Virus record (IMG/VR): IMGVR_UViG_3300035698_020072
Location: 1 to 55,704 of that record
Origin: a virus
Reading direction: 5' to 3' (one strand)
DNA: 55,704 nt
Part shown: piece after piece, positions 1 through 55,704 of the stretch
Layout: the number at the start of each line of letters is the position of its first letter
How positions within the stretch are numbered: position 1 is the stretch's first letter
Notes under the pieces: model-generated
What the model saw: the letters and a program-made list of their open reading frames with translations, nothing else
The model's database searches: none
What the model was told of the DNA's origin: nothing
Made by a program: the position numbers and the translations under genes

Positions 1-284
1 ACCAGGGATATCGTGTCGTTGAAGAAAATATCGGCGTTGGACAATATGCATATCTGGTTCGCAAGATTTTCGCCCGCAAAGGAAAAAGCATCTTTATATG
101 ATAACCTCTTTCCAATAATTGTTTTGTAAATCTTCTCAGATTCTGTGGGCAAGTTGACGTCATTCTCTAAAAGTAAGTGGATATGTTTTATGTAGCCATT
201 CTCCACGTTCTTCCAAAGGCAGTCGTCTATTTCCTTCTGTCTCACCGCGTGTTTGTCGGTGTAATATTGAACTATGAGGTTCAT
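1..284 (-). CDS. Partial protein of a glycan-biosynthesis-associated type (3' end outside window)
   Basis: The reading frame starts at ATG 284, with AAGGAG about 10 nt upstream, and runs off the window edge, so only about 94 N-terminal residues are visible. The protein begins MNLIVQYYTDKHAVRQKEI and contains NQICILSNADIFFNDT near the edge. The pattern of listing-and-naming strand motifs (ILSNADIFFNDT) resembles a glycosyltransferase-associated family that I remember from giant viruses and phages. It follows directly after a run of glycosyltransferase genes. The family assignment is tentative; the frame and start are well supported by the ribosome binding site and amino acid composition. Confidence 0.7.
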   Translation of the reverse strand, partial: MNLIVQYYTDKHAVRQKEIDDCLWKNVENGYIKHIHLLLENDVNLPTESEKIYKTIIGKRLSYKDAFSFAGENLANQICILSNADIFFNDTISL

Positions 285-320
285 CTCTTGGTAGTTCTCC
301 TTTACATATTATACACCAGT

Positions 321-509
321 TTATAGACATCCCTCTGCCTCTTTGATCATCCACCACACATCGGAATCAAACTTATTGGCGTCTGGATGGTTTAATAGTC
401 CGGTCAGATGTTTTTGTTCTGTTTCTATTTTCGCTTCCTCAGCGTCCTCTACATATCGTTTAAGACGACCGTTATCATAAACAAGATTTAGTATCTCAAC
501 AGTATTCAC
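321..509 (-). CDS. Small hypothetical protein, GTG start
   Basis: A 62-residue acidic protein. The frame is open further upstream, but GTG at 509 is the best start: an AAGGAG lies 7 nt before it, inside the last codons of the upstream glycosyltransferase gene (its stop is at 511-513). The centre (about residues 20-45) is rich in Glu and Lys and probably helical. I do not recognise a family. Its place between a GT2-like gene and the edge-truncated gene suggests co-transcription with the glycosyltransferase block. Confidence 0.6.
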   Translation of the reverse strand: MNTVEILNLVYDNGRLKRYVEDAEEAKIETEQKHLTGLLNHPDANKFDSDVWWMIKEAEGCL

Positions 510-510
510 G

Positions 511-2172
511 TCAATACTCCTTAATGTCAACAACTGCACAGTCAGATCCCCACTCGTGTCCTTCGTTGGCTTTCCAATGGTTTTTGTCTAATGATGTTTG
601 GTTTTGTAGGGCATGGTTTCTTTTGTGTATGTCCGTGTTTTTCCACTTGCTTACCGTGTATCCGTGCCAAAGGTGTGCGGCGGCTATGTTATAGGCAAAC
701 CTTCTTTTCCCAGCCCTGTCCCACCTTATTCTGAAGTCATCATCTTCTCCGGCGTAACCACCGAGGAATCGCTCGTCTATGCCACCAATCTCCATGAACT
801 TTGCTTTTGGAATAACGGCTATGAAGTAGTAATATCCTGCTGGTATCCTATCTGGAACATTACTAAAATCAAAGTTGTTTATCTTATGCATTGTTGGGTT
901 TACGCCATGTTTTATTGTGTGGTTATAAAAGTCTTCGTTTGTTTGCACAATGTGTCCTATTACGAATGTGCTCGGTTCATAATATATGGACGCGAACTTC
1001 ATTGTCGGTGTCAAGTGTAGGTTCTCGGGATCTGTTTTTAAGCAAACCTCATGAGAAGCGTGTTTAAATGCGAGGTTCATCCCAAGTGCGGGGTTGTTTG
1101 CCACTACGGGAATTATGCTTTTCTTCTTATCCATTATGATGTGCTTGAACTTAACACCATGGCTGTCATGATATTTTTTCACTACTTCGGCTATGCGATC
1201 TGTGGACATATCGTCTGTTATGATGACCTCATATTTTTCCGGATCGACGCCTTGCGAAACCACTGTTTCCATAGATAAGTCCAAGTAGTTAGCTCGATTA
1301 TATAGGGTCATCAAAATACTTACGGGGTTTCTTATATCTTTTGTCTTAACGTCGTAAAGCATGCGAAGCTCATCTTGGTTTTCTTGTGTTCCCGCATGTC
1401 TGAACTTCCTCTTTGCTTTCACCATTCTGTGATCGATATTCATATACATTGTTTCCATGTTCTTTGTTGCCATACCGGATTCGTGTTGCCTATAATAGAA
1501 TAGCGGCTCTGGAACATGTAGTGCTGATGCTATTTCCGTAGCTCTTAACCACAGGTCGTAATCTTCTGCAAAGTCAAGGGTTTCGTCGAAGCCACCAACG
1601 GCATTAAATATTTCCTTCTTTATGAAGTTGTTTGCGCTAATTGAATTTTCCTTGTTTAGTCCTTCTTGGGAAAACGGTGGCTTATACTCTATCTCTTTTC
1701 TTCCGTCTTCGTATAGGTGGTAGTAGTCCGTATATGCTATGCCAATGTGGGGGTCGTTAAAGGCTTTTACCGAAGCCATGGTTTTTGCGGGGTGATAGAT
1801 GTCATCGGCGTCCAAGAACCCCAAGAAGTCACCATTCGATAGTTTTGCTCCGAGGTTTCTTGCAGAAGACACGCCACCATTTTCTTTCTTGACAACGACG
1901 AATCTACGAGACACATCCCCGTCATTATAGTTGGCTTCAAACACTATGGGCGCTTTGTTTTCTGTAGAATAGCTCCACTTAGCATCTTTGTGCCTGAAGT
2001 CACTTATGGTTTTTTTTGCCATATCCACGGAGTCGTCAGTTGATCCATCATCGACTACAATACATTCTATCTTTCGATAGTCTTGACAGCACACGGACTT
2101 AATGGCATCGGCAATATATTTCTCGGCGTTGTAGCATGGTATTATGATACTAGCCAAGCAATTCGTCATCAT
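511..2172 (-). CDS. Two-domain GT2 (GT-A fold) glycosyltransferase
   Basis: About 553 residues with two GT2-type units. The first opens ASIIIPCYNAEKYIADAIKS, followed by the nucleotide-sugar motif VVDDGSTDDS and a DxD-like FLDADD. A second unit begins near residue 280 with VSILMTLYNRANYLDLS and has IITDDMSTD and a late GEDDDFRIR acidic motif. The family transfers sugars from nucleotide donors to glycans, proteins or lipids; the acceptor cannot be read here. ATG 2172 is chosen because TGGGG lies 7 nt upstream; GTG 2178 and ATG 2169 are alternatives. The start overlaps the end of the preceding gene. Confidence 0.9.
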   Translation of the reverse strand: MMTNCLASIIIPCYNAEKYIADAIKSVCCQDYRKIECIVVDDGSTDDSVDMAKKTISDFRHKDAKWSYSTENKAPIVFEANYNDGDVSRRFVVVKKENGGVSSARNLGAKLSNGDFLGFLDADDIYHPAKTMASVKAFNDPHIGIAYTDYYHLYEDGRKEIEYKPPFSQEGLNKENSISANNFIKKEIFNAVGGFDETLDFAEDYDLWLRATEIASALHVPEPLFYYRQHESGMATKNMETMYMNIDHRMVKAKRKFRHAGTQENQDELRMLYDVKTKDIRNPVSILMTLYNRANYLDLSMETVVSQGVDPEKYEVIITDDMSTDRIAEVVKKYHDSHGVKFKHIIMDKKKSIIPVVANNPALGMNLAFKHASHEVCLKTDPENLHLTPTMKFASIYYEPSTFVIGHIVQTNEDFYNHTIKHGVNPTMHKINNFDFSNVPDRIPAGYYYFIAVIPKAKFMEIGGIDERFLGGYAGEDDDFRIRWDRAGKRRFAYNIAAAHLWHGYTVSKWKNTDIHKRNHALQNQTSLDKNHWKANEGHEWGSDCAVVDIKEY

Positions 2173-2875
2173 CTGCACACCCCATTTCTACAAAAGAACT
2201 TCTCATTTTAATGAAAGCCTTGTTGTCATATTTTTTCTTAACCTCTTCCCTTGATTGCGTCTTAAGGTCTTCTCGTCGCTGCTTCTTTCTCTCGTCGTAT
2301 ATGTGCTGACATTTTTGAACATACGTGTCCTTCTTCATTAATTCCTTATAAAATGAATATCCATACCTAAAGATAATCACGTCGGCAGTTTTTGCTAGAT
2401 TTTCTGGATAAGCGTGATACATGGTTCCATTGTTTTTGTAGTTAGAATAGTAAACAAGAGCGTTTTTACCCCTTTTGACGAGAAGACTGAAGTTCTCAAA
2501 AAACCTGTCGGAGCCAAGAGTGTTTCCGGCAAGCATGGGAATAAAGTGTGAGACCTTGACCTTGTGTCTCTTTTTAGTCACCTTGTTTGCAGCGGGAATA
2601 GCCCTGCTCACTATTGTCTTAAAGCATTCGTCTACGACGTTCTTGTAGATAAATTCTCCGGTTATGACCTTATAGTAAAAAAATGGCACTCCACTTTCCT
2701 TGCACTTCTTTTCGTTCTTGTCTATCCACGTCATTGGAGGGGGCTTACCATCATCGCTTGTCGCTACTACAATTTGTGTTGGCGGGTGTACCTGTTCTAA
2801 TAGGTTGTCTATTGTTTTCTGTATAAGTTTTCTATTTTTCCCGATAACTAAAGCACTTAGAATGCATGTCGTCAT
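2150..2875 (-). CDS. Glycosyltransferase-like protein (GT2-related)
   Basis: 241 residues. The N-terminus CILSALVIGKNRKLIQKTID followed by QIVVATSDDG looks like the first beta-alpha-beta unit of a GT-A fold, with a degenerate nucleotide-binding loop. A clear later DxD was not found, so the enzyme may be diverged. The C-terminal third is lysine- and arginine-rich. ATG 2875 overlaps the stop of the preceding GT4 gene (ATGA) and has GGAGG upstream. It sits between two clear glycosyltransferases, which supports a role in the same glycan pathway. Confidence 0.65.
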   Translation of the reverse strand: MTTCILSALVIGKNRKLIQKTIDNLLEQVHPPTQIVVATSDDGKPPPMTWIDKNEKKCKESGVPFFYYKVITGEFIYKNVVDECFKTIVSRAIPAANKVTKKRHKVKVSHFIPMLAGNTLGSDRFFENFSLLVKRGKNALVYYSNYKNNGTMYHAYPENLAKTADVIIFRYGYSFYKELMKKDTYVQKCQHIYDERKKQRREDLKTQSREEVKKKYDNKAFIKMRSSFVEMGCADDDELLG

Positions 2876-3867
2876 TTGACAAGAACCTCCTTGAAGATTT
2901 TATTCCACTGTTTAATAAATCTCTTTATCCCAAACCTCTTAACAACAATCTCTCTTCCCGCATTTCCCATTTTTTTACACAACATCTCATTATCAAGAAG
3001 CCTACCTATGCCATCCTTTAATTCTTCAGGATCGTTTGACCATATGCCGTTCTTCCCGTTTTCCGCAAACTCAGATAGGGCTTCATTAACGGTGCTCACA
3101 ACTGGCATCCCTGTAGACATAGCTTCCAAGATCGTCATTGGAAAAGTAGAGTGGGTTGATGGATTAAAGTAAACCCTGTCGTTCTGATAAAAACCAACCA
3201 GTTCCTCAAAGCTACTGGCAACTTGACTCAATCCCGGCGTTTTGCCAACAATATGAATTGCGTCCTTGTCAACACCCTCCAACACCCTCTTCCAAAGGTG
3301 GTAGCCAGTGTCGGCGGCTCGGTTAACGAAGTCATTGCTTACCGTCAGGACTCTCCTATCTCTACCACCATACCCGACAAACTCATTCTCGTCAACAACC
3401 TGTTCTATTATGGACATGGGCAACTTAGAACCCTTGTATCCCCAAGTGTTTCTTGCCTCCTTGGTAATAAAAACCTTGTATGTCGATAGGTCTTGCTTGA
3501 CGATTTCCTTCTTGGCCTTCTTGGTAATGCTGTCTGGGGGGAGTGTGTGCATCATCGAGACAACGGGAATGTTGTTTTGTCTGCCTATTTTGAATCCCTT
3601 CTCGGCTTGAGACATTGTTTGGGACAAGATCACGTCAATTCCATCCATCTGACCCAACTGTTCGTCTTTTATCTCGCATATATTACGAGGCAACACCCTG
3701 TAGTCGGTGTCCCACATTTTCCCTTCCGGAGCAGGAACATGGTAAAAATGATGTCCTGTTTTTGCTAACTGAGACTGCCACCCCTCGTGTGTTGAGAACG
3801 AAAGGATGTTCAGTGGCTCGTCTTTGTCTCTATTTATGGCTCTACAGATAGACGTGAATCTATTCAA
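2872..3867 (-). CDS. GT4-like (GT-B fold) glycosyltransferase
   Basis: 331 residues. The N-terminal Rossmann half contains NILSFSTHEGWQSQL. The C-terminal half has the GT4 signature region: VYFNPSTHSTFPMTILEAMS followed by TGMPVVST, which carries the conserved Glu that binds the nucleotide-sugar diphosphate. It is a paralogue of the gene at 5647-6579, which starts MNILTFTTHEPWQ and has the same STFP..VIEAM segment. The ribosome binding site GGAG supports ATG 3867. The donor sugar and acceptor are unknown. Confidence 0.88.
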   Translation of the reverse strand: MNRFTSICRAINRDKDEPLNILSFSTHEGWQSQLAKTGHHFYHVPAPEGKMWDTDYRVLPRNICEIKDEQLGQMDGIDVILSQTMSQAEKGFKIGRQNNIPVVSMMHTLPPDSITKKAKKEIVKQDLSTYKVFITKEARNTWGYKGSKLPMSIIEQVVDENEFVGYGGRDRRVLTVSNDFVNRAADTGYHLWKRVLEGVDKDAIHIVGKTPGLSQVASSFEELVGFYQNDRVYFNPSTHSTFPMTILEAMSTGMPVVSTVNEALSEFAENGKNGIWSNDPEELKDGIGRLLDNEMLCKKMGNAGREIVVKRFGIKRFIKQWNKIFKEVLVK

Positions 3868-3876
3868 TGTGTTCTC

Positions 3877-4353
3877 CTAAAGATCATAGATAGTAACTTG
3901 AACGTCTTTTTCGCACAATGCTTTTTTAATAATTGGTTCCATTTTGTCCCATGTTCCACCAGCTAATCCACATCCAATTCGTGGCATATGAACTGGGAGA
4001 TTATTGTTTTCTACAGAGAAGTTACAAACCTTTTCTAATCCTGTTTTAATTGCATCGTATCTTATAGGCAGGATACCATCAAACGGATAAATACCGTCTT
4101 GTCCTATAATGTTGGCGACCCAAAGGCTCGATCCCACCTCAACAAACTGAACATTCCCTACTACAAACTTGTTAATCGCAAGAGATGGTGGAAAATTATA
4201 CCAAGAAAGATATTTATTTTTAGCTTTTGGGTGTTTTTTTGACAAGGCTAACACAAACCCCTTTCCCCATTTGCCAACATTGTTGCAGCAATGAGCTATT
4301 ATTCCATAATCAGGACTGGTTGCATCTCCACTAACATAGCGTATTGGTTTCAA
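3877..4353 (-). CDS. Macro domain protein (ADP-ribose binding/hydrolysis)
   Basis: 158 residues covering one macro domain. Visible family features are YVSGDATSP at the N-terminus, the ADP-ribose loop IIAHCCNNVGKWGKGF, and PRIGCGLAGGTW near the C-terminus. Known relatives bind ADP-ribose, remove ADP-ribose from proteins or dephosphorylate ADP-ribose 1''-phosphate. The start is TTG 4353, chosen because AAGGAG lies 8 nt upstream and no in-frame ATG exists near it. A consensus promoter lies directly upstream, so this is the first gene of a transcription unit. A role in reversing host ADP-ribosylation or handling tRNA-splicing products is inference. Confidence 0.9.
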   Translation of the reverse strand: MKPIRYVSGDATSPDYGIIAHCCNNVGKWGKGFVLALSKKHPKAKNKYLSWYNFPPSLAINKFVVGNVQFVEVGSSLWVANIIGQDGIYPFDGILPIRYDAIKTGLEKVCNFSVENNNLPVHMPRIGCGLAGGTWDKMEPIIKKALCEKDVQVTIYDL

Positions 4354-4372
4354 ATTTTATTCTCCTTAGTCT

Positions 4373-4400
4373 ATTATACGCTTTTTTCTTCAAATGTCAA
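4373..4400 (-). promoter_or_regulatory. Sigma70-like promoter before macro domain gene
   Basis: On the minus strand TTGACA (4400-4395), a 16-nt spacer and TATAAT (4378-4373) followed by AGA. The -35 box overlaps the last codons of the gene at 4390-4941. It matches three other promoters in this window (near 28480, 46615 and 50120) in the spacer end CG and the TATAATAGA core. Confidence 0.85.
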
Positions 4401-4941
4401 GTTCAAATTTTACCTCTTTTACGGCAAACTCGCCAGGATCACCCATGAACCCATCTCCCATGCAGTTCCATGGTCTTGGGAAGAGGACAGATAGTCCACC
4501 ATTTTTTTCAAATTCTTCTATGTTTTTTTCATAATCATCTACCAAAACTGTATTTGGCTTGGCGAAAAGAGACTTGTATTTACAAAACGCATACTCTCTA
4601 AACCCATTTCCAAACCTGTCCTGAAGCCACATTAGTTTTCCCGAAACAGATCTTGGATGTGGCATTGGTGTTGTCAAAAAAATCACCCTTGCAATTTTCG
4701 ACAGTTCTTCATACATCTTCTTAAACCAAGGATATTCTGGCATACTCCTCCACCAGTCTTCTCCGAAACCCTCTATCCATGTCTTGAACTCACCTTCGGG
4801 CATGCCAATGACTTTGCTTACTTCGTATTCTCCAGAAGGCCAGTTGTCGATGTCTACCTTGTAATCCATGTGGGCTACAACTTGTCCAACGAAGTCGCAA
4901 CACACGCCGTCCATGTCGAGATAAATTATTTTTTCAGACAT
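4390..4941 (-). CDS. 5'(3')-deoxyribonucleotidase-like HAD phosphatase
   Basis: 183 residues. The N-terminal motif I, YLDMDGVCCDF, has the nucleophile and acid Asp of HAD phosphatases. Motif II is VIFLTTPMP, and motif III is the late VLVDDYEKN with paired Asp. The size and the DGVCCDF form fit the 5'(3')-deoxyribonucleotidase group, which dephosphorylates dNMPs. It is adjacent to ThyX, which suggests a dNTP-pool role. A T4-like pseT phosphatase activity is less likely because no kinase domain is fused. Confidence 0.85.
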   Translation of the reverse strand: MSEKIIYLDMDGVCCDFVGQVVAHMDYKVDIDNWPSGEYEVSKVIGMPEGEFKTWIEGFGEDWWRSMPEYPWFKKMYEELSKIARVIFLTTPMPHPRSVSGKLMWLQDRFGNGFREYAFCKYKSLFAKPNTVLVDDYEKNIEEFEKNGGLSVLFPRPWNCMGDGFMGDPGEFAVKEVKFELDI

Positions 4942-4943
4942 GT

Positions 4944-5645
4944 CTACTCCGTTTCCTCTATCAGATCTCCAAAGACCTCGGGAAGCAGTTCGGCAAACTT
5001 ATACAAAATCCCAAGCATTATTTCCCTGATTTGCCACTGAGCATGTTCGTTTAGCGCTCTTTCCTTGAATACGTGTCTCCACATTCTCAAATTAAACGTC
5101 ATTGCTAATTCTGTTTTGGTTGCATTTGGCAGAATACATCTTGCATCTTCTGGTGGAATGTCAATTTTGCGCAAAGCAAGATATTTATCATAAGCACTTG
5201 CTACTTGATTTAAAAATATAACCTGAGATGTTTGATCAACATTATTATCTCCATGTTTGTTTGCCCACTGAAAAGGAGATTCGCCATTAACATATATTCC
5301 TTCGTCAAGCCCTATTGTTTTTGGACATATGACCATAAACTCCTTTTTGCCATAATCTACATACCTCTGTGACTCCTGCGATATCGCGCATAATCTATGT
5401 CTCACCAACTGATGACTACACGATCTGTCGCAAATTATCCTAGCTGTTATTGCACAATGCTCTATTACGGATTCATGTCCTTTTCTTATGATGCCCTTAA
5501 TAAATTTTTCTGCCGAGTCTTTTGTAATTTTGTCTTCGCTTTTATAACATGTTTTCCCACATTTCTCAATAAGTTTTGCGTAATCTTTGATATGTTCTAA
5601 CGGCGTAACAATTTCAAACCTTGGTTTAACAACTTTAATATCCAC
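4944..5645 (-). CDS. thyX: Flavin-dependent thymidylate synthase ThyX
   Basis: 233 residues, the normal length for ThyX, which methylates dUMP to dTMP using methylene-tetrahydrofolate, FAD and NADPH. The signature loop is RHRLCAISQESQRY, matching RHRxxSxNxxSxRY with Ile-Ser-Gln in the middle. Upstream are HESVIEHCAITARI (helix facing the active site) and RSCSHQLVRHR. Near the C-terminus, RMWRHVFKERALNEHAQWQI matches the substrate-binding helix. It lies next to a deoxyribonucleotidase gene and amid glycosyltransferase genes, an unusual position for a nucleotide gene. Confidence 0.97.
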   Translation of the reverse strand: MDIKVVKPRFEIVTPLEHIKDYAKLIEKCGKTCYKSEDKITKDSAEKFIKGIIRKGHESVIEHCAITARIICDRSCSHQLVRHRLCAISQESQRYVDYGKKEFMVICPKTIGLDEGIYVNGESPFQWANKHGDNNVDQTSQVIFLNQVASAYDKYLALRKIDIPPEDARCILPNATKTELAMTFNLRMWRHVFKERALNEHAQWQIREIMLGILYKFAELLPEVFGDLIEETE

Positions 5646-5646
5646 G

Positions 5647-6579
5647 CTATTCTCCTAAAACTTTTTTCCAATTATCCCTGAAACTTTCAAACGAAAAACA
5701 TTTGTCAAAACACTCATGCGATTTCTCAGACAACATTGTCCTGTATTCATCATTCTCTATGCAGTTTGAAATAGCACTTCTTATCTTGAAAACATCATGT
5801 CCGCCCACAAAATATTTCATCCATTCCTTCATTGGTTCATTATCAAGACAAACAACGGGTGCGCCAACAGCCATGGCTTCTATGACCACCGTGGGGAAAG
5901 TTGAGTACTTTGTTGTGTTAAAGTAACACGCACAGTTCTGATAGTATACGAGAAGCTTTTTTTGTGATGCGGGGCTTGACATTTTATCGTTGTTTCCTAT
6001 GAGCTTGACGTTCTTACTCCATGTTGAACCCAGAATCTGTTCCCACTCGGCATAGCCCAAAAGACAACCTCTCTCTTTGAAGTCGTCTGCTACTGTTAAC
6101 ACGTAACTGTCGTTGTTGGCTTCATACGACCTTGGGAAAAGCGTAGGTGAGCACGTATGCCCGACTATTTGACATTCGTCTGCCCTATACATCCATTCTC
6201 GTGCCTGATATGCTGTGGTAAAAACCTTCTTGTCCGACTCGTCTCCACCTTTTGCTTCGATCATATGGTGTTCTTTCCAAAATGGTAGCGGCAGACAGTG
6301 TTCCATCTCTATCCACATGGCACTTCTTAGTCGCTTGTCTATCTCTCTCAGGCTTTTCGTCGCATAGCGTTGCTCATAGGCAGTGTGAGACATTATGACG
6401 TCTATTCCCATGTTGGTGGGATCGTTAATCTCCACAAAGTTTCTCGGAAGTGGTCTGATGTTATTCCTCCAGCCCTTGCGACGCTCTGGGCTTTTTAACG
6501 AGTAGAACATATGCTCTGGGAAGGCTTCAGACAACGTGTATTGCCAAGGCTCGTGAGTCGTAAACGTTAATATATTCAA
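5647..6579 (-). CDS. GT4-like glycosyltransferase
   Basis: 310 residues. It begins MNILTFTTHEPWQYTL, like the paralogue at 2872-3867, and has the C-terminal GT4 region YFNTTKYSTFPTVVIEAMAV followed by GAPVVCLD. In this family the Glu in the VIEAM segment contacts the donor sugar nucleotide. It has a short N-terminal domain compared with typical GT4 enzymes of 350-400 residues. Acceptor is unknown. Two paralogues with conserved start and active-site segments in one block point to gene duplication in the phage lineage. Confidence 0.86.
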   Translation of the reverse strand: MNILTFTTHEPWQYTLSEAFPEHMFYSLKSPERRKGWRNNIRPLPRNFVEINDPTNMGIDVIMSHTAYEQRYATKSLREIDKRLRSAMWIEMEHCLPLPFWKEHHMIEAKGGDESDKKVFTTAYQAREWMYRADECQIVGHTCSPTLFPRSYEANNDSYVLTVADDFKERGCLLGYAEWEQILGSTWSKNVKLIGNNDKMSSPASQKKLLVYYQNCACYFNTTKYSTFPTVVIEAMAVGAPVVCLDNEPMKEWMKYFVGGHDVFKIRSAISNCIENDEYRTMLSEKSHECFDKCFSFESFRDNWKKVLGE

Positions 6580-6595
6580 AGAAAATACTCCTATG

Positions 6596-7717
6596 TTATT
6601 GTTTTGACAAAATTTCTTCTATTGTCTTAAGGTATTTTTCTCCAACAACGTCATAAGCATATTTGTAAGAGTTCTCCCTGCACTTAATGCTCATTCTTTC
6701 CGTTTCCGTGCTGTCCATATTATATGCTCTGAGCATGCATTCTCTTAGTGACATTATGTCAATCTGATTCCACAACTGATCTCCGCGATAAAGATGTTCG
6801 GGCGCACACTCATGCATTCCAATCACGGGATGTTTTCTACTCTTAACTATTAGTGCCGTTTCGGGACTAAGGTATTCACTCATGCCACCAAAGTTCGGTG
6901 AAATTATCACATTACCAAAAGCCATGGCGTCAAACACTGGCAGGTTCCAACTTTCTCCCCGACTTGAACACACGTATGTGTCAAACGTATTGTGCATTGC
7001 GGCAATCTCTTCTTCGTTCACGCTACTGGGATTAATCATAAGTGCTGGATAGTTTTTAAACCTGAGTGTTTCCTTCATCTTGTTTATCAGATCTATTACG
7101 GCTCTTCTCGTAACTCTTTCGTTCTTTCCGGTTATGTGCAAGAATAACAAGACGTCACTCATGTCCTGAAACGTGGTGAAATATGCCAATATGGTGTCAG
7201 CAAGACCTTTTCTTGGCGAGATTTCCGCTATGGTGTAAAACTTTTTCCTGAAGTTCCTGATGTCATCATTATCCATTACCTGTCTGTTGTTCACATAAAA
7301 GTTTATATCACAGGGAACCGGTAGGACATAGGTTGGTTTGTCCACATGGCTTTCTTTTATGGCAAGTGCATCATCTTTTGATGACGCTATTATCGCATCT
7401 ACGTGGTTGTTCAGATAGCCATCCCACATAGACCCTCTGAAATGATTTGTTTCCCAGTAAAACATGCTTATGAGCGGAGACTTTGTTTCATTAAGCTGCT
7501 CGGGAAGAGAATGTATTATAGTCGCATCTACGTTTGTCAGGCTCCGGTCTTCCATCTTGACAATTATGTCATCCATTTCGTCGTTAGATGGTGCTGCCAT
7601 TTGCAGGTGCCTTGCCGCTACGTTTATTCCCGCCGCATCAAGAGACAGCAATATTCGCCTTGCCGCATATGAGTATCCACTACAATCTCGATAGTTTCCG
7701 ATGAATGCTATCTTCAT
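6596..7717 (-). CDS. GT4 family glycosyltransferase
   Basis: 373 residues from ATG 7717, which has AAAGGAG 7 nt upstream; the open frame continues nine codons further but without a site. The N-terminus MKIAFIGNYRDCSGYSYAAR is a GT-B donor/acceptor loop with the Gly-rich turn. The C-terminal domain has FYTIAEISPRKG, YVCSSRGESWNLPVFDAMA and FGNVIISPNFGGMSEYL, typical of GT4 enzymes, with Glu in RGESWNLP. It lies in a run with the larger GT4 gene upstream. Confidence 0.93.
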   Translation of the reverse strand: MKIAFIGNYRDCSGYSYAARRILLSLDAAGINVAARHLQMAAPSNDEMDDIIVKMEDRSLTNVDATIIHSLPEQLNETKSPLISMFYWETNHFRGSMWDGYLNNHVDAIIASSKDDALAIKESHVDKPTYVLPVPCDINFYVNNRQVMDNDDIRNFRKKFYTIAEISPRKGLADTILAYFTTFQDMSDVLLFLHITGKNERVTRRAVIDLINKMKETLRFKNYPALMINPSSVNEEEIAAMHNTFDTYVCSSRGESWNLPVFDAMAFGNVIISPNFGGMSEYLSPETALIVKSRKHPVIGMHECAPEHLYRGDQLWNQIDIMSLRECMLRAYNMDSTETERMSIKCRENSYKYAYDVVGEKYLKTIEEILSKQ

Positions 7718-7727
7718 TTTTTCTCCT

Positions 7728-9413
7728 TTAGGATATAATTTCAATCTTAAAATTGTTAACCTTTTTTGAACCGTTCAAAACCACATCCCTATACCTCTCT
7801 GATTCGTTTTTCAGGTTCATTATACCCCTAAATCTTTCTATCATTCCCTCTGGTGTTACCTTCTCGTCTGGCTTTTTCTTGTCAACATTGTATCCTGCCT
7901 TAAGAGACAAAACCATTCTGCTCTTCTGGTAGTCTGTTATTATGTCGTCGTTATTGAGAAAATTATCATGGCACCAGTCAACAAACTCTTCTGCACTGTT
8001 GGTGTGAGGTGCCTGATCTGCCTTTGGTTTTATGATACTAATAGGCGACTCCCACGTTTCTCCTACGGGATCAACTTCTATTTCGTCTATGATTTTCTCC
8101 CATGTTTCAATGGAGTTCTTCCAATTATAAATCTCTTCAGCACACTCTCGGGCTTCTCTACAAAGAGTGTCATTTTCCTTTTTTGGCATGGTAAGCGTAT
8201 CGTATATTTTATCAGCAAGGTCTTCTCTTGAGAACAAGCACCTGTAGAGCATCGACTGTTGTTCCGTAAAGAATCTCTCTATTTTCACGGGTATCCCGCC
8301 TCTGTGTCTGCGCTCTTCGTTGCCTATGTCCACAACCTGTTCTTCCATTGCCGAGTAGGGAGGAGCAATAACGGGAACACCACACGCCTTGAACTCTGCG
8401 ATTGCCATCTCCTGTCCACCAGCAGTTGCGAGTTGAACAGCAAGGTCAGCGCATTGCATTATCTTGGCAAGATGCTCTCTACTAACCCCACAGTTTATGT
8501 TCGGAAGGATGGCCGTCATTTGCTTACATCGCCTACACCTTGCTTGCATGCCACTGAAGTATGACGCAAACACGTGTCCGCACTTGGAACAAACGTATGT
8601 CATCATTACCTTGTGACTATATCCGCTCCTCATAATACACTCTGGTATATCCCACCCATTGTCCGGATAAGATGTGTGCAGGTAGAACACGAGGTTCTTG
8701 GCAAGCTCTGGATTTTTGTCCTTGTATTTTTCCACAAAGATGCCCATGGTCTCAAGAAAGTCTGGGAACAATTTTCGCATCTGGTTTCGTGAGACAAACG
8801 ATACGATTTTAAGATTTGGGTCTATTCCAAGTTCTTCTCTCAGCTTCCTCTTGTCTTCTGTGGGCTTAAACAGGTCCAACTCAACCCCTGCCTGTGCAAC
8901 TCCGGCAACGTTTATGCTGCCATTAGACTGATCCTCAATAACCTCTTTTCCAAAGTGGCTATATGTCAAAACCCTATCTACTCTTTTATATATGTCCATC
9001 CATTCGTCTCTCTGTGGATATGAGTCAATAGCTGGCATGACTATGTGCTTGAAAAACCTCCTGTATGGAGAGTTGGGTTGATAGGAAAAATACCAAGGGT
9101 CTCTCCAGTCAATCACTATGTCAGCTTTCCACTCTAAGGCTACCTTGTCAAAACAGGCTGCTCCGAACTGGTTGGCACGATTGGAGTTGTATATCGCCGT
9201 TGCCTCTTGATCTGACGGATGAGGGATTACGGGGAAGACCTTCCATGGCAAATCCCAGATTCGACTGTCTCCGGGCTTGCAGTATGCTGCCAATGACGCT
9301 ATTTCATACTTGTCTTTATCGAATAGTGCCGTTATGAGATTCTTTCCGTAGACGGCAAAGCCACTATTCAGTGCTGAAAACTCTGTGACAAAAAGGATTC
9401 TTTTTTTACGCAT
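7728..9413 (-). CDS. Large GT4 family glycosyltransferase with inserted zinc ribbon
   Basis: 561 residues, longer than the usual 350-400 for GT4. The N-terminus ILFVTEFSALNSGFAVYGKN is a GT-B opening. Midway is a four-Cys insert, CSKCGHVFASYF...CRRCK, that looks like a zinc ribbon. The later segment LATAGGQEMAIAEFKACGVP carries the GT4 Glu motif. About 100 extra C-terminal residues are of unknown function. The insert may position a substrate or partner; this is inference. It is followed closely by the next GT4 gene at 6596-7717. Confidence 0.9.
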   Translation of the reverse strand: MRKKRILFVTEFSALNSGFAVYGKNLITALFDKDKYEIASLAAYCKPGDSRIWDLPWKVFPVIPHPSDQEATAIYNSNRANQFGAACFDKVALEWKADIVIDWRDPWYFSYQPNSPYRRFFKHIVMPAIDSYPQRDEWMDIYKRVDRVLTYSHFGKEVIEDQSNGSINVAGVAQAGVELDLFKPTEDKRKLREELGIDPNLKIVSFVSRNQMRKLFPDFLETMGIFVEKYKDKNPELAKNLVFYLHTSYPDNGWDIPECIMRSGYSHKVMMTYVCSKCGHVFASYFSGMQARCRRCKQMTAILPNINCGVSREHLAKIMQCADLAVQLATAGGQEMAIAEFKACGVPVIAPPYSAMEEQVVDIGNEERRHRGGIPVKIERFFTEQQSMLYRCLFSREDLADKIYDTLTMPKKENDTLCREARECAEEIYNWKNSIETWEKIIDEIEVDPVGETWESPISIIKPKADQAPHTNSAEEFVDWCHDNFLNNDDIITDYQKSRMVLSLKAGYNVDKKKPDEKVTPEGMIERFRGIMNLKNESERYRDVVLNGSKKVNNFKIEIIS

Positions 9414-9459
9414 TTATGTTCTCCATAACAAATATATTAATTGTGTTCGTTGGTGTTTT

Positions 9460-9999
9460 TCACCATTTTTCAAGCACATCTTTTATACAGGTTGCGATGC
9501 GTTCAGAAGCATCTTTTACCGTAGTTTCTTTTAAACTGAAGGTATAGTTGTCGTCTGCAAGAAGCCCCAACGTGGCCATGGTTTTGATTCCACGATCACG
9601 GTCAGCCTTATTTGTCGAACCGTATCCCTTAATGACAACATTGACTATTGTTACTCCGTTCTGTTTTTCCAAATCCGTGGGGTTTATTGTGATAGTTACA
9701 TTAACCCATGCTCCCTTAGCTGTGTCCACGGCATAAAGACGCACTTGATTGTTTTCAACATCTGGAAGGTCTTCATCCATGGGTTCTTTTAGCCACTCTC
9801 CCATTTCAAGAGCAATTTCGTCATCATCCCCACAAACATCGAAGGTGCTACCTAAGACCTGCATGATAGGCATACACCCACTCGTGCTTTCTTTTCTTGA
9901 CGTCTTTGATATTTGCTTGAGAAACCTTACTTTGTCTTCATCGAGATCCATTTCAAACCCTGTCGTGCCATCACACCCTATTAGTTTTATAAGTATCAT
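9460..9999 (-). CDS. Hypothetical protein within glycosyltransferase block
   Basis: 179 residues, acidic, without any motif I can name. The N-terminal part is rich in Asp and Glu (DLDEDKVRF, CGDDDEIALEMGEW). The central part, WVNVTITINPTDLEKQNGVT, looks like alternating beta strands. No signal peptide or membrane segment is seen. The start at 9999 follows the stop of the preceding GT4 gene by 1 nt and has an AGGAG upstream. It might be an accessory protein for the glycosyltransferase block, but nothing in the sequence shows it. Confidence 0.75.
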   Translation of the reverse strand: MILIKLIGCDGTTGFEMDLDEDKVRFLKQISKTSRKESTSGCMPIMQVLGSTFDVCGDDDEIALEMGEWLKEPMDEDLPDVENNQVRLYAVDTAKGAWVNVTITINPTDLEKQNGVTIVNVVIKGYGSTNKADRDRGIKTMATLGLLADDNYTFSLKETTVKDASERIATCIKDVLEKW

Positions 10000-10000
10000 A

Positions 10001-11077
10001 TTATTCTCCTAAAATATTTATAAGTTTTTGCGCCGAAGCTTCCCAACTAAACTTTTTAGCCGTTTCAATTCCATACTCATTTAAGCGAGCCTTTTCTTTT
10101 ATTTCTTTGTATGTTTTTTTCAGTGCACCTATGATGTCTTTTTTCTCAAACTCACTCCATTGCCCACTGTTGGTTCTCTCTGGAAAAAACCATCTTCCAT
10201 CTTCTGCGACTTCTTTTCCGATTGGATATATTAAGTGAGAATTAGCATTACTACAAAACTCAGTATGAGCGGTATTATAACTTGAAATACACTGGAGTCC
10301 ACACGACATGGCTTCGAGAAGACATAGATTAAAACCCTCGGCTCTGCTTACTCCAATATAGATGTCATTGCAATTATATATATAGCACAAATCCTCTTGG
10401 GTATTCACCAAAGGATGAACGAACATCTTGTGCCCGAGTTTCAACGACTTAACAAAGCCAACCCAGTCTGTCATCTCTTCCATCTTAAGAAAGGGGTTGT
10501 GGGTATAGAAGTGCAACTCAACATCATCAAACGGAGTAAAGGCAGCGGAGAAACATTCTGCAATCTCTTTGTGCATCTTCCTCTTCTCAAGCTTCCCCCC
10601 GCACATATATTTTACCGTATTTGGGCTTCTGTTCTCAACCGTTGGCATGAACACACTCCTATCTACTCCAAGTGGAACCACATGGGCAGACTTGTTGGTT
10701 CTATTCTCTATGACCCTCTTAGCCCACTCCGAGCAAACAATTATGTTCTGTGCTGAGTTCAGTTGGTGCAACTCGTTATCCCCAAAATTATCAAGCTCAA
10801 AAATGGGAAAAGCATAGTGATCTCCCTTCCCTACGTATTGAGCCAAGTCAAACTGATGCCATATTCTCACGCAGGGTGCAAGATTCCAATATGAGTTTCT
10901 TCCCCTGTCTACCATTCTCATTATGTGGTTGCGGTCAGACTGTTTGTTGAACTCCATGTTCGGTCCTATGGGAAAGAGAGACACGTTAGCGCCCTCTTTT
11001 TCAAGAGCAATGCAAAGATTAGTCGTAACCACACCATATGATAGCTTGTTAATTGGACCTATTATGTTAATAAGCAT
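10001..11077 (-). CDS. GT4 family glycosyltransferase
   Basis: 358 residues. The N-terminus INIIGPINKLSYGVVTTNL has the GT-B Gly-rich loop. The C-terminal domain shows YMCGGKLEKRKMHKEI, then IGVSRAEGFNLCLLEAMSCG, the classic E-x7-E motif with two Glu that hold the nucleotide sugar. The length is normal for GT4. This is the clearest canonical GT4 of the block. It is the first of the block in transcription order, following a short cysteine-rich gene. Confidence 0.94.
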   Translation of the reverse strand: MLINIIGPINKLSYGVVTTNLCIALEKEGANVSLFPIGPNMEFNKQSDRNHIMRMVDRGRNSYWNLAPCVRIWHQFDLAQYVGKGDHYAFPIFELDNFGDNELHQLNSAQNIIVCSEWAKRVIENRTNKSAHVVPLGVDRSVFMPTVENRSPNTVKYMCGGKLEKRKMHKEIAECFSAAFTPFDDVELHFYTHNPFLKMEEMTDWVGFVKSLKLGHKMFVHPLVNTQEDLCYIYNCNDIYIGVSRAEGFNLCLLEAMSCGLQCISSYNTAHTEFCSNANSHLIYPIGKEVAEDGRWFFPERTNSGQWSEFEKKDIIGALKKTYKEIKEKARLNEYGIETAKKFSWEASAQKLINILGE

Positions 11078-11085
11078 TTTTGCTC

Positions 11086-11301
11086 CTATTCATCGTTCCA
11101 ACACGAACATGGATATGTTGTATTCCAGCAATGTTGACAAATATTATCTAAATTCTTTAAAACAGTTATAATTTGTCCATCTGTGAGACCATCATCTCTT
11201 AGTCTGTTTGTAAATAATGATTCGCCTCCACCAGAATTAGTTCTGTTCCAATCAATGATTGTATTTCTGTTCTGAACAATAATATCATGTTCTATTGACA
11301 T
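11086..11301 (-). CDS. Small protein with C-terminal Cys motif
   Basis: 71 residues. The start ATG 11301 shares one base with the TGA of the polymerase gene (TGATG), and GGGAGGTG lies upstream; the frame could begin two codons earlier but lacks a site. The C-terminus reads CQHCWNTTYPCSCWNDE, a four-Cys cluster that could bind zinc. The first half has no recognised motif. Tight coupling to dnaE suggests co-translation, but no function can be assigned. Confidence 0.75.
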   Translation of the reverse strand: MSIEHDIIVQNRNTIIDWNRTNSGGGESLFTNRLRDDGLTDGQIITVLKNLDNICQHCWNTTYPCSCWNDE

Positions 11302-14300
11302 CAACACACCTCCCTAATTGTATTCGCCATAATCCCTCTGTCGTTTTTCTTGCAGTTTATTATTAGTAGTTCCTTGCCAATATCCCTGAGACAATTGTTC
11401 TTATAACAGGCTTCTGAGAACACGCTTGGGAACACGACCATATCAAGTTCGTATGTATTGTCGGTTATGGTAATGAAGGCCATTTCCTGTCCGGGGTTTC
11501 TGCCAGTCTTCGTTTTTGTTTTGCGCATGCTCTTAAGGTATCCCCTCACGGTCATGTATTCATCTTCTGGTGCTCTGAAGGCATCAAGACAAGTATGCGT
11601 TATCGACGGGTCGTCGTCAGTCAGGGCTTCATCCATAGATAGGGATATGCCAAGCGTTAGTTCTTCCATCTCTCGATATACGTCAACCAATATGTCCTCA
11701 TCTCGTATTGATTCTATCTCCTTCGCTGCACTTCCATACTTCTTGTGTCCCTTTATGGAGTCTATGCCTTTTCTTATCTCGCCCTTAAACGTTCTTATAA
11801 ACAGGTCGTAGTCCTTATCGGTCATTCCGTTCAACAGGGCATGCTCGGCTATCATAACCCTTCTGTTCATCTCGCAGTCGTCAAAAGCTCCAGATTTTAT
11901 CAACGACTCAACGATATTCTTGTTCAGCTTATAGTTCAGGAGACGAGGCAAGATTCTATACCAGTTGGTGTCTACGAACTTAATCTCCGACATCTTTTTT
12001 ATGTTAGCCTTGCCTAAACCTTTTACATGGGACAACCCGAACCTTATCTTGTTTTCTTCTACGGCAAACTCTTTGTTCCCGAGGAACACACTGGGCGGCA
12101 AAACCTTTATGTCAAACAGCCTTGCGTCATTTACGAGGTTGCTGATTTCCTCCAAGGGTTTTTGTTTCAAGTAAGAACACGACAACCAAGTCAGGTAAAA
12201 CACTTCCGGATACCTAAACTTTATATACGCGCTTTGATAACCCAACATGGCATATGCCATCGAGTGACTGAGATTAAAAGCATATCTTGCTGATTTTTCT
12301 ATGTTCTCAAATATAACCGTAGCAGAGTTTTCATCAATGGAGTTTTTTATACATCCTTCGATGAATTTTGGTTTCAATTTTTTCATCAGGTCTATTTTTT
12401 TCTTACCAATGGCTTCTCGCAACCTATCTGCTTCGACGAGAGTAAATCCGGCGAGCTTCTGGGCTATCTTGAGAATCTGCTCCTGGAACACAACAACCGA
12501 ATATGTTTCCTCGGTTATCTCCTTTAGTTGTGGAACAATATAGTATGGTTCTTCCTCTCGGTTCTTAACCCTGACATACCTATCTGTTTCACCACAGTCA
12601 ATACATCCGGGCCTAATGAGTGCAACCGTTGCCGAAAGTTCTCGGAGGTTCTTGGGTTTTATTTTCTTCACCCACCTTTGAGCAAAGCTCGTCTCTAACT
12701 GAAATACTCCGTGTGTGTTGCCCTCACTAATCATCGCATAAACGTATTCGTCTTCCATGGGAATATCATTTATATCAAACTTTGGTTCAACTTTTCTTAT
12801 CTCGGTTTGAGCTTTATCAAAAGCAGTTAGGAGCTTTAGTCCAAGCAGGTCAACCTTTGCTCCTCCGCACTTCTCACAGTCGTTCATCTCGAAACCCGTG
12901 ATGTAGCACTTACCCTTGGCATCCCACACGAGGGGAATCTTGTTTGTTATGGGTTGATCCATTATGATCACGCCAGCGGCATGTGTTCCCTGAGACTTCT
13001 TTATGCCCTCAAGTTTTTGTGCTAAGAGAAACTCCTTCTTGTATTCTCCTGAAGCCATTCTCGCTATGTCTTGTGAAAACTCTATTGCCTTTTCTAGTGT
13101 ATAGTCGTCTCCCTTTAATTCATCATCTGGGAATCCCTTTGTTATGCTGTTTGATATGGAAGCCGGATGCCCACTTATTCTAAACACGTCTTTGAGAGCC
13201 GCCTTTGCTTTTAATGAACCAAACGTACATATCTTCGCAACCTTGTCTGCTCCGTATGTCTCTTTTATATATTCGGCAACCTCGTCTCGCCGTTCTGCAT
13301 CGAAGTCAATGTCAATGTCGGGTAGCTTTACTCTCTCTTTGGAAAGCCGTCCTTCGTTGAGGAATCTCTCAAATATTAGCTCATACTTAATGGGATCAAT
13401 GTTCGTTATTCCGACGAGATAACATAGCAAAGATCCTCCAGCCGACCCTCTACCGGCTCCCGTCATAATTTTTTGTTCTCTCGCCCATCTGGTATAATCG
13501 CTAACAACCAAAAAATAATCAGAAAGTTTATAGTCGCTTATGATTTTAAATTCTTTTAGGAGCCTGTCAATATATTCTTCTTTGTTTTCAAGCTTGTCTA
13601 TTCCCCTATCCATAAACCCTTTTTGGCACAAGTAATATAGATATTTGTCGTTGTCGTTACTTATTTTCTTGATAGACGCATTCTCGTTTCTGTCAAAGTC
13701 TTTCGGGATACTGAACTTTGGAAGACAGGGTTTATCAAGTTCTATCTCGACGTTGCATCTGTCTGCTATCTTTACCGTATTTGCTATCTCTTCTTCAGTG
13801 AACCCCTTAGCTGTCATGTCTTCGTGAGAGTGTATGTAATATTGGCTGTTGTCGTTAAAGAGAACGCTCTCTCCGGCTTGAACCTTTTCTCTTCGCCTAT
13901 CAAGTGTGTCTCTTGTCTGAATGGTAATGAGGGCTTCGTGTGCGTAAAAGTCGTTTTGCCTGGGGAAGTGGGAGTCGTCTGTTGGGATTACCGGGACACC
14001 TGTTTCTTTGCTGATCTCCCTCATGCAGTCTCTTACGACAGTCTGTGCAATCATCCCGCTATTCTGTGCCTCAAGGTAGAAGTTTCCCTCACCAAAGATG
14101 TCCACGCACCTTTTTGTTTCCCTTATGCCTATCTCAAGCCAATCTGGTTCTAATCTTCTCTTAACGAACTCCACATCCTTGGCTTCCGTAGCCTCCCCAA
14201 ATCCCTCTTTCGTGAATAACTTCCGAGCAATAACACCAACAATACATGCACTGCTACCGATTATGCCATCAGTAAGTCCAACGAGTCTCTCAAGGTTTAG

Positions 14301-14651
14301 TCTTGGGTTGTAATAGAAGTGGTCCTTATTGTTTGACTCCGTTATTATCTTCAACAGGTTTTCCCACCCCTGATTGTCGTGTGCCCATATGACCAAGTGC
14401 ATGAGCTTTCTGTTTCCTTCGTTCTTTACCGTTGCGTCTTGCTCACAAATTCCTATCTCGCAACCAAGTATGGGCTTAATACCGGCTTTCTTGGCTTTGT
14501 CGTAAAGACTTATGAGGTTTCCTACTCGATAGTGATCGGTGATGGCAATAGCAGGAGCACCTATTTCCTTTGCCCGGCTTACTATGTCATCAACTCTTGA
14601 GAGTCCATCAAGTAGGCTCGCGTCAGAGTGTGTGTGTAGGGGTACATACAT
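11301..14651 (-). CDS. dnaE: DNA polymerase III alpha subunit (C-family, DnaE type)
   Basis: 1116 residues, the replicative polymerase that extends primers in the bacterial replisome. The N-terminal PHP domain begins YVPLHTHSDASLLDG, with HTHSD and ITDHYRV (about residues 6-42). The palm has GAGRGSAGG (398-406) and PDIDIDFD (444-451) with the catalytic Asp pair. The C-terminal OB-fold (about 1030-1110) includes TVRGYLKSMRK and GQEMAFITITD. No 3'-5' exonuclease domain insert is evident. Most large phages use family A or B polymerases, so a bacterial-type C-family enzyme is less common. It starts a compact group with the primase and helicase genes. Confidence 0.97.
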   Translation of the reverse strand: MYVPLHTHSDASLLDGLSRVDDIVSRAKEIGAPAIAITDHYRVGNLISLYDKAKKAGIKPILGCEIGICEQDATVKNEGNRKLMHLVIWAHDNQGWENLLKIITESNNKDHFYYNPRLNLERLVGLTDGIIGSSACIVGVIARKLFTKEGFGEATEAKDVEFVKRRLEPDWLEIGIRETKRCVDIFGEGNFYLEAQNSGMIAQTVVRDCMREISKETGVPVIPTDDSHFPRQNDFYAHEALITIQTRDTLDRRREKVQAGESVLFNDNSQYYIHSHEDMTAKGFTEEEIANTVKIADRCNVEIELDKPCLPKFSIPKDFDRNENASIKKISNDNDKYLYYLCQKGFMDRGIDKLENKEEYIDRLLKEFKIISDYKLSDYFLVVSDYTRWAREQKIMTGAGRGSAGGSLLCYLVGITNIDPIKYELIFERFLNEGRLSKERVKLPDIDIDFDAERRDEVAEYIKETYGADKVAKICTFGSLKAKAALKDVFRISGHPASISNSITKGFPDDELKGDDYTLEKAIEFSQDIARMASGEYKKEFLLAQKLEGIKKSQGTHAAGVIIMDQPITNKIPLVWDAKGKCYITGFEMNDCEKCGGAKVDLLGLKLLTAFDKAQTEIRKVEPKFDINDIPMEDEYVYAMISEGNTHGVFQLETSFAQRWVKKIKPKNLRELSATVALIRPGCIDCGETDRYVRVKNREEEPYYIVPQLKEITEETYSVVVFQEQILKIAQKLAGFTLVEADRLREAIGKKKIDLMKKLKPKFIEGCIKNSIDENSATVIFENIEKSARYAFNLSHSMAYAMLGYQSAYIKFRYPEVFYLTWLSCSYLKQKPLEEISNLVNDARLFDIKVLPPSVFLGNKEFAVEENKIRFGLSHVKGLGKANIKKMSEIKFVDTNWYRILPRLLNYKLNKNIVESLIKSGAFDDCEMNRRVMIAEHALLNGMTDKDYDLFIRTFKGEIRKGIDSIKGHKKYGSAAKEIESIRDEDILVDVYREMEELTLGISLSMDEALTDDDPSITHTCLDAFRAPEDEYMTVRGYLKSMRKTKTKTGRNPGQEMAFITITDNTYELDMVVFPSVFSEACYKNNCLRDIGKELLIINCKKNDRGIMANTIREVC

Positions 14652-14666
14652 TATCCATTGCTCCTT

Positions 14667-14915
14667 CTATTCAATATAGGCCCATTTGGTAGGATCATGT
14701 TCAATAAGTGAATAGTTTGTGCCATTAAACAAAGCCCAGCTACTACCACCATCCCTTACTTCAGAAGAAATAGCAGACATATACATGTCATCATGACCCA
14801 TCCACTTAACAACACACTTTTGTTTGTTAAAAACTGCTAATATTTCTGTCCCATCTTTTGGTGGATTTTTCTTTTTCCACTTAAGACCACAAGACTTTAT
14901 GTTCTTTTTCATCAT
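14667..14915 (-). CDS. Small hypothetical protein (DUF551-like pattern)
   Basis: 82 residues. The motif KKKNPPKDGTEILAVF near the N-terminus and a C-terminal WAYIE give the pattern W..P..G..I...W that I associate with DUF551-like phage proteins; this match is by pattern only. ATG 14915 overlaps the stop of the HNH gene in an ATGATGA string, with AAGGA upstream. Function unknown; possibly a soluble modulator. Confidence 0.6.
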   Translation of the reverse strand: MMKKNIKSCGLKWKKKNPPKDGTEILAVFNKQKCVVKWMGHDDMYMSAISSEVRDGGSSWALFNGTNYSLIEHDPTKWAYIE

Positions 14916-15166
14916 TTTTTCCTTAAAATTTTTCTTGTCAAGATTGGGATATACATTTCTTCTTTCCCAATTGTTTTTCTATGACATCTCCAACAAAGTG
15001 TCGCGCCATTACTTACGATGAACATGAATTCGGGATACTTTCCTTTTGGTCGTATGTGGTGTGGCTTAATAGAACGCTTTGATCCACACAAGACACACTT
15101 ACGACCATCCCTATCAAATACGCCCTTGCGCCATATCCTATGTTGTCTTGTTTGGCTATAGTCCAT
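14912..15166 (-). CDS. HNH endonuclease family protein
   Basis: 84 residues from ATG 15166, preceded by GGAAAG. The core is CVLCGSKRSIKPHHIRPKGK, followed by ATLCWRCHRKT. This has a zinc-binding CxxC, a HH dipeptide for metal and catalysis, and a second CxxC, the classic HNH layout. Small HNH proteins in phages act as homing-type nickases or packaging-associated nucleases. It lies between the polymerase gene and a zinc-ribbon gene, where either a homing origin or a repair role is possible. Confidence 0.9.
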   Translation of the reverse strand: MDYSQTRQHRIWRKGVFDRDGRKCVLCGSKRSIKPHHIRPKGKYPEFMFIVSNGATLCWRCHRKTIGKEEMYIPILTRKILRKK

Positions 15167-15656
15167 CTTCTTTCCAGTCTTGTATGTCTTCGACTTCTGC
15201 AACTATGAATCCATAGAGCGTTAGTTCGTCATCTAAAACAATATTGTTTTTCCAGTCGCCAATAACTGTTTCAAGATAATCTCCATATTCACTGTAAACA
15301 TTGTCCATTAATCTTATGAGACTACGAAGATTTGCTTTGGTTTTACAATTATCAATGGCCCTCCTTATTTTTTCTATTTCTTTTTTACTAATAGGCTCAA
15401 GACAATCTACACAAACATCTGTTCCTTCATAGTCAGAAGCATATTTGGTTTCTTCTAATAGGGGTTTGTTACAGCACTCACAAAATCCGAGCACATACTC
15501 TTCGTCAATTGAGTAGGCGCTATATCCAAGTTTAAACATGACATCAATTGTGTTCTTAATACTTTCCGTGGTTTTTTCAACGATTATTTTTTTACTTTTC
15601 GTCCTGGTGAAAACTATTTCTACTTCATTCGGACCTTTTTTCTTTCCAATACTCAT
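15156..15656 (-). CDS. Hypothetical protein with zinc-binding Cys pairs
   Basis: 166 residues. ATG 15656 with GGAAGGG upstream is preferred over GTG 15659; the start lies in the last 30 nt of the nuclease gene. A four-Cys region CECCNKPL...CVDCLEPIS sits near residues 58-90. The C-terminal half is acidic and helical with a closing VAEVEDIQDW. I do not recognise a family. Its position between the PD-(D/E)XK nuclease and HNH genes hints at a DNA-processing role, unproven. Confidence 0.7.
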   Translation of the reverse strand: MSIGKKKGPNEVEIVFTRTKSKKIIVEKTTESIKNTIDVMFKLGYSAYSIDEEYVLGFCECCNKPLLEETKYASDYEGTDVCVDCLEPISKKEIEKIRRAIDNCKTKANLRSLIRLMDNVYSEYGDYLETVIGDWKNNIVLDDELTLYGFIVAEVEDIQDWKEDGL

Positions 15657-16410
15657 CACATTTTTCCCTTCCTATACAAAACCTGTTACATTTCCAACTT
15701 TTCTTCCTGTCTGGACTATTATTGTTCCTAATCTCGTTATAGTAACGATACAAATACTTTATCGTGTTAATTCTTTGTAAGTCCGTGAAAGCTAAGGTGA
15801 TAGGACTTTTTCTAAGGTAATACATGGTGTTAATGACGTTCTTGTCTGGGTGTAGGAATGACGCAACAAGGTCATAAATCCTTATCTGGCAGTCATTTGT
15901 GTTCAGTTCGTCAAACTTTTTCATCCCCTTGCCTGTCTTCCAGTCTATAACTTCCAACGTCTTTTCCGACAGGTCTCCCATAAAATCTATGAAGCCATGC
16001 ATCTTCAACAGCGATTCGTCATCACTGAACCCTTCTGAAATCGTCATAGAGGCATCTACGGTGAGCCTGAATGGCGTTTCGACGGTCTTGTTGTCCATTT
16101 GCATTACGCTGGCAAAGTCGTCGCTTAAAATGAATTTCTGGACCCATCCCGAACACTCCTCCTGATCTTCCTTTGATAGTTCGTTTCCTATTCTATTATA
16201 CAGTTCTAATAGCAAAATGTCAACTTCTTTTTTAGAAAATATATCAATCTTCCCACTGATCCCGTTTTCCATAACCTCATGGAACACTTTTCCCTTTCTT
16301 GCGGCGGGACCGGCTTCGTCCTTAAGTCCCTTCTCATAAGTGAGGTAATAGGCGAACGGGCACATTATGTATTTGTTAAGACGAGATGCTGATATGTATT
16401 CGATTTTCAT
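15625..16410 (-). CDS. PD-(D/E)XK nuclease, RecB/Cas4-like with probable Fe-S cluster
   Basis: 261 residues. Nuclease motifs in order: GKVFHEVME (His44), MHGFIDFMGD (Asp142) and VIDWKTGKG (Asp156 and Lys158). A cysteine at Cys17 and a C-terminal triple C-N-R-F-C-x5-C (241, 245, 251) match the four-Cys Fe-S arrangement of Cas4 and AddB nucleases. Such enzymes resect or trim DNA ends with 5' polarity. It lies between dNMP kinase and HNH genes in the replication block. It starts at an ATGA overlap with the kinase gene. A consensus promoter lies within the gene. Confidence 0.92.
   Translation of the reverse strand: MKIEYISASRLNKYIMCPFAYYLTYEKGLKDEAGPAARKGKVFHEVMENGISGKIDIFSKKEVDILLLELYNRIGNELSKEDQEECSGWVQKFILSDDFASVMQMDNKTVETPFRLTVDASMTISEGFSDDESLLKMHGFIDFMGDLSEKTLEVIDWKTGKGMKKFDELNTNDCQIRIYDLVASFLHPDKNVINTMYYLRKSPITLAFTDLQRINTIKYLYRYYNEIRNNNSPDRKKSWKCNRFCIGREKCDEYWKEKRSE
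16195..16223 (-). promoter_or_regulatory. Promoter inside the nuclease gene
   Basis: Reading the minus strand, TTGACA (16223-16218), a 17-nt spacer and TATAAT (16200-16195) are followed by AGAATAGG. The downstream match to the other promoters (TATAATAGAATAG) is exact. The bases also encode in-frame residues VDILLLELYNRIG. If used, it would transcribe the downstream zinc, HNH and polymerase genes independently of the upstream unit. Confidence 0.6.
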
Positions 16411-17126
16411 TTTTTCTCACCATATATTCTTAGGAAAAGCTTCCTGATTTCTTCTCTAAACATGCCTATGCCCATATTCGCGTTGTCTATTACGTAACAC
16501 CTGTCTTTGGTGAAGTCATAATCATCAAGAGCGGTTTCACTTAGGTGTGTGTCGTTACCTGGATTTCGTGTCAGCCTGACGACCACGCCACCATTATCAA
16601 GTATGGCATCAACCTCGTTTGGGAATCTTATATCGGAAACAAGAGACAGAGGAACACTCTCCCCACCTATCTGGTTCATTAGGCCATCAACCCATGCGTC
16701 TCCATAAAACCTCCTGACGAAATCAGTTCCGAAAACCTGCAAGACCTCACGTGCTGTCATATAGCCTTTCTTCAAATCGTCAATACCAGCGAACCACATT
16801 TTGCTATCATACATGCTTGTCCAAAACACTATTTCACTTTCTCTTGCCTGTTTAACCAACTCCTGACCTACTATGTTTGATTGATCTGAGTATTTCCACC
16901 TGATGTAATGTCCCATGTTTTCCCACTTAATGTCTGTTTTATATGTTTCCTTGCCGTTTTCCGAATACATAATGTCTATGGGGATATTAAAGTGCTTACT
17001 ACAAAAGGTTTTTAACGAATCGGCAAAGGAAAATATTTTTGTCGGAATAAGAGACTCATCAATTATTGCGTCGCAAGCGGTATTCTTCCCACCCTGTTTT
17101 TTAGCCGTAAAACCTACTAAGAGCAT
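16407..17126 (-). CDS. Deoxynucleoside monophosphate kinase
   Basis: 239 residues. The N-terminal P-loop LVGFTAKKQGGKNTACD is close to the T4 gp1-like dNMP kinase form, with GK-N-T in place of GK-D/S-T. The segment REVLQVFGTDFVRRFYGDAW matches the family's central helix, and the later SDIRFPNEV is the typical lid region. The enzyme phosphorylates dNMPs to dNDPs. Translation starts at the end of the primase gene, with GGGAG upstream. The Asn in the P-loop is a substitution worth noting, but it leaves the lysine and threonine in place. Confidence 0.88.
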   Translation of the reverse strand: MLLVGFTAKKQGGKNTACDAIIDESLIPTKIFSFADSLKTFCSKHFNIPIDIMYSENGKETYKTDIKWENMGHYIRWKYSDQSNIVGQELVKQARESEIVFWTSMYDSKMWFAGIDDLKKGYMTAREVLQVFGTDFVRRFYGDAWVDGLMNQIGGESVPLSLVSDIRFPNEVDAILDNGGVVVRLTRNPGNDTHLSETALDDYDFTKDRCYVIDNANMGIGMFREEIRKLFLRIYGEKK

Positions 17127-18154
17127 GGTTTTCTCCCAAAAAGATTTGTAATTTCGTAAGTGTCCATTTCTCCAAAGTCTTTCTTTCCTTCTGGAAAATC
17201 TAACATTCTTACATTGAAGTAATCTACAAGCATTTTTTCTGTTTTTATTCTTCCGTCCGTTCCTGCTTTATCCGTATCGAGTGCTATTATGACGTTGTTT
17301 ATCGGAGCCGCATACATGAGTTTAGCCTGATTAAACCCCAAGCTACTCATCATCGTCGCAACACAGTTTTTTATTCCAGATTCCCATAGGCGCATGACAT
17401 CAAGTATGCCCTCCACGATTACAACAGACCCATTCTCTCTGATATGTTCTATGGCGTTGTTATAATTAAATAAGACGTTGCTCTTTGGAAAGTTGTATGA
17501 GTCGTTCCACTTCCTGTTCGTGGCCTTATCGCAATCCCCGTTGCCGAGATGCCACTTTTTGCAGACTTCACACCTCTCTGAGACAACTCTTCCCGTGAAC
17601 CCAAGTATTTTATTTTTCTCATTATAGACGGGGAAAACTATTCTGTCGTAAAGCAATGAGTATTTATTCTCGCAGTAGCCACACTGGAAAAAGTCTATCG
17701 CCTCTTGTGTAAACCCCCTCTTAAGAAGATAATCATGTGGGATGAGCTTATCTATGACGCTCTCGTCGTATATCTTAAAGATGGGTCTTTTTTCCTTCTT
17801 TTTAACAAACTTTTTGATTATGAGGTTTTCAATATCTTCTTTCGAAAGAGATGCGTTTGGGTCTAATCCGAGAAGAACACATAGCCACTCGACCACTTCC
17901 ATAAACTTTTTGTTCTGGAGAGCACATATGAAGCCAAAAATGTCGTTACCGGCATCCTTTTCACAGTGTCTTGTCCAGCAGGTCCATGTTTTTGACTTAA
18001 GACTATATGACATACCAGACGTGTTGTCTCCGGCATGAATGGGGCATGCCATGCTAAGATATTCTGTTCCCTTTTTGCTTACCTGCACTCCAAGGACTTC
18101 GAATATCTCTTCTATTCTCTCGTTGGCGACTTCCTTTATGTATTCTACTTCCAT
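17117..18154 (-). CDS. DNA primase (DnaG type)
   Basis: 345 residues from ATG 18154 (AGAAAG upstream), preferred over an open extension that overlaps the upstream gene. The zinc domain has CPIH (Cys37, His40) and CWTRHC (Cys59, Cys64), the CHC2 pattern. The TOPRIM core is VVIVEGILDV with Glu248, then ALDTDKAG (293-298). This enzyme makes RNA primers. A second CxxC pair (CEVCKKWHLGNGDC, near 195-210) is an extra possible zinc site. It is shorter than cellular DnaG and lacks a visible DnaB-binding C-terminal domain. It is close to the helicase gene. Confidence 0.93.
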   Translation of the reverse strand: MEVEYIKEVANERIEEIFEVLGVQVSKKGTEYLSMACPIHAGDNTSGMSYSLKSKTWTCWTRHCEKDAGNDIFGFICALQNKKFMEVVEWLCVLLGLDPNASLSKEDIENLIIKKFVKKKEKRPIFKIYDESVIDKLIPHDYLLKRGFTQEAIDFFQCGYCENKYSLLYDRIVFPVYNEKNKILGFTGRVVSERCEVCKKWHLGNGDCDKATNRKWNDSYNFPKSNVLFNYNNAIEHIRENGSVVIVEGILDVMRLWESGIKNCVATMMSSLGFNQAKLMYAAPINNVIIALDTDKAGTDGRIKTEKMLVDYFNVRMLDFPEGKKDFGEMDTYEITNLFGRKPCS

Positions 18155-18165
18155 AGCATTTCTTT

Positions 18166-18669
18166 CTATACAGTGATTCCCTTTATGGGTTCTGAACCTA
18201 TTTTGATACCAATCTGTCTTCCTCTTCTGTAACCAACACCAACTATTGGATGACAAATACTACGACCCTCATGCACTGTTACAACATTACGTTGAACAAG
18301 TTTTTCTGCTGCTGCTTTGTTATAAGCCATATCATTTTCAACTAGGATATCAAGTATTCCAACATATCCATCGGCACCCGGCAAGAGCGTGACTTGAGAA
18401 GAAAGTCCAAAATCACAACAACATGAATAAATAGTGTTGTTTTTCGCAATAAGAGTATTCTTATTTCCTATTCCATCTCTTTCTTGTTTTTTGTCTTCTT
18501 CGATTGACTCATTTCTACAGAAAACATTATATATACACTCTTGGCACAATCCAATTATTCCCAAAGTTGAATCACTTTCTCTCCATAACTCATGATCTCT
18601 CACCTCGATTACACTACCTTTAAATCCACAATGATAACATTTGCCCTTAACCACGAATTTCTCTAACAT
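18166..18669 (-). CDS. Hypothetical protein with zinc-like Cys pairs
   Basis: 167 residues. The N-terminus has KCYHCGFKG and LCQECIY, two Cys pairs spaced about 30 residues apart. A CCC triplet occurs near residue 83. The C-terminal half contains VGVGYRRGRQIGIKIG, rich in Gly and basic residues. No family is recognised. It lies between primase and helicase, so an accessory replication role is plausible but unshown. Confidence 0.7.
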   Translation of the reverse strand: MLEKFVVKGKCYHCGFKGSVIEVRDHELWRESDSTLGIIGLCQECIYNVFCRNESIEEDKKQERDGIGNKNTLIAKNNTIYSCCCDFGLSSQVTLLPGADGYVGILDILVENDMAYNKAAAEKLVQRNVVTVHEGRSICHPIVGVGYRRGRQIGIKIGSEPIKGITV

Positions 18670-18678
18670 TTTGCTCTC

Positions 18679-20070
18679 CTAACTATCAAATAAAGATTCT
18701 ATCTTTCCCTCGGTCATCAGACCATATTTCAGGTCAGCCTTGATGTTAATATAAGAACCAGGAGTCCCTGCTGCAAATCTTGACTTAATCACATAGAGCT
18801 TCTTGTTCCCTTCGTTCCCGCTTTCGCTTAGTTCTTTGTTGTCCTTGTCCTTAAGAATAGAAAGGTTTGATGTTATCCACTCGATTCTGTCCGATTGGGA
18901 TGTGACGCCCTGTCTGACCTCTTTTATTCCCTCTCTGTTTAGTTGAACAAGTGCGAGTATGGGAGCATGGTATCTTTTACCGAAATTATGTAGGGTGTGC
19001 ATCATAAATCCGATTGCCTGGTGTTCGCTAAGATTGCCCCTTATGGTTCCCTGATCCATGAGTTTGAGATAGTCATATATGACCACGCACCTCTTGGTTG
19101 TCCCGTCTTCGTTGTATCCCACGACATTTCTTATGAACTTCTTTGCATATGCTATTATCTGTTCAAAAGCCCATCCGCCGACATAGCAATGGTATATGGG
19201 GGCATTACTAAGCGATTTCAGCCCAAGATTTATTTTTTCCTTGAAGTCCGGGTGCCTATACCACTCTCCGGTTTCTATCTTGTTGATGGGGACCATTGTT
19301 CTCATAGCAGCCAGTCTCATCAGTTGATATTCAGTATCTAACTCCGTATCAAGATACAAAACAGGGCATACGTTGGAAACGTTATTGGTTACGTTCATGC
19401 TTATGAAGCTCTTACCGACTCCGGCTCTTGCTCCTATTGTATTAATTCCTTCCCTGAGACCACCACCTATGGCGACATCATAATTTGGAAAGCCGGTTGG
19501 GATTCCTATCTTCCCTGCGTTTTCTATGGTGTGTTCAAGCACTACCCGAACATCACACCCAATCTTTTCTATTTTTTGGTTTGGGTTTATGATGAAGTCC
19601 GTCAGTCCACTTGTTTTGTTCTCAAGCAGGGCAAGCAGGTCTGATAGTTCTATTGACGAATCAACTGACTCTAAGTCCTTGTCGATTTGTTTAATCTCTT
19701 CTGAAACGTGTCTGAGTGCTGACCACTTCTTTATTGACTTTGCTATGATGCCAGTGTTCTCTGGGTTTATTTTTATTTCTGAAACGACCTTAAGATAGTC
19801 GTTGTCTATTATCTTTTTTTCAAAGCCATCCAACCCGAAGTCATTAGCCACGGTTATCATTGACGGAACATCAATCTTGTTCGTAGATGACGACGACAAT
19901 ATCTCGTCCATGCACTTAAACAGCATTTGGTTCACTTCGAGATAAAAGTCTGATGCAACTATCCCATACTCGTCAATGTAAACATAGGCTGCTGTGCCGT
20001 TGTTATAAAGCGCAGACAGAAGTGCCTTCTCATTCGCAAGATCGGTATGAAGTGGATTATCAAAAGACAT
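18679..20070 (-). CDS. Replicative DNA helicase (DnaB type)
   Basis: 463 residues, the usual DnaB length. An N-terminal helical domain (about 1-150) opens ANEKALLSALYNNG. The RecA-like ATPase has Walker A GARAGVGKSF (213-222). A strand LYLDTELDTEYQL follows, Walker B is VVIYDYLKLM, and ALVQLNREG and the arginine-bearing KSRFAAGTPG sit near the C-terminus. It forms a hexamer that unwinds DNA at the fork. The downstream gene order toward primase fits a helicase-primase pair. The start ATG 20070 has GGAG upstream. Confidence 0.96.
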   Translation of the reverse strand: MSFDNPLHTDLANEKALLSALYNNGTAAYVYIDEYGIVASDFYLEVNQMLFKCMDEILSSSSTNKIDVPSMITVANDFGLDGFEKKIIDNDYLKVVSEIKINPENTGIIAKSIKKWSALRHVSEEIKQIDKDLESVDSSIELSDLLALLENKTSGLTDFIINPNQKIEKIGCDVRVVLEHTIENAGKIGIPTGFPNYDVAIGGGLREGINTIGARAGVGKSFISMNVTNNVSNVCPVLYLDTELDTEYQLMRLAAMRTMVPINKIETGEWYRHPDFKEKINLGLKSLSNAPIYHCYVGGWAFEQIIAYAKKFIRNVVGYNEDGTTKRCVVIYDYLKLMDQGTIRGNLSEHQAIGFMMHTLHNFGKRYHAPILALVQLNREGIKEVRQGVTSQSDRIEWITSNLSILKDKDNKELSESGNEGNKKLYVIKSRFAAGTPGSYINIKADLKYGLMTEGKIESLFDS

Positions 20071-20078
20071 ATGTTCTC

Positions 20079-20624
20079 CTATTTTTTAGAAAGACAATCG
20101 TCACAACATGGCTTCTTTCCAAAATACTCTACGCGCGTTTTGTATTTTTTGTCACACGATGCGCACGTGTATGGATACATGGGATTAGGCTCTCTATACT
20201 TCTTGTCTGGCAGATCAATCTTCCCAGACGACTTTGGTTTTACCGCTACGAGTTTCCCCACGGTTCGATCATTACCACCAACGCCGGTTAAAAACACAGG
20301 CTCTCCGAGTCCATATGGATCTGGTTTTGTCTTCTTCTTTGGAACAGGCTCTTCTTCTACATCTTCTTCTACCTCTTCTTCAGGGTCTTCACTGGGGGCT
20401 TCGTCTTCTTCGACAACCTCGTCTTGGATTTCTTCTATCTCTCTTCTCAGCGATCTTTTCCTCTTCTGTGGTGATGCCTTGTTTACCTGTTCCAATAGCT
20501 CATTTAGTTTGTCTTTTATGTTAGGAGAATCCATTCCACCAAACATGACGTTATAGGCTTCCTCGATCATCTCCCAGTTTTCTTGATGTATGCCTTCCGT
20601 AAGTAGTTCGTAAATGCTTTGCAT
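20079..20624 (-). CDS. Acidic linker protein with C-terminal zinc finger
   Basis: 181 residues. The centre (about 60-100) is strongly acidic (repeats of EEDVEEE type) and probably disordered. The C-terminus carries YTCASCDKKYKT...CCDDCL, a CxxC-x-CxxC zinc pattern. The first 55 residues are helical. No named family is recognised. It lies between the recombination nuclease and helicase, so it might tether replication or recombination proteins, which is inference only. Confidence 0.75.
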   Translation of the reverse strand: MQSIYELLTEGIHQENWEMIEEAYNVMFGGMDSPNIKDKLNELLEQVNKASPQKRKRSLRREIEEIQDEVVEEDEAPSEDPEEEVEEDVEEEPVPKKKTKPDPYGLGEPVFLTGVGGNDRTVGKLVAVKPKSSGKIDLPDKKYREPNPMYPYTCASCDKKYKTRVEYFGKKPCCDDCLSKK

Positions 20625-20634
20625 GTCTTTCTCC

Positions 20635-21021
20635 TCAAAGGTTTGCGATTTTTCCTATTTCTTTTTTGTCATTAATGAAAATTAATGTTATGTTGTTTTT
20701 TTCGCACCACTCTTTCTTGTAATAGTCCCTATTCTGTTGCATGACAAACTTATATCTTGATCCATGGAAGAACGGACTAAACTTTTCATGTTGTTCTCCT
20801 TGAACTTCTATGGCTATCATTCTCGTTGGTATGAAAAAATCCAAAGACATCTTGCTACCCGGAATTGTCCATTCTTCAAGAACGGATTCAAGTGGAAACC
20901 TCTTAATGAGTTCCTCCCCTGCTGCGTGTTGAAACATGGACCTGCTCTGTGCTTCGGAAGAGAAGAGCCTCGTGTTTATGTTTGCCTTAACTTTTTTACC
21001 ATTCATGTCAAGCAATATCAT
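20635..21021 (-). CDS. Small PD-(D/E)XK-type endonuclease-like protein
   Basis: 128 residues. The core SLDFFIPTRMIAIEVQGEQH has Asp, then a strand ending in Glu-x-Gln, followed by a Gln-Gly-Glu-Gln-His stretch: the pattern D..(E/Q)xK is altered to E-x-Q, as in Vsr- and DUF559-like folds. The last strand NNITLIFIND fits the fold. A Holliday-junction or repair role is possible from position next to the RecA-like gene. Start ATG 21021 overlaps the end of the recombinase gene; no good ribosome site is visible, so ATG 21006 remains an alternative. Confidence 0.7.
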   Translation of the reverse strand: MILLDMNGKKVKANINTRLFSSEAQSRSMFQHAAGEELIKRFPLESVLEEWTIPGSKMSLDFFIPTRMIAIEVQGEQHEKFSPFFHGSRYKFVMQQNRDYYKKEWCEKNNITLIFINDKKEIGKIANL

Positions 21022-22036
21022 CTGGTAAACCTAAAGCTCTTATTTTTTTGAGAATTTCGTCATACATTTCTTTGTTTTCTTTTATTGTGTTCACGGCTTT
21101 TTCTATCCCCTGTCCTACTGTCTTGTCTTCGTATTTAAAATATGCACCACTTAACGACATAATACCAAAATCAATGGCACACTTTATCATGTCCCTATAT
21201 ATGTCTATTCCTTTTCCATAGATAAGCGGTACAACTATTTCCTTTACTGGACCACCAATGGCGTTGCTTTCAATTCCTATTCCAAGGCTGTGTCCTATTG
21301 GTTCTTCTTTAGTTTTTATTGGCTCTTTTTTGAGTAGCTTAAGGATGGTATCGCACTGGTGCTTAAAGTGTTTTCCTCCGGGAGATATGGTTCCTCCATA
21401 TGGACTATTAAAGTTGTCTCTAAGGTGGTTAAGTGCAACAAAGGTGTGTCCTCTTGTTCCGATTATGGGTCCATTTTTTCTGGAAAATTTTGTCATCATT
21501 TGTGGAAGCTCACCCATCTGTCTGTCGCTCATTGTTTCTGTGTTTTCTTTTTCTCCTATTAGCCCAGCAATGGAATCAAGGATTATAAAAGATCCTTTTG
21601 TGTCTTTTATTATGGCTTCTGCTATGTTTAAAAAATCAGTTCCTATAAGTATTTTGTCGGCAGTTGATTTTATTACCGTTATGTCATGATCAAGTCCGTC
21701 TATCGTTTTTACAAGTTCTTTTGATAATCTTCCTTCTGCTTTTAGAAAAAAAACATGTCCTTTAAACAGTTTTTGGAAGTTGCTTGCTATGTGAAACGCG
21801 AGGGTTGTTTTTCCACACTTCTGTTTCCCTTTGATTTCCACTAGTTGACCATGTGCCATGCCACCATTCAGGGCTATGTCAAGGGAGATGGTTGTGGGAA
21901 TAATTTCAGTTTTTTCTTTCATTATGTCAAACAGTTTTGTTGCACATCCTGCACCATATTGTTTAGTTATAGAATCTATGAAATTATCACATGCTTTGTC
22001 TGCTTGTTTTTCCGTTTCGGTTTTCTTCTTAGCCAT
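21008..22036 (-). CDS. RecA/UvsX-like recombinase
   Basis: 342 residues. Walker A is GKQKCGKTT (70-78). After it come FLKAEGRLS, the Walker B strand FIILDSIAGLIG, and LNHLRDNFNSPYGG followed by ISPGGKHFKH, which corresponds to the L2-like DNA-binding loop of RecA. This ATPase coats single-stranded DNA and catalyses strand exchange. Size and motifs fit the phage RecA group rather than the bacterial RecA of about 350 residues. It is beside a small nuclease and primase-helicase genes. The start has good spacing to the preceding Cys-rich gene. Confidence 0.93.
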   Translation of the reverse strand: MAKKKTETEKQADKACDNFIDSITKQYGAGCATKLFDIMKEKTEIIPTTISLDIALNGGMAHGQLVEIKGKQKCGKTTLAFHIASNFQKLFKGHVFFLKAEGRLSKELVKTIDGLDHDITVIKSTADKILIGTDFLNIAEAIIKDTKGSFIILDSIAGLIGEKENTETMSDRQMGELPQMMTKFSRKNGPIIGTRGHTFVALNHLRDNFNSPYGGTISPGGKHFKHQCDTILKLLKKEPIKTKEEPIGHSLGIGIESNAIGGPVKEIVVPLIYGKGIDIYRDMIKCAIDFGIMSLSGAYFKYEDKTVGQGIEKAVNTIKENKEMYDEILKKIRALGLPDDIA

Positions 22037-22037
22037 C

Positions 22038-22283
22038 CTATTTTCTCCCGGTTAGTCTTTTTCCACGCTTGTTTCTTTCTTTCACTGTTGGTTTCTTTGC
22101 GAGATGAATTGCTCCGTCTGCGTCTTTTATAGCCTTGTCGTTGTAGCCCTTGTGCCAACAGGTTTGACATACGGCCTTATACCCATGCGTATATGGTCTT
22201 GCGCAGTTCTTTCTTCCGTCAATAAACTCGGCTTCACAAAATATACAAACAGAGCCTTTTGAAATAGCTTCTTTGATACTCAT
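22038..22283 (-). CDS. Small zinc-ribbon protein
   Basis: 81 residues. A CxxC pair (SVCIFCEAEFIDG) and a second pair (AVCQTCWHKGY) suggest one zinc ribbon. The C-terminus is very basic (KERNKRGKRLTGRK), suitable for nucleic-acid binding. The gene overlaps the next upstream gene's stop by 4 nt. No family name is offered. It may be an accessory factor for the recombinase downstream. Confidence 0.75.
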   Translation of the reverse strand: MSIKEAISKGSVCIFCEAEFIDGRKNCARPYTHGYKAVCQTCWHKGYNDKAIKDADGAIHLAKKPTVKERNKRGKRLTGRK

Positions 22284-22669
22284 AACGCCTCCTCCACGAT
22301 CTTCTTGCCACAGTATTTACAAAAATCATAAATATCGACAGGTGTCTCGTCACAACAGCCTATCTGATAGATACCCCCATCAAACTTCCACACACATTTC
22401 TCTTCTTTCCATGGAGGGTCGTTCTCTTCACATCTTTTAAGCAGGTTCTCATGTTTTAACACGGGTCTCTTTAGGGCATTTTTATATGCTTTGAGATTCC
22501 ATTTTATTTCCTTCTTGGATTCGCCACACAAGCAGTCGGGGTCGTCAACGAATGCCCACGGTTTATCTTTCTTTTTATAATGAACCTCGTATATAGATAT
22601 GACCCCATCTTTTCTTACCAGCCTGTAGGTCCAGTAACCGGCTCCTTTTTTACCTCTTTGTTTACTCAT
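22280..22669 (-). CDS. Hypothetical protein with C-terminal zinc-ribbon motif
   Basis: 129 residues from ATG 22669, which has GGGAG upstream; the open frame extends much further but the added part is shadow of the upstream gene. The N-terminus is basic and aromatic (KKGAGYWTYRLVRK). Cys groups appear as DPDCLCGESK, GCCDE and a closing CKYCGKKIVE. No family is recognised. It sits in a run of small Cys-rich proteins between recombinase and methyltransferase genes. Confidence 0.7.
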   Translation of the reverse strand: MSKQRGKKGAGYWTYRLVRKDGVISIYEVHYKKKDKPWAFVDDPDCLCGESKKEIKWNLKAYKNALKRPVLKHENLLKRCEENDPPWKEEKCVWKFDGGIYQIGCCDETPVDIYDFCKYCGKKIVEEAL

Positions 22670-23039
22670 TGTTTTCTCCCGTTGTTTTTTTGTTTTGCAA
22701 ATCATATTGTCTATGCCATTCTTCATCCTGACCCTCTTTATCGAAAAATGGACATCCATAAGCTGATGCAGCATAACTGCGTGGATCATTATTATCTTTA
22801 TATCTTTCGTCAAAATAATTTTGTCTATATTCCTTCCATGTTTCGACAGGCACCACAGAATCGGCAATCTCTACTATTATATCACCATTCTTATTTTCTT
22901 CTTTTAGTTCAAACATTCTTTTTATGCAATCTAAACAATATTGTCTTCTTAGATCGTAGGTGCAAACTAATATTGTAAGTTTTTCTCTGTCACAAAAACT
23001 ACATTCGCCCATTTTTACCTTGTCGTTATCAAATATCAT
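22662..23039 (-). CDS. Hypothetical protein with Cys pairs
   Basis: 125 residues from ATG 23039, supported by GGAG 7 nt upstream; an ATG four codons earlier lacks such spacing. It has CSFCDREKL near the start and LDCIKRM after it, a possible CxxC...CxxC zinc site. The C-terminal part is acidic with YDLQNKK. No family is recognised. It overlaps both neighbours by a few bases. Confidence 0.65.
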   Translation of the reverse strand: MIFDNDKVKMGECSFCDREKLTILVCTYDLRRQYCLDCIKRMFELKEENKNGDIIVEIADSVVPVETWKEYRQNYFDERYKDNNDPRSYAASAYGCPFFDKEGQDEEWHRQYDLQNKKTTGENNE

Positions 23040-23385
23040 TTTTTTCTCCATCTGTAGTATGCTTTAGTGTTGGTGGAAGTTCACATCCAGTCATGGAAAG
23101 TCCAGTTATAGAATAGTCTCGTGGATCGTCCCAATTTTCCGCTGGGTGTCCCGTAACATATACATTTGCCAAAAGAGGGAAAGCTTCTGCATCTCCCATG
23201 TCCGTGTGATGTCCCGGCTCATATCCACTTGTTTTGTGCGACAGTTCCTGAATTATTCCCCTTAACCCCTTGTTTTCTTTCAGGATGGCGTCATACTTAG
23301 CGAAATCCCTTCGAGCCTCAACGATGGTAAGAACTACAAAAATCATTGCCAATATGTTTAGGGTTATTATCACGTAGCTGATCAT
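23029..23385 (-). CDS. Small membrane-anchored protein
   Basis: 118 residues. One N-terminal membrane segment (about residues 3-22, VIITLNILAMIFVVLTIV) is followed by a short charged helix (EARRDFAKYDAILKEN) and a soluble C-terminal part. The membrane helix has no lipobox or cleavage site, so a single-pass anchor is expected. The soluble part has TGHPAENWDDP. Function unknown. The start has GGAG upstream. Confidence 0.7.
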   Translation of the reverse strand: MISYVIITLNILAMIFVVLTIVEARRDFAKYDAILKENKGLRGIIQELSHKTSGYEPGHHTDMGDAEAFPLLANVYVTGHPAENWDDPRDYSITGLSMTGCELPPTLKHTTDGEKNDI

Positions 23386-23396
23386 TTTTTATTCTC

Positions 23397-23597
23397 CTAT
23401 GCAACAATAGCGTTTGGGCATGCACACCTAACAATTATTTCTACGGCCATCTCGATATCAAGATTGTCAATTTCTTTGCCGTCAACGTTAAGATAAAGAG
23501 TGTCACTATCTGTTTCAGACCAAGCTCTATCAACGTATACTACTATTTCCTTCGGACTACTTTTTAGTGCCCTTTCTAATTCGTCATATTTACTCAT
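23397..23597 (-). CDS. Small hypothetical protein
   Basis: 66 residues with an AAGGGAG ribosome site before ATG 23597. A helical N-terminus (YDELERALKSSPKE) leads to beta-rich residues (EIVVYVD, TLYLNVDGKE), then a helix and a CACPNAIV tail. No family or motif is recognised. It is in the same transcription direction and spacing as neighbours. Confidence 0.6.
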   Translation of the reverse strand: MSKYDELERALKSSPKEIVVYVDRAWSETDSDTLYLNVDGKEIDNLDIEMAVEIIVRCACPNAIVA

Positions 23598-23627
23598 CTT
23601 ATTCTCCCTTACAGAACCGCAGGTTCT

Positions 23628-23807
23628 TTAATACTTAACCCTTATTGGTCTTATGGGCATAAGGTTTTCTATTTCGTCTGGAGTAACCTGCTCTGCGATT
23701 TCATCTATGGTCTGCTTGGCTGTCCTGACGACACTGATTCTGTTTTGTAGTCTCTGTGCTATGTTTTCGTTCCATAATTTCCACCGCTTCTTAACCAAGA
23801 ATGTCAA
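23628..23807 (-). pseudogene. Open-frame continuation of the 24111 gene, out of frame
   Basis: A 59-codon open frame without a plausible ATG start or ribosome site. Its translation, TFLVKKRWKLWNENIAQRLQ then NRISVVRTAKQ and ending RPIRVKY, has protein-like composition. It follows directly from the stop region of the gene at 23791-24111: a +1 shift at the six-base A run 23806-23811 joins the two into one protein of about 160 residues. The cause could be an indel, a sequencing error in the homopolymer, or a programmed frameshift. Confidence 0.55.
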
Positions 23808-24111
23808 AAAAGGCGTAGTCGGTCTTATCCATCTTGCTGTAGAACAATACCTGAATGACGAAGTGCGGGGGATATGTCTTCATGAGCTTCCTCACGCACT
23901 CACAATCTACACCATATTGGGTTTTGTATTTACGAGGACAGTCTGCACTCTCTCGCCAAAAGTATTCCGGGAGTATGATTCCCTCTCCCATCGCCCTTCT
24001 CACTGACAGTATCTCCGCACCAAACGCCTGATAGTTTCTGTGCTTAAAGTCTGGTGTAGTTAACGAACTGTAGTTCTCGGGCTTAATGTTGTCTGCGCGT
24101 TTCTTTGCCAT
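23791..24111 (-). CDS. Hypothetical protein, possibly broken by a frameshift
   Basis: 106 residues before a stop, beginning MAKKRADNIKPENYSS. The middle has LPEYFWRESADCPRKYKTQY, and the end is YSKMDKTDYAFFDILG. The adjacent open frame at 23628-23807 continues with conserved-looking sequence, so the true product may be longer. No family is recognised. The AGG site precedes ATG 24111 at a reasonable distance. Confidence 0.65.
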   Translation of the reverse strand: MAKKRADNIKPENYSSLTTPDFKHRNYQAFGAEILSVRRAMGEGIILPEYFWRESADCPRKYKTQYGVDCECVRKLMKTYPPHFVIQVLFYSKMDKTDYAFFDILG

Positions 24112-24130
24112 AACCTTTTCCTTTCTAAAG

Positions 24131-24400
24131 CTAAAATTCTTTTCTACAATAAATACATTTTTCTACCACGTACTTATTAGTGCTAATTCCTTTGAATCTT
24201 GTTTCTTTTGTTGAGTGATTTATTTCAAACTCAGCGCTTGTGTAATAGACATCTTCTTCTCTTGTTTCGTGTATGCCAAGACTACATCTTATAGACTGTA
24301 TTATGCCAAGGTGTTCTGACGGAAACGCATCAGGGTCTATGAATTCCAACGACGTTCCCTTAAACATTCCTGGACAATTTTCAGGAGTTGGCATTATCAC
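24131..24400 (-). CDS. Small zinc-like protein, GTG start
   Basis: 89 residues. The start is GTG 24400 because AAAGGAG lies 7 nt upstream; ATG 24394 lacks that spacing. The gene overlaps the end of the methyltransferase gene. A single CxxC pair at the C-terminus (EKCIYCRKEF) and scattered Cys are seen. The body is mixed alpha/beta without a known motif. Confidence 0.65.
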   Translation of the reverse strand: MIMPTPENCPGMFKGTSLEFIDPDAFPSEHLGIIQSIRCSLGIHETREEDVYYTSAEFEINHSTKETRFKGISTNKYVVEKCIYCRKEF

Positions 24401-24965
24401 TTATTATCTCCTTTAGACTGTCTCTGATGTCCTTACCGTCTATCTCATCTCCTATGGAGTCCCACCCGTCTGCCTTTTCCGTAGCAAACATCTCGATGCG
24501 TGGAACATCACCAAAGAGCCTAACTATTCTTTCTCGTGCTTCGTCTGGTTTTCTCGAATGTCCCCTTAATGGCTCTAGAAGTGCTGAGGACACCTTGTTA
24601 CACACTGGAGTCATTCTCCCTCTAACTCCAAGAAGACACACCTCTGAATTTGATGCCGTATAAAACCCCGGACCAAAAAACAATCCCTCGCCGCTTTTGT
24701 TTAGCTTTGTCCAAGAGAAGCCAAGGGTCTTATATTCAATTCCCCATTCATCAAACAACAATATCTGCTGCTTGAGCTTTGGAAAGGTAGTCCACATAAA
24801 CAGGGCACAGTTGTCTGCCGCTATCTCTGAGATGGACAGGGCGGCTATGTCCTTCATGGTCATGCACTCATAGTGCCCCATTGCACCACCACCGAACTTG
24901 GTTTTCTTGTTGGTCCTCTTGTTGTATTTCCAAGGGGGGTCCATGTAGATTATATTGTATTTCAT
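24381..24965 (-). CDS. MT-A70-like N6-adenine DNA methyltransferase
   Basis: 194 residues. The catalytic motif IV is DPPW at residues 9-12 (MKYNIIYMDPPWKYN), the MT-A70 form. Later motifs include ALFMWTTFPKLKQ and the substrate-binding RGHSRKPDEA, typical of phage MT-A70 enzymes. The enzyme transfers a methyl group from SAM to adenine N6 in DNA, commonly protecting phage DNA from host restriction. No specificity domain is visible. It sits among small Cys-rich genes and a second methyltransferase lies at 31637-32197. Confidence 0.95.
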   Translation of the reverse strand: MKYNIIYMDPPWKYNKRTNKKTKFGGGAMGHYECMTMKDIAALSISEIAADNCALFMWTTFPKLKQQILLFDEWGIEYKTLGFSWTKLNKSGEGLFFGPGFYTASNSEVCLLGVRGRMTPVCNKVSSALLEPLRGHSRKPDEARERIVRLFGDVPRIEMFATEKADGWDSIGDEIDGKDIRDSLKEIISDNANS

Positions 24966-24974
24966 GCTGTTTCC

Positions 24975-25445
24975 TTAGACGTTCATTATCAATCCATACC
25001 CGGACTTCTCAACGGTAATGTTGTCAAGCCTTATTCTGTTCTGGCTCCATGATGTCCTGATGACCCTACCTGTTTCCCTACACAAGTAACCCGTCTTCCA
25101 AAACTTCTCTTCGGGACCGGTGCGATTAAGAAATCTTTCCACACCCATCATGTAATAATAACCATCTTGTTTCTCGGGCATTTGCACTTCGTAAACATGA
25201 CGTGGCTGTTTGCCATCTGGATATTTAAATATACCCAAGCTGCATTGCACTATCTTCAAATCAGAGGTGCTTATGACCTTAGATAATCTCAGCCAACTAT
25301 GTTCAAGCCCCTCGTATGTATCTTCGTAGAGGATGTCTTCGTTTGACAACATGACCGTCCAGCCAATATCGGGTATCAGCCCGGCCACTTTCTTTGTCAG
25401 GAGTTGAACATCTCCATATTCTTTGAAGCCATCAACAAATGCCAT
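24975..25445 (-). CDS. Hypothetical protein
   Basis: 156 residues, rich in Tyr and basic residues toward the end (YLCRETGRVIRTSWSQNRI). The middle has beta-rich GIFKYPDGKQPRHVYEVQM and GYYYMMGVERF. No signal peptide, membrane segment or known motif is seen. It is followed by the DNA methyltransferase gene by about 9 nt. A role in DNA modification is only positional. Confidence 0.65.
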   Translation of the reverse strand: MAFVDGFKEYGDVQLLTKKVAGLIPDIGWTVMLSNEDILYEDTYEGLEHSWLRLSKVISTSDLKIVQCSLGIFKYPDGKQPRHVYEVQMPEKQDGYYYMMGVERFLNRTGPEEKFWKTGYLCRETGRVIRTSWSQNRIRLDNITVEKSGYGLIMNV

Positions 25446-25482
25446 TATTTAATTTCCTTAATAGATGAATACTGTTGGTCTA

Positions 25483-25926
25483 CTAACGACACTTTTCAGT
25501 TTCCTCATCCAAGGCTTTTAGCGCGTTGCCATAACACTCTAAGAACCCACCAATTCCCTTTGCCACGATGTCAAAATCTTTTTCTTCTCTGTTGTCGCTA
25601 AACTTTTCAATAAACCAACAGTATAGTCCACCCTGCACGTTAATGTTTCTAATAGAAAGATGGAACACATTGTTACCAACCTCAACATCCTTTCGAATGT
25701 CTTTTGCATCCCAGTCTGCATCGTCATCATTAAATCTTTTTACAATTTCTTCAAAACAACCCCAATGTGATCCTATTCCACCCTCTTCATATGTCGTTGA
25801 TGGTCCACCATCTTTTTCCATGCTGTAAACATACCAACAATACATTCCTCCAGCCAACTCCTTGGTTCTTGCAACTATCCTTTTTTTGTCATCAACAGAC
25901 TTAACAACACAAATGTCTTTATTCAT
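25483..25926 (-). CDS. Hypothetical protein with internal duplication
   Basis: 147 residues containing two similar halves. The first half has GGMYCWYVYSM and later GGIGSHWGCFEEIV. The second has GGLYCWFIEKF and later GIGGFLECYGNAL. Shared positions are GG(M/L)YCW and GIG(S/G)...C(F/Y). The duplicated half is about 50-60 residues. No known family is recognised. Internal repeats often make a pseudo-dimer; Cys-Trp and acid residues may form a small binding site. Confidence 0.65.
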   Translation of the reverse strand: MNKDICVVKSVDDKKRIVARTKELAGGMYCWYVYSMEKDGGPSTTYEEGGIGSHWGCFEEIVKRFNDDDADWDAKDIRKDVEVGNNVFHLSIRNINVQGGLYCWFIEKFSDNREEKDFDIVAKGIGGFLECYGNALKALDEETEKCR

Positions 25927-25940
25927 TTTCCTACTCCTTA

Positions 25941-26456
25941 TCAGACGTAAAACAAACTTTTCTCATATTCTTCATACAAATAGCTTAGTGAATACGATTT
26001 GTAGGAATATAAATCTATGGCTCCCGAACCAGAACATGCTACTGATCTAATCCCGGCGTTTATCATCATCTTCGTGCATAGAAAACATGGGATAACAGAT
26101 GGATAGATTGTCTCGCCTATCTTGGCTTCGGAAATGGGTGTGCCGTCAGGTGTTTCTCCATATATGTAGACGATTGCCCCATCGGCTTTGTCTCCTGCTT
26201 GCAAGAGGGCATTCTGCTCGGCATGGACGGAAAAACACTTCTCGTAGTTAGAGCCTGATGGGATACGATTATCTTCCCTCCAGCACCTCATTATCTCCGT
26301 GCATTCGGGCATCCCAGATGGAGCACCACAGTAACCCGTGGATATGATCTTGTTGTCTTTGACTATAACCGCACCATACTTTCTTCTCAAGCACGTTGCC
26401 CTGTGTGCTATTGCTTCTGCTACGGAAAGCCAAGTGTGTTCCCATGAGGTTTTCAT
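25941..26456 (-). CDS. Deoxycytidylate (dCMP) deaminase
   Basis: 171 residues. Zinc-site motifs are FSVHAEQNALL (His78, Glu80) and IPCFLCTKMM (Cys124, Cys127). The substrate loop GYCGAPSGMPEC is typical of phage dCMP deaminases. The enzyme converts dCMP to dUMP, feeding ThyX at 4944-5645. The length matches the family. Starting GGAG-like site is near ATG 26456. It lies in a small-gene block, not next to ThyX. Confidence 0.94.
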   Translation of the reverse strand: MKTSWEHTWLSVAEAIAHRATCLRRKYGAVIVKDNKIISTGYCGAPSGMPECTEIMRCWREDNRIPSGSNYEKCFSVHAEQNALLQAGDKADGAIVYIYGETPDGTPISEAKIGETIYPSVIPCFLCTKMMINAGIRSVACSGSGAIDLYSYKSYSLSYLYEEYEKSLFYV

Positions 26457-26469
26457 TTTTTTTGCCTTT

Positions 26470-26667
26470 CTATTCGTTTTTAAGTGTTATGACGATTTCA
26501 TCACCACCGTCTTCTATGTCTACGGTATTAAACTTTCTTCCGTATTTCCCACCTCTGCTTTTCATGATTTGGAGATAGTCAATATTGTCTTCAATAACAA
26601 GTTCTGCCCCCCACATCTCTCTTCGTTCTATCGTTTGGTCTTTTCTTACTATGAGTATCTTCTTCAT
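26470..26667 (-). CDS. Small hypothetical protein
   Basis: 65 residues, alternating charged strands: KKILIVRKDQTIERREMW and VDIEDGGDEIVITLKNE. The composition suggests a small beta-rich fold. It ends just upstream of the dCMP deaminase gene. No family is recognised. Confidence 0.6.
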   Translation of the reverse strand: MKKILIVRKDQTIERREMWGAELVIEDNIDYLQIMKSRGGKYGRKFNTVDIEDGGDEIVITLKNE

Positions 26668-26706
26668 GTCATCCTACCTTTCTATTTCTTTCGTGCTACG
26701 AGTTTT

Positions 26707-26955
26707 TTATTTTTCTCCACCGCTGTTCCCAAACAACGTCATGCCAAAAAATTGTCCGATTGTATTCTTGGGGACACAGCCCTTGTTTATGTTATGAAAT
26801 TCGTTTGTCGCCAACATTGATGGGAAAAAGTCGTCGCCCTCATCTTCTGGCAAAAGGTCGTCGTTATCAACGGGGTCGCTGACGGGACGATCCTTCTTGT
26901 GGCGAGACGCGAATACGCCTTCTTTAAAATCATCGTCTTTCCAAAAAATACTCAT
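26707..26955 (-). CDS. Acidic small hypothetical protein
   Basis: 82 residues, with an acidic middle (DNDDLLPEDEGDDFFP) and a Gly/Phe-rich C-terminus (TIGQFFGMTLFGNSGG). Disorder is likely in the middle. ATG 26955 overlaps the stop of the next gene (ATGA). It has no recognised motif. Confidence 0.6.
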   Translation of the reverse strand: MSIFWKDDDFKEGVFASRHKKDRPVSDPVDNDDLLPEDEGDDFFPSMLATNEFHNINKGCVPKNTIGQFFGMTLFGNSGGEK

Positions 26956-27122
26956 GGTGTCTCCTGTCTACTTCCTTCTAATCGGTTTTCCATCGTGGCT
27001 ATCCTGTGGTCAATCCCAACAAACAACTCTCCTATATCATGGTGCTTAAAAACCTTTGGGGCTGACTCTACTTCGGGTTTGTCCATGTTTTTCTTCTTCT
27101 TTTTCTTTCTTCTCTTTGCCAT
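26952..27122 (-). CDS. Small basic-headed protein
   Basis: 56 residues. The start (ATG 27122) is preceded by AAGGA 9 nt upstream. The N-terminus is a run of lysines and arginines (MAKRRKKKKKKN), followed by a helical HHDIGELFVGIDHRIATMEN. The lysine run could bind nucleic acid. It overlaps the following gene by 4 nt (ATGA). It is too short for a family call. Confidence 0.6.
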   Translation of the reverse strand: MAKRRKKKKKKNMDKPEVESAPKVFKHHDIGELFVGIDHRIATMENRLEGSRQETP

Positions 27123-27124
27123 TT

Positions 27125-27295
27125 CTAAAAGTCCTTACTAAAAAATACAAATCGAGTTACTTCTCTATCCTGACTGGCAATATCCCAGTTTTCCTTAGAC
27201 TCAAAATCCACGTGGCGTATGGGACTACAACTTGTCATCATCAGAGAGACTATCAACATCATCGCCACAAGCAGTATCTTTATTATTTTCTTCAT
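27125..27295 (-). CDS. Small lipoprotein, overlaps an upstream gene
   Basis: 56 residues from ATG 27295. A signal peptide (MKKIIKILLVAMMLIVSL) is followed by a lipobox LMMTSC, after which about 33 residues remain. This predicts lipoprotein attachment to a membrane. The gene overlaps the last 71 nt of the gene at 27225-28094 in another frame. The arrangement recalls Rz/Rz1 spanins, but no proline-rich Rz1 sequence is seen, so that is not claimed. The ribosome site is weak. Confidence 0.65.
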   Translation of the reverse strand: MKKIIKILLVAMMLIVSLMMTSCSPIRHVDFESKENWDIASQDREVTRFVFFSKDF

Positions 27296-28094
27296 AGTTT
27301 TCTTCTTCTTTCGCAAGATCCATGGCGCTATAGTCTCCGCCAGAAAACTTCCAATCTTCAGGATCTTCTGGTCCCGATAGTTCGGTTGCTATTCCCATTT
27401 CTTCAGTATCGTTTGATATTTTTAGCTTACTGTTTTCATCAGAACGTTTTATTGTTTGTGGATTAGCAATGCCAAATGCTACCGACGACTCCTCAACTGG
27501 ATATCCAACGATTTCGGCAAAATGTTCTTTTATCTTTTCTACGCCTGATAGTGCTGTCGCTTCGTAAAAGGGGTTCTCAACAACAAACCTGTCGTAAGAC
27601 AGTTCGTCAAGTTTGGTAAAATCAACTCCAACGAGCTTTTCTACGTCCTTGTTTTTCTCAAGGAAACCATCCAGAGCTTCTTTTGAACCAAACATATGCG
27701 TGGTAGGGGGAAGATTCATTATCCTGCCGTGCTTGACTACCGGCCACTCTCTCCACGAAGGCTTCTCTCTGACCATAATGAGGACAAGATCGTCATCACT
27801 CATTAAAAACCCATAACAATAACTGGAACCAATGTGTTTTGCGTGGTCGGGAAATATGTCTTTGAATTTCTTGAAGGTTTCAGTGTCGCTTCTTATGGGA
27901 CCATTTTCGCCAGAAAGGAATAGGCTTCCGAAGCAGTATGTGGCGCAGACTATCTTATCACCACCTACGAAAAACGTTGTGCTCTTAATCCTACTGTAAT
28001 CAAGGGGTTTCATTTTCTTTGGGGAGACCGTCGTTATGATTTTATCTTCACCAAACGTCTCGGCGGTTATTCCATCTTTTTTGAACATTAACAT
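27225..28094 (-). CDS. Hypothetical protein with acidic C-terminus
   Basis: 289 residues. N-terminal beta-rich residues (KIITTVSPKKM, FFVGGDKIVC) and two Cys-Tyr elements (CATYCFGSLF, SSYCYGFLMSDDD) suggest an all-beta or mixed fold. The C-terminal 60 residues are acidic and disordered. GGAG 8 nt upstream supports ATG 28094. It sits just downstream of the SSB gene, so it may act with DNA, but no motif shows it. Confidence 0.7.
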   Translation of the reverse strand: MLMFKKDGITAETFGEDKIITTVSPKKMKPLDYSRIKSTTFFVGGDKIVCATYCFGSLFLSGENGPIRSDTETFKKFKDIFPDHAKHIGSSYCYGFLMSDDDLVLIMVREKPSWREWPVVKHGRIMNLPPTTHMFGSKEALDGFLEKNKDVEKLVGVDFTKLDELSYDRFVVENPFYEATALSGVEKIKEHFAEIVGYPVEESSVAFGIANPQTIKRSDENSKLKISNDTEEMGIATELSGPEDPEDWKFSGGDYSAMDLAKEEENYEENNKDTACGDDVDSLSDDDKL

Positions 28095-28098
28095 TGAC

Positions 28099-28437
28099 TT
28101 ACTCCTCCTTTTTGTTTCCCATGATATCTATTCTCTCGGCAACAACACAAAGTTCTTCTCTATCTTCTCCACCACTTGAAGTCCATTCGTCCATGCGAAG
28201 TCTTCCTTCGAGGAAAATCTTTGTTCCTTCTTTTGCATTTTCACTAAGATATGTTGCGGTTTGTGCCCAAGCTATGCAGTTAATATAAGATGTTTCACTT
28301 TTCTTTTGTCCATTCTTTTTTTGCCAGCTACGACCTACACTTAGGGTAAAGTTTACAACCGCACTTAGTCCATCGGTTTCCCCAACATCAAGATCATCGA
28401 CTATCGTGCCACTCAAAAATATTCTGTTTATATTCAT
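28099..28437 (-). CDS. ssb: Single-stranded DNA-binding protein (OB-fold)
   Basis: 112 residues. The N-terminal NRIFLSGTIVDDLDVGETDG followed by FTLSVGRSWQKKNGQKK fits the OB-fold of bacterial SSB. Then SYINCIAWAQTATYLSENAK, IFLEGRLRMDEW and a strand CVVAERIDIMG complete the barrel. It lacks the usual long acidic C-terminal tail, ending in KKEE. It would coat single-stranded DNA at replication forks and act with the RecA-like recombinase. A consensus promoter lies upstream. Confidence 0.92.
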   Translation of the reverse strand: MNINRIFLSGTIVDDLDVGETDGLSAVVNFTLSVGRSWQKKNGQKKSETSYINCIAWAQTATYLSENAKEGTKIFLEGRLRMDEWTSSGGEDREELCVVAERIDIMGNKKEE

Positions 28438-28469
28438 AGTTGTTCTCCATTTCTTTTTTCGTCTATTCT

Positions 28470-28497
28470 ATTATACGTTTTTTTTGCTAAAAAGCAA
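28470..28497 (-). promoter_or_regulatory. Sigma70-like promoter before ssb
   Basis: On the minus strand TTGCTT (28497-28492), 16 nt, and TATAAT (28475-28470) followed by AGAATAG. The -35 has a two-base deviation from TTGACA; the -10 and the downstream bases match the other promoters here. It overlaps the final codons of the gene at 28487-29044. Confidence 0.8.
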
Positions 28498-29044
28498 GTG
28501 CCTTTTTGAAAATATCTTGCGCCCCCGTCCTAAAGACTTTTGGAATTATATAAGCGTCATCCATACAAAAGCTTATGGCTTCAGAAACTATTTCCCTGTA
28601 AGAATAACCTTTCTTCTTAAGCCACCATCTTATTAACTGCCTCTTCTCTTTATCCATTTTATACCACATGATCTTCATTTTTTCAAGCAGGTCTTCATTA
28701 AAATCCATAAGATAATGCATGACCTCGTGTCTTACAGACGATAGCCCAAACGAAGATGCAACGCCAAAGTCCTTTCTTCCGAACAACGAATAGGTTATGA
28801 ATACGAGTTCGCTCTCTATTTTGGTAATATCTTTTCTTCTCGTGTTCTTTTTGAAGACATCTCCGGACATGTAACATCCATATACCATGCTACCGTTTTT
28901 GAAAATAGTTTCTGCAAATTTGTCATGTTTGTCTTCGTCTCTAAATACTACAAGCAAGAGGTTCGTGTTTCTGAGCTTGATATAAGTTGGGTTCCGTAGT
29001 TTTATTTTATGAATTTCGTCGAGGCTTTTTTCAAGTAGGTGCAT
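28487..29044 (-). CDS. Putative zinc metalloprotein with HExxH motif
   Basis: 185 residues. HEVMH at residues 106-110 (SVRHEVMHYLMDFN) is a canonical HExxH; a downstream Glu at 155 (VSEAISF) is a candidate third ligand. An aromatic region MVYGCYMSGDVF precedes it. No signal peptide is present. Family relatives of this type act as metallopeptidases or processing proteases; the substrate is not known. A single motif can be coincidental, so confidence is moderate. Confidence 0.65.
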   Translation of the reverse strand: MHLLEKSLDEIHKIKLRNPTYIKLRNTNLLLVVFRDEDKHDKFAETIFKNGSMVYGCYMSGDVFKKNTRRKDITKIESELVFITYSLFGRKDFGVASSFGLSSVRHEVMHYLMDFNEDLLEKMKIMWYKMDKEKRQLIRWWLKKKGYSYREIVSEAISFCMDDAYIIPKVFRTGAQDIFKKALAF

Positions 29045-29051
29045 TTACTCC

Positions 29052-29279
29052 TCATTCGGGAGGAAGCCTCCCCTCTTCAACGGCTTGGCGATAGTTTTCT
29101 TCTCCGCGTTTCCCTATCGTCCTTCTTCTTATTATCCCGCGCTGTATTCTTCTCGTTATGGTTTTGACCATCTTTTTGCCACACTTACAACTTGGTGGAC
29201 TAGAAATAGCATCTTCATAGTGCGCGTAGTCGTGTTCTTCTTCCTTGTTGCAGTCCTCGCAAAGAAAGTTATAAATCAT
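29052..29279 (-). CDS. Small zinc-ribbon protein
   Basis: 75 residues. CEDCN near the start and CKCGKK about 25 residues later form a CxxC-x-CxC zinc ribbon similar to FmdB-type regulators. The C-terminus is basic (RRIQRGIIRRRTIGKRG) and would suit nucleic-acid binding. A regulatory role is plausible but not shown. Confidence 0.75.
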   Translation of the reverse strand: MIYNFLCEDCNKEEEHDYAHYEDAISSPPSCKCGKKMVKTITRRIQRGIIRRRTIGKRGEENYRQAVEEGRLPPE

Positions 29280-29283
29280 AACC

Positions 29284-30444
29284 TCAACCCCTGTCTAAGT
29301 TTATGTTCCTCAGCATTGAAATATCACCAAAATCATCAATGGCAAAAAGTGTCTGGCTGGGGTGCTTGACCTTCTTCCTCAGCCTCTTCATTGAATAAAT
29401 ATCTCCGCCTGGGAAACAACCATTCACGATTATCTTCATTGAATTATTTTCTATACAGAATGGAACGTGAAAATGTCCTAGAACCATTATGTCCACGTCG
29501 TCGTGCATTCCGTCAACATCTTTGGAAGCCCTGTTTATTGATGCGTGTGGAGAATCTGCCCCACCACCTATGTCCTCGCCGTGCATGGCAAAAACATTAA
29601 CACCATTGATTTCCTTTTTAAGCCACCACGTTGCTGGAATTGTAAAGTCTATGTTCTCATGGTTGGCCAACGTAAGACCTGCTATCTCGTATGCAAACCT
29701 GTCAAAGCTAGCTGCCTCGGCATTATCTCCGGGCTTACCAACTCGTGAGTGGTTCCCAGCTACCCCGTAAAAACTAACCCTATTGACCTCATCAGACAAA
29801 CAAATCAACATATCGGCTATGCACCTAGATGCCATTATGGTCTGTTCGTAAATGTTCATATCAATATATGCTGCCGACCACTTACCAGCGTTCACAAGCA
29901 GCCCGTGAACCATGTCTCCAAGTCCAAATACGTGGATTCTGTTTATGGGAACGATTTTTCGGCGCTCCCTGACGATCTCAATAACCCAAGCCTTTAGGTT
30001 CTTGAACCTTTTTAAGAAGGTGTCGTTGTCATATGAAGCAAGCCCACCAGTTTCTTTGTTGTTATAGCTTAGTCCGATTTCAAGGTCAGACATCAGCAAC
30101 ACGAGATCCTCATGTCTTGTCGATCTTATTTTCTTTACTTTTTTTTGCATAAATGGGATTGCTTTTATTGATTTTTTAAGTGATTCAATTACGATGTCCG
30201 TTCGTGTCCTGCTTACGTCATTCTTTCTTTTTTCTCGTTTTTTTACGCTTTTGGTATAATCATGGTCTTGTTCGTCCAACTCAGACAGTGCGCTTTTTAC
30301 CACCTGCCTATTGTATTTTGCCCTACATGACCCTTCATTTTTTCCCGGTATCCTTTTTGCTATTTCCCTGTATGGCATTCCCTTCGACTCTCTTAGCTTG
30401 ACAAGTTTTTCCGTTTCGTTGTCTGTCCATTGGTCGTCAAACAT
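29284..30444 (-). CDS. SANT/Myb-like domain fused to metallophosphoesterase
   Basis: 386 residues. The N-terminal 45 residues (WTDNETEKLVKLRESKGMPY then REIAKRI) match a SANT/Myb-like DNA-binding helix set. A basic linker follows. The phosphoesterase part has LVLLMSDLEIG, VFGLGDMVHG, YGVAGNHSRVG and IMVLGHFHVPF, giving the Asp, Asn and His metal ligands of the calcineurin/SbcD-like fold. The combination suggests a DNA-targeted phosphoesterase or nuclease. DNA cleavage is not shown by the sequence. Confidence 0.9.
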   Translation of the reverse strand: MFDDQWTDNETEKLVKLRESKGMPYREIAKRIPGKNEGSCRAKYNRQVVKSALSELDEQDHDYTKSVKKREKRKNDVSRTRTDIVIESLKKSIKAIPFMQKKVKKIRSTRHEDLVLLMSDLEIGLSYNNKETGGLASYDNDTFLKRFKNLKAWVIEIVRERRKIVPINRIHVFGLGDMVHGLLVNAGKWSAAYIDMNIYEQTIMASRCIADMLICLSDEVNRVSFYGVAGNHSRVGKPGDNAEAASFDRFAYEIAGLTLANHENIDFTIPATWWLKKEINGVNVFAMHGEDIGGGADSPHASINRASKDVDGMHDDVDIMVLGHFHVPFCIENNSMKIIVNGCFPGGDIYSMKRLRKKVKHPSQTLFAIDDFGDISMLRNINLDRG

Positions 30445-30453
30445 AAATTCTCC

Positions 30454-30834
30454 TTACTTTCCATGCCTTCTGTTGCAATCTTCCTTGCTAACAAGATTGG
30501 CTTGACTTTCATAATATAGGTTAAAAGCGCTCTTAATGTCTTTTCTTAGCTCTTCTATGAGTGCGTTTACGGACTTTAGTCCATCCTCAAGGGTTTTGGT
30601 TATGTTTTCTTTGTCGTTCTTAAGAAGAGCAACATCTCTTTTTACTACTTCCATTTCTCTTTCTTGTTCTTTCTCTTGTTTTTCAGCTTTTTCAGACTCT
30701 TCTTTGAGTCTTTTGTCTATTGATTCTAGTGCGTCTTCCATTCGCTTATTGGCACTTAGATACATGTGTCGCATTAGTCCAAGAATAAGAATAGCAAGCG
30801 GGATTGCTACGGACAGGGGTATTTTTAATTCCAT
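30454..30834 (-). CDS. Single-pass membrane coiled-coil protein
   Basis: 126 residues. An N-terminal membrane segment (about residues 6-26, LSVAIPLAILILGLMRHMYL) is followed by a long Lys/Glu-rich coiled coil (about 35-95) and a C-terminal SKEDCNRRHG. It resembles an i-spanin or other membrane-anchored coiled-coil protein in layout, but no Rz-specific feature is seen. GGAG is present upstream. A weak TATAAT lies upstream of the gene. Confidence 0.7.
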   Translation of the reverse strand: MELKIPLSVAIPLAILILGLMRHMYLSANKRMEDALESIDKRLKEESEKAEKQEKEQEREMEVVKRDVALLKNDKENITKTLEDGLKSVNALIEELRKDIKSAFNLYYESQANLVSKEDCNRRHGK

Positions 30835-30878
30835 TATGACGGTCTCCGAAGAAGGGACAAAGGTAATGGTTCTGTCCT

Positions 30879-30884
30879 ATTATA
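30879..30884 (-). promoter_or_regulatory. Isolated -10-like element
   Basis: A TATAAT is present on the minus strand at 30884-30879, upstream of the gene at 30454-30834. No TTGACA-like -35 is found at 16-18 nt. It may be a weak promoter or chance in an AT-rich region. Confidence 0.3.
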
Positions 30885-31071
30885 CACCGATGTTGGCTAT
30901 TAGGTTCTTGCCAGCTTTGATGTCTAACATTTCTTCTATGGAGAAAAACCCGCTTTGACACACTATCTCATCGGCCATTGATGGACTATATGCGAACATG
31001 AGATATAGATACATTGATTCGTTTACGTCTAAGGTGTTGGCGTTGCAGTCCGTTGTGCCTACTTTTTGCAT
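30880..31071 (-). CDS. Small hypothetical protein
   Basis: 63 residues, starting in the last bases of the Ntn-hydrolase gene. It contains SMYLYLMFAYSPSMADEIV and SGFFSIEEMLDIKAGK. No membrane helix is firm and no motif is recognised. A position right after the Ntn-hydrolase gene could indicate a partner, but there is no sequence evidence. Confidence 0.6.
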   Translation of the reverse strand: MQKVGTTDCNANTLDVNESMYLYLMFAYSPSMADEIVCQSGFFSIEEMLDIKAGKNLIANIGV

Positions 31072-31640
31072 TTACGGCCTCCATTTTTGGCTTTTAGCTT
31101 GAGTATTTTGAATGGTGCAGCTACACACGAATCACAAGATGCAGAAATTTTAAGAGCTTTCTTTATTTTGTTTGATGTAGACATTTTTTGGTTTTCTATG
31201 GCATAAAGAGCACTTATGGCAAAATCAGCGCCACAACCGCAACAGTCAAAGTCTTCTGGATGTATGGCAATTTGATAGTCACTGTGAATATGATACAATT
31301 TCCCATTATACCCAACAAGAAACTCTCCATAAGATATACTGTCTACCTCATCCTTTTCTCTATTAAACCCTCCGCTTTTCATTATTTCTCTCACGCCCTC
31401 TACGAATTCAGTAACCATGTATTCATAATCATCTACTCCTGCATAATGGGGTGGTGGATCAAACTTGAATTTTAAAAGTTGTCCCATTCGTGGGCTTCCA
31501 CAATATCCAAAAATAAAATCTTCTGTCTTAAAAATCTTGCTGTCATTTCTGGTTTTTATTTCATTCCCTCGTGTTGCGGCAGAATCAGCACCCATGTAGA
31601 TGTCGCCATTTTTCTCAACATATCCAACTATACAAGTCAT
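31059..31640 (-). CDS. Proteasome-like Ntn hydrolase (HslV/20S beta type)
   Basis: 193 residues. The N-terminus MTCIVGYVEKNGDIYMGADS matches proteasome beta/HslV-type Ntn hydrolases, in which a Thr at position 2, exposed after Met removal, is the nucleophile. Further conserved places are GADSAATRG, IFGYCGSPRM, GEFLVGYNG and CGCGADFAISALYA, like the HslV GxGxxxAxAA segment. The C-terminal 30 residues are Lys/Cys-rich. Relatives are self-compartmentalised peptidases; a phage function is not known to me. No ATPase partner gene is present in the window. Confidence 0.85.
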   Translation of the reverse strand: MTCIVGYVEKNGDIYMGADSAATRGNEIKTRNDSKIFKTEDFIFGYCGSPRMGQLLKFKFDPPPHYAGVDDYEYMVTEFVEGVREIMKSGGFNREKDEVDSISYGEFLVGYNGKLYHIHSDYQIAIHPEDFDCCGCGADFAISALYAIENQKMSTSNKIKKALKISASCDSCVAAPFKILKLKAKNGGRKCKK

Positions 31641-32197
31641 TTTACTTTCTCCTTATATTCGAGTATTCGAGTTTCCGTGTAATCCCGTTTGGGTTCATCC
31701 AGTGCCCAGACGCAATGCATGTATTCACTATTATCTGATCCACCACCATCAAAAGAAGGTCTCCGTGAGTGGATAAAACAGTACTTTGGCATGTTGTTTA
31801 GCCAGAAATCATTACGCTTTTTGCTGCCAAAAAACCCAAGACGGAAAAGCATGGCAACACGACGTTCTGACACAATCAGTGCTTTTTTCAAAAAGTTCAT
31901 TGCAAGAGAAAAGGGTGGATTCGTTATTATTAGATCGTGATTTTCAAGTGAACACGAGTTTAAAAAATCATAATGTGTGTCTGCTGGTGAATCTTCGCGT
32001 ATATCATTTGTTGCTATTTTAATATTAAATGTTTTTCCAATTACATGTGGATAACTCATATGTGTTTTTTCGTCACCGCCAGCACAGGGATCGAGTATGC
32101 TTCTTAGTGATGGAAAAGAATCAGCCTTCAGCCATGCATTAAGGAATTCCTCTATTACCCAATGTGGTGTGACGTAGTAATCATCTTTGTTTCTCAT
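31637..32197 (-). CDS. Amino-DNA methyltransferase (NPPF type)
   Basis: 186 residues. The SAM site is ILDPCAGGDEKTH, and the catalytic motif IV is NPPFSLAMNF. A motif YVTPHWVIEEFLNAW at the start is typical of phage N6-adenine methyltransferases. It would methylate adenine or cytosine amino groups in DNA. Start overlaps the Ntn-hydrolase stop region by 4 nt in the other direction of reading order. It complements the MT-A70-type enzyme at 24381-24965. Confidence 0.9.
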   Translation of the reverse strand: MRNKDDYYVTPHWVIEEFLNAWLKADSFPSLRSILDPCAGGDEKTHMSYPHVIGKTFNIKIATNDIREDSPADTHYDFLNSCSLENHDLIITNPPFSLAMNFLKKALIVSERRVAMLFRLGFFGSKKRNDFWLNNMPKYCFIHSRRPSFDGGGSDNSEYMHCVWALDEPKRDYTETRILEYKEKVK

Positions 32198-32211
32198 TCT
32201 GATATTCCCAT

Positions 32212-32463
32212 CTATTCTATTTTATATCCAAAGTGCTTTAAGACATGGGCAAGCGAAAAAATAAATCCTACAAATAGTGCAACAAAATCAATAACCATTG
32301 TTGTGAGGAACAGAAATGCTGAAAAACTGTGTGTGGTGCTATTTTCCGCAACGGTTTTGTAAAGATCGTAATACCCAAGACAAATTAATCCAGCCATGAA
32401 AAAATTAACAAAAGCGAAAACACCAACAATCATGAAATCGTTAACATCTATTTTCTTATCCAT
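32212..32463 (-). CDS. Small membrane protein, two helices
   Basis: 83 residues with two predicted membrane helices (about 10-30, MIVGVFAFVNFFMAGLIC, and 50-75, FLFLTTMVIDFVALFVGF). Charged ends KIDVNDF and KHFGYKIE flank them. No lipobox is seen. Size and topology are compatible with a holin, but no genetic context (endolysin) supports that. Confidence 0.65.
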   Translation of the reverse strand: MDKKIDVNDFMIVGVFAFVNFFMAGLICLGYYDLYKTVAENSTTHSFSAFLFLTTMVIDFVALFVGFIFSLAHVLKHFGYKIE

Positions 32464-32641
32464 CGAAATCTCCTAACTTTCTCCATCCTCCCCTACCCGG
32501 CCTTCCCATAACCATAGTTGCAAAAAGTTTTAACTTTCATTGCTTTTGACCATCAGGGACTATAGACTCCTGACCGATTGCCTTGTAGAAAAACCCCATA
32601 CACCAAAAGGTGTTAGGAACAACAATAAAAGTATAAAAAAG
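32464..32641 (-). other. 178-nt intergenic region with hairpins
   Basis: No open reading frame is seen. Two inverted repeats are present: TCAGG...CCTGA (32553-32573) with an inner CTATAG palindrome, and the terminator-like hairpin at 32594-32617. There is no strong promoter for the gene at 32463. The region may hold a transcription boundary or a small RNA, which cannot be told apart here. Confidence 0.5.
32589..32617 (-). terminator. Probable rho-independent terminator
   Basis: On the minus strand ACACC TTTT GGTGT forms a 5-bp stem with a 4-nt loop, extended by CC/GG pairs after a mismatch, followed by GGTTTTT. It would end transcription of the genes reading through from 33000 and above. The stem is short, so confidence is moderate. 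Confidence 0.5.
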
Positions 32642-33001
32642 TCAAAACTTTCTATAAAAAAACGTCATACCACAACTCTTACAGTCTCCAATTGGCAATG
32701 ACCTATTACACTTTGGGCAGATGTATTTGAAGTCAAAAAAGCTGTCTATTTTATCGGCACTGACGCTATAGTTTAAGTCGTCTTTATCCCTGTCTTCGAT
32801 AATAACATTTAGGCGCTTCTGTGGTAATATCTCAAACTCCATGCTACGACCTTCTTTGTAGCACCCTATTTGTATGGTGTTGTTGCCATTCACGACGACA
32901 CTTGTTTCGTAGTTATGATAATTAGCCGTTTTTGCTATCTCGGTTAGGATGTTTAGGGATTCTGTCAAATTGTCTTTGTTGTAACTGCGTTCGTTATTCA
33001 T
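32642..33001 (-). CDS. Hypothetical protein with C-terminal zinc ribbon
   Basis: 119 residues. N-terminal helices lead to a beta region (SVVVNGNNTIQIGCYKEG), followed by the zinc ribbon ICPKCNRSLPIGDCKSCGM, a CxxC-CxxC pair. ATG 33001 overlaps the end of the 3D-domain gene by 4 nt. Ribbon proteins of this type often bind nucleic acids. No specific family is recognised. Confidence 0.7.
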   Translation of the reverse strand: MNNERSYNKDNLTESLNILTEIAKTANYHNYETSVVVNGNNTIQIGCYKEGRSMEFEILPQKRLNVIIEDRDKDDLNYSVSADKIDSFFDFKYICPKCNRSLPIGDCKSCGMTFFYRKF

Positions 33002-33288
33002 TTTTTATTTCTCCGGTTGCCTATTCTTAAAAAGATTCCATGATCTACCTGTATAAAATATCTCTTTCCCCACTGCAAAGCTTCTTCATGTGTTGGGAAC
33101 AGAACTTCAAGCTTGCGACCTTTGGCTTTTGGACCAACATCATTTATCTTTGCAAATCCATATCCTTCAATATAAACCTTAGTCCCTTTTGGCAAAACAC
33201 TCCAGTCTCCAGCAACACATCCTCTTTCTGCTTTTTCAAGAGAGGCAACTTTCCCGTCGGCGAACTCGCCGCAACAGCATTTCTTGGG
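32998..33288 (-). CDS. 3D domain (lytic-transglycosylase-like) segment after an in-frame TGA
   Basis: A reading frame directly after the stop of the coiled-coil gene (33289-33291 TGA). It reads PKKCCCGEFADGKVAS, then CVAGDWSVLPKGTKVYIEGY, followed by FAKINDVGPKAKGRKLEVLF. This matches the 3D domain of MltA-type and phage lytic proteins, including Asp in the ND and the LEVLF strand. A Cys is expected where TGA falls, by analogy with AYC...CCG in relatives. A TTG at 33195 with weak GGAG could start a shorter form. It may be made by readthrough or be inactivated. Confidence 0.7.
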   Translation of the reverse strand, partial: PKKCCCGEFADGKVASLEKAERGCVAGDWSVLPKGTKVYIEGYGFAKINDVGPKAKGRKLEVLFPTHEEALQWGKRYFIQVDHGIFLRIGNRRNKK

Positions 33289-33687
33289 TCAGTAGGCTCT
33301 GATGGTCCAGATTTCTTGTTCTATTAAACTTGTTGGAATCTGCTCTTCCTGAACAATAGGTTCTTTTTTTATAATATTGGTAAGCTCTATCTTCGCATAG
33401 GCTAATTCTTGCTTAAGGGTCTGGTTTTCCTCTTCGACCTCCTCAAGCTCTTCCTCTGTTTCTCTCTGTGTTTCTTCCATTTCTTTTTGTTTTTCTTCCA
33501 TCTTTTTTTGTGTTTCTTTTATTTTTCCCACATATATGTGTAGTTCGGAAATGTATTCAAGCTGATCTCTTATGCACTGCCTGTCTCTTAGGGTATCCTT
33601 GACGTGACCGAGGAACGTCATTGTTAGCAATGCCAAAACCAAAAAGAACAACATCATATCCCTGTGTTCATCAAATATCTTTTTCAT
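33289..33687 (-). CDS. Membrane-anchored coiled-coil protein (N-terminal half of a 3D-domain protein)
   Basis: 132 residues to the TGA. A membrane segment (about residues 11-28, MLFFLVLALLTMTFLG) precedes a long Glu/Lys coiled coil (about 55-105) and ends IWTIRAY just before the TGA. The same frame continues into the 3D-domain segment at 32998-33288. The design (membrane anchor, coiled coil, 3D domain) occurs in known cell-wall lytic proteins such as YorM/YocH relatives. The predicted protein acts at the cell envelope. Confidence 0.8.
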   Translation of the reverse strand: MKKIFDEHRDMMLFFLVLALLTMTFLGHVKDTLRDRQCIRDQLEYISELHIYVGKIKETQKKMEEKQKEMEETQRETEEELEEVEEENQTLKQELAYAKIELTNIIKKEPIVQEEQIPTSLIEQEIWTIRAY

Positions 33688-34337
33688 ACGGCCCCCCTAC
33701 CATGACAACACTCACACGCTTGGCTTGCTTCACCTGTTCCGTTACACTCTTGGCATTCGTCTTCGTATAAATCCTGCACATCACCATATCCGACATTTGT
33801 CTTTTTGTCAAACCCATCCACGAGCTTCTCAATCACCTTTATGTCACGGCCATATTTCTCCATTAACACCACCATGGCATTCACGAACATAACAAGGTTT
33901 TTCTCAGTAGCTGGCAAGGTTAGAACGTCCAGCCCCTCTTCCGGCTTCGCCTCGGTCGGCTCGGGCTCGCGGATCGGCGCGGCGTGTTGGTACAAACCAA
34001 ATCTACCGTTTTCATCTTCCACAAGATGTTTAAATAAATTCTTATAATGATAGCATCTATAATTACATTTTTTTGGAGTTGAATCCGCATACGACGCCCA
34101 GACCTCTTCGCCCGGCTCGAAATAGTGGCGCTCTATTATTGAGAATTCCGGCATAAAACCATATGCTTCTTCGAACCTACAATACAAAGGAGTTGAAGAA
34201 TTTTTCGCATAATATATATGGGCTATCGTTAGCCATTTCATTTTCTTTATTTCATCTGAATTAAACCTATGTATATCAGCATAATCTTTTGCACAAATTA
34301 CAACTCTGTCGCCTACGCGATAATCATTCTCTTTCAT
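33684..34337 (-). CDS. SH3-like and zinc-finger hypothetical protein
   Basis: 217 residues. The N-terminal half has GDRVVICAKDYADIHRF and IIERHYFEPGEEVWASYAD, shared with the proteins at 34550-35149 and in part 51761-52126. The C-terminus CQECNGTGEASQACECCHGR has CxxCxGxG repeats like DnaJ zinc fingers. Such fingers bind unfolded proteins or nucleic acids. The TGATG-like coupling to the next gene supports co-translation. Confidence 0.72.
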   Translation of the reverse strand: MKENDYRVGDRVVICAKDYADIHRFNSDEIKKMKWLTIAHIYYAKNSSTPLYCRFEEAYGFMPEFSIIERHYFEPGEEVWASYADSTPKKCNYRCYHYKNLFKHLVEDENGRFGLYQHAAPIREPEPTEAKPEEGLDVLTLPATEKNLVMFVNAMVVLMEKYGRDIKVIEKLVDGFDKKTNVGYGDVQDLYEDECQECNGTGEASQACECCHGRGAV

Positions 34338-34519
34338 CAGTCAGTTCCCCTCTCAATAACAATCCTTAGCGCCTCTTCCCTTGTCATCCCAAGTTCTATG
34401 AGATGATCAAAGCGCTGCACAAGTAGCTTGGTAGTCTCTCGGACTACTTCCTCTATGATTTCTGAGTTTTGCTTTACGTTGCTTAATGCCATCCTCATTT
34501 CTTTCCCAATCTCACTCAT
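34337..34519 (-). CDS. Small helical protein
   Basis: 60 residues, almost entirely helical (SNVKQNSEIIEEVVRETTKL, then HLIELGMTREEALRIVIERG). It overlaps the next gene by one base at 34337. No motif is recognised. It lies between two paralogous SH3-like genes. Confidence 0.6.
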   Translation of the reverse strand: MSEIGKEMRMALSNVKQNSEIIEEVVRETTKLLVQRFDHLIELGMTREEALRIVIERGTD

Positions 34520-34549
34520 TACTTACCACCTTCCTTTTCCACCCACGTG

Positions 34550-35149
34550 TCACAAATTCCTAATGGCATCGGCCACCTCTATCCCGAGGTCGTCAAAAAA
34601 CTTTTTCGCATTTTTTGTGCATTCGCGGAACTGTTGAATGGTGGACAGGCATTCTTCACGAGCTAACTTTAAATCCTCTTCCGACTTTGAACAATCGCCG
34701 CATGTCACGCTGGTAACGTCAATGTCTTTCCCGCACTTGGCACATTCGGTTTTCAGGATGACTTCAGGTTCTGGCTCTTTGCGAATTGGGGCAACGTGTT
34801 TTACTTCACCATAACACCCGTCAGTGTCAACTAAAAAAGGGTTGTCATACCAAGACCCATATCCCACAAACCTGGCTTCAAAAGGCTCATCTTCAAAATG
34901 TTGGTAAGCCAACACGCCTTCACCAAACTCGAAATAGTGGCGCTGGATAATACTCTCTGGATAATAGAAACAGCCATCAATGGCGTTTTTTAAGTCAGGG
35001 TTATCAAATTTATATTCGCCATCTTCTATATCTGTAATAGTGAGCCATTTTAAACGCACAACATTATCACATTTTAGTCCATACTTGTCGCATTTGCTCC
35101 AGTCGATAACCACACGATCTCCAACACAATAGTTACTTGGTTTAGTCAT
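34550..35149 (-). CDS. SH3-like/zinc-finger paralogue
   Basis: 199 residues from ATG 35149, which has AGGA upstream; the frame is open further but overlaps the neighbour. Shared features with the gene at 33684-34337: YCVGDRVVIDW, KWLTITDI, IIQRHYFEFGEGVLAY and HVAPIRKEPEP. The C-terminus has CAKCGKDID...CGDCSK, a CxxC pair. These two are probably tandem duplicates with diverged C-terminal ends. Function unknown. Confidence 0.72.
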   Translation of the reverse strand: MTKPSNYCVGDRVVIDWSKCDKYGLKCDNVVRLKWLTITDIEDGEYKFDNPDLKNAIDGCFYYPESIIQRHYFEFGEGVLAYQHFEDEPFEARFVGYGSWYDNPFLVDTDGCYGEVKHVAPIRKEPEPEVILKTECAKCGKDIDVTSVTCGDCSKSEEDLKLAREECLSTIQQFRECTKNAKKFFDDLGIEVADAIRNL

Positions 35150-35498
35150 TACTTGTTCCTCCGTTCCAAAATTCTTTTTCATACTCTGCGAGAGCAAAGC
35201 CCCACAAAAGAGCTTCGATTTCCATAAGACACGTGCCATCTACTTCTTCGTCTTCGTCTTCGTTCGGTCCATGGCTCCAAAACATATCGTGTTTGATTTG
35301 ACACAGCCTGTTAGAACGTTGTGAAACTACTACTGCTTCCATCATGTATTGTACCATACATGAACAACTAAGGTTAACAACAGCTTTTAGCATTGTCCAA
35401 AAAACCACCTTTTCCGAATAACAGCTTACACAATGACCCCCAATAGGAGTAAAGCCCTTGTCAAATGTTTTATCACACACACAGCATTTTTGTTTCAT
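35142..35498 (-). CDS. Cys-rich hypothetical protein
   Basis: 118 residues from ATG 35498, with AGGAGGT before it. KCCVCDKTFDKG and HCVSCYSEK make a CxxC-x-CxxC zinc site. A middle region is hydrophobic, and the C-terminus is acidic. Context: directly downstream of the kinase-PP2C-VWA set, though in the other operon group. No family name. Confidence 0.68.
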   Translation of the reverse strand: MKQKCCVCDKTFDKGFTPIGGHCVSCYSEKVVFWTMLKAVVNLSCSCMVQYMMEAVVVSQRSNRLCQIKHDMFWSHGPNEDEDEEVDGTCLMEIEALLWGFALAEYEKEFWNGGTSND

Positions 35499-35506
35499 CA
35501 TACCTC

Positions 35507-37171
35507 CTATTTCATCTTCAAACCATATATCTTGTTGTCAGCATAGAACATTACGTCATTCCCATTGCTGCACAGCCTCATGTTTCCATCTATGTTGTCG
35601 TCTTGTATAAGTTTTACTTTGTTTATGTTGTTGCTCTTGAAAATTTCAACCTCTTCGTTCTCATTAATATACACACAAACACCGTTCTCAAGCACCGTAA
35701 AGTTCAAGTTATATCCCTGAACGTCTTTGATTATTCTCGGAGGTGCTTCATTATTTAGTGAATAAACGAACTTATCATATCGTCCGTTCTTGGAGCCAAC
35801 GACCATCAATATGTCTTTTTCATACTTACCGTTTATGATCTTATATCCATCGAGTTCCTTGAGTCTCTTTTGGACGCAGGAGCCAGGCTTGGGAAACACA
35901 GACGCATAGTATGTACCCAGTACGCTCTGTATGGCTACACCCGTGAACATTTGGGTTGCCTTTTCCATTACGGTTCCGACGAGATTAGCAGCGACCATGG
36001 GCTTGTGCTCTGAACCCATGAACTGAAGCTCTAATATCTTATCTGCATTTTTCGCATATATTCTTCCCGAGCTAAACATTATTTTTTCCGCACTGCACTC
36101 GTTCATGTTTACCCATTGCTGTTGTTTGAGGTTAAAGACAGTCAGTTTACCATCAAGAACATCTATGGAAAACGGTGTGGAACCATAGTAGTATACAAGC
36201 CCAGAAGTTTTGCCCTTAACGTGTTTCTTTTTGTCAAAAACATACCCTTTGTCGCACACAACACAGTCTTGTCCGTAATTGCACACGTAATCTTTTATCT
36301 TCCAGTAGGACTCAAACAGTTCTTTTATTTCAAAACTATTGCTCGACTTAGATATTATGGTCTGTGGGATTATCTCCACGACGAAACCGTCTTCAAATGG
36401 CGGCACTCCACGATACCCTCTTTCGAACACGGACTCATACCACTTCTTGTAGTTCTCGGGAATAATGTTGAGTGACATACAGCTTTTGGGCACACTTACG
36501 TCCTTGTTGAAAACCGACATGTTCTTAATCATTCTCGCATCAAACCCCTTCAGCGATGAGTGTTTTCCCTTGTATGGATGTATGCCAACGAGCAACTGAA
36601 AACTTACTATGGCAAAAGAAAACCAATCTGTGTTAGTGCTGAACACATTCTTCTCGGAATGCCTGTCTCTTATGCTATCCATTATGGCCGTGGAAGGATA
36701 GTTTTTGGTTTGGTATGAATCAACGTCTATGAAGTATATTTTTTTAAACTTGTGATCACTTAATAGGTTCAGTTCGTTCAGATCTACAATGAGAATATTT
36801 TTTTCGTGGATATATTTGATTGTCTCCTGCATGTTCCTCAACAACCCGAAAGACATCTCTCCGGTGATGTTAAACCTGTCCTTAAAAGCCTTGGTGAACA
36901 GTTGGCACAACACTACGGTATCTGGGACATATGGCATCGTGTATCCAGCGGGCTTGCCGTTTTTATACACAACATCTTCTGGGCTTATGACACTTTTATT
37001 CTTAAGGACCGACAGTTCGTTAATCTTCTTCAGGTTTATCATCCTCTTGGGATCACCATATATCTTATAGGCAGTATGCCCCTTGGCAAAAACAGATCCT
37101 TCGCCACCGCTGGCGATGAAGTCGTTCTTGTTTAGGTTTATATTCATGCCGTTGATTTGATATTTTGACAT
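35507..37171 (-). CDS. Protein kinase-like domain with C-terminal repeat region
   Basis: About 554 residues from ATG 37171. The kinase fold shows a Gly-rich loop SGGEGSVF (22-27), a Lys in AYKIY (36), and IVDLNELNLL with Asp130 and Asn135 as in HRD...N. A later FIDVDSYQ (Asp149/151) replaces DFG. The C-terminal 300 residues repeat strands and Gly (e.g. YYYGSTPFSIDVLDGKLTVF), as in beta-propellers. Its neighbours are PP2C and VWA genes, matching a TerY-P-type triad. It may phosphorylate a partner; targets unknown. Confidence 0.85.
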   Translation of the reverse strand: MSKYQINGMNINLNKNDFIASGGEGSVFAKGHTAYKIYGDPKRMINLKKINELSVLKNKSVISPEDVVYKNGKPAGYTMPYVPDTVVLCQLFTKAFKDRFNITGEMSFGLLRNMQETIKYIHEKNILIVDLNELNLLSDHKFKKIYFIDVDSYQTKNYPSTAIMDSIRDRHSEKNVFSTNTDWFSFAIVSFQLLVGIHPYKGKHSSLKGFDARMIKNMSVFNKDVSVPKSCMSLNIIPENYKKWYESVFERGYRGVPPFEDGFVVEIIPQTIISKSSNSFEIKELFESYWKIKDYVCNYGQDCVVCDKGYVFDKKKHVKGKTSGLVYYYGSTPFSIDVLDGKLTVFNLKQQQWVNMNECSAEKIMFSSGRIYAKNADKILELQFMGSEHKPMVAANLVGTVMEKATQMFTGVAIQSVLGTYYASVFPKPGSCVQKRLKELDGYKIINGKYEKDILMVVGSKNGRYDKFVYSLNNEAPPRIIKDVQGYNLNFTVLENGVCVYINENEEVEIFKSNNINKVKLIQDDNIDGNMRLCSNGNDVMFYADNKIYGLKMK

Positions 37172-37172
37172 A

Positions 37173-37958
37173 TTATTCACCAAAATGTATAGCGGCCATT
37201 GAAATATCATCAGAATGATTAATGTTGTTTTTCCTGCACTTCTTCAAAAATGCTCTGACTCTTCTCTTAACAAACTCTCCTGTGTAATTTTTGAATGAAG
37301 ACAACTCCTTGACCACCTCAACAACGGGCATGTCAAAAGTGTCTATCCCATCTGAACAAACTGCTACGAACTCATAATTATCTTTGGGAAGCTTAAAACC
37401 AAAAGCATCTTGATCTGCTGACATTTCCGTGGTTTCATCACCAATAAGATATCTTGTTATCTCCCTGTTCATGCCAAACTCTTCCCTATACCTATTTTCC
37501 CTGCTAAGATCCAACGAATAACTGAAATAAAATGGTGCACCAGACGGATATTCTATCTTCCAAAGGCTTATGCGTCCATCGTCGCTTTTTGCTATGACAA
37601 AACCGTCTCCAGAGGTAATTATGTTGACATAATCTCTATACTCCTCAAGATAAAACAAAGTCGTGTCAAGACAAAACCTTGATAGATTCAGGCGCTCAAC
37701 GCTTTCTACGGCATCACGTAGCGAATTATACAATAGCCTTTCGGCTCGAAAATATAGCGACGTGGAGTATTCAAGATCTATTCCCGTATTAAAAGCGCTC
37801 CTCGTGAATGCCCTTGCTCCGAAGTCCGTATCATCAGAAGATGAACATCCGTCTGATATGATTGCGACGTGATTCCCATTGTGATTAATGCCAGCGTAAG
37901 CATAGTCTTCGCAGACCATATGGGATTTGCCAATTGAAAAATGAGAATCACAATTCAT
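37173..37958 (-). CDS. PP2C-like protein phosphatase
   Basis: 261 residues. Metal-site motifs: MVCEDYAYAG near the start, AIISDGCSSSDDTDFGARAF, IITSGDGFV and a late CSDGIDTF. A final HSDDISMAAI gives the last Asp. These correspond to the PP2C manganese-binding aspartates. It removes phosphate from Ser/Thr and in TerY-P triads opposes the kinase. It overlaps the kinase gene end at 37171-37173 and is 18 nt from the VWA gene. Confidence 0.9.
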   Translation of the reverse strand: MNCDSHFSIGKSHMVCEDYAYAGINHNGNHVAIISDGCSSSDDTDFGARAFTRSAFNTGIDLEYSTSLYFRAERLLYNSLRDAVESVERLNLSRFCLDTTLFYLEEYRDYVNIITSGDGFVIAKSDDGRISLWKIEYPSGAPFYFSYSLDLSRENRYREEFGMNREITRYLIGDETTEMSADQDAFGFKLPKDNYEFVAVCSDGIDTFDMPVVEVVKELSSFKNYTGEFVKRRVRAFLKKCRKNNINHSDDISMAAIHFGE

Positions 37959-37975
37959 AGTGCACCACCCGTTCT

Positions 37976-38704
37976 TTAAAACGTAAGCGACTGAGAAGGA
38001 CCATTGGTTCCTAAAGCCTGAGACTGAGAAGAGATAGACGAAGAAACAAAAGCTGCGAGCCTGGCAAAAGTCTTGGAGTCTATCGACTTCGTGCCTACAT
38101 ACTGGGTGAAGTCCACGTCATTTTTGAATCTTTCAAGCTCATTACTGGAGTCTTGGTCAACTCCTACTCCGACAAGGATTGTCACTATGCTTTCTACGCT
38201 CTCGTCCTTCTTGATTTTTGCTACAGCCTCTGTCACTTGGGTTATCGTGTTTGTCGAGTTGTTTTCACATCCATCCGTAATGACAACAAGTATGGCATTT
38301 GCTTCGTAGTCGTTGTCAGACAAGTTCTTACCATAGACGTTAAGGGCTTCTACGGCGTTAACAGACGCATCATACAGGGACGTGCAACCACCAGGGCTTA
38401 TGAAGTCCGTGTAGTCATCTGCGTTGCATTCTCCAAGTGGCTTAAATCCGTGTGTTTCCGTCAGCTTGCTGTTAAAGTCTATGATTCTCAGCATCAAGTT
38501 GTCTGCTCTTGGAGACTTCAGGCATGCTGCCACTACGGTTCTGATGCATTCTTCCAGTTCGTCCTTATATGATGCCACGCTTCCGCTCGTGTCAAGTGCT
38601 ATGGAAACAAGAGTGTATTCTGTTGCTCCCAACTCGTCGATCTTTTTGTGCGAGAATCCATAAGGAGATACCTTAAGGACACTGTTTTCCATTCCATTTT
38701 CCAT
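37976..38704 (-). CDS. VWA domain protein (TerY-like)
   Basis: 242 residues from ATG 38704, with AAAGGA upstream; ATG 38734 lies earlier without a site. The MIDAS metal site is SIALDTSGSVA, then GGCTSLYDAS and VVITDGCEN, giving the D-x-S-x-S, Thr and Asp ligands. The C-terminal 30 residues are Ser-rich. In TerY-type systems the VWA domain binds a phosphorylated partner. Paired with PP2C and kinase genes in the same order, this suggests a signalling triad. Confidence 0.9.
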   Translation of the reverse strand: MENGMENSVLKVSPYGFSHKKIDELGATEYTLVSIALDTSGSVASYKDELEECIRTVVAACLKSPRADNLMLRIIDFNSKLTETHGFKPLGECNADDYTDFISPGGCTSLYDASVNAVEALNVYGKNLSDNDYEANAILVVITDGCENNSTNTITQVTEAVAKIKKDESVESIVTILVGVGVDQDSSNELERFKNDVDFTQYVGTKSIDSKTFARLAAFVSSSISSQSQALGTNGPSQSLTF

Positions 38705-38773
38705 GGTACACATCCTTTCGTTATTTATGATCATGGTTTTCTGTTAATTTTTTTTTTGGATGAAGATAGAACC

Positions 38774-38779
38774 ATTATA
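38774..38779 (-). promoter_or_regulatory. Isolated -10-like element before VWA gene
   Basis: TATAAT lies on the minus strand at 38779-38774, about 70 nt upstream of the VWA start. No good -35 was found. An A-rich stretch separates it from the gene. It may be the triad's promoter or a weak chance match. Confidence 0.35.
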
Positions 38780-38810
38780 CTATATACACATTTTAGTCCT
38801 ATATGTTATT

Positions 38811-39608
38811 TTACGCCATCCAATCCTTTGTGGTCGAAATCTTCATTCCCTTTGCCCCCATTTCCTTTATAAAGTCTTCTTCCAAGTTCTCAAATCCGGG
38901 AACAGGGCTACATGCATCTTCAAGCAATACGAACTTACCTATAGAGCTTTCGTCAGAGAAGTTTTCTGCCGTATCACGTAAACTGTGGGCGAGGCAATGG
39001 CTACTTGCTTCACCGGCGACGAGAATGACATCAGCTTCCTCGATTGTCTGTATGAAGCCCGTGTTTAACTGTGTCGTAACATCTTCGGGGTCTGGGACGT
39101 CTGCCTGTACGGCACTGTAATGTTCAGTCCAAGGGTTGCTGCCTTTTGTTACGTAGTTGACAACGTTGAAATCCTTTTCCCATTCCATAATGGCATCAAA
39201 CAGGGTAGAACAAACCTGCGCACCGTTACTTCCAATGAGGCAGTGTGGTGGCCATATGCACAGTGGGTATCTAGCGTTTCGTTCGAGCTTATCCACGTAT
39301 TCCGTTGCTCTCTTCTGACACCTTAAGTCACTTGCTCTCCAACTTCCAGCGTTTACATCTGAAGCCGAGATGATCGTGAAGGGATCGGGGTGTTTGCCGT
39401 CTTTGCCAACCCAAAATATAGGATGGGCGATGTCAACGTAGTGGTGACTATCCAAGGTGATATGTATGGATTTCAGCTTATCCTTAACTCTGCCGACAAA
39501 TCCAGCAAGCCTCTCCATATCTTCGTTTGCTCCGGGAACAAACAGGCTACCAGTTGGGTCACAAAAGTCATACTGCGGATCAATAACCAATAAATGAACA
39601 TTCTGCAT
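38811..39608 (-). CDS. Nicotinamidase-like cysteine hydrolase
   Basis: 265 residues. Catalytic residues fit the family: Asp10 (LLVIDPQYDF), Lys155 (VTKGSNP) and Cys205 (ASSHCLAHSL). Metal-site residues include DSHHYVDIAH (Asp53, His55/56, His62). It hydrolyses nicotinamide to nicotinate, the first step of one NAD salvage route. The adjacent gene at 39672-40097 encodes the start of nicotinate phosphoribosyltransferase, the next step. The start ATG 39608 has AAGGAG upstream. Confidence 0.9.
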   Translation of the reverse strand: MQNVHLLVIDPQYDFCDPTGSLFVPGANEDMERLAGFVGRVKDKLKSIHITLDSHHYVDIAHPIFWVGKDGKHPDPFTIISASDVNAGSWRASDLRCQKRATEYVDKLERNARYPLCIWPPHCLIGSNGAQVCSTLFDAIMEWEKDFNVVNYVTKGSNPWTEHYSAVQADVPDPEDVTTQLNTGFIQTIEEADVILVAGEASSHCLAHSLRDTAENFSDESSIGKFVLLEDACSPVPGFENLEEDFIKEMGAKGMKISTTKDWMA

Positions 39609-39671
39609 CTTCTTTCTCCTTAAAGGTTGTTTGTAGTGTAGAACGACGGTTTATTTCCCTGATCCTTTCTA

Positions 39672-40097
39672 TTATCTGTTTTTTGGAGGTTTTAGGTCAT
39701 AAACAATACTGTTATATAACTCACTGATTGTAGCTAACAGGGGCACCTCCCAGAATATAGTATCTTTCCAAAGCCCCTTAACTTTTACGCTTAATTGTCC
39801 CTCGTTCTGCTCTATTTTAACCTGAGATAGATTATATCTGTAGTTCATAAGAAAATCAGAGTAAAATTGTGACAAAAAAGGACATTTTCTAAGCAAGAAC
39901 GCAGATTCTTTGCCTGTTAGTTTTATGTCTTCAAATTTACTAATAGCATATCTTAGTTGGTATGCAAAACCCTCTGGAAATACGATGTCGTCTCTGACTA
40001 TGAGTTTATACTCGACTTCCGTGCCTGGGAATAGCGAATAGGCAACTTGTCCCATTGTGAATTTGTATAGGTCATTTTCTAAAAAACTTTCTATCAT
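39672..40097 (-). pseudogene. Nicotinate phosphoribosyltransferase, N-terminal fragment
   Basis: 141 residues similar to the first third of PncB/NAPRT: FLENDLYKFTMGQVAYSLFP, FPEGFAYQLRYAI, FLRKCPFLSQFYSDFL as read with gaps, and FWEVPLLATISELYNSIV. The whole family is about 400 residues, and the phosphoribosyl-pyrophosphate site lies in the missing C-terminal part. The frame ends at a stop and no remaining downstream segment was found, so a deletion is likely. It may be non-functional or form part of a complex; both are inference. Confidence 0.8.
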
Positions 40098-40121
40098 CGG
40101 AATGTCCTTTCTTTTAACACT

Positions 40122-40376
40122 CTATTGTTGATGTATTTCTAAGAAACACCTTCTACAATATTTGCCGTCAAGATAGTCTTGGTAGTCTGTTACACAAATT
40201 AACCCACGATGTTTCCATTCTCCACACATTTCACATACCCCAGAAGTATCTCTGCAATAACAGTCGTAATGATCGTAATCATCATATGGGACACCTTGGT
40301 TCTCTAAAAGAAAATCAATCTTAGACTGCATTACTTTTATTATTTTCATAAGCTCTATGTAATCGTCTTTATTCAT
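40122..40376 (-). CDS. Small Cys-rich protein
   Basis: 84 residues from ATG 40376, overlapping the preceding stop (ATGA). It has CYCRDTSGVCEMCGEWKH and CRRCFLEIHQ, giving several CxxC pairs that could form a zinc cluster. The N-terminus is helical. No family is recognised. Confidence 0.68.
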   Translation of the reverse strand: MNKDDYIELMKIIKVMQSKIDFLLENQGVPYDDYDHYDCYCRDTSGVCEMCGEWKHRGLICVTDYQDYLDGKYCRRCFLEIHQQ

Positions 40377-40714
40377 TTTTCTAACCATTTTTTGTAAGGA
40401 GTGGTACAAAACGAATTAATTTTTCCACAATTCTTACATAATACGTGAAAAGCATCCACTTGAAACCAACTATTATCTGTTTTAAGTTCTAAGACAAAAT
40501 TTCCAACAGACAACGCTTGAAAATTGTTGCCATCACACACACAACATTTTCGACCACAAGAAACTTTGTTTAAAAATCTTGCAATAGATTCCGTATCTTT
40601 TTTGTCTATGGTGTTACAACTATTATCTTTGCTCTTGTTTTTGTTTTCTTTTTTAAGCTCAACATATGACAATATTGAAAAAATTAGTGCCAAGGATATA
40701 ATTACGGATAACAT
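40373..40714 (-). CDS. Membrane-anchored Cys-rich protein
   Basis: 113 residues. One N-terminal membrane segment (about 2-18, LSVIISLALIFSILSYVE) is followed by a Lys-rich stretch. CGRKCCVCDG and CKNCGKINSFC are zinc-ribbon-like pairs. AGGAG is before ATG 40714. Function unknown. It is immediately upstream (in plus coordinates) of the tRNA-like region. Confidence 0.68.
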   Translation of the reverse strand: MLSVIISLALIFSILSYVELKKENKNKSKDNSCNTIDKKDTESIARFLNKVSCGRKCCVCDGNNFQALSVGNFVLELKTDNSWFQVDAFHVLCKNCGKINSFCTTPYKKWLEK

Positions 40715-40751
40715 TGTCGGCTCTCCTATTAAATTAAACGCCAGACTCTCC

Positions 40752-40767
40752 CGGCAGTCACACCACT
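40752..40767 (-). repeat. 16-nt repeat, copy B
   Basis: On the plus strand CGGCAGTCACACCACT; an identical copy is at 41012-41027. In both cases the minus-strand form AGTGGTGTGACTGCCG lies downstream of a tRNA-like structure and can form a stem with nearby bases (GACT...AGTC). Confidence 0.75.
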
Positions 40768-40903
40768 TCTTATTCTCCGCATGTGTCGCGTGTCAAGCCT
40801 CTCGGGATTAGCCTGACTTACCCGCCAGAGATCCTTGTCCCATGGTCTGCGTCACTCTGGAATCGGTACCGGCCGCTTTTAACTAACTTGACCATAGTCC
40901 TAA

Positions 40904-40986
40904 GACTTCGGACGGGACTCGAACCCGCACCAACGCAATCGCTGCTCTACCAAAGGGCTGATCAAACCCATTAAGCTACCGAAGTC
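40904..40986 (-). ncRNA. tRNA-like structure B (83 nt) with D-loop insert and shortened anticodon arm
   Basis: On the minus strand, an 8-bp acceptor (GACTTCGG with CCGAAGTC) closes a T-arm GCGGGTTCGAGTCCCGT and a D-arm beginning TAGCTTAATGG, interrupted by about 16 nt before GTAGAGC. The position of the anticodon arm shows only a 5-bp stem with a 4-nt loop (ATTG). Canonical loop length of 7 is not found. The inserted part can form GGGT-TTGATCA-GCCC, a hairpin with a 7-nt loop. It may be a degenerate tRNA or a specialised tRNA mimic. The G at position -1 pairs with C at the discriminator position. Confidence 0.65.
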
Positions 40987-41011
40987 AGATAATGAAAAAC
41001 CGAACTATTCG

Positions 41012-41027
41012 CGGCAGTCACACCACT
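41012..41027 (-). repeat. 16-nt repeat, copy A
   Basis: Identical to 40752-40767 and similarly placed after a tRNA-like structure. The intervening spacer from the structure's 3' end is about 107 nt here and about 136 nt for copy B. Confidence 0.75.
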
Positions 41028-41071
41028 ACTTGATAGGCGGGTGTCACCCAGACAGTTGTTTTTCGGTCGCA

Positions 41072-41102
41072 GAAATAGTCATAGCTCGCGAGTAACTATT
41101 TC
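41072..41102 (-). ncRNA. Perfect-stem RNA hairpin
   Basis: GAAATAGT and ACTATTTC form an 8-bp perfect stem; the loop contains CTCGCGAG, itself self-complementary. It sits between tRNA-like structure A and the repeat copy A and is likely part of the same RNA. Confidence 0.6.
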
Positions 41103-41134
41103 CCCCTGAGAGGTGACTGTCATGCTCTCACTGA

Positions 41135-41205
41135 GACTCCAGTCGGGAATCGAACCCGAGTTTAGGGAGCTACCCTACCGACTAACCACTCGTCGCACTG
41201 GAGTC
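41135..41205 (-). ncRNA. tRNA-like structure A (71 nt) with five-base anticodon loop
   Basis: On the minus strand: 8-bp acceptor GACTCCAG/CTGGAGTC, D-arm CGAC-GAGTGGTTA-GTCG, T-arm TCGGG-TTCGATT-CCCGA, with only two or three variable-loop bases. The anticodon arm is TAGGG-TAGCT-CCCTA, a 5-bp stem with 5-nt loop; if opened by one pair, the loop would be GTAGCTC with AGC at the anticodon place. The total of 71 nt is short. No CCA is encoded. It may be a tRNA-like RNA that does not decode. Confidence 0.65.
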
Positions 41206-41233
41206 AATGTTAAAAGTTTTGTTACTCCCTTGT

Positions 41234-41440
41234 TTATTCGTGTTTCTTCTTGTGAAAAAATAATCCCCACATGGTTCCCAATATTGCCAAGACGAGAACA
41301 AACGTCATAGTATGAACATCTCCTCTCGATATTGAATCAACGGCTTCGCCTCCTATTGAGCCTTTTGTTATCTCGTAGATGTTTGCAAAAATCATCCATG
41401 CTAATAGCAGTCCCACCGTGATATTAACCCTCCACTTCAT
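41234..41440 (-). CDS. Small two-helix membrane protein
   Basis: 68 residues from ATG 41440, with GGAG upstream; the open frame extends further but that is shadow. Two membrane helices are predicted (about 5-20, NITVGLLLAWMIFANI, and 45-62, MTFVLVLAILGTMWGLFF), with a basic tail. No lipobox. It could be a holin-like protein, without proof. Confidence 0.62.
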   Translation of the reverse strand: MKWRVNITVGLLLAWMIFANIYEITKGSIGGEAVDSISRGDVHTMTFVLVLAILGTMWGLFFHKKKHE

Positions 41441-41840
41441 TTTGTTTCTCCATTTCGTTTTCCATGTCTTGGCGCTTCTTGACATCAGGCTCCCACGAAG
41501 TGCTGGGCAGAGTATTTATCTTTTTTACTTTTTTGTAATTCATTTCTGCTCCACAAACAATACATAGGCCAACACTATAGCAACATCTTGGGCATATTTC
41601 GTTGTGTGTTTTGTTAGAAAAATCCCTGTTGCACACCAAACATCTTTTTCTCAAGTGTTCTTTTTGTCTTATTGCTCCGATGTTAAAACAAATCTTACAC
41701 AGCCCTGCTCTTAATCTTTTGTTCTTGTTGGTGTCAGCAATAATTCTTTTGGTCTTCTTAACGAGACCCCTTTGATCTAAGGATATTTCATTAATTTTTT
41801 CTACCATGTATTCCTCTGCTATTGTCATTTTAATAGCCAT
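41424..41840 (-). CDS. Zinc-binding protein with multiple Cys pairs
   Basis: 138 residues from ATG 41840 (TAATG coupling with the PQ-loop gene). It contains CKICFN, CLVCNRDF, CPRCCYS and CIVCGAEM, four CxxC pairs that may hold two zinc ions. The N-terminus is helical with basic residues. Function unknown; a nucleic-acid binding role is plausible from basic content. Confidence 0.7.
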   Translation of the reverse strand: MAIKMTIAEEYMVEKINEISLDQRGLVKKTKRIIADTNKNKRLRAGLCKICFNIGAIRQKEHLRKRCLVCNRDFSNKTHNEICPRCCYSVGLCIVCGAEMNYKKVKKINTLPSTSWEPDVKKRQDMENEMEKQNEVEG

Positions 41841-42133
41841 TATTTTGCCACCTTTCTGTTGACCCAAACCAACCCAACCAATCCACCGGACATACAAACT
41901 GAAATCGTATTTGTTATGAGGAACATTCCCGCCACCCCATGTGTTGCGTATGTGACTATGGCGTAAAACTCAAAGAGACATATGGCGATGAAAACCATCA
42001 GGACATAGGAAAAGTTAATATCCTTAACGCTTTTCGTCCTAATGATTTGCCTAAGCTGAGGAAGATAAGCTATGGCAATTAGTATTCCGCCAATAAGCTG
42101 GGCGACGTTTGCTGGTATTTGTAGGTTATCCAT
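41840..42133 (-). CDS. SemiSWEET-like PQ-loop membrane protein
   Basis: 97 residues with three predicted membrane helices. The first contains GGILIAIAYLPQLRQI, with the PQ motif of SemiSWEET sugar transporters, followed by TKSVKDINFSYVLMVF. The third helix is GGLVGLVWVNRKV. SemiSWEETs dimerise to move sugars or other small molecules across membranes. A phage gene of this type is unusual. Start ATG 42133 has GGAGG upstream. Confidence 0.85.
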   Translation of the reverse strand: MDNLQIPANVAQLIGGILIAIAYLPQLRQIIRTKSVKDINFSYVLMVFIAICLFEFYAIVTYATHGVAGMFLITNTISVCMSGGLVGLVWVNRKVAK

Positions 42134-42474
42134 TATTTCCCTCCAAACTCTTTACTCAATCTCTCATATTGCCTTCGTCTCTTGTCCTTTGCTTTTTGTT
42201 TTCTGTTCTTAGATGTTTCTTTGGCTCTTTTTTCCTTAGCGATCCTGTCTTTTGTTTCATCGCTTGTTTCTTCTCTTTCTCCATAAAACTTCAACTCTTC
42301 TACTCCACGATCAAAAGCACCATACTCAGAAACAATATCTATATTGGTATATCCATCATCCTTAAGCTTTTCTTTTATAAAAAGTATCTCATCAACAAAG
42401 GAATCAACACGCATGCAAAAACTGCATAGCTCTATAGACTCTTCTGTTCTCTCGTTAATCATTTTCTTTTTCAT
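42133..42474 (-). CDS. Small basic-tail hypothetical protein
   Basis: 113 residues from ATG 42474 (AGGGGA upstream); the first ten codons of the open frame are shadow. It overlaps the Thg1-like gene by 20 nt. The C-terminal half is strongly basic (RAKETSKNRKQKAKDKRRRQ). It may bind RNA or another negative partner. It has one CSFCMRVD pair. Confidence 0.65.
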   Translation of the reverse strand: MKKKMINERTEESIELCSFCMRVDSFVDEILFIKEKLKDDGYTNIDIVSEYGAFDRGVEELKFYGEREETSDETKDRIAKEKRAKETSKNRKQKAKDKRRRQYERLSKEFGGK

Positions 42475-43279
42475 CCTGTTTCCCCTCAACAACTGGCTCG
42501 GCACCTTCGAAAATAACCTCCACGCGATTTACCACTGTGCTAAAGATGGGCATATCTACCTTTTCATAAGAGGTTCTCTCTACAATCAAATTCGGACTAC
42601 CATGGGCTTCGTGCATTGGTGGAAGTTTTGAAATCTCATCTGTGGTGAACATGCGTGGCATCTTTTTTCTTTGGACGTATGTTCCCCTTTTGAAGAAGGT
42701 TGAGTAGTCATTCCAGTTTATATTTTTTTCCATGAGCATGTCTTGCATTTGACTCCCATTTTTGTGCATAAGCTGATTATGAGAATACACGGACTGAGCA
42801 GCCATGGCAATGCTGTTCTTAACGGCGTCAAATTCACGCCACAACACCACGTTTGCAGCCTCGAACAACGTCGGGACAGACCAGACTCGACAATCAAACA
42901 GGGCTAACTGGTCCTTCTCTGGGAGAAACTCTGGTTTAAGCGAGTTGAAGTATGCCGTGGCCATAGACGCAAGCACTGAGCACATTTTCTGTATGCGGCC
43001 ATCAAAGAATATCTGGCTTTTGTAGCTATTACTATACCATACCAAGGTAATCTCATCTGATTGGGTATAACCAATACAGGCATTTGTTTCAGAAGTAAGC
43101 ATCTTCGTCGTGGCTACCATCAAATCTGAAAACCTTTTGTCATATGGTCTGTCAAGCCCCTTGCAGAAATTGTGGAAGCACTTACCGTCAATACGAGCAC
43201 ACACGGGCAACAGGGGTTTAAAGCGCTGACTGGCATCCATTGCCTCCAACGTCTTCATCCGATTTCCAAAATCACTCAT
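42455..43279 (-). CDS. Thg1-like 3'-5' nucleotidyltransferase
   Basis: 274 residues. Catalytic metal-binding residues follow the Thg1 numbering: Asp31-Gly32 (VCARIDGKCFHNF) and Asp76-Glu77 (YTQSDEITLVWY). Both correspond to the conserved Asp and Asp-Glu of tRNA-His guanylyltransferase. The enzyme family adds nucleotides to the 5' end of tRNAs, either G-1 of tRNA-His or as tRNA repair. It lies about 1.2 kb from tRNA-like structures that have a G-1:C pair. Substrate remains unknown. Confidence 0.9.
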   Translation of the reverse strand: MSDFGNRMKTLEAMDASQRFKPLLPVCARIDGKCFHNFCKGLDRPYDKRFSDLMVATTKMLTSETNACIGYTQSDEITLVWYSNSYKSQIFFDGRIQKMCSVLASMATAYFNSLKPEFLPEKDQLALFDCRVWSVPTLFEAANVVLWREFDAVKNSIAMAAQSVYSHNQLMHKNGSQMQDMLMEKNINWNDYSTFFKRGTYVQRKKMPRMFTTDEISKLPPMHEAHGSPNLIVERTSYEKVDMPIFSTVVNRVEVIFEGAEPVVEGKQDEKEND

Positions 43280-43707
43280 TACATTAGATCCTTAGCTATG
43301 TCTTCAAGCGCCATTTCCGTCTTGGCATCCTCGCTGATAAGTCCATTGAGCTTCTTCTCAAGAGCATCAAGCTTTTTCTTGTCTTTGTCCCATTTTATCA
43401 TCGAAACACGCAACTTAAAATCAAACGTCCAATCTTCAAGTGTATATCCATTATATTCTACTTCTTGCTCGGCAACTCCAAGAATTTCACATGCCTCTAT
43501 TGTTGCACTTTTGCCTATAAGAGCGAAAGCCAATGCGTCTACAATAGCATCTTCGCTACAAACGGCATTAAGATTCATGTGTGCTCCATTGTTAAATTTA
43601 AACACACCATTTGTTCTCCACGTAGCCCTTGGTTTCTTACCGAGAGCTTTTTTCTTTTTCTCCGCAAGCACCATTAGCTCTTTAATCTTGTTATCATTTT
43701 TCGACAT
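43279..43707 (-). CDS. Hypothetical protein
   Basis: 142 residues from ATG 43707 with AGGAG upstream; the open frame is longer but begins in the neighbour. It has a basic helical N-terminus and a beta segment NGYTLEDWTFDFKLRVSMI, ending with a helical acid/lysine region. The Thg1-like gene starts within one base of its stop (43279). No family is recognised. Confidence 0.65.
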   Translation of the reverse strand: MSKNDNKIKELMVLAEKKKKALGKKPRATWRTNGVFKFNNGAHMNLNAVCSEDAIVDALAFALIGKSATIEACEILGVAEQEVEYNGYTLEDWTFDFKLRVSMIKWDKDKKKLDALEKKLNGLISEDAKTEMALEDIAKDLM

Positions 43708-43717
43708 CACATTTCTC

Positions 43718-44818
43718 CTAATAGCCAGTCTTAAACTTGGAACCATTTTCGTTTACAAGAAATATTTCACAAAAAGTTAGCTTTTTAGCATTATCAGCAC
43801 TTATTACTTCATTTCTTGATGATTTGTTTGCAGATGGAGTAACACAAGCCTCGTTCTCAAAGATAACCGGACTACTAAATAGCCTAATAGTATCTTCATA
43901 TAAATGGCTACGCATATTATATTCTCTGTCATACATGATTCTTTTTATCACGTCTTTGTCAACAACAAAATAATCATCTCTATACCCACGAAAGCTTGTT
44001 GGTGTTTTTATTTTCTCGTGTTTTATCCCGACTATCTTACATCCATTTGAACTCTTTTTGAAGTCTTCATGTTTCTCTGCAAAATTGCTTGATGAAACGT
44101 CTGATATTTTTTTTGCAATTTTTGTAAACCCTGCTTCATAAAAGAAATCATGTTCTCCGTAACGGATTCTTTCCTCGTCCTGTTCAAGCTTCATAAATAC
44201 ATGCTTTTTCCCAATGCTTTTAATTGCATAGTGAATATGGTTGTTACCTGTTGATGTTCTTTTTCTTCTATACCAATCATGTCTTCCCATATACATTACT
44301 TGGGTCATGTCCTTCATTAGATAGAGAAAACCCTCTCTCATATCTGCTTTTGTTACTTTTAGTGCCTTGTTTTTTGTGAATTCAACACAGTATTCGTATT
44401 CTTTAGATGACACCGGGAGAAGAACAAGGTCTTTGCCATCCCACGAGTATACAAATTCACCTTCAAGTCCTTTGCCCTTAACTGATGTGCATTCCTCAAG
44501 GATATACAAGAGATTCTCTACGCTTATTTCAAACTCAAACCCACGAGGGTCATAAATACGAACCCATGCAAGACGACCATCCCATCCACCTCGATAATCT
44601 CCTACCTTTTTGTTTAGAACAAACCCAGAAGTAGGCACGTTGTCGTATATATCTGGATTAATCTTCTCATCACGCCAACTATTCCAACTTGTTTCTTTCC
44701 TCAGCACACCCTTTTCGTCGGTGTAGATGACATATGCAAGCTTACCAGTGTAGGTGTCGTCGCGGTTTTGATAGCCAACACTTATTGTCTTGGGGATATT
44801 CATTTTTGCAAGAGACAT
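43718..44818 (-). CDS. Large hypothetical protein
   Basis: 366 residues beginning MSLAKMNIPKTISVGYQNR, with a central FVYSWDGKDLVLLP, GFTKIAKKISD and GFRGYRDDYFVVDK read as separate elements. Many Tyr, Lys and Arg residues and no membrane helix. It looks like a phage-specific protein of unknown function. The start overlaps the lipoprotein gene's last base. AGG-type site is weak. Confidence 0.7.
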   Translation of the reverse strand: MSLAKMNIPKTISVGYQNRDDTYTGKLAYVIYTDEKGVLRKETSWNSWRDEKINPDIYDNVPTSGFVLNKKVGDYRGGWDGRLAWVRIYDPRGFEFEISVENLLYILEECTSVKGKGLEGEFVYSWDGKDLVLLPVSSKEYEYCVEFTKNKALKVTKADMREGFLYLMKDMTQVMYMGRHDWYRRKRTSTGNNHIHYAIKSIGKKHVFMKLEQDEERIRYGEHDFFYEAGFTKIAKKISDVSSSNFAEKHEDFKKSSNGCKIVGIKHEKIKTPTSFRGYRDDYFVVDKDVIKRIMYDREYNMRSHLYEDTIRLFSSPVIFENEACVTPSANKSSRNEVISADNAKKLTFCEIFLVNENGSKFKTGY

Positions 44819-45393
44819 TATTTTCCCCTCTTAAATTTCTTTACTATCCTATTAAACAGTGGTCTAATTCCAGCATCATCAGCACGTGTCCTTGCAATGT
44901 TGTTAATGGCCTGACGCTCTTCCGTAGACTTACCTTCTTTTACCTCTTCAATAACAGATGTTGCCACACCAAGAGCTTTTGTTCTGCCAAAAAGCAAAGT
45001 CATTACGTATGCCAAGACGCCACCAGTTCCAATAAATCCAGCAAGCAGCCCATATGTAACCTGATTAGCATAACTACCAACCCATGATGAAACAATATTA
45101 AGCTGTCTGCCAACAAAGCTTCTACTCATAAGATATTTTTTACCATTCTGGACTGTTTCCTCGTATTCGGTCAGTGGGCGTGGATCAAGAGGGTCTTTTC
45201 CCAAATATTCTTTTGAAACCTGTGTGCCATCAACAAGAGTCACGGCTAAATCATCTCCTGCGCCTATGCCCTCCGTGGCTATCTTCTTCGCAGCCTGATG
45301 GTTAGAGTATGCGACCTGACGCATTTCGTTGGGGGTGCTACAGCCAGCGACCATTACGACAAATAAGCACAATACAATTAAAATCTTTTTCAC
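44818..45393 (-). CDS. Lipoprotein with hydrophobic mid-section
   Basis: 191 residues. A signal peptide and lipobox MVAGCST near residues 14-20 predict lipid attachment. A second hydrophobic segment (about 115-140, VTYGLLAGFIGTGGVLAYVM) suggests membrane contact. The C-terminus is basic (RIVKKFKRGK). It may be an envelope protein of phage infection or lysis. No family name. Confidence 0.75.
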   Translation of the reverse strand: MKKILIVLCLFVVMVAGCSTPNEMRQVAYSNHQAAKKIATEGIGAGDDLAVTLVDGTQVSKEYLGKDPLDPRPLTEYEETVQNGKKYLMSRSFVGRQLNIVSSWVGSYANQVTYGLLAGFIGTGGVLAYVMTLLFGRTKALGVATSVIEEVKEGKSTEERQAINNIARTRADDAGIRPLFNRIVKKFKRGK

Positions 45394-45764
45394 ATCAAAT
45401 CTCCTAAAGAAGCTAAATAATTGTTACGAATTCTCCATAGTTCAGTAGCTTGGCAACAATGGTTTTTTTGTCCAAAAATATCCGATAGTCCAGAAGCGTC
45501 GCACAACACCTTTAAAAGCTCAGGATTAGCTTCTATGTAATTATCCCACAACTTGCTATAAAACCCAAGACACTCTTCTTGATTAACAGCCTTTTTGCCC
45601 TTGGCTTCTCTCCATGATAGTCCCGTAGAACCATCTTCAAAAACCTTAAATGCTTGATATTGTTTCTCGATAGATTCGCCATTTACTTCAGCATAAAAAG
45701 CAGAAAACCTCTTATCCCCCTTGGACGAACATTCTATATATGGTGCTTTGCCATGCTTAATCAT
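45390..45764 (-). CDS. Conserved-looking phage hypothetical protein
   Basis: 124 residues with several motifs I have seen repeated in phage proteins without a function: KVFEDGSTGLSWREAKGKKA and a C-terminal GQKNHCCQATELWRIRN. It is soluble with a helical core. The gene overlaps the lipoprotein start by 4 nt. Confidence 0.7.
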   Translation of the reverse strand: MIKHGKAPYIECSSKGDKRFSAFYAEVNGESIEKQYQAFKVFEDGSTGLSWREAKGKKAVNQEECLGFYSKLWDNYIEANPELLKVLCDASGLSDIFGQKNHCCQATELWRIRNNYLASLGDLM

Positions 45765-45781
45765 TTTTTTCTCCTCTCTAA

Positions 45782-45970
45782 CTACATTTCGGTAAGCCTA
45801 CCACTTTTTTCTAAAGCTTCCTCAAATTCTTTAATTGTTTTCATGGCATCTAAAACTTTTTTAATATCTTCAGAATCTTCCAGTAGTTCGTCTGGTCTGA
45901 TGTAACCACCATCAAACAAATCATACATAAAATCGTCAACACCAATCTCTCCGCCGTCCTTAATTTTCAT
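45782..45970 (-). CDS. Small acidic protein
   Basis: 62 residues, acidic, helical, no motif: GYIRPDELLEDSEDIKKV then MKTIKEFEEALEKSGRL. A GGAG site precedes ATG 45970. Function unknown. Confidence 0.6.
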   Translation of the reverse strand: MKIKDGGEIGVDDFMYDLFDGGYIRPDELLEDSEDIKKVLDAMKTIKEFEEALEKSGRLTEM

Positions 45971-45978
45971 TTCTGCTC

Positions 45979-46263
45979 CTAATATCCAGATGGATTCAGT
46001 TCAACATACTTTTTTGACAAACGAACAAACTCAAAATCATTACAATTTATGGAAAAGTTTTCTTTTTCTTCTTCTCCTTCTTCTACAAACGGAAAATTTT
46101 TCCATGTTTTTTCAACAACGACAAATGGATAATTCACCGTCATTACCCTCAAGACATCACCGATAAAAGACCCATCAGATTCATCTGTCAGCCTACAAAC
46201 GGTTACGGGGTCTCCGGGGCGAAGGTTTTTTATTTTTATCGTTCTACGTTTTTTGCTGCTCAT
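45979..46263 (-). CDS. Small hypothetical protein
   Basis: 94 residues from ATG 46263 with GGGGA upstream; the first five codons of the open frame are shadow. A basic start (SSKKRRTIKIKNLRPGDPVT) and a central VEEGEEEKENF are visible. SH3-like loops are possible. The gene overlaps the next by 20 nt. Confidence 0.62.
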   Translation of the reverse strand: MSSKKRRTIKIKNLRPGDPVTVCRLTDESDGSFIGDVLRVMTVNYPFVVVEKTWKNFPFVEEGEEEKENFSINCNDFEFVRLSKKYVELNPSGY

Positions 46264-46588
46264 CTTCGTCCCCTTCAAATTCTTTTTTTAGTATAAGGTA
46301 ATCCCGTCTTCTCGTTTTCTTATATTCGACTTCCCGAAGTTCTTCTCTGCGCCTGTTCTCGTCTATGTCTTCTTGCGTCTTGTATTTCTTAAGAACTATG
46401 TAGAAACTTATCCCGTCTTCATAGTCATTCTCATAAAAGAACTTCACACTAATTACTTCTTTTTCGTCTTTTATTTTTTCTTTTATAGTGTTTAAAAATG
46501 GAATAAGATAGTCTATATCCTTGTCATCCAGTTCTTCAAAAATATCTATGTCAATACGTTTTGTTACCGTAGGTCTTTCTTCTGGCAT
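46244..46588 (-). CDS. Small charged hypothetical protein
   Basis: 114 residues, with a helical N-terminus (DDKDIDYLIPFLNTIKEKIK) and a basic-acidic repeat at the end (RRREELREVEYKKTRRRDYL). No motif is recognised. It is the first gene after the promoter at 46604-46631. Confidence 0.62.
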   Translation of the reverse strand: MPEERPTVTKRIDIDIFEELDDKDIDYLIPFLNTIKEKIKDEKEVISVKFFYENDYEDGISFYIVLKKYKTQEDIDENRRREELREVEYKKTRRRDYLILKKEFEGDEDEQQKT

Positions 46589-46603
46589 TATTTCTCCTAT
46601 TCT

Positions 46604-46631
46604 ATTATACGTTTTTATTGCAAAATGTCAA
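46604..46631 (-). promoter_or_regulatory. Sigma70-like promoter
   Basis: On the minus strand TTGACA (46631-46626), 16 nt, TATAAT (46609-46604) and AGAATAGGAG. It shares AATAG after the -10 with the other promoters and drives the short genes from 46588 downwards. Confidence 0.85.
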
Positions 46632-46639
46632 GTGTTTTT

Positions 46640-47488
46640 TTAACGAATATATTGGACGCCCTGTTTTGTCCATCCGGCAAACCCTGAAATATTATGCTCT
46701 TCAAACGAATCCGCATAGTGCATAAGATACATCTTCTTCTTCCAGTCTTCGGGAAGCGTGTTGAGATCAAAAAGTGGGGCATGCACGGCACCGGGGAAGA
46801 ACTGAACATCATGGAATATCGTGTCTGCTCTTTCGGCATAGTGCTCAAGCAGGGGAAGATCAAACTTAGTGTCACAAGTTATTAAGATGCTGTTGTTTAT
46901 GAACAGTCCATAAGAAAGGAATGATCCAGACCACCTATCTGACTGCTCGGGGATGTGGTTAGTTCGGAACATCTCGATATGAATTCCACCGACATCTACC
47001 TCGAAAATCTCTCGTGGCTGATGAACAAGCCATTGGGGGCGTATTATGCCGAAATAGTCAGCAAACCCCATTACCTTGCCGTCTGCAAGCTCCTCGTTAT
47101 ATTCCAAGCCACCACGCAGACTGTTTTCCCAAAGCACACGTTGGTATTCTTCGGCGATAACCATTTTCAATTTATTCTTTCCTTGGAAGGGAATCCCCAC
47201 ATACCTGTTCATCTGTGCAAGCTGTTCTATGCCACCAATATGGTCTCCATGGCTATGAGTTGGGAGTATGACCTCGATGTCGTATGCAGATAGCCCGGTT
47301 GTTCGGGGAAAAGCCTCCAGTGCTGTTCTTCCAAAGTCAACCATCACGTGATCTTCACCCCTGACGAGCAGGAAGTTTGTCTGATTGTGTTTTTCCGTAA
47401 ACGCAGACCCAACCCCTATGAAAAACAAACGCAACTTGTCATCATCATATGAAAACCTTATGTTCTTTTCCGAAGTTTCCCTAATCAT
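46640..47488 (-). CDS. MBL-fold metallohydrolase (possible cyclic-nucleotide phosphodiesterase)
   Basis: 282 residues from ATG 47488, with GGAGG upstream. Metal motifs are LPTHSHGDHIGG (HxHxDH) and LITCDTKFD (Asp). The N-terminus LRLFFIGVGSAFTEKHNQTN is typical of beta-lactamase-fold enzymes near RNase Z. Phage proteins of this fold include cyclic-nucleotide phosphodiesterases that counter Pycsar defence; the fold alone does not prove this. The second His motif FRTNHIPEQSD fits a ligand. Confidence 0.85.
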   Translation of the reverse strand: MIRETSEKNIRFSYDDDKLRLFFIGVGSAFTEKHNQTNFLLVRGEDHVMVDFGRTALEAFPRTTGLSAYDIEVILPTHSHGDHIGGIEQLAQMNRYVGIPFQGKNKLKMVIAEEYQRVLWENSLRGGLEYNEELADGKVMGFADYFGIIRPQWLVHQPREIFEVDVGGIHIEMFRTNHIPEQSDRWSGSFLSYGLFINNSILITCDTKFDLPLLEHYAERADTIFHDVQFFPGAVHAPLFDLNTLPEDWKKKMYLMHYADSFEEHNISGFAGWTKQGVQYIR

Positions 47489-47882
47489 TGTTTTCCTCCT
47501 CAATAACGTGGCAGTAAAAAACGGGTTCTTTTTTCATAACGGCATAAAACCTTGTCTTACACTCGCACAAGTAAACGTAATTGTTTTCTTCTATGGAAAG
47601 CTCTACTTTTTCTTCCCATTTTTCGTCTTGCCGTCCGCAACTAGGACACGTTGGAATGGCAAACACCCGTGTCTTCTCCTTTTTAATGAGTTCTATCTCG
47701 GCAACACCTTCCAGACAGTCTACGGGAACACAAACATTAGACCAAACACCATGGTCTTTATATTTTATGTTCGCCATTTTGCCATCAATACCACACAGGA
47801 TATATTTTTTGTTTTTTGCTCCGTATTGTTTGGCTAAGTGCTTGCCTTCTTCTGTGTTTAGGTTGAACATAACCTTGCTCAT
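47481..47882 (-). CDS. Hypothetical protein with zinc-ribbon pair
   Basis: 133 residues from ATG 47882 with GGAG upstream. CPSCGRQDE and LCECKTRFY give a CxxC-CxC zinc pair near the C-terminus. The N-terminal part is beta-rich. Overlaps the MBL-fold gene start by 8 nt, suggesting co-translation. Confidence 0.67.
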   Translation of the reverse strand: MSKVMFNLNTEEGKHLAKQYGAKNKKYILCGIDGKMANIKYKDHGVWSNVCVPVDCLEGVAEIELIKKEKTRVFAIPTCPSCGRQDEKWEEKVELSIEENNYVYLCECKTRFYAVMKKEPVFYCHVIEEENND

Positions 47883-48145
47883 TTTTTCTCCAAACATTCG
47901 TTTTTCTCAACAGTTGCGCTGCCAACACGTAATCCCGATATGCCTCCAATGTCCATTTTCACAACGAGATCATTTCCATTAGAAAATCTACTGTCTTTAT
48001 TCTTGCATATGATGTTGACGATCTTGCACTCTAATACAATTTCATATCCGCTTTCTACATCAATAACTGCAAAACCAATAATTATTGTTATGATCACCAC
48101 GGCAATAATAGGTAAATACCATTCATCCCATATTTTATAAATCAT
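47879..48145 (-). CDS. Small membrane protein
   Basis: 88 residues. One long hydrophobic stretch (about 10-28, LPIIAVVIITIIIGFAVI) and a soluble Cys-containing part (CKIVNIICKNKD). GGAG is upstream. It could be membrane-anchored. It overlaps its neighbours by a few bases. Confidence 0.65.
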   Translation of the reverse strand: MIYKIWDEWYLPIIAVVIITIIIGFAVIDVESGYEIVLECKIVNIICKNKDSRFSNGNDLVVKMDIGGISGLRVGSATVEKNECLEKK

Positions 48146-48593
48146 TATTTTCTCCTATCCTTTTCTTAAGAAATTCTCTCGCCCATGTCCATTTTGCCAC
48201 GACCCTATCTACCCATATCTTCGGAGCATCCTCGGGAATATCGTTGAGGTTGTCGTCAATATCAGCCAGCTTAATTTTTATTGCATCTCTGTGTTTTGCC
48301 ACATTTTTGATATATTTCTTATATGGTTCGTTTTTTGCTTTTGTGAGAACTCTCACTGTTTGCTCCACGTTTCTCCCGGCTATTCTTCTTATTTTGAGAA
48401 AAACTTCCTCTTCTGAAAAATCATAATGACATACATCTTCAGCAGTATCATGGAGAACACCACACGTTCTAAGAAAATTACCCTTAAACACCATTGAGAC
48501 ACGTATGGGGTGAAAAATAACTGGATCTCCATTAAGCCTAATTGTATCTTTATGTATTTCCGTGGCATATATCAGAGCGTCTTCGAATATCAT
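48135..48593 (-). CDS. HD-domain phosphohydrolase (SpoT/MESH1-like)
   Basis: 152 residues. The HD motifs are FHPIRVSM (His28), VLHDTAEDV (His48, Asp49) and KLADIDDNL. The HDTAED form is that of SpoT and MESH1 (p)ppGpp hydrolases, which remove the 3'-pyrophosphate. A stand-alone HD protein of this size is consistent with a small-alarmone hydrolase. Activity on (p)ppGpp or other nucleotides remains to be shown. Confidence 0.85.
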   Translation of the reverse strand: MIFEDALIYATEIHKDTIRLNGDPVIFHPIRVSMVFKGNFLRTCGVLHDTAEDVCHYDFSEEEVFLKIRRIAGRNVEQTVRVLTKAKNEPYKKYIKNVAKHRDAIKIKLADIDDNLNDIPEDAPKIWVDRVVAKWTWAREFLKKRIGENNDL

Positions 48594-48598
48594 TTTAG

Positions 48599-49123
48599 TT
48601 ATCCTCTCGCATCGTATTCATCAGCACATTCTTCGCTGCAAAATCCAAGATTGTTTCTAACATAACCCTCTTCTTTTTCTTTAATAGGTTTTTCACAGAA
48701 CATGCAGTAATAGTCAGGCTCACATTCCCCCTTCATAAGATGCTCCCTTATTTCAATCATCTCCCTGCATCTATACATGGAATCAACATATATCTTTAGG
48801 GGATTACGATGGCGGTGCGAGTTGTTTTCCCTGTAATGATCGGCTGCTTTTCTAGTAAAATGGGCGCAGACAAAATCATCATGTTCTATGTAATAGGTTT
48901 TAATAAATCCAGCCTCGATCATTTCATCATCTGATCTTCCGTCGGCGCTTTCGAAATAGAAGTCCGGGTCGTCCTCATCGAACCATTCAAAATCATCAGT
49001 ATATTCGGGGTCCATGCCGAAAATCTTTTTTGTTTCAAGAATAATAAATATTGGATCTGCTGTGTATAGATTATCCTGAGTTTTTAGTTCGTTTGCCAAG
49101 TCTGCAAGCTGTTCTTTATTCAT
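48599..49123 (-). CDS. Hypothetical protein with C-terminal Cys motif
   Basis: 174 residues from ATG 49123 with AAAGGA upstream. An acidic mid-section (FEWFDEDDPDFYFESADG) and C-terminal CMFCEKPIKEKEEGYVRN and CSEECADEYDARG, a CxxC-x-CxxxC zinc-like pair. No family is recognised. Follows the HD gene in the same direction. Confidence 0.65.
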   Translation of the reverse strand: MNKEQLADLANELKTQDNLYTADPIFIILETKKIFGMDPEYTDDFEWFDEDDPDFYFESADGRSDDEMIEAGFIKTYYIEHDDFVCAHFTRKAADHYRENNSHRHRNPLKIYVDSMYRCREMIEIREHLMKGECEPDYYCMFCEKPIKEKEEGYVRNNLGFCSEECADEYDARG

Positions 49124-49136
49124 TCTGCGGTCCTTT

Positions 49137-49619
49137 CTATACGAGGTCAAAAACTCTCTCATCTATGGTCTCGAAGTTCGCGTCTACCAAGTCTCTTTCT
49201 TCCATGTTCCAAACGTCTCGATACCCATTATTCCAAGACAAGTTGTTTATCTCCGTAATCTCGTTATCTTTTAATAAGCAAAGGCATCCGAAGAAAAGGA
49301 CATAATGCTCACCTGGCTCATGTGTTGGCTTGTAATACACTACCTTTTTCGGTGGCTCAATGGTTTTTAATGACGTTCCATATCCACCAATAACCTCTCC
49401 AAACCTAAAGTTGTTTTTGTTTTTCGCAAATTCATATAGGATATATCGTGAACGACCTTCTCCGTCATCGTCTTGTTTGTTAAACGCAGTGTCGTTTTCG
49501 AGTAGGTATTCCGTAAACTTCTTCTTGCAACCCTTGTCTGTCTTTGTTCCGCCAAACCCAACTATTATGGAGCATATCATGATAATAAAACATATTATTG
49601 CAACTATTATGGATCCCAC
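49137..49619 (-). CDS. Membrane-anchored hypothetical protein
   Basis: 160 residues. N-terminal membrane helix (about 3-22, SIIVAIICFIIMICSIIVGF). The soluble part shares NFRFGEVIGGYG, YYKPTHEPGEHYVLF and DLVDANFETI with the neighbour at 49629-50084. Probably a duplicate pair. Function unknown; likely envelope-facing. Confidence 0.68.
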   Translation of the reverse strand: MGSIIVAIICFIIMICSIIVGFGGTKTDKGCKKKFTEYLLENDTAFNKQDDDGEGRSRYILYEFAKNKNNFRFGEVIGGYGTSLKTIEPPKKVVYYKPTHEPGEHYVLFFGCLCLLKDNEITEINNLSWNNGYRDVWNMEERDLVDANFETIDERVFDLV

Positions 49620-49628
49620 GACAACCTC

Positions 49629-50084
49629 CTATTCTACAATGTTTGCGTCAACTAAATTATATCCAAGGTTTCTATTTTTCCATACTATCTGATCGTTTTC
49701 CTCCATAAAATCCTCTGACATTCTAACAAATTGGGGATTCTGTGGGTATAGTGCTCCGCTTTTAAGAACAAACACGTTTCTCTTGCCATCAAATGCCCAG
49801 TGTTCGTTTTTAACAAATCGTGGTCTGTAGTAATAAATATGGGTTTTACCATGTGTTCCAAGGACTTCTCCGAACATAAAATAATCTCTGTTTTTGTGTT
49901 CACTAAAAAGCCTACATTTTTTCGTAAACTCCTTATCAAACACGGGCTTAAGCAGATCCATCAGGGCTTCTTTTTTCACCTTGTTCTTGTGCTTTTTTTC
50001 TACTTCTGCGTTTAAGTCCTTAAGATATTGAATGGGAAAGTGTATTAAGGCTACGAAAGCAATAAATCCAGCTATATATAACAT
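49629..50084 (-). CDS. Membrane-anchored paralogue of the 49619 gene
   Basis: 151 residues from ATG 50084 with AAAGG upstream; the open frame starts upstream of the transcription start. A membrane helix (about 1-17, MLYIAGFIAFVALIHF) precedes a soluble part sharing YFMFGEVLGTHG, YYYRPRFVKNEHWAF and YNLVDANIVE with 49137-49619. The -10 promoter is 25 nt upstream. Function unknown. Confidence 0.68.
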   Translation of the reverse strand: MLYIAGFIAFVALIHFPIQYLKDLNAEVEKKHKNKVKKEALMDLLKPVFDKEFTKKCRLFSEHKNRDYFMFGEVLGTHGKTHIYYYRPRFVKNEHWAFDGKRNVFVLKSGALYPQNPQFVRMSEDFMEENDQIVWKNRNLGYNLVDANIVE

Positions 50085-50108
50085 CGTAAAAACCTTTCTA
50101 TCTATTCT

Positions 50109-50136
50109 ATTATACGCTTTTTTTAACAAAAGTCAA
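50109..50136 (-). promoter_or_regulatory. Sigma70-like promoter for the 50084 gene
   Basis: On the minus strand TTGACT (50136-50131), 16 nt and TATAAT (50114-50109) with AGAATAG following. It is part of a divergent pair with the plus-strand -10 at 50155-50160. Confidence 0.85.
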
Positions 50137-50154
50137 GCAAAAAAATAGAAGGTG

Positions 50155-50160
50155 TATAAT
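50155..50160 (+). promoter_or_regulatory. Plus-strand -10-like promoter element
   Basis: TATAAT preceded by TG (TGTATAAT), an extended -10 form. The matching -35 is weak (TCAAGC). It lies 30 nt before the start of the only plus-strand gene and is divergent to the promoter at 50109-50136. Confidence 0.65.
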
Positions 50161-50189
50161 AACACATACCCTCTATGGAGAACGACGCT

Positions 50190-50456
50190 ATGGAAGAAAA
50201 AGCCATTAATGACACCGTTGAGTTATTACCTGCATTCTCGTGGTTGTGTGACAAATGTGGGAAAAGAAACTTTGAGCGAGCATTTTGTATCGACCTACCA
50301 TTTTCCCCCGAAGAAGATGAGTGTGACGAAGATGATGACAGTTTCTTAGACAACTACGAAGAAGAAAGAATGTTCTTAGAGGAAGCCCATGGTCCCAACT
50401 CGGTAAAATGTAAGTTCTGCCAACAGGAATTCATAGCCAAGGATTATAAGGAATAA
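50190..50456 (+). CDS. Only plus-strand gene: acidic zinc-ribbon protein
   Basis: 88 residues from ATG 50190, chosen because GGAG lies 9 nt upstream; ATG 50175 is too near the transcription start. WLCDKCGKRNFER and KCKFCQQEF are two CxxC pairs separated by an acidic EEDECDEDDDS stretch. This is a probable zinc ribbon. It ends at 50456, one base before the stop of the convergent sigma factor gene. Its separate orientation suggests a separate timing or a regulatory role. Confidence 0.8.
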   Translation: MEEKAINDTVELLPAFSWLCDKCGKRNFERAFCIDLPFSPEEDECDEDDDSFLDNYEEERMFLEEAHGPNSVKCKFCQQEFIAKDYKE

Positions 50457-50960
50457 CTACTTTAGAGGCACGGGGCTAACATCCATATCTTCTAAGCGCC
50501 CTCTTATCTTCGCCAACTGGATATTTCTTATTTGCCGGATCCTCTCTCTTGTCAGTTCTTCCTTGTCGCCAACGGATTGAAGAGTTTTCTTTTCCACCAG
50601 GAGTTTGTATAACAGGGGATAATCGTTTTTCATTGTCTTAATGGCAATCTCTACGTTGTTTTTGTTTTTTGCTACGAAATCATTAAAATCCATCCTGTTT
50701 TTGTGATAAGTCCCGTATCTGTCAATCCGCTCCCGCTGTCGTCTTTCCGTCTTTAGGAACGATGCCGCCCTCCTCCTTGCCACGTTACCAAAATATGTGG
50801 TTTTTTCCGTGCCACGAAAATCATCATACGTATTCCATTTCTTAAGACATGTTACTACGCCCTCGGAAATGATGTCTTCATAAAGGGGATTATATGGTGA
50901 CACCCCCATTGATCTGACAATATGAGACACGAAATCCATTAACTCTTCTTTCCTCAGCAT
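50457..50960 (-). CDS. Sigma70-family RNA polymerase sigma factor
   Basis: 167 residues from ATG 50960 with GGAG upstream. Region 2 resembles NPLYEDIISEGVVTCLKKW and TTYFGNVARRRAASF. Region 4 has LQSVGDKEELTRERIRQIRN, the helix-turn-helix that reads the -35. It may direct host RNA polymerase to phage promoters, or the conserved promoters may be read by host sigma70; which applies is unknown. It has no anti-sigma gene visible. Confidence 0.9.
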   Translation of the reverse strand: MLRKEELMDFVSHIVRSMGVSPYNPLYEDIISEGVVTCLKKWNTYDDFRGTEKTTYFGNVARRRAASFLKTERRQRERIDRYGTYHKNRMDFNDFVAKNKNNVEIAIKTMKNDYPLLYKLLVEKKTLQSVGDKEELTRERIRQIRNIQLAKIRGRLEDMDVSPVPLK

Positions 50961-50973
50961 GTCCTTCTCCATT

Positions 50974-51405
50974 CTAATTTTCTATATTAAATTCAACGTC
51001 TATTACGGCCACAACTGCTCCGTAACTGATTTCACAAGAAACAACATTCACGTTATCAACGGAAAGACCAGTATAACCCATGTTGAAAACAACAAAGTCC
51101 TCGTAAATTCTATGAGCTTCGGGTTCATCAATGGCGTATTTAAGCCACTTCATGATATCATCATCACATGATGGGTCTTCTCCGACGTCCCTGCCGTAAA
51201 ACAGATCGGCAAAGCTTTTGTTCACTGATATTCTCAGACGTATGTCTCCGTCACAAACCATGGCATGTCTACTTGATAACGCACAGCCACCCGCACCAGA
51301 AGGATAGTCACCTGGGTCTTCCCATGTTTCTTCATGAATATCCAAGGAATGATCTTCAAGATAGAGACCAATGGCGATAAAGTCGTTTATGTCTGCTACT
51401 CGCAT
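50974..51405 (-). CDS. Hypothetical protein
   Basis: 143 residues, acidic, with GAGGCALSSRHAMVCDGDIR and VVSCEISYGAVVAVIDVEF. A beta-rich fold is likely. Overlaps the next gene's end by 10 nt. No family is recognised. Confidence 0.62.
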   Translation of the reverse strand: MRVADINDFIAIGLYLEDHSLDIHEETWEDPGDYPSGAGGCALSSRHAMVCDGDIRLRISVNKSFADLFYGRDVGEDPSCDDDIMKWLKYAIDEPEAHRIYEDFVVFNMGYTGLSVDNVNVVSCEISYGAVVAVIDVEFNIEN

Positions 51406-51746
51406 TTTACCCCCTCCTTGAAGAATTCCACAAACGTATCGAGCTTTCCCCTAACGACATAGTGCCTTTTGTTAAAACCAACGGCGACGATCTTATCCCT
51501 GTCAACCTTTCTGAAGCCATTGTCATTTCGTTTCTTGTTGTCAAACACGGTAAGGTATCCGTCATCATAGGTTTTCGCATCGGTCATTACGGGATCACCC
51601 TTGAACTCATATGAGTTGGGATACTTGTGACAATTAAAAATTCTAAGGGAGTCGTCCTTCTTCGTGGCGTAAATGCTAAAGAATCTCCCTGTCTTCTGAA
51701 GCGTCTCGATTATGTCAAGAGCTTTTTCCCTGCTTACGATGATCAT
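51396..51746 (-). CDS. Hypothetical protein
   Basis: 116 residues. N-terminal helix (REKALDIIETLQKTGRF) then beta strands (FFSIYATKKDDSLRIF, VAVGFNKRHYVVRGK). A small KTF/WYL-like domain could be imagined, but no match is clear. ATG 51746 has an AGG upstream. Confidence 0.62.
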   Translation of the reverse strand: MIIVSREKALDIIETLQKTGRFFSIYATKKDDSLRIFNCHKYPNSYEFKGDPVMTDAKTYDDGYLTVFDNKKRNDNGFRKVDRDKIVAVGFNKRHYVVRGKLDTFVEFFKEGVKCE

Positions 51747-51760
51747 TGTCCACCACCTTT

Positions 51761-52126
51761 CTATATCCCGTCAGCAAAGTAATTTTCTTCAGAGTGACAT
51801 GAAGTGCACATAACATTTTCTATTTCAATATCATCGCCACACTCGCAGCATTTTACTTTTAGGATAGCGTCATCCTTTACGGGTTTAAGAGATGAGTAAG
51901 GAAAGCTCCAATCTCCATGCCTATCGTCTCTATATGAGAGAATAATACCGTGTTTGTCTATTCCCTCTATTTCGTATTCGTTTCCTATTGCGTCGTCCAT
52001 ATACTTTGGCCACCCATCTTTCCATGTGTCTATGCTGTAATCTACTTTTCTTGTAACAATAACCATAGATCCAACATCAAGATCGTGTTTTTTTATAAAC
52101 TCTACCTGCTCTTCTTCGTAAGACAT
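51761..52126 (-). CDS. SH3-like protein with C-terminal Cys pairs
   Basis: 121 residues from ATG 52126 with AAGGAG upstream; the open frame before that is shadow. DLDVGSMVIVTRKVDY and GNEYEIEGIDKHGII resemble the SH3-like start of 34550-35149. The C-terminus KCCECGDDIEIENVMCTSC has CxxC pairs shared with the same protein. It is probably a third paralogue. Confidence 0.68.
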   Translation of the reverse strand: MSYEEEQVEFIKKHDLDVGSMVIVTRKVDYSIDTWKDGWPKYMDDAIGNEYEIEGIDKHGIILSYRDDRHGDWSFPYSSLKPVKDDAILKVKCCECGDDIEIENVMCTSCHSEENYFADGI

Positions 52127-52139
52127 TTTTTCTCCTTGT

Positions 52140-52514
52140 CTACAAGCCCAATTCTTTAAGTTTTTTATGTGCCTTCTCAAATTCTTCTTTTGCGCGTTCC
52201 AGTTTGCGCCTATTCGTGTCGGCCATGGCTTTTGCCTTCCTGATCTTCTCTTTGTCAAGAATCTTATTCACACGCCCAGACTCATCAAGAAGCTCAATTT
52301 CAGTAACCTTTAGGACAACGATTGTCAAAAGTGGGTATTCTGGATATTTTTTTGCAAAGAAAGTAGATTGTGCTTTTGCCGGACCGATCTTTGCCCAAAC
52401 ACGAGCCTTGTCGAGAGTGTCAACCCAAGTTTTCCCACATCCACCGTAACCCCTAGCGTGAAAATACTTTCCTTCTGAGTTTTGTAGGGAAAACAGTCTT
52501 AGGATTTCTTGCAT
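52140..52514 (-). CDS. Hypothetical protein
   Basis: 124 residues. YGGCGKTWVDTLDKARVW followed by FFAKKYPEYPLL and a long basic helix (KEKIRKAKAMADTNRRKLER). The helix may be a coiled coil. No family is recognised. It overlaps neighbours only by spacing. Confidence 0.62.
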   Translation of the reverse strand: MQEILRLFSLQNSEGKYFHARGYGGCGKTWVDTLDKARVWAKIGPAKAQSTFFAKKYPEYPLLTIVVLKVTEIELLDESGRVNKILDKEKIRKAKAMADTNRRKLERAKEEFEKAHKKLKELGL

Positions 52515-52545
52515 GTTATTACCTTTCTAAAAAACAAGAACATTG

Positions 52546-52845
52546 TTATTCTACCAAGTCCTTTATGCTCCAGAAAATAATATCGGTGTCACGATATTTT
52601 TTAATATACTTTTCTGCTTTATCATTAAAACAGTCTGGCTTGGCATCTTTATATGTCCACTCAACAAAAGTCATACTCCAGTCTAATTCTAATGTCTCAC
52701 AGTTTTCAAACTTTTCTCCTGACACCAAAACCTCTATTTTTTCTGGCGTATGACCTAAATAATTTTCAACAAACTCGACACATATATCAAGATCACCGTC
52801 ATAAATATCTGCGCCCTCAATTCGTTCCAAAACAAACCTATCCAT
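52546..52845 (-). CDS. Hypothetical protein
   Basis: 99 residues from ATG 52845 with GGAG upstream; the start four codons earlier is closer to the upstream stop. DICVEFVENYLGHTPEKIEV and LDWSMTFVEWTYKD are notable. A small alpha/beta domain is likely. No known family. Confidence 0.62.
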   Translation of the reverse strand: MDRFVLERIEGADIYDGDLDICVEFVENYLGHTPEKIEVLVSGEKFENCETLELDWSMTFVEWTYKDAKPDCFNDKAEKYIKKYRDTDIIFWSIKDLVE

Positions 52846-52858
52846 AACATTCTCCAAT

Positions 52859-53122
52859 CTATAGTTTTTTATCGTCTTTGTCTTTTTTCCATTCTCTTAC
52901 GTCTTCAGCTACGTTGCCGATAAAACCACGAAACTTTTCCCACTCTGTATATCTGTCGTAGTGATGTCTGCACATGCGGACCCTACTGACTCGATTCAGG
53001 GGGCACGTGAATGCCGAGCTTCTAACCAAATGGGTTCCCTTATTTTCACAGTTGGAAACACAACATCCAGCTTTTGTTTCGTCTTCTACTCTTACTATCT
53101 TAATGGGTCTATTCTCATCCAC
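52859..53122 (-). CDS. Small Cys/His protein
   Basis: 87 residues with GCCVSNCENKGTHL, FTCPLNRVSRVRMCRHHYDR, a possible zinc site of CxxxC and CxxH. It resembles the next protein (53137-53385) in layout (Cys pair, CRHH/CEEH). Function unknown. Confidence 0.65.
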   Translation of the reverse strand: MDENRPIKIVRVEDETKAGCCVSNCENKGTHLVRSSAFTCPLNRVSRVRMCRHHYDRYTEWEKFRGFIGNVAEDVREWKKDKDDKKL

Positions 53123-53136
53123 GCTCCGCCTCCTTT

Positions 53137-53385
53137 CTAATTTCTGCTTTTCAGAAAATATTCAATTCCTTCGTTTTCTCTCATAAGTTCTTTGTGCGTG
53201 TTGACAAATTCATCCCGGTGTTCTTCACAGAATTTCATTGCCACGTCACCATCCAGTCCGATAATAAGGTCTTCGCTTATGATTACGTGTGTCGCTCTTT
53301 TCCCACAGTCCTCGTAACTACACTTGGCTTTGCCTTTTGTCTCCCTGATGTCAAGCGCGTTGAACATCTCCCTGTGCCTGTCCAT
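53137..53385 (-). CDS. Small Cys/His protein, related layout
   Basis: 82 residues with KCSYEDCGKRATHVI then FCEEHRDEF, i.e. CxxxxC and CxxH. The arrangement parallels 52859-53122. AAGGAA upstream supports ATG 53385. Function unknown. Confidence 0.65.
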   Translation of the reverse strand: MDRHREMFNALDIRETKGKAKCSYEDCGKRATHVIISEDLIIGLDGDVAMKFCEEHRDEFVNTHKELMRENEGIEYFLKSRN

Positions 53386-53653
53386 TGGTTTTCCTTCCTA
53401 TGTAGAAGTTCCAAAAGTCTCTGCGGCTCTTCTTGGAGAAACCCGCTTCCTTTAAGGCTCTCGTCAATGAAGTCTTTCTGCCAACCTCTTTGTTGTAGTT
53501 GTCTTTTGAACTACAAATGGCTTCACCAACGTGCTGAACACCACTGGCAGTGTTTTCTATGATGCACCACGTGAGTTTTTCGTTCTGGCTTTCATTGATA
53601 TCGAGATGCCGCCAGAAGAGCTTATAATTCCTGTGGTTCGTCCTGAGTTTCAT
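53351..53653 (-). CDS. Basic hypothetical protein
   Basis: 100 residues with VGRKTSLTRALKEAGFSKKS and RRDFWNFYIGRKT, a pattern of Gly-Arg-Lys with Ser/Thr that I have seen in phage hypothetical proteins. Overlaps both neighbours by about 30 nt. Function unknown. Confidence 0.62.
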   Translation of the reverse strand: MKLRTNHRNYKLFWRHLDINESQNEKLTWCIIENTASGVQHVGEAICSSKDNYNKEVGRKTSLTRALKEAGFSKKSRRDFWNFYIGRKTNGQAQGDVQRA

Positions 53654-53972
53654 CTTTGTTCTCCTTTTCTAATTCGTCAAAATAAACTTCGTTCTCAAAA
53701 AAAATCTTCAAAAACATCTTTGCTTTCTTGTAGCAAAAATCAATCCCCTTGGACCCGGCAAAAAACTCTTTTCTAAAATTTAGTGGACTCTTGCCTTCTC
53801 CGATTTCCTTTAGGGCCATGATGCCAACGTATTTATGCCCATGTTGAAAAGACAGGCTCGTCTTGTCCTTGACAAAAACCTCTATCTTTCCGTTGTCATC
53901 ATCTTGTTCGGCAATCTTTTCATATCCATTGTTGGTTAGAAGATATTCGATTTCATCTTGTTTTGTCCTCAT
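53622..53972 (-). CDS. Hypothetical protein
   Basis: 116 residues. Begins MRTKQDEIEYLLTNNGYEKI and includes FQHGHKYVGIMALKEIGEG. Acidic C-terminus. No motif recognised. The gene ends within the start region of 53351-53653. Confidence 0.62.
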   Translation of the reverse strand: MRTKQDEIEYLLTNNGYEKIAEQDDDNGKIEVFVKDKTSLSFQHGHKYVGIMALKEIGEGKSPLNFRKEFFAGSKGIDFCYKKAKMFLKIFFENEVYFDELEKENKDETQDEPQEL

Positions 53973-53990
53973 TTCGTCTCCTTAAGTTCT

Positions 53991-54428
53991 TTAATCATCC
54001 CTTTTCCCTTTCAAAAGCCTATCGTATAAGACAATATAAACTGTTGCGGCAAGATTCATACAAAACCTCGTGGGAATATATATTATGTCCCTGCACTTGC
54101 TAACAATTTCTTCGTTAATGCTTGAGCCTTCTGGTCCGAAGATGTAAAAAGCTCTTTCTGGGTGTTTGTATGTCATCAAGTCCTTGGCATCATCCCTTAT
54201 TTCCACTGCAACGGGAACACAATCGTAGGGGAGAACGTCTATGAGGTTGTTTGTTTCGATTATGGGCATGTGCCTGTAGGCTTTTTGTGTGTCGGTCTTG
54301 ACCGGAGAGAAACTTTTCCCCGAGATGGCCACGAAACCACTGTAGTAACAATGTGCGGCCCTGAGAACACAACCTATGTTGACTTCGAATCTTGGTTTTT
54401 CTAACCCAACGCAAGAATATCCACGCAT
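53991..54428 (-). CDS. SPOUT-class RNA 2'-O-methyltransferase (TrmH/SpoU family)
   Basis: 145 residues. NIGCVLRAAHCYYSGFV near residue 17 and YIFGPEGSSINEEIVSKCRD, then IPTRFCMNLAATVYIVLYDR, match SPOUT motifs 1-3, in which a trefoil knot binds SAM and the Asn is conserved. Such enzymes methylate ribose in tRNA or rRNA. It is next to tRNA-Phe and tRNA-Trp genes. The short length lacks an N-terminal RNA-binding extension. Confidence 0.88.
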   Translation of the reverse strand: MRGYSCVGLEKPRFEVNIGCVLRAAHCYYSGFVAISGKSFSPVKTDTQKAYRHMPIIETNNLIDVLPYDCVPVAVEIRDDAKDLMTYKHPERAFYIFGPEGSSINEEIVSKCRDIIYIPTRFCMNLAATVYIVLYDRLLKGKRDD

Positions 54429-54472
54429 TTTATTCCTCTTTCTATGATAGAAAAACTACATTTCTAAAAAAC

Positions 54473-54550
54473 TGGTTGACACGGGTGGAGTTGAACCACC
54501 GACGACGGAAATTTTCAGTCTCCCGCTCTACCGGACTGAGCTACGTGTCA
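54473..54550 (-). tRNA. tRNA-Phe (anticodon GAA)
   Basis: Canonical cloverleaf on the minus strand: acceptor TGACACG/CGTGTCA, D-arm GCTC-AGTCCGGTA-GAGC, anticodon arm GGAGA-CTGAAAA-TTTCC with GAA, T-arm GGTGG-TTCAACT-CCACC. The CCA end is encoded. The gene sits beside the SPOUT methyltransferase gene. Confidence 0.95.
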
Positions 54551-54556
54551 TTTTTT

Positions 54557-55237
54557 TTAGTTTTCTCTTTCAAGATAACCTATAATAATCTCAATATAAT
54601 CCCTTAAAAACTCAACCTTCTCGGCTTCAAGTGCAATTTTCAAATCTGGTAGCATATCCGTGGACGCAGACAGTTCTATGGCAATCGCGGCTGCATCACG
54701 TAGCTCTAATTCTTCAGAAACCAAGTATCTCTTATACATGTTGACAAGATTTTTGTCGTTACGAGATGCCATGGTGCTACTTATCCACCGCATAGAATAC
54801 CCTATAACATCAATGGAGACCAGTTTATCGTTTAAGAAAATGTCGTCTAAACCACCAAGGGTTTCATCGAGGCCATATTTTCTTATTATTTCACTTAGTC
54901 TTATTGAAAACACAGAATCATATCCATGGCGCAAATGCTCTTCACAGGCACTATATAGTATTTCTGTCAAGTTTTCCTTAATAAGACTACTATTGAGTTT
55001 TTGTTCTCCTTTTTCTGTTATTTCAAAATCACCCCTACATCCACAAGCACAGCCGCTTACATGTCCTTTTCTTATAAGTTTGTTCATTTTTGCAAGCTTA
55101 AGATTCCAAGGAATATTTTTAGGCATAGCATCAAATATCCATGGCAGTGGTCCTCCATTAAAAAGAGAACACCACATTCCCTTATGTTTTTTAAGAAATT
55201 GCAAAATAGGTATTGTCGGAACGTCTTTACACTGCAT
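54557..55237 (-). CDS. Hypothetical protein with HEAT-like C-terminal repeat
   Basis: 226 residues. The C-terminal part (ELRDAAAIAIELSASTDMLP, then LKIALEAEKVEFL) resembles HEAT or armadillo helices. An N-terminal CACGCRGDFEI has clustered Cys. No family name. It lies between the tRNA-Phe and tRNA-Trp genes. Confidence 0.68.
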   Translation of the reverse strand: MQCKDVPTIPILQFLKKHKGMWCSLFNGGPLPWIFDAMPKNIPWNLKLAKMNKLIRKGHVSGCACGCRGDFEITEKGEQKLNSSLIKENLTEILYSACEEHLRHGYDSVFSIRLSEIIRKYGLDETLGGLDDIFLNDKLVSIDVIGYSMRWISSTMASRNDKNLVNMYKRYLVSEELELRDAAAIAIELSASTDMLPDLKIALEAEKVEFLRDYIEIIIGYLEREN

Positions 55238-55257
55238 AGTGATTCCTTTCTAAAGCA

Positions 55258-55332
55258 TGGCTGGCAGGGACGGGATCGAACCGCCAATCGTCGGATTTGG
55301 AAGCCGATGCATTACCATTGTGCTACCTGCCA
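55258..55332 (-). tRNA. tRNA-Trp (anticodon CCA)
   Basis: Cloverleaf on the minus strand: acceptor TGGCAGG/CCTGCCA with G discriminator and encoded CCA. Anticodon loop TTCCAAA with CCA. The upper anticodon stem is TCGG/CCGA with a mismatch next to the loop. T-arm GGCGG-TTCGATC-CCGTC. The 5' end overlaps the last 10 nt of the upstream protein gene. Confidence 0.92.
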
Positions 55333-55704
55333 AGGTTGTTCTTAAAAACATACATATTCTGAAAGAAGTCATGAAGAGGTTTCAAAACTGCCAAAGCCAT
55401 TTCTACTAACTTGACATCTCCTATGGTTAAAACACCAATGCGTCCAGCACACCTACACCAATCTATTTTCTGACCCGAAAACTCTTCTATTTTCTTTACG
55501 TAAAAATCCATGTTGTCGTTGGATATAGAATGTGTTAGTTGGACCTGTTTACCGTAATCTTCAAAGCTCTTATCCATCGCCCGCCTCACCTGTTCACTCG
55601 GATATGGCGGCACGATGTCATAAATAGCTTTCTTCCTTTCGATCATCCCGAATACGCACCTGTCGCCATTAAGAATAAGCGGCTCTGTAAGATTCTCATG
55701 CTCG
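55323..55704 (-). CDS. Partial hypothetical protein (5' end outside window)
   Basis: At least 126 residues; the open frame runs to the window edge. Internal ATG 55646 could be a start but has no good ribosome site, so the true start is probably outside. Visible elements are EPLILNGDRCVFG, KIDWCRCAGRIGVLTIGD and VKLVEMALAVLKPLHDFF. Cys pair in WCRCAG. No family is recognised. The stop overlaps the tRNA-Trp gene by about 10 nt. Confidence 0.65.
   Translation of the reverse strand, partial: EHENLTEPLILNGDRCVFGMIERKKAIYDIVPPYPSEQVRRAMDKSFEDYGKQVQLTHSISNDNMDFYVKKIEEFSGQKIDWCRCAGRIGVLTIGDVKLVEMALAVLKPLHDFFQNMYVFKNNLGR

Follow-up and report, generated by a model that had tools for sequence, protein, structure and literature searches.

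A single in-frame TGA cuts a phage gene for a predicted 3D-domain cell-wall hydrolase

Main

When a single TGA separates a membrane coiled-coil protein from most of a cell-wall hydrolase-like domain, is the frame two genes, one gene whose stop codon is decoded, or one gene that has been broken? The question arises in a virus record of 55,704 bases (G+C 0.41), which was analysed whole and is called the window here. Nearly all of its genes lie on the minus strand, and because it encodes a glycosyltransferase block, a DnaE-type polymerase, a primase, a DnaB helicase and a UvsX-like recombinase, the window represents a phage genome or a large fragment of one. At one end of the record, 511–11077 is taken up by the glycosyltransferase-like genes (phrog_2170 and others).

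We find that the frame is one gene and that it is probably an interrupted copy, owing either to a nonsense change in the phage genome or to a base error in the contig.

Results

One gene with a single break

The gene runs on the minus strand from 33687 to 32998, a frame of 230 codons with one TGA as its sole break (Table 1). An earlier note had described a coiled-coil membrane ORF that ends in IWTIRAY-TGA and continues in the same frame into a 3D domain, and both our ORF reading and a Pfam match confirm it. The first ORF has 132 codons; past the TGA, the frame reads PKKCCCGEFADGKVAS... for 96 codons, up to a terminal TGA overlapping the next gene's ATG. The second part matched Pfam 3D (PF06725) above the curated cut-off (E = 1.8e-8; 34.9 bits against 23.8), and the read-through protein matched phrog_22529 (E = 3.8e-16), while the N-terminal part by itself had no PHROG match. 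ATGA overlaps at both ends, as seen here, are how a single gene is usually packed in an operon. Among the 85 minus-strand ORFs tested, the median extension past the stop was 6 codons, and this was the sole read-through frame of more than 66 codons that did not just amount to a following gene with a start of its own. Gene callers would report the membrane coiled-coil protein but overlook the 3D domain.

Table 1 Features of the interrupted gene and its neighbours in the window
Feature	Positions	Strand	Basis
Upstream gene; ends in a stop that overlaps the start of the interrupted gene as ATGA (33687–33684)	33684..34337	-	ORF reading
N-terminal part: membrane helix, long coiled coil and first 3D beta-strand (residues 124–132)	33289..33687	-	ORF, AlphaFold2
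In-frame TGA (codon 133) where the CPxxxCCG motif has its first Cys	33289..33291	-	ORF reading, relatives
Hairpin CGGCG-AGUU-CGCCG on the coding strand, loop 22 nt past the TGA; SECIS-like, not distinctive by the published bSECIS model	33258..33271	-	
Remaining 3D domain (YuiC/MltA-like), 96 codons past the TGA	32998..33288	-	PF06725, PHROG, Foldseek
Downstream gene; its ATG overlaps the 3D stop as ATGA (33001–32998)	32642..33001	-	ORF reading

An AlphaFold2 model of the read-through protein, computed from an alignment that included 29 relatives (mean pLDDT 83.8, pTM 0.45), has a helix at residues 2–108 followed by the 3D fold, with its first strand at 124–132, just ahead of the stop. The model was YuiC/MltA-like in Foldseek, where the best solved matches were to YuiC (4wlk, E = 2.1e-7) and, more weakly, to MltA (E = 1.9e-3); a sequence profile also matched YuiC (4wli, E = 8.9e-16). 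The short form would carry only a fragment of the 3D domain, the TGA coming after the first strand.

That placement bears on whether the 3D part is instead translated from its own start as a separate gene, a case that the earlier note had named as one that would overturn its reading, and we consider this almost certainly wrong. A TTG at 33195 does open a 65-codon ORF, but one from which the first strand, the Cys motif and the domain's first conserved Asp are missing; there is no ATG, GTG or TTG between the TGA and 33195, so that no in-frame start restores the whole domain. Motif and domain lie in one ORF in 107 of 109 relatives among the matches listed. Because the TGA directly follows the first beta-strand of the 3D fold, this is one gene cut by a TGA, not two genes.

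Several other genes of the window were identified along the way. An HslV-family peptidase-like protein (phrog_1040, E = 4e-26) is encoded at 31059–31640, near a second membrane coiled-coil ORF (30454–30834), and an Apyc1-like anti-Pycsar protein (PF23023, E = 3.8e-28), likely a counter-defence gene, at 46640–47503. A pair of ORFs at 39672–40097 and 38811–39608 comprises a free-standing nicotinate phosphoribosyltransferase N-terminal domain (PF17767, E = 5.5e-28), lacking the remainder of the enzyme, and an adjoining ORF that has no Pfam match and that we take, by motif, to be nicotinamidase-like.

Close relatives carry cysteine at codon 133

A pattern requiring a Cys codon at the place of the TGA found at least 120 viral stretches, which with one further locus (L205) gave 121 loci. 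A BLASTP relative (E of 1e-3 or better) was found in 108 of these, one of them a 20-residue chance match; the best identity to the window protein was 46% among the matches listed. Since that pattern demands Cys, a second scan was run with the codon left free. It returned 84 stretches, from which 80 loci were read and 52 were 3D domains (44 by script flag and 8 re-sorted by eye); the non-3D rows included 27 with TGG and one with TGA. All 52 3D loci had Cys at the place (TGC in 29, TGT in 23). Thus the homologue comparison that the earlier note had proposed gave a Cys codon throughout the close relatives and no TGA, and its remark that Cys is usual here holds for the CPxxxCCG subgroup but not for the whole 3D family: a wider sample of 20 loci from one bacterial class had Thr in 13, Ser in 4 and Cys in 3.

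With TGA at the codon, the motif matched 3 stretches in viral and 73 in genome sequences; their translations, when read, showed no 3D domain (0 of 76), in a search that may omit records very near the window and so could hide close kin. Alignment of the UGA with Cys of homologues, as in a selenoprotein, is therefore present, whereas a TGA kept in another homologue, as in either a selenoprotein or programmed readthrough, was not found.

No close relatives of the phage itself were found with three single proteins as queries, and a single-protein query against seven genomes gave no match. A polymerase profile found relatives of at most 39% identity (80 records), and in the 45 of these records that were searched a 3D domain was present in three. 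In one (L321) the place is occupied by Thr and the frame ends in TGA; the other two (L320 and L322) have one TAA inside and no stop inside, respectively.

How often copies of this gene are interrupted was estimated from 118 TGY rows, which after removal by eye of 9 non-3D rows left 109 3D relatives among the matches listed. The frame was uninterrupted through the region of the third Asp in 107 and interrupted in two, of which one (L086) looks frameshifted and the other (L090) has an in-frame TGA; an interrupted copy of this gene is thus not rare in the collection. In L090 (12810–13080), on the contig of another phage that uses the standard code, the frame reads CCGK-TGA-SDG, with the stop a few codons after the Cys and Trp, Tyr or Phe there in relatives.

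An active-site variant shared with intact genes

In YuiC, the third Asp, D162, is described as catalytic and as oriented by Thr T91 (PMC4499186). By alignments, the window protein has Glu194 in place of D162 and Arg130 in place of T91; of the three conserved Asp residues it retains two (D161 and D183). With Glu as the third, the 3D part is predicted by profile and fold to be a divergent YuiC/MltA-like, lytic-transglycosylase-like cell-wall hydrolase, an assignment that does not imply catalysis.

D194E with T130R looked at first like active-site loss through decay of the 3D part. We scored 107 relatives at both places, two of them by eye. Glu at the third Asp place occurred in four, which are two pairs of identical printed stretches: L050/L113 with Met at 130, and L058/L121 with Arg at 130. 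Thr or Ser stood at 130 in 101, all with Asp, and two relatives with Tyr or Val there also had Asp. A coupled variant, in which the catalytic Asp is replaced by Glu and the orienting Thr or Ser is lost, is therefore found in intact phage genes, so the swap in the window protein need not depend on the TGA and decay was rejected as its explanation. The window sequence deviates at 4 of the 16 near-invariant columns, a count that ties for the highest among 30 sequences; D194E is among the four, and T130R is outside that count.

Can the TGA be decoded?

A conserved Cys replaced by TGA, with a stable hairpin at a suitable distance, has the classic look of a selenoprotein. UGA might accordingly be decoded as selenocysteine (Sec) through a downstream hairpin acting as a bacterial SECIS (bSECIS) element, with SelA, SelB, SelC and SelD of the host, making this a phage-encoded selenoprotein; we regard this as very unlikely, and a membrane-anchored 3D enzyme whose UGA, beside the active-site Tyr, is read as Sec as marginally less probable again. 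The invariance of the Cys in the close relatives and the strong G–C stem speak for Sec, and the hairpin (a 4-nt AGUU loop with G second and then U, a spacing of 22 nt and −11.5 kcal/mol) satisfies all four constraints of a bSECIS model set out in PMC13188914. However, 35 of 80 Cys relatives also pass this model at the corresponding position, as do 1,282 of 3,000 synonymous shuffles drawn with the phage's codon usage and, across the window, 685 of 8,299 codon positions and 12 of 164 Cys codons. With a stricter loop rule and an energy no higher than that of the hairpin, the counts were 13 of 80 relatives, 68 of 3,000 shuffles, 51 of 8,299 codons and 3 of 164 Cys codons. By one measure, which counts against an interrupted copy, the hairpin is unusual: a contiguous stem with at least five G–C pairs, a threshold chosen after the hairpin had been seen, occurred in 12 of 5,000 synonymous shuffles, at 0 of 8,299 window codon positions and in 3 of 66 relatives. 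Because it too encodes CGEFADG, one Cys relative (L031) forms a hairpin identical in loop and almost identical in stem, and the hairpin of the window gene is probably explained in large part by the coding motif. The RNAfold energy of the region was not unusual (z from −0.04 to −0.40 in three stretches), and there was no Rfam SECIS match. No selB, selD or tRNA-Sec above cut-off and no UCA-anticodon tRNA were found in the record, which is possibly a fragment and says little about the host. In the literature text available to us, we found no redox role for Cys in 3D domains and no report of a phage selenoprotein, and single cases of such a kind have been termed only 'candidates' because of sequencing errors (PMC1088965).

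Functional leaky readthrough, in which a small share of ribosomes would place an amino acid, probably Trp, at the UGA and so make the long enzyme, is also unlikely, though less so than Sec. The overlap of both frame ends with neighbouring genes is in its favour, and it would perhaps be aided by the phage's own tRNA-Trp(CCA), at 55332–55258, which is mismatched at the loop end of the anticodon stem: ARAGORN gives that stem 4 pairs with the bottom pair open, and the mismatches, in our numbering, are the C-U at the loop end and C13-A22. In the portions of PMC13092985 available to us, a tRNA-Trp opened at the top of the anticodon stem raised UGA readthrough, but the class opened at the bottom, to which the phage tRNA belongs, was set aside, which makes this tRNA a lead and not evidence. 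It also retains A9 and G24 (our numbering). Trp was not seen at the place in the relatives read, the CPxxxCCG subgroup having Cys, and no second phage gene with a similar arrangement, or any other TGA read-through candidate, was found among the 85 minus-strand ORFs. The earlier note had called the TGA followed by C a leaky context; C does follow, but it does so at 8 of the 26 TGA stops, which makes the context a common one in this phage that does not stand out. A different genetic code was rejected because TGA ends 26 ORFs, as an ordinary stop does, and the 1116-aa polymerase has no in-frame TGA.

The record does hold unusual tRNA-like elements. A 71-base element at 41135–41205 (minus strand, 41205–41135) has an 8-bp acceptor stem and a 5-nt anticodon-type loop; tRNA-Sec is its best-scoring model, at 30.1 bits against a cut-off of 47, and the match was rejected, as the element has no UCA anticodon. 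A second odd element (40903–40986) has an 8-bp acceptor stem and a long insertion in the D region. Close to both, 42455–43279 encodes a Thg1-type tRNA-His guanylyltransferase (PF04446, E = 9.2e-30); a role in repair is only a guess.

Discussion

The three readings offered in the earlier note were programmed readthrough, recoding and a recent nonsense change. The last is the best supported, because the TGA recurs in none of the relatives found, the hairpin is probably in large part a product of the coding motif, no Sec machinery was found in the record and about 2 of 109 copies are interrupted; the other two are unsupported, and nothing found shows deliberate read-through of the stop by the phage. 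A further 26 codons of the window frame are one change away from TGA and 5 of those encode Cys, so that a Cys codon is not an improbable target. Counting against an interrupted copy, the frame has no other break.

We thus favour a single gene whose product would be a membrane-anchored cell-wall hydrolase with a coiled coil and a 3D domain (lytic-transglycosylase-like), the frame being cut by one TGA, most likely through a recent nonsense change or a base error in the assembled contig; we infer that the change is recent and not selected. Ribosomes would stop after 132 residues, giving a membrane coiled-coil protein without the enzymatic domain, and full-length protein, if made, would arise only through background misreading of the UGA. 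Were the UGA decoded, the locus would represent either a selenoprotein of a phage or a cell-wall gene that a phage gates by readthrough; with Sec, the full enzyme would be made only in selenium-replete, Sec-decoding hosts. A caution follows for similar searches: close to half of this family's Cys homologues pass the published bSECIS model, so that a Cys/TGA pair together with a hairpin is weak evidence here.

Like bacterial selenoproteins with a bSECIS element, the window gene has UGA at a Cys place and a hairpin at the right distance; it differs from them in that the hairpin is not distinctive by the published model, and neither a TGA homologue nor, in the record, the machinery was found. With YuiC, the Sps protein of Bacillus subtilis (4wlk, 4wli and 4wjt), and with E. 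coli MltA, the window protein is predicted to have the 3D-domain barrel in common, and the first and second Asp of YuiC are kept, whereas in the window gene a TGA stands ahead of most of the domain. Nearest are the phage 3D proteins of the CPxxxCCG subgroup (L103, L026, L037 and L031 in IMG/VR, and a Vescimonas plasmid protein in L008), which share with the window protein the AYCPxxxCCG motif, ADG and PTHxEALxWG and, like it, often have a membrane or coiled-coil N-terminus; in contrast to the window gene, 107 of 109 among the matches listed have an unbroken ORF with Cys at that position.

What the first reader, a model, noticed from the sequence alone, without database searches (positions are those of the whole stretch)
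35507..38704. Phage-encoded kinase, PP2C and VWA triad resembling TerY-P systems
Seen: kinase-like, PP2C-like and VWA genes in one compact group with conserved catalytic sites. Established: the TerY-P triad (TerY VWA, PP2C and kinase) occurs in bacterial stress and defence-like systems. Inference: the phage may use it to counter or mimic a host system, or it may protect the infected cell from other phages. The C-terminal repeat part of the kinase could sense a ligand.
Basis: partly seen in the sequence, partly recalled or inferred. Interest (0 to 1): 0.8.

Follow-up and report, generated by a model that had tools for sequence, protein, structure and literature searches.

The report
Phage nicotinamidase with kinase-phosphatase switch
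Many large bacterial viruses carry the same block of four genes, an enzyme that starts NAD+ recycling followed by an adaptor protein, a phosphatase and a kinase, which suggests that these viruses control NAD+ supply in the infected cell by phosphorylation.

Summary
The VWA, PP2C and kinase genes are real, and their catalytic residues are invariant across 52-60 relatives each. A nicotinamidase-like gene (38811-39608) lies directly upstream, and a truncated nicotinate phosphoribosyltransferase (39672-40097) upstream of that.
The four genes form a conserved module. Of 69 distinct viral loci fetched with the kinase, 66 hold all four, normally in the order nicotinamidase > VWA > PP2C > kinase. Of 71 loci fetched with the nicotinamidase, 53 show exactly that order. 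The next most frequent neighbours are NAD+ salvage genes (NAPRT, NadE, NadD, NMNAT, NADAR); 11 loci carry a complete Preiss-Handler route. Among 22 phage records fetched with NAPRT alone, the 5 with this nicotinamidase have the kinase and the other 17 lack both.
The triad is homologous to E. coli YegL-PphC-YegI, in the same gene order. It is not a canonical TerY-P: the kinase carries a predicted beta-propeller, not a zinc ribbon.
Best reading: a phosphorylation-controlled NAD+ salvage module, probably used against NAD+-depleting defences. Substrate, phosphorylation targets and anti-defence role are inferred. I found no published description of the four-gene module; the viral NAD+ survey I read never mentions nicotinamidase or PP2C.

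The parts
35507..37171 (-). Protein kinase (554 aa): N-terminal protein-kinase domain, C-terminal predicted beta-propeller of about seven blades
   Evidence: Pfam Pkinase E 9.8e-6; AF2 pLDDT 91.7; residues 5-267 match kinases, Z 19.7, rmsd 3.5, 243 aligned; C-terminal part matches BamB, Cdc4, beta-TrCP in Foldseek; catalytic residues invariant in 60/60
37173..37958 (-). PP2C-type Ser/Thr phosphatase (261 aa)
   Evidence: Pfam PP2C_2 E 8.8e-7; metal-binding Asp invariant in 52/52; profile match to E. coli PphC
37976..38704 (-). VWA-domain protein with intact MIDAS and Ser-rich C-terminal tail (242 aa)
   Evidence: AF2 pLDDT 90.5; I-domain matches; MIDAS D38, S42, T108, D144 and tail S221, S223, S228 invariant in 55/55; profile match to E. 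coli YegL
38811..39608 (-). Long-form nicotinamidase-like cysteine hydrolase (265 aa), fourth gene of the module
   Evidence: D10, D53, H55, H122, K155, C205 invariant in 63/63; profile match to yeast nicotinamidase 2h0r E 1.9e-18; upstream of the triad in most loci
39672..40097 (-). N-terminal domain only (141 aa) of a nicotinate phosphoribosyltransferase; truncated
   Evidence: NAPRTase_N E 5.5e-28; no PF04095 catalytic domain in the window; all 22 viral relatives have 372-447 aa

Best explanation
It is a four-gene phage module, nicotinamidase (PncA) - VWA - PP2C - kinase/propeller, that puts the first step of NAD+ salvage under phosphorylation control. SHOWN by sequence: four intact genes on one strand in a fixed order, kept together across very divergent large phages, with catalytic residues invariant and NAD+ salvage genes as the most frequent further neighbours. 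INFERRED: PncA turns nicotinamide into nicotinate, which the phage's own or the host's NAPRT, NadD/NadM and NadE turn into NAD+. The kinase senses a signal through its propeller and phosphorylates the VWA adaptor and/or PncA (or another salvage enzyme); PP2C resets it; the metal-dependent VWA protein couples the switch to its target. The likely benefit is to rebuild NAD+ after host defences (TIR or SIR2 NADases) have split it into nicotinamide and ADP-ribose, while avoiding a wasteful salvage cycle when NAD+ is plentiful.
For: Kinase-fetched loci: 66 of 69 distinct hold all four genes. PncA-fetched loci: 53 of 71 distinct show exactly PncA>VWA>PP2C>kinase; one strand in 62/62. Untargeted clustering of neighbours ranks the four genes first, then NAPRT, NMNAT/Nudix, NadE, NadD, NADAR; 11 loci with a complete Preiss-Handler route; NCBIfam names these enzymes. 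NAPRT bait: long-form PncA and kinase present together in 5 records and both absent in 17 (Fisher p 3.8e-5). Catalytic residues invariant. Correlated divergence. Bacterial relatives of this PncA lie next to NAPRT/NadE/NrtR. E. coli YegI-PphC is an autophosphorylating kinase with its phosphatase (PMC13232886). Nicotinamide and ADP-ribose are products of NAD+-depleting defences (PMC12774641).
Against: No activity, substrate or phosphorylation target was tested. PncA scores 32 bits against an equivalog cut-off of 174. Two phage records have the long PncA and no kinase, and Burkholderiales use it without the triad. Only 27 of 69 loci have NAPRT within 10 kb, and in this window NAPRT is truncated. 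Gene order may partly reflect shared phage ancestry.
Confidence: 0.58

Rival explanations
1. A TerY-P-like defence or superinfection-exclusion cassette carried by the phage: the kinase triad senses foreign nucleic acid or another phage, and PncA is its metabolic effector.
For: VWA-PP2C-kinase triads occur in defence contexts, and an OB-fold variant protects against phages by itself (PMC11090510). The triad is related in sequence to YegL-PphC-YegI. Rare bacterial copies exist.
Against: No zinc ribbon in the phage kinases and a beta-propeller in the position of the C-terminal domain; no helicase, nuclease or Ter gene recurs nearby, NAD+ salvage genes do; no PADLOC match for VWA, PP2C or PncA and only weak ones for the kinase.
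Confidence: 0.12
2. PncA serves to remove nicotinamide rather than to make NAD+: nicotinamide inhibits sirtuins and ADP-ribosyltransferases, so its removal would release phage ADP-ribosylating enzymes or deny nicotinamide to rivals; the triad times this.
For: Most loci lack NAPRT within 10 kb (42 of 69), so nicotinate may not always be used by the phage. NADAR genes lie near 11 of 69 modules.
Against: NAPRT, NadE and NadD are among the most frequent neighbours, and 11 loci have the full route. Host enzymes can use nicotinate where the phage lacks NAPRT.
Confidence: 0.12
3. The kinase is a general host-takeover kinase acting on host proteins, and its link with PncA is mainly shared transcription timing within one region of the phage genome.
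For: Phage kinases that modify host proteins are known (general knowledge). In the window the genes lie among many small genes of unknown function.
Against: Order and linkage persist at about 30% mean kinase identity while most other neighbours turn over. In the NAPRT-fetched sample the kinase occurs only with long-form PncA. A dedicated PP2C and VWA argue for a reversible switch.
Confidence: 0.1

Closest known systems
E. coli YegL-PphC-YegI (VWA, PP2C phosphatase, kinase)
   Same: All three proteins match in profile comparison (98.5, 95.1 and 93.6% probability for kinase, PP2C, VWA) and the gene order VWA>PP2C>kinase is the same.
   Different: The match to YegI covers the kinase domain only; YegI is membrane-bound (PMC13232886), the phage kinase ends in a beta-propeller. 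No nicotinamidase gene within about 9 kb upstream of yegI or the 3 kb shown beyond yegL.
TerY-P triad (TerY VWA, PP2C, kinase with C-terminal zinc ribbon)
   Same: Same three protein types in one gene group (PMC11090510).
   Different: No zinc ribbon in the phage kinases; setting is NAD+ salvage, with nicotinamidase as constant partner.
Kinase-zinc ribbon-beta-rich domain with PP2C and vWA in actinobacterial GAP1-N2 systems
   Same: Kinase with a beta-strand-rich C-terminal part beside PP2C and a stand-alone vWA (PMC7159879).
   Different: Those are tied to GTPase conflict systems; sequence relation of the beta-rich domain to this propeller was not tested.
Nicotinamidase PncA/Pnc1
   Same: Asp-Lys-Cys catalytic residues and metal-ligand Asp/His conserved; profile match to yeast nicotinamidase 2h0r E 1.9e-18.
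   Different: About 50 residues longer, the profile match to 2h0r leaving query residues 72-116 unaligned; well below the equivalog cut-off.
Phage NAD+ reconstitution pathways (NARP1; NadV-NadM/NadR salvage)
   Same: Phage enzymes that rebuild NAD+ against depletion (PMC12774641, PMC9503650).
   Different: Those start from nicotinamide or ADP-ribose directly; this one goes through nicotinate and comes with a kinase-phosphatase-VWA triad, not mentioned in the survey.

Membership tests
TerY-P triad | VWA, PP2C and Ser/Thr kinase genes together | tested here: met
TerY-P triad | Kinase fused at its C-terminus to a zinc ribbon | tested here: not met
   0 of 57 kinases have two CxxC motifs after residue 270; the C-terminal part is modelled as a beta-propeller. 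The Lachnospiraceae branch has one CxxC after the kinase domain.
TerY-P triad | Association with tellurite-resistance, restriction or DNA-processing genes | tested here: not met
   Recurrent neighbours are NAD+ salvage genes
E. coli YegL-PphC-YegI type triad | Homology of all three proteins and order VWA>PP2C>kinase | tested here: met
E. coli YegL-PphC-YegI type triad | Kinase autophosphorylation, reversed by the phosphatase | not testable with these tools
   Reported for YegI and PphC (PMC13232886); bench test needed here
Nicotinamidase (PncA) | Catalytic Asp, Lys, Cys and metal-binding Asp/His | tested here: met
   D10, K155, C205 and D53, H55, H122 invariant in 63/63, aligned to 2h0r; the roles of these positions are from general knowledge of the family
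Nicotinamidase (PncA) | Score above the curated NCBIfam cut-off (PRK11609) | tested here: not met
   32 bits against 174; 59 of 63 members match the model below E 0.001, best 3.1e-15
Nicotinamidase (PncA) | Hydrolysis of nicotinamide | not testable with these tools
   Indirect support: adjacency to NAPRT in phages and bacteria
NARP1 (Adps-Namat) | ADP-ribose pyrophosphate synthase plus Nampt-like Namat | not tested
   No targeted search was run. The five phosphoribosyltransferases scanned near the module match nicotinate-type models.

The most novel reading that the evidence does not exclude
Large phages carry a dedicated protein-phosphorylation circuit that senses the NAD+ (or ADP-ribose/nicotinamide) state of the infected cell through a kinase-propeller and switches a phage nicotinamidase-led NAD+ synthesis pathway on and off: a regulated metabolic counter-defence not described before.
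Probability: 0.35. Interest if true: 0.88.

Novelty: new variant of a known kind. Interest (0 to 1): 0.74.

Why it matters
VWA-PP2C-kinase triads are widespread, but their targets are largely unknown; for E. coli yegI and pphC no condition that promotes expression is known. A constant enzymatic partner, nicotinamidase, kept beside the triad across dozens of divergent phages and in some bacteria, gives a concrete testable target. It would also add a nicotinate-based, phosphorylation-controlled route to the known phage ways of rebuilding NAD+, which matter because many antiphage defences act by NAD+ depletion.

Tried and rejected
Megablast of the region against INPHARED gave nothing; tblastn found four relatives. 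A single-sequence VWA scan of viral contigs gave no relatives; alignment queries were needed. TROVE/Ro60 next to the module was seen only in the gut scaffold MT837596 and in L277, so it is not a general partner. A comparison of triad-coupled with uncoupled PncA showed only three mild residue differences and no conserved coupled-only Ser or Thr, so no phosphosite on PncA can be named. A survey of 200 genomes of the family of Lachnospiraceae A4 found the kinase only in that genome, so the cellular form is rare there. Literature searches found no description of the quartet. The open-access library lacks most subscription papers; the two papers on the E. coli phosphatase and kinase were not held and the original TerY-P paper was not read.

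Full report
1. What is in the window. The window is a 55,704-base IMG/VR virus record, with its main genes on the minus strand. It encodes a phage DNA polymerase, a DnaB-like helicase and an exonuclease. In transcription order the region of interest is: a 141-aa NAPRT N-terminal domain (40097-39672), a nicotinamidase-like protein (39608-38811), VWA (38704-37976), PP2C (37958-37173) and kinase (37171-35507).

2. The genes travel together. In the first phage records found by tblastn (LR745208, LR756511, LR756500, MT837596), the same nicotinamidase homologue lies upstream of VWA, PP2C and kinase in every case. A scan of viral contigs with the nicotinamidase alignment, together with the other fetched loci, gave 71 distinct loci after 90% dereplication; 53 show exactly PncA>VWA>PP2C>kinase and most of the rest are rearranged or cut versions. 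The reverse scan with the kinase gave 69 distinct loci, 66 with all four. Of the three exceptions, L197 lies in the same record as L027, which has PncA about 11 kb from the kinase, and two loci (L200, L205) are cut by a contig end. All four genes are on one strand in 62/62 loci, with median gaps of 22, 302 and 368 bases but up to 5.5 kb, so the order survives insertion of other genes. Identity among the proteins is low (mean 0.50, 0.42, 0.28 and 0.32 for PncA, VWA, PP2C and kinase) and their divergence is correlated (Mantel r 0.61-0.86; 0.48-0.63 for the four pairs tested without the distant branch; all above 999 permutations). These tests do not remove shared phage ancestry.

3. The neighbourhood is NAD+ metabolism. 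Clustering all genes within 10 kb of the kinase, without prior choice of families, ranks kinase 66, PP2C 61, VWA 57, PncA 54, NAPRT 22, NMNAT/Nudix 19, NadE 11, NadD 11 and NADAR 10 loci (one unlabelled family on the opposite strand also reaches 10). LigA, which uses NAD+, also recurs (7 loci). With profile searches NAPRT is found in 27/69 loci, and 11 loci carry a complete nicotinamide-to-NAD+ route. NCBIfam names nicotinate phosphoribosyltransferases, NAD+ synthase and NaMN adenylyltransferase among these neighbours. In Burkholderiales and other bacteria, relatives of this nicotinamidase lie next to NAPRT, NadE and NrtR without the triad.

4. A control sample. NAPRT was used as an independent bait. 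Of 22 phage records, five hold the long-form nicotinamidase (E below 1e-70) and exactly those five hold the kinase; the other 17, several with a short nicotinamidase, have no kinase match (Fisher p 3.8e-5). The triad thus follows the long-form nicotinamidase, not NAD+ salvage in general. Records are fragments, so absences are not proof. Counter-examples exist: two phage records (those of L061 and L085, the latter 476 kb) have the long form and no kinase, and a third (L038) has only a kinase fragment.

5. Cellular copies. The same quartet occurs in MAG contigs assigned to candidate phyla, Chloroflexi and Acidobacteria and in Lachnospiraceae contigs. Some MAG contigs could be viral. A 938-kb Lachnospiraceae contig (L166) has metabolic-looking neighbours, so that copy looks chromosomal. 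It is rare: 1 of 200 genomes of the family of Lachnospiraceae A4. The same distant branch appears in three viral contigs, again with all four genes.

6. Anatomy. The expected catalytic or metal-binding residues are invariant in 52-63 sequences per protein, apart from one conservative S/T exchange in the VWA MIDAS. The kinase model (pLDDT 91.7) has a protein-kinase fold at residues 5-267 (Z 19.7, rmsd 3.5, 243 aligned) and an all-beta C-terminal part whose strand order gives about seven four-stranded blades and which Foldseek matches to BamB, Cdc4, beta-TrCP and Hsv2. The propeller was not searched as a separate model, and the blade count is my reading of the strand list. The VWA model (pLDDT 90.5) is a MIDAS I-domain followed by a C-terminal helix and Ser-rich tail with S221, S223 and S228 invariant. 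PP2C and PncA were not modelled.

7. Relation to known triads. All three proteins match E. coli YegI, PphC and YegL in profile comparison, and the E. coli gene order is the same. YegI autophosphorylates and PphC dephosphorylates it (PMC13232886). TerY-P is described with a kinase carrying a C-terminal zinc ribbon, or an OB-fold in the antiphage variant (PMC11090510); the phage kinase lacks the ribbon. [quoted passage not shown] The triad is therefore a known kind; the constant nicotinamidase partner and the NAD+ setting are what I did not find described. The systematic viral NAD+ survey (PMC9503650) lists NadV, NadM and NadR, with no mention of nicotinamidase or PP2C; the jumbo-phage survey (PMC7824862) likewise has neither word.

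8. Mechanism. NAD+-depleting defences release nicotinamide and ADP-ribose (PMC12774641). A phage nicotinamidase would send the nicotinamide to nicotinate and on to NAD+. A reversible kinase-phosphatase pair with a VWA adaptor would let this run only when needed. The substrate, the phosphorylated target, the propeller's ligand and the counter-defence role are inference. In this particular phage NAPRT is reduced to its N-terminal domain: all 22 viral relatives are full length (372-447 aa) and no catalytic domain is found in the window. The pathway must therefore rely on the host's NAPRT or on one outside the fragment; an assembly error cannot be excluded.

9. Limits. Counts come from the best 80 loci per scan, many on fragmentary contigs; E-values and percentages describe that sample. 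Gene order is partly inherited, so the loci are not independent. No host is known for the window's phage.

Noticed in passing
window 46643-47503 (-): Metallo-beta-lactamase-fold protein matching the anti-Pycsar nuclease Apyc1 (PF23023, E 3.8e-28, above its cut-off): a likely second counter-defence gene in the same region.
   Followed up: no
window 42458-43279 (-): tRNA-His guanylyltransferase Thg1 homologue (PF04446, E 9.2e-30). A protein that looks like Thg1 by eye recurs near the module in six other phage loci (family not confirmed there).
   Followed up: partly
window 39672-40097 (-): NAPRT reduced to its N-terminal domain, while all 22 viral relatives are full length: decay, a reused domain, or an assembly error.
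   Followed up: yes
L005 2255-3706; L277 start: TROVE/Ro60-like gene (identified by eye in L005; L277 by similarity to it) beside the quartet in two loci, L005 being from human faeces.
   Followed up: partly
window 514-11077 (-): Array of at least six proteins matching phage glycosyltransferase families.
   Followed up: no
window 41135-41203 (-): Predicted tRNA-Ala with anticodon AGC, unusual for bacteria, next to a tRNA-Pro at 40903-40986.
   Followed up: no
L162, L166, L170, L161 (kinase genes): The bacterial (Clostridia) kinases of the quartet keep one CxxC motif just after the kinase domain, which most phage kinases lack: a possible trace of a zinc ribbon as in TerY-P.
   Followed up: partly
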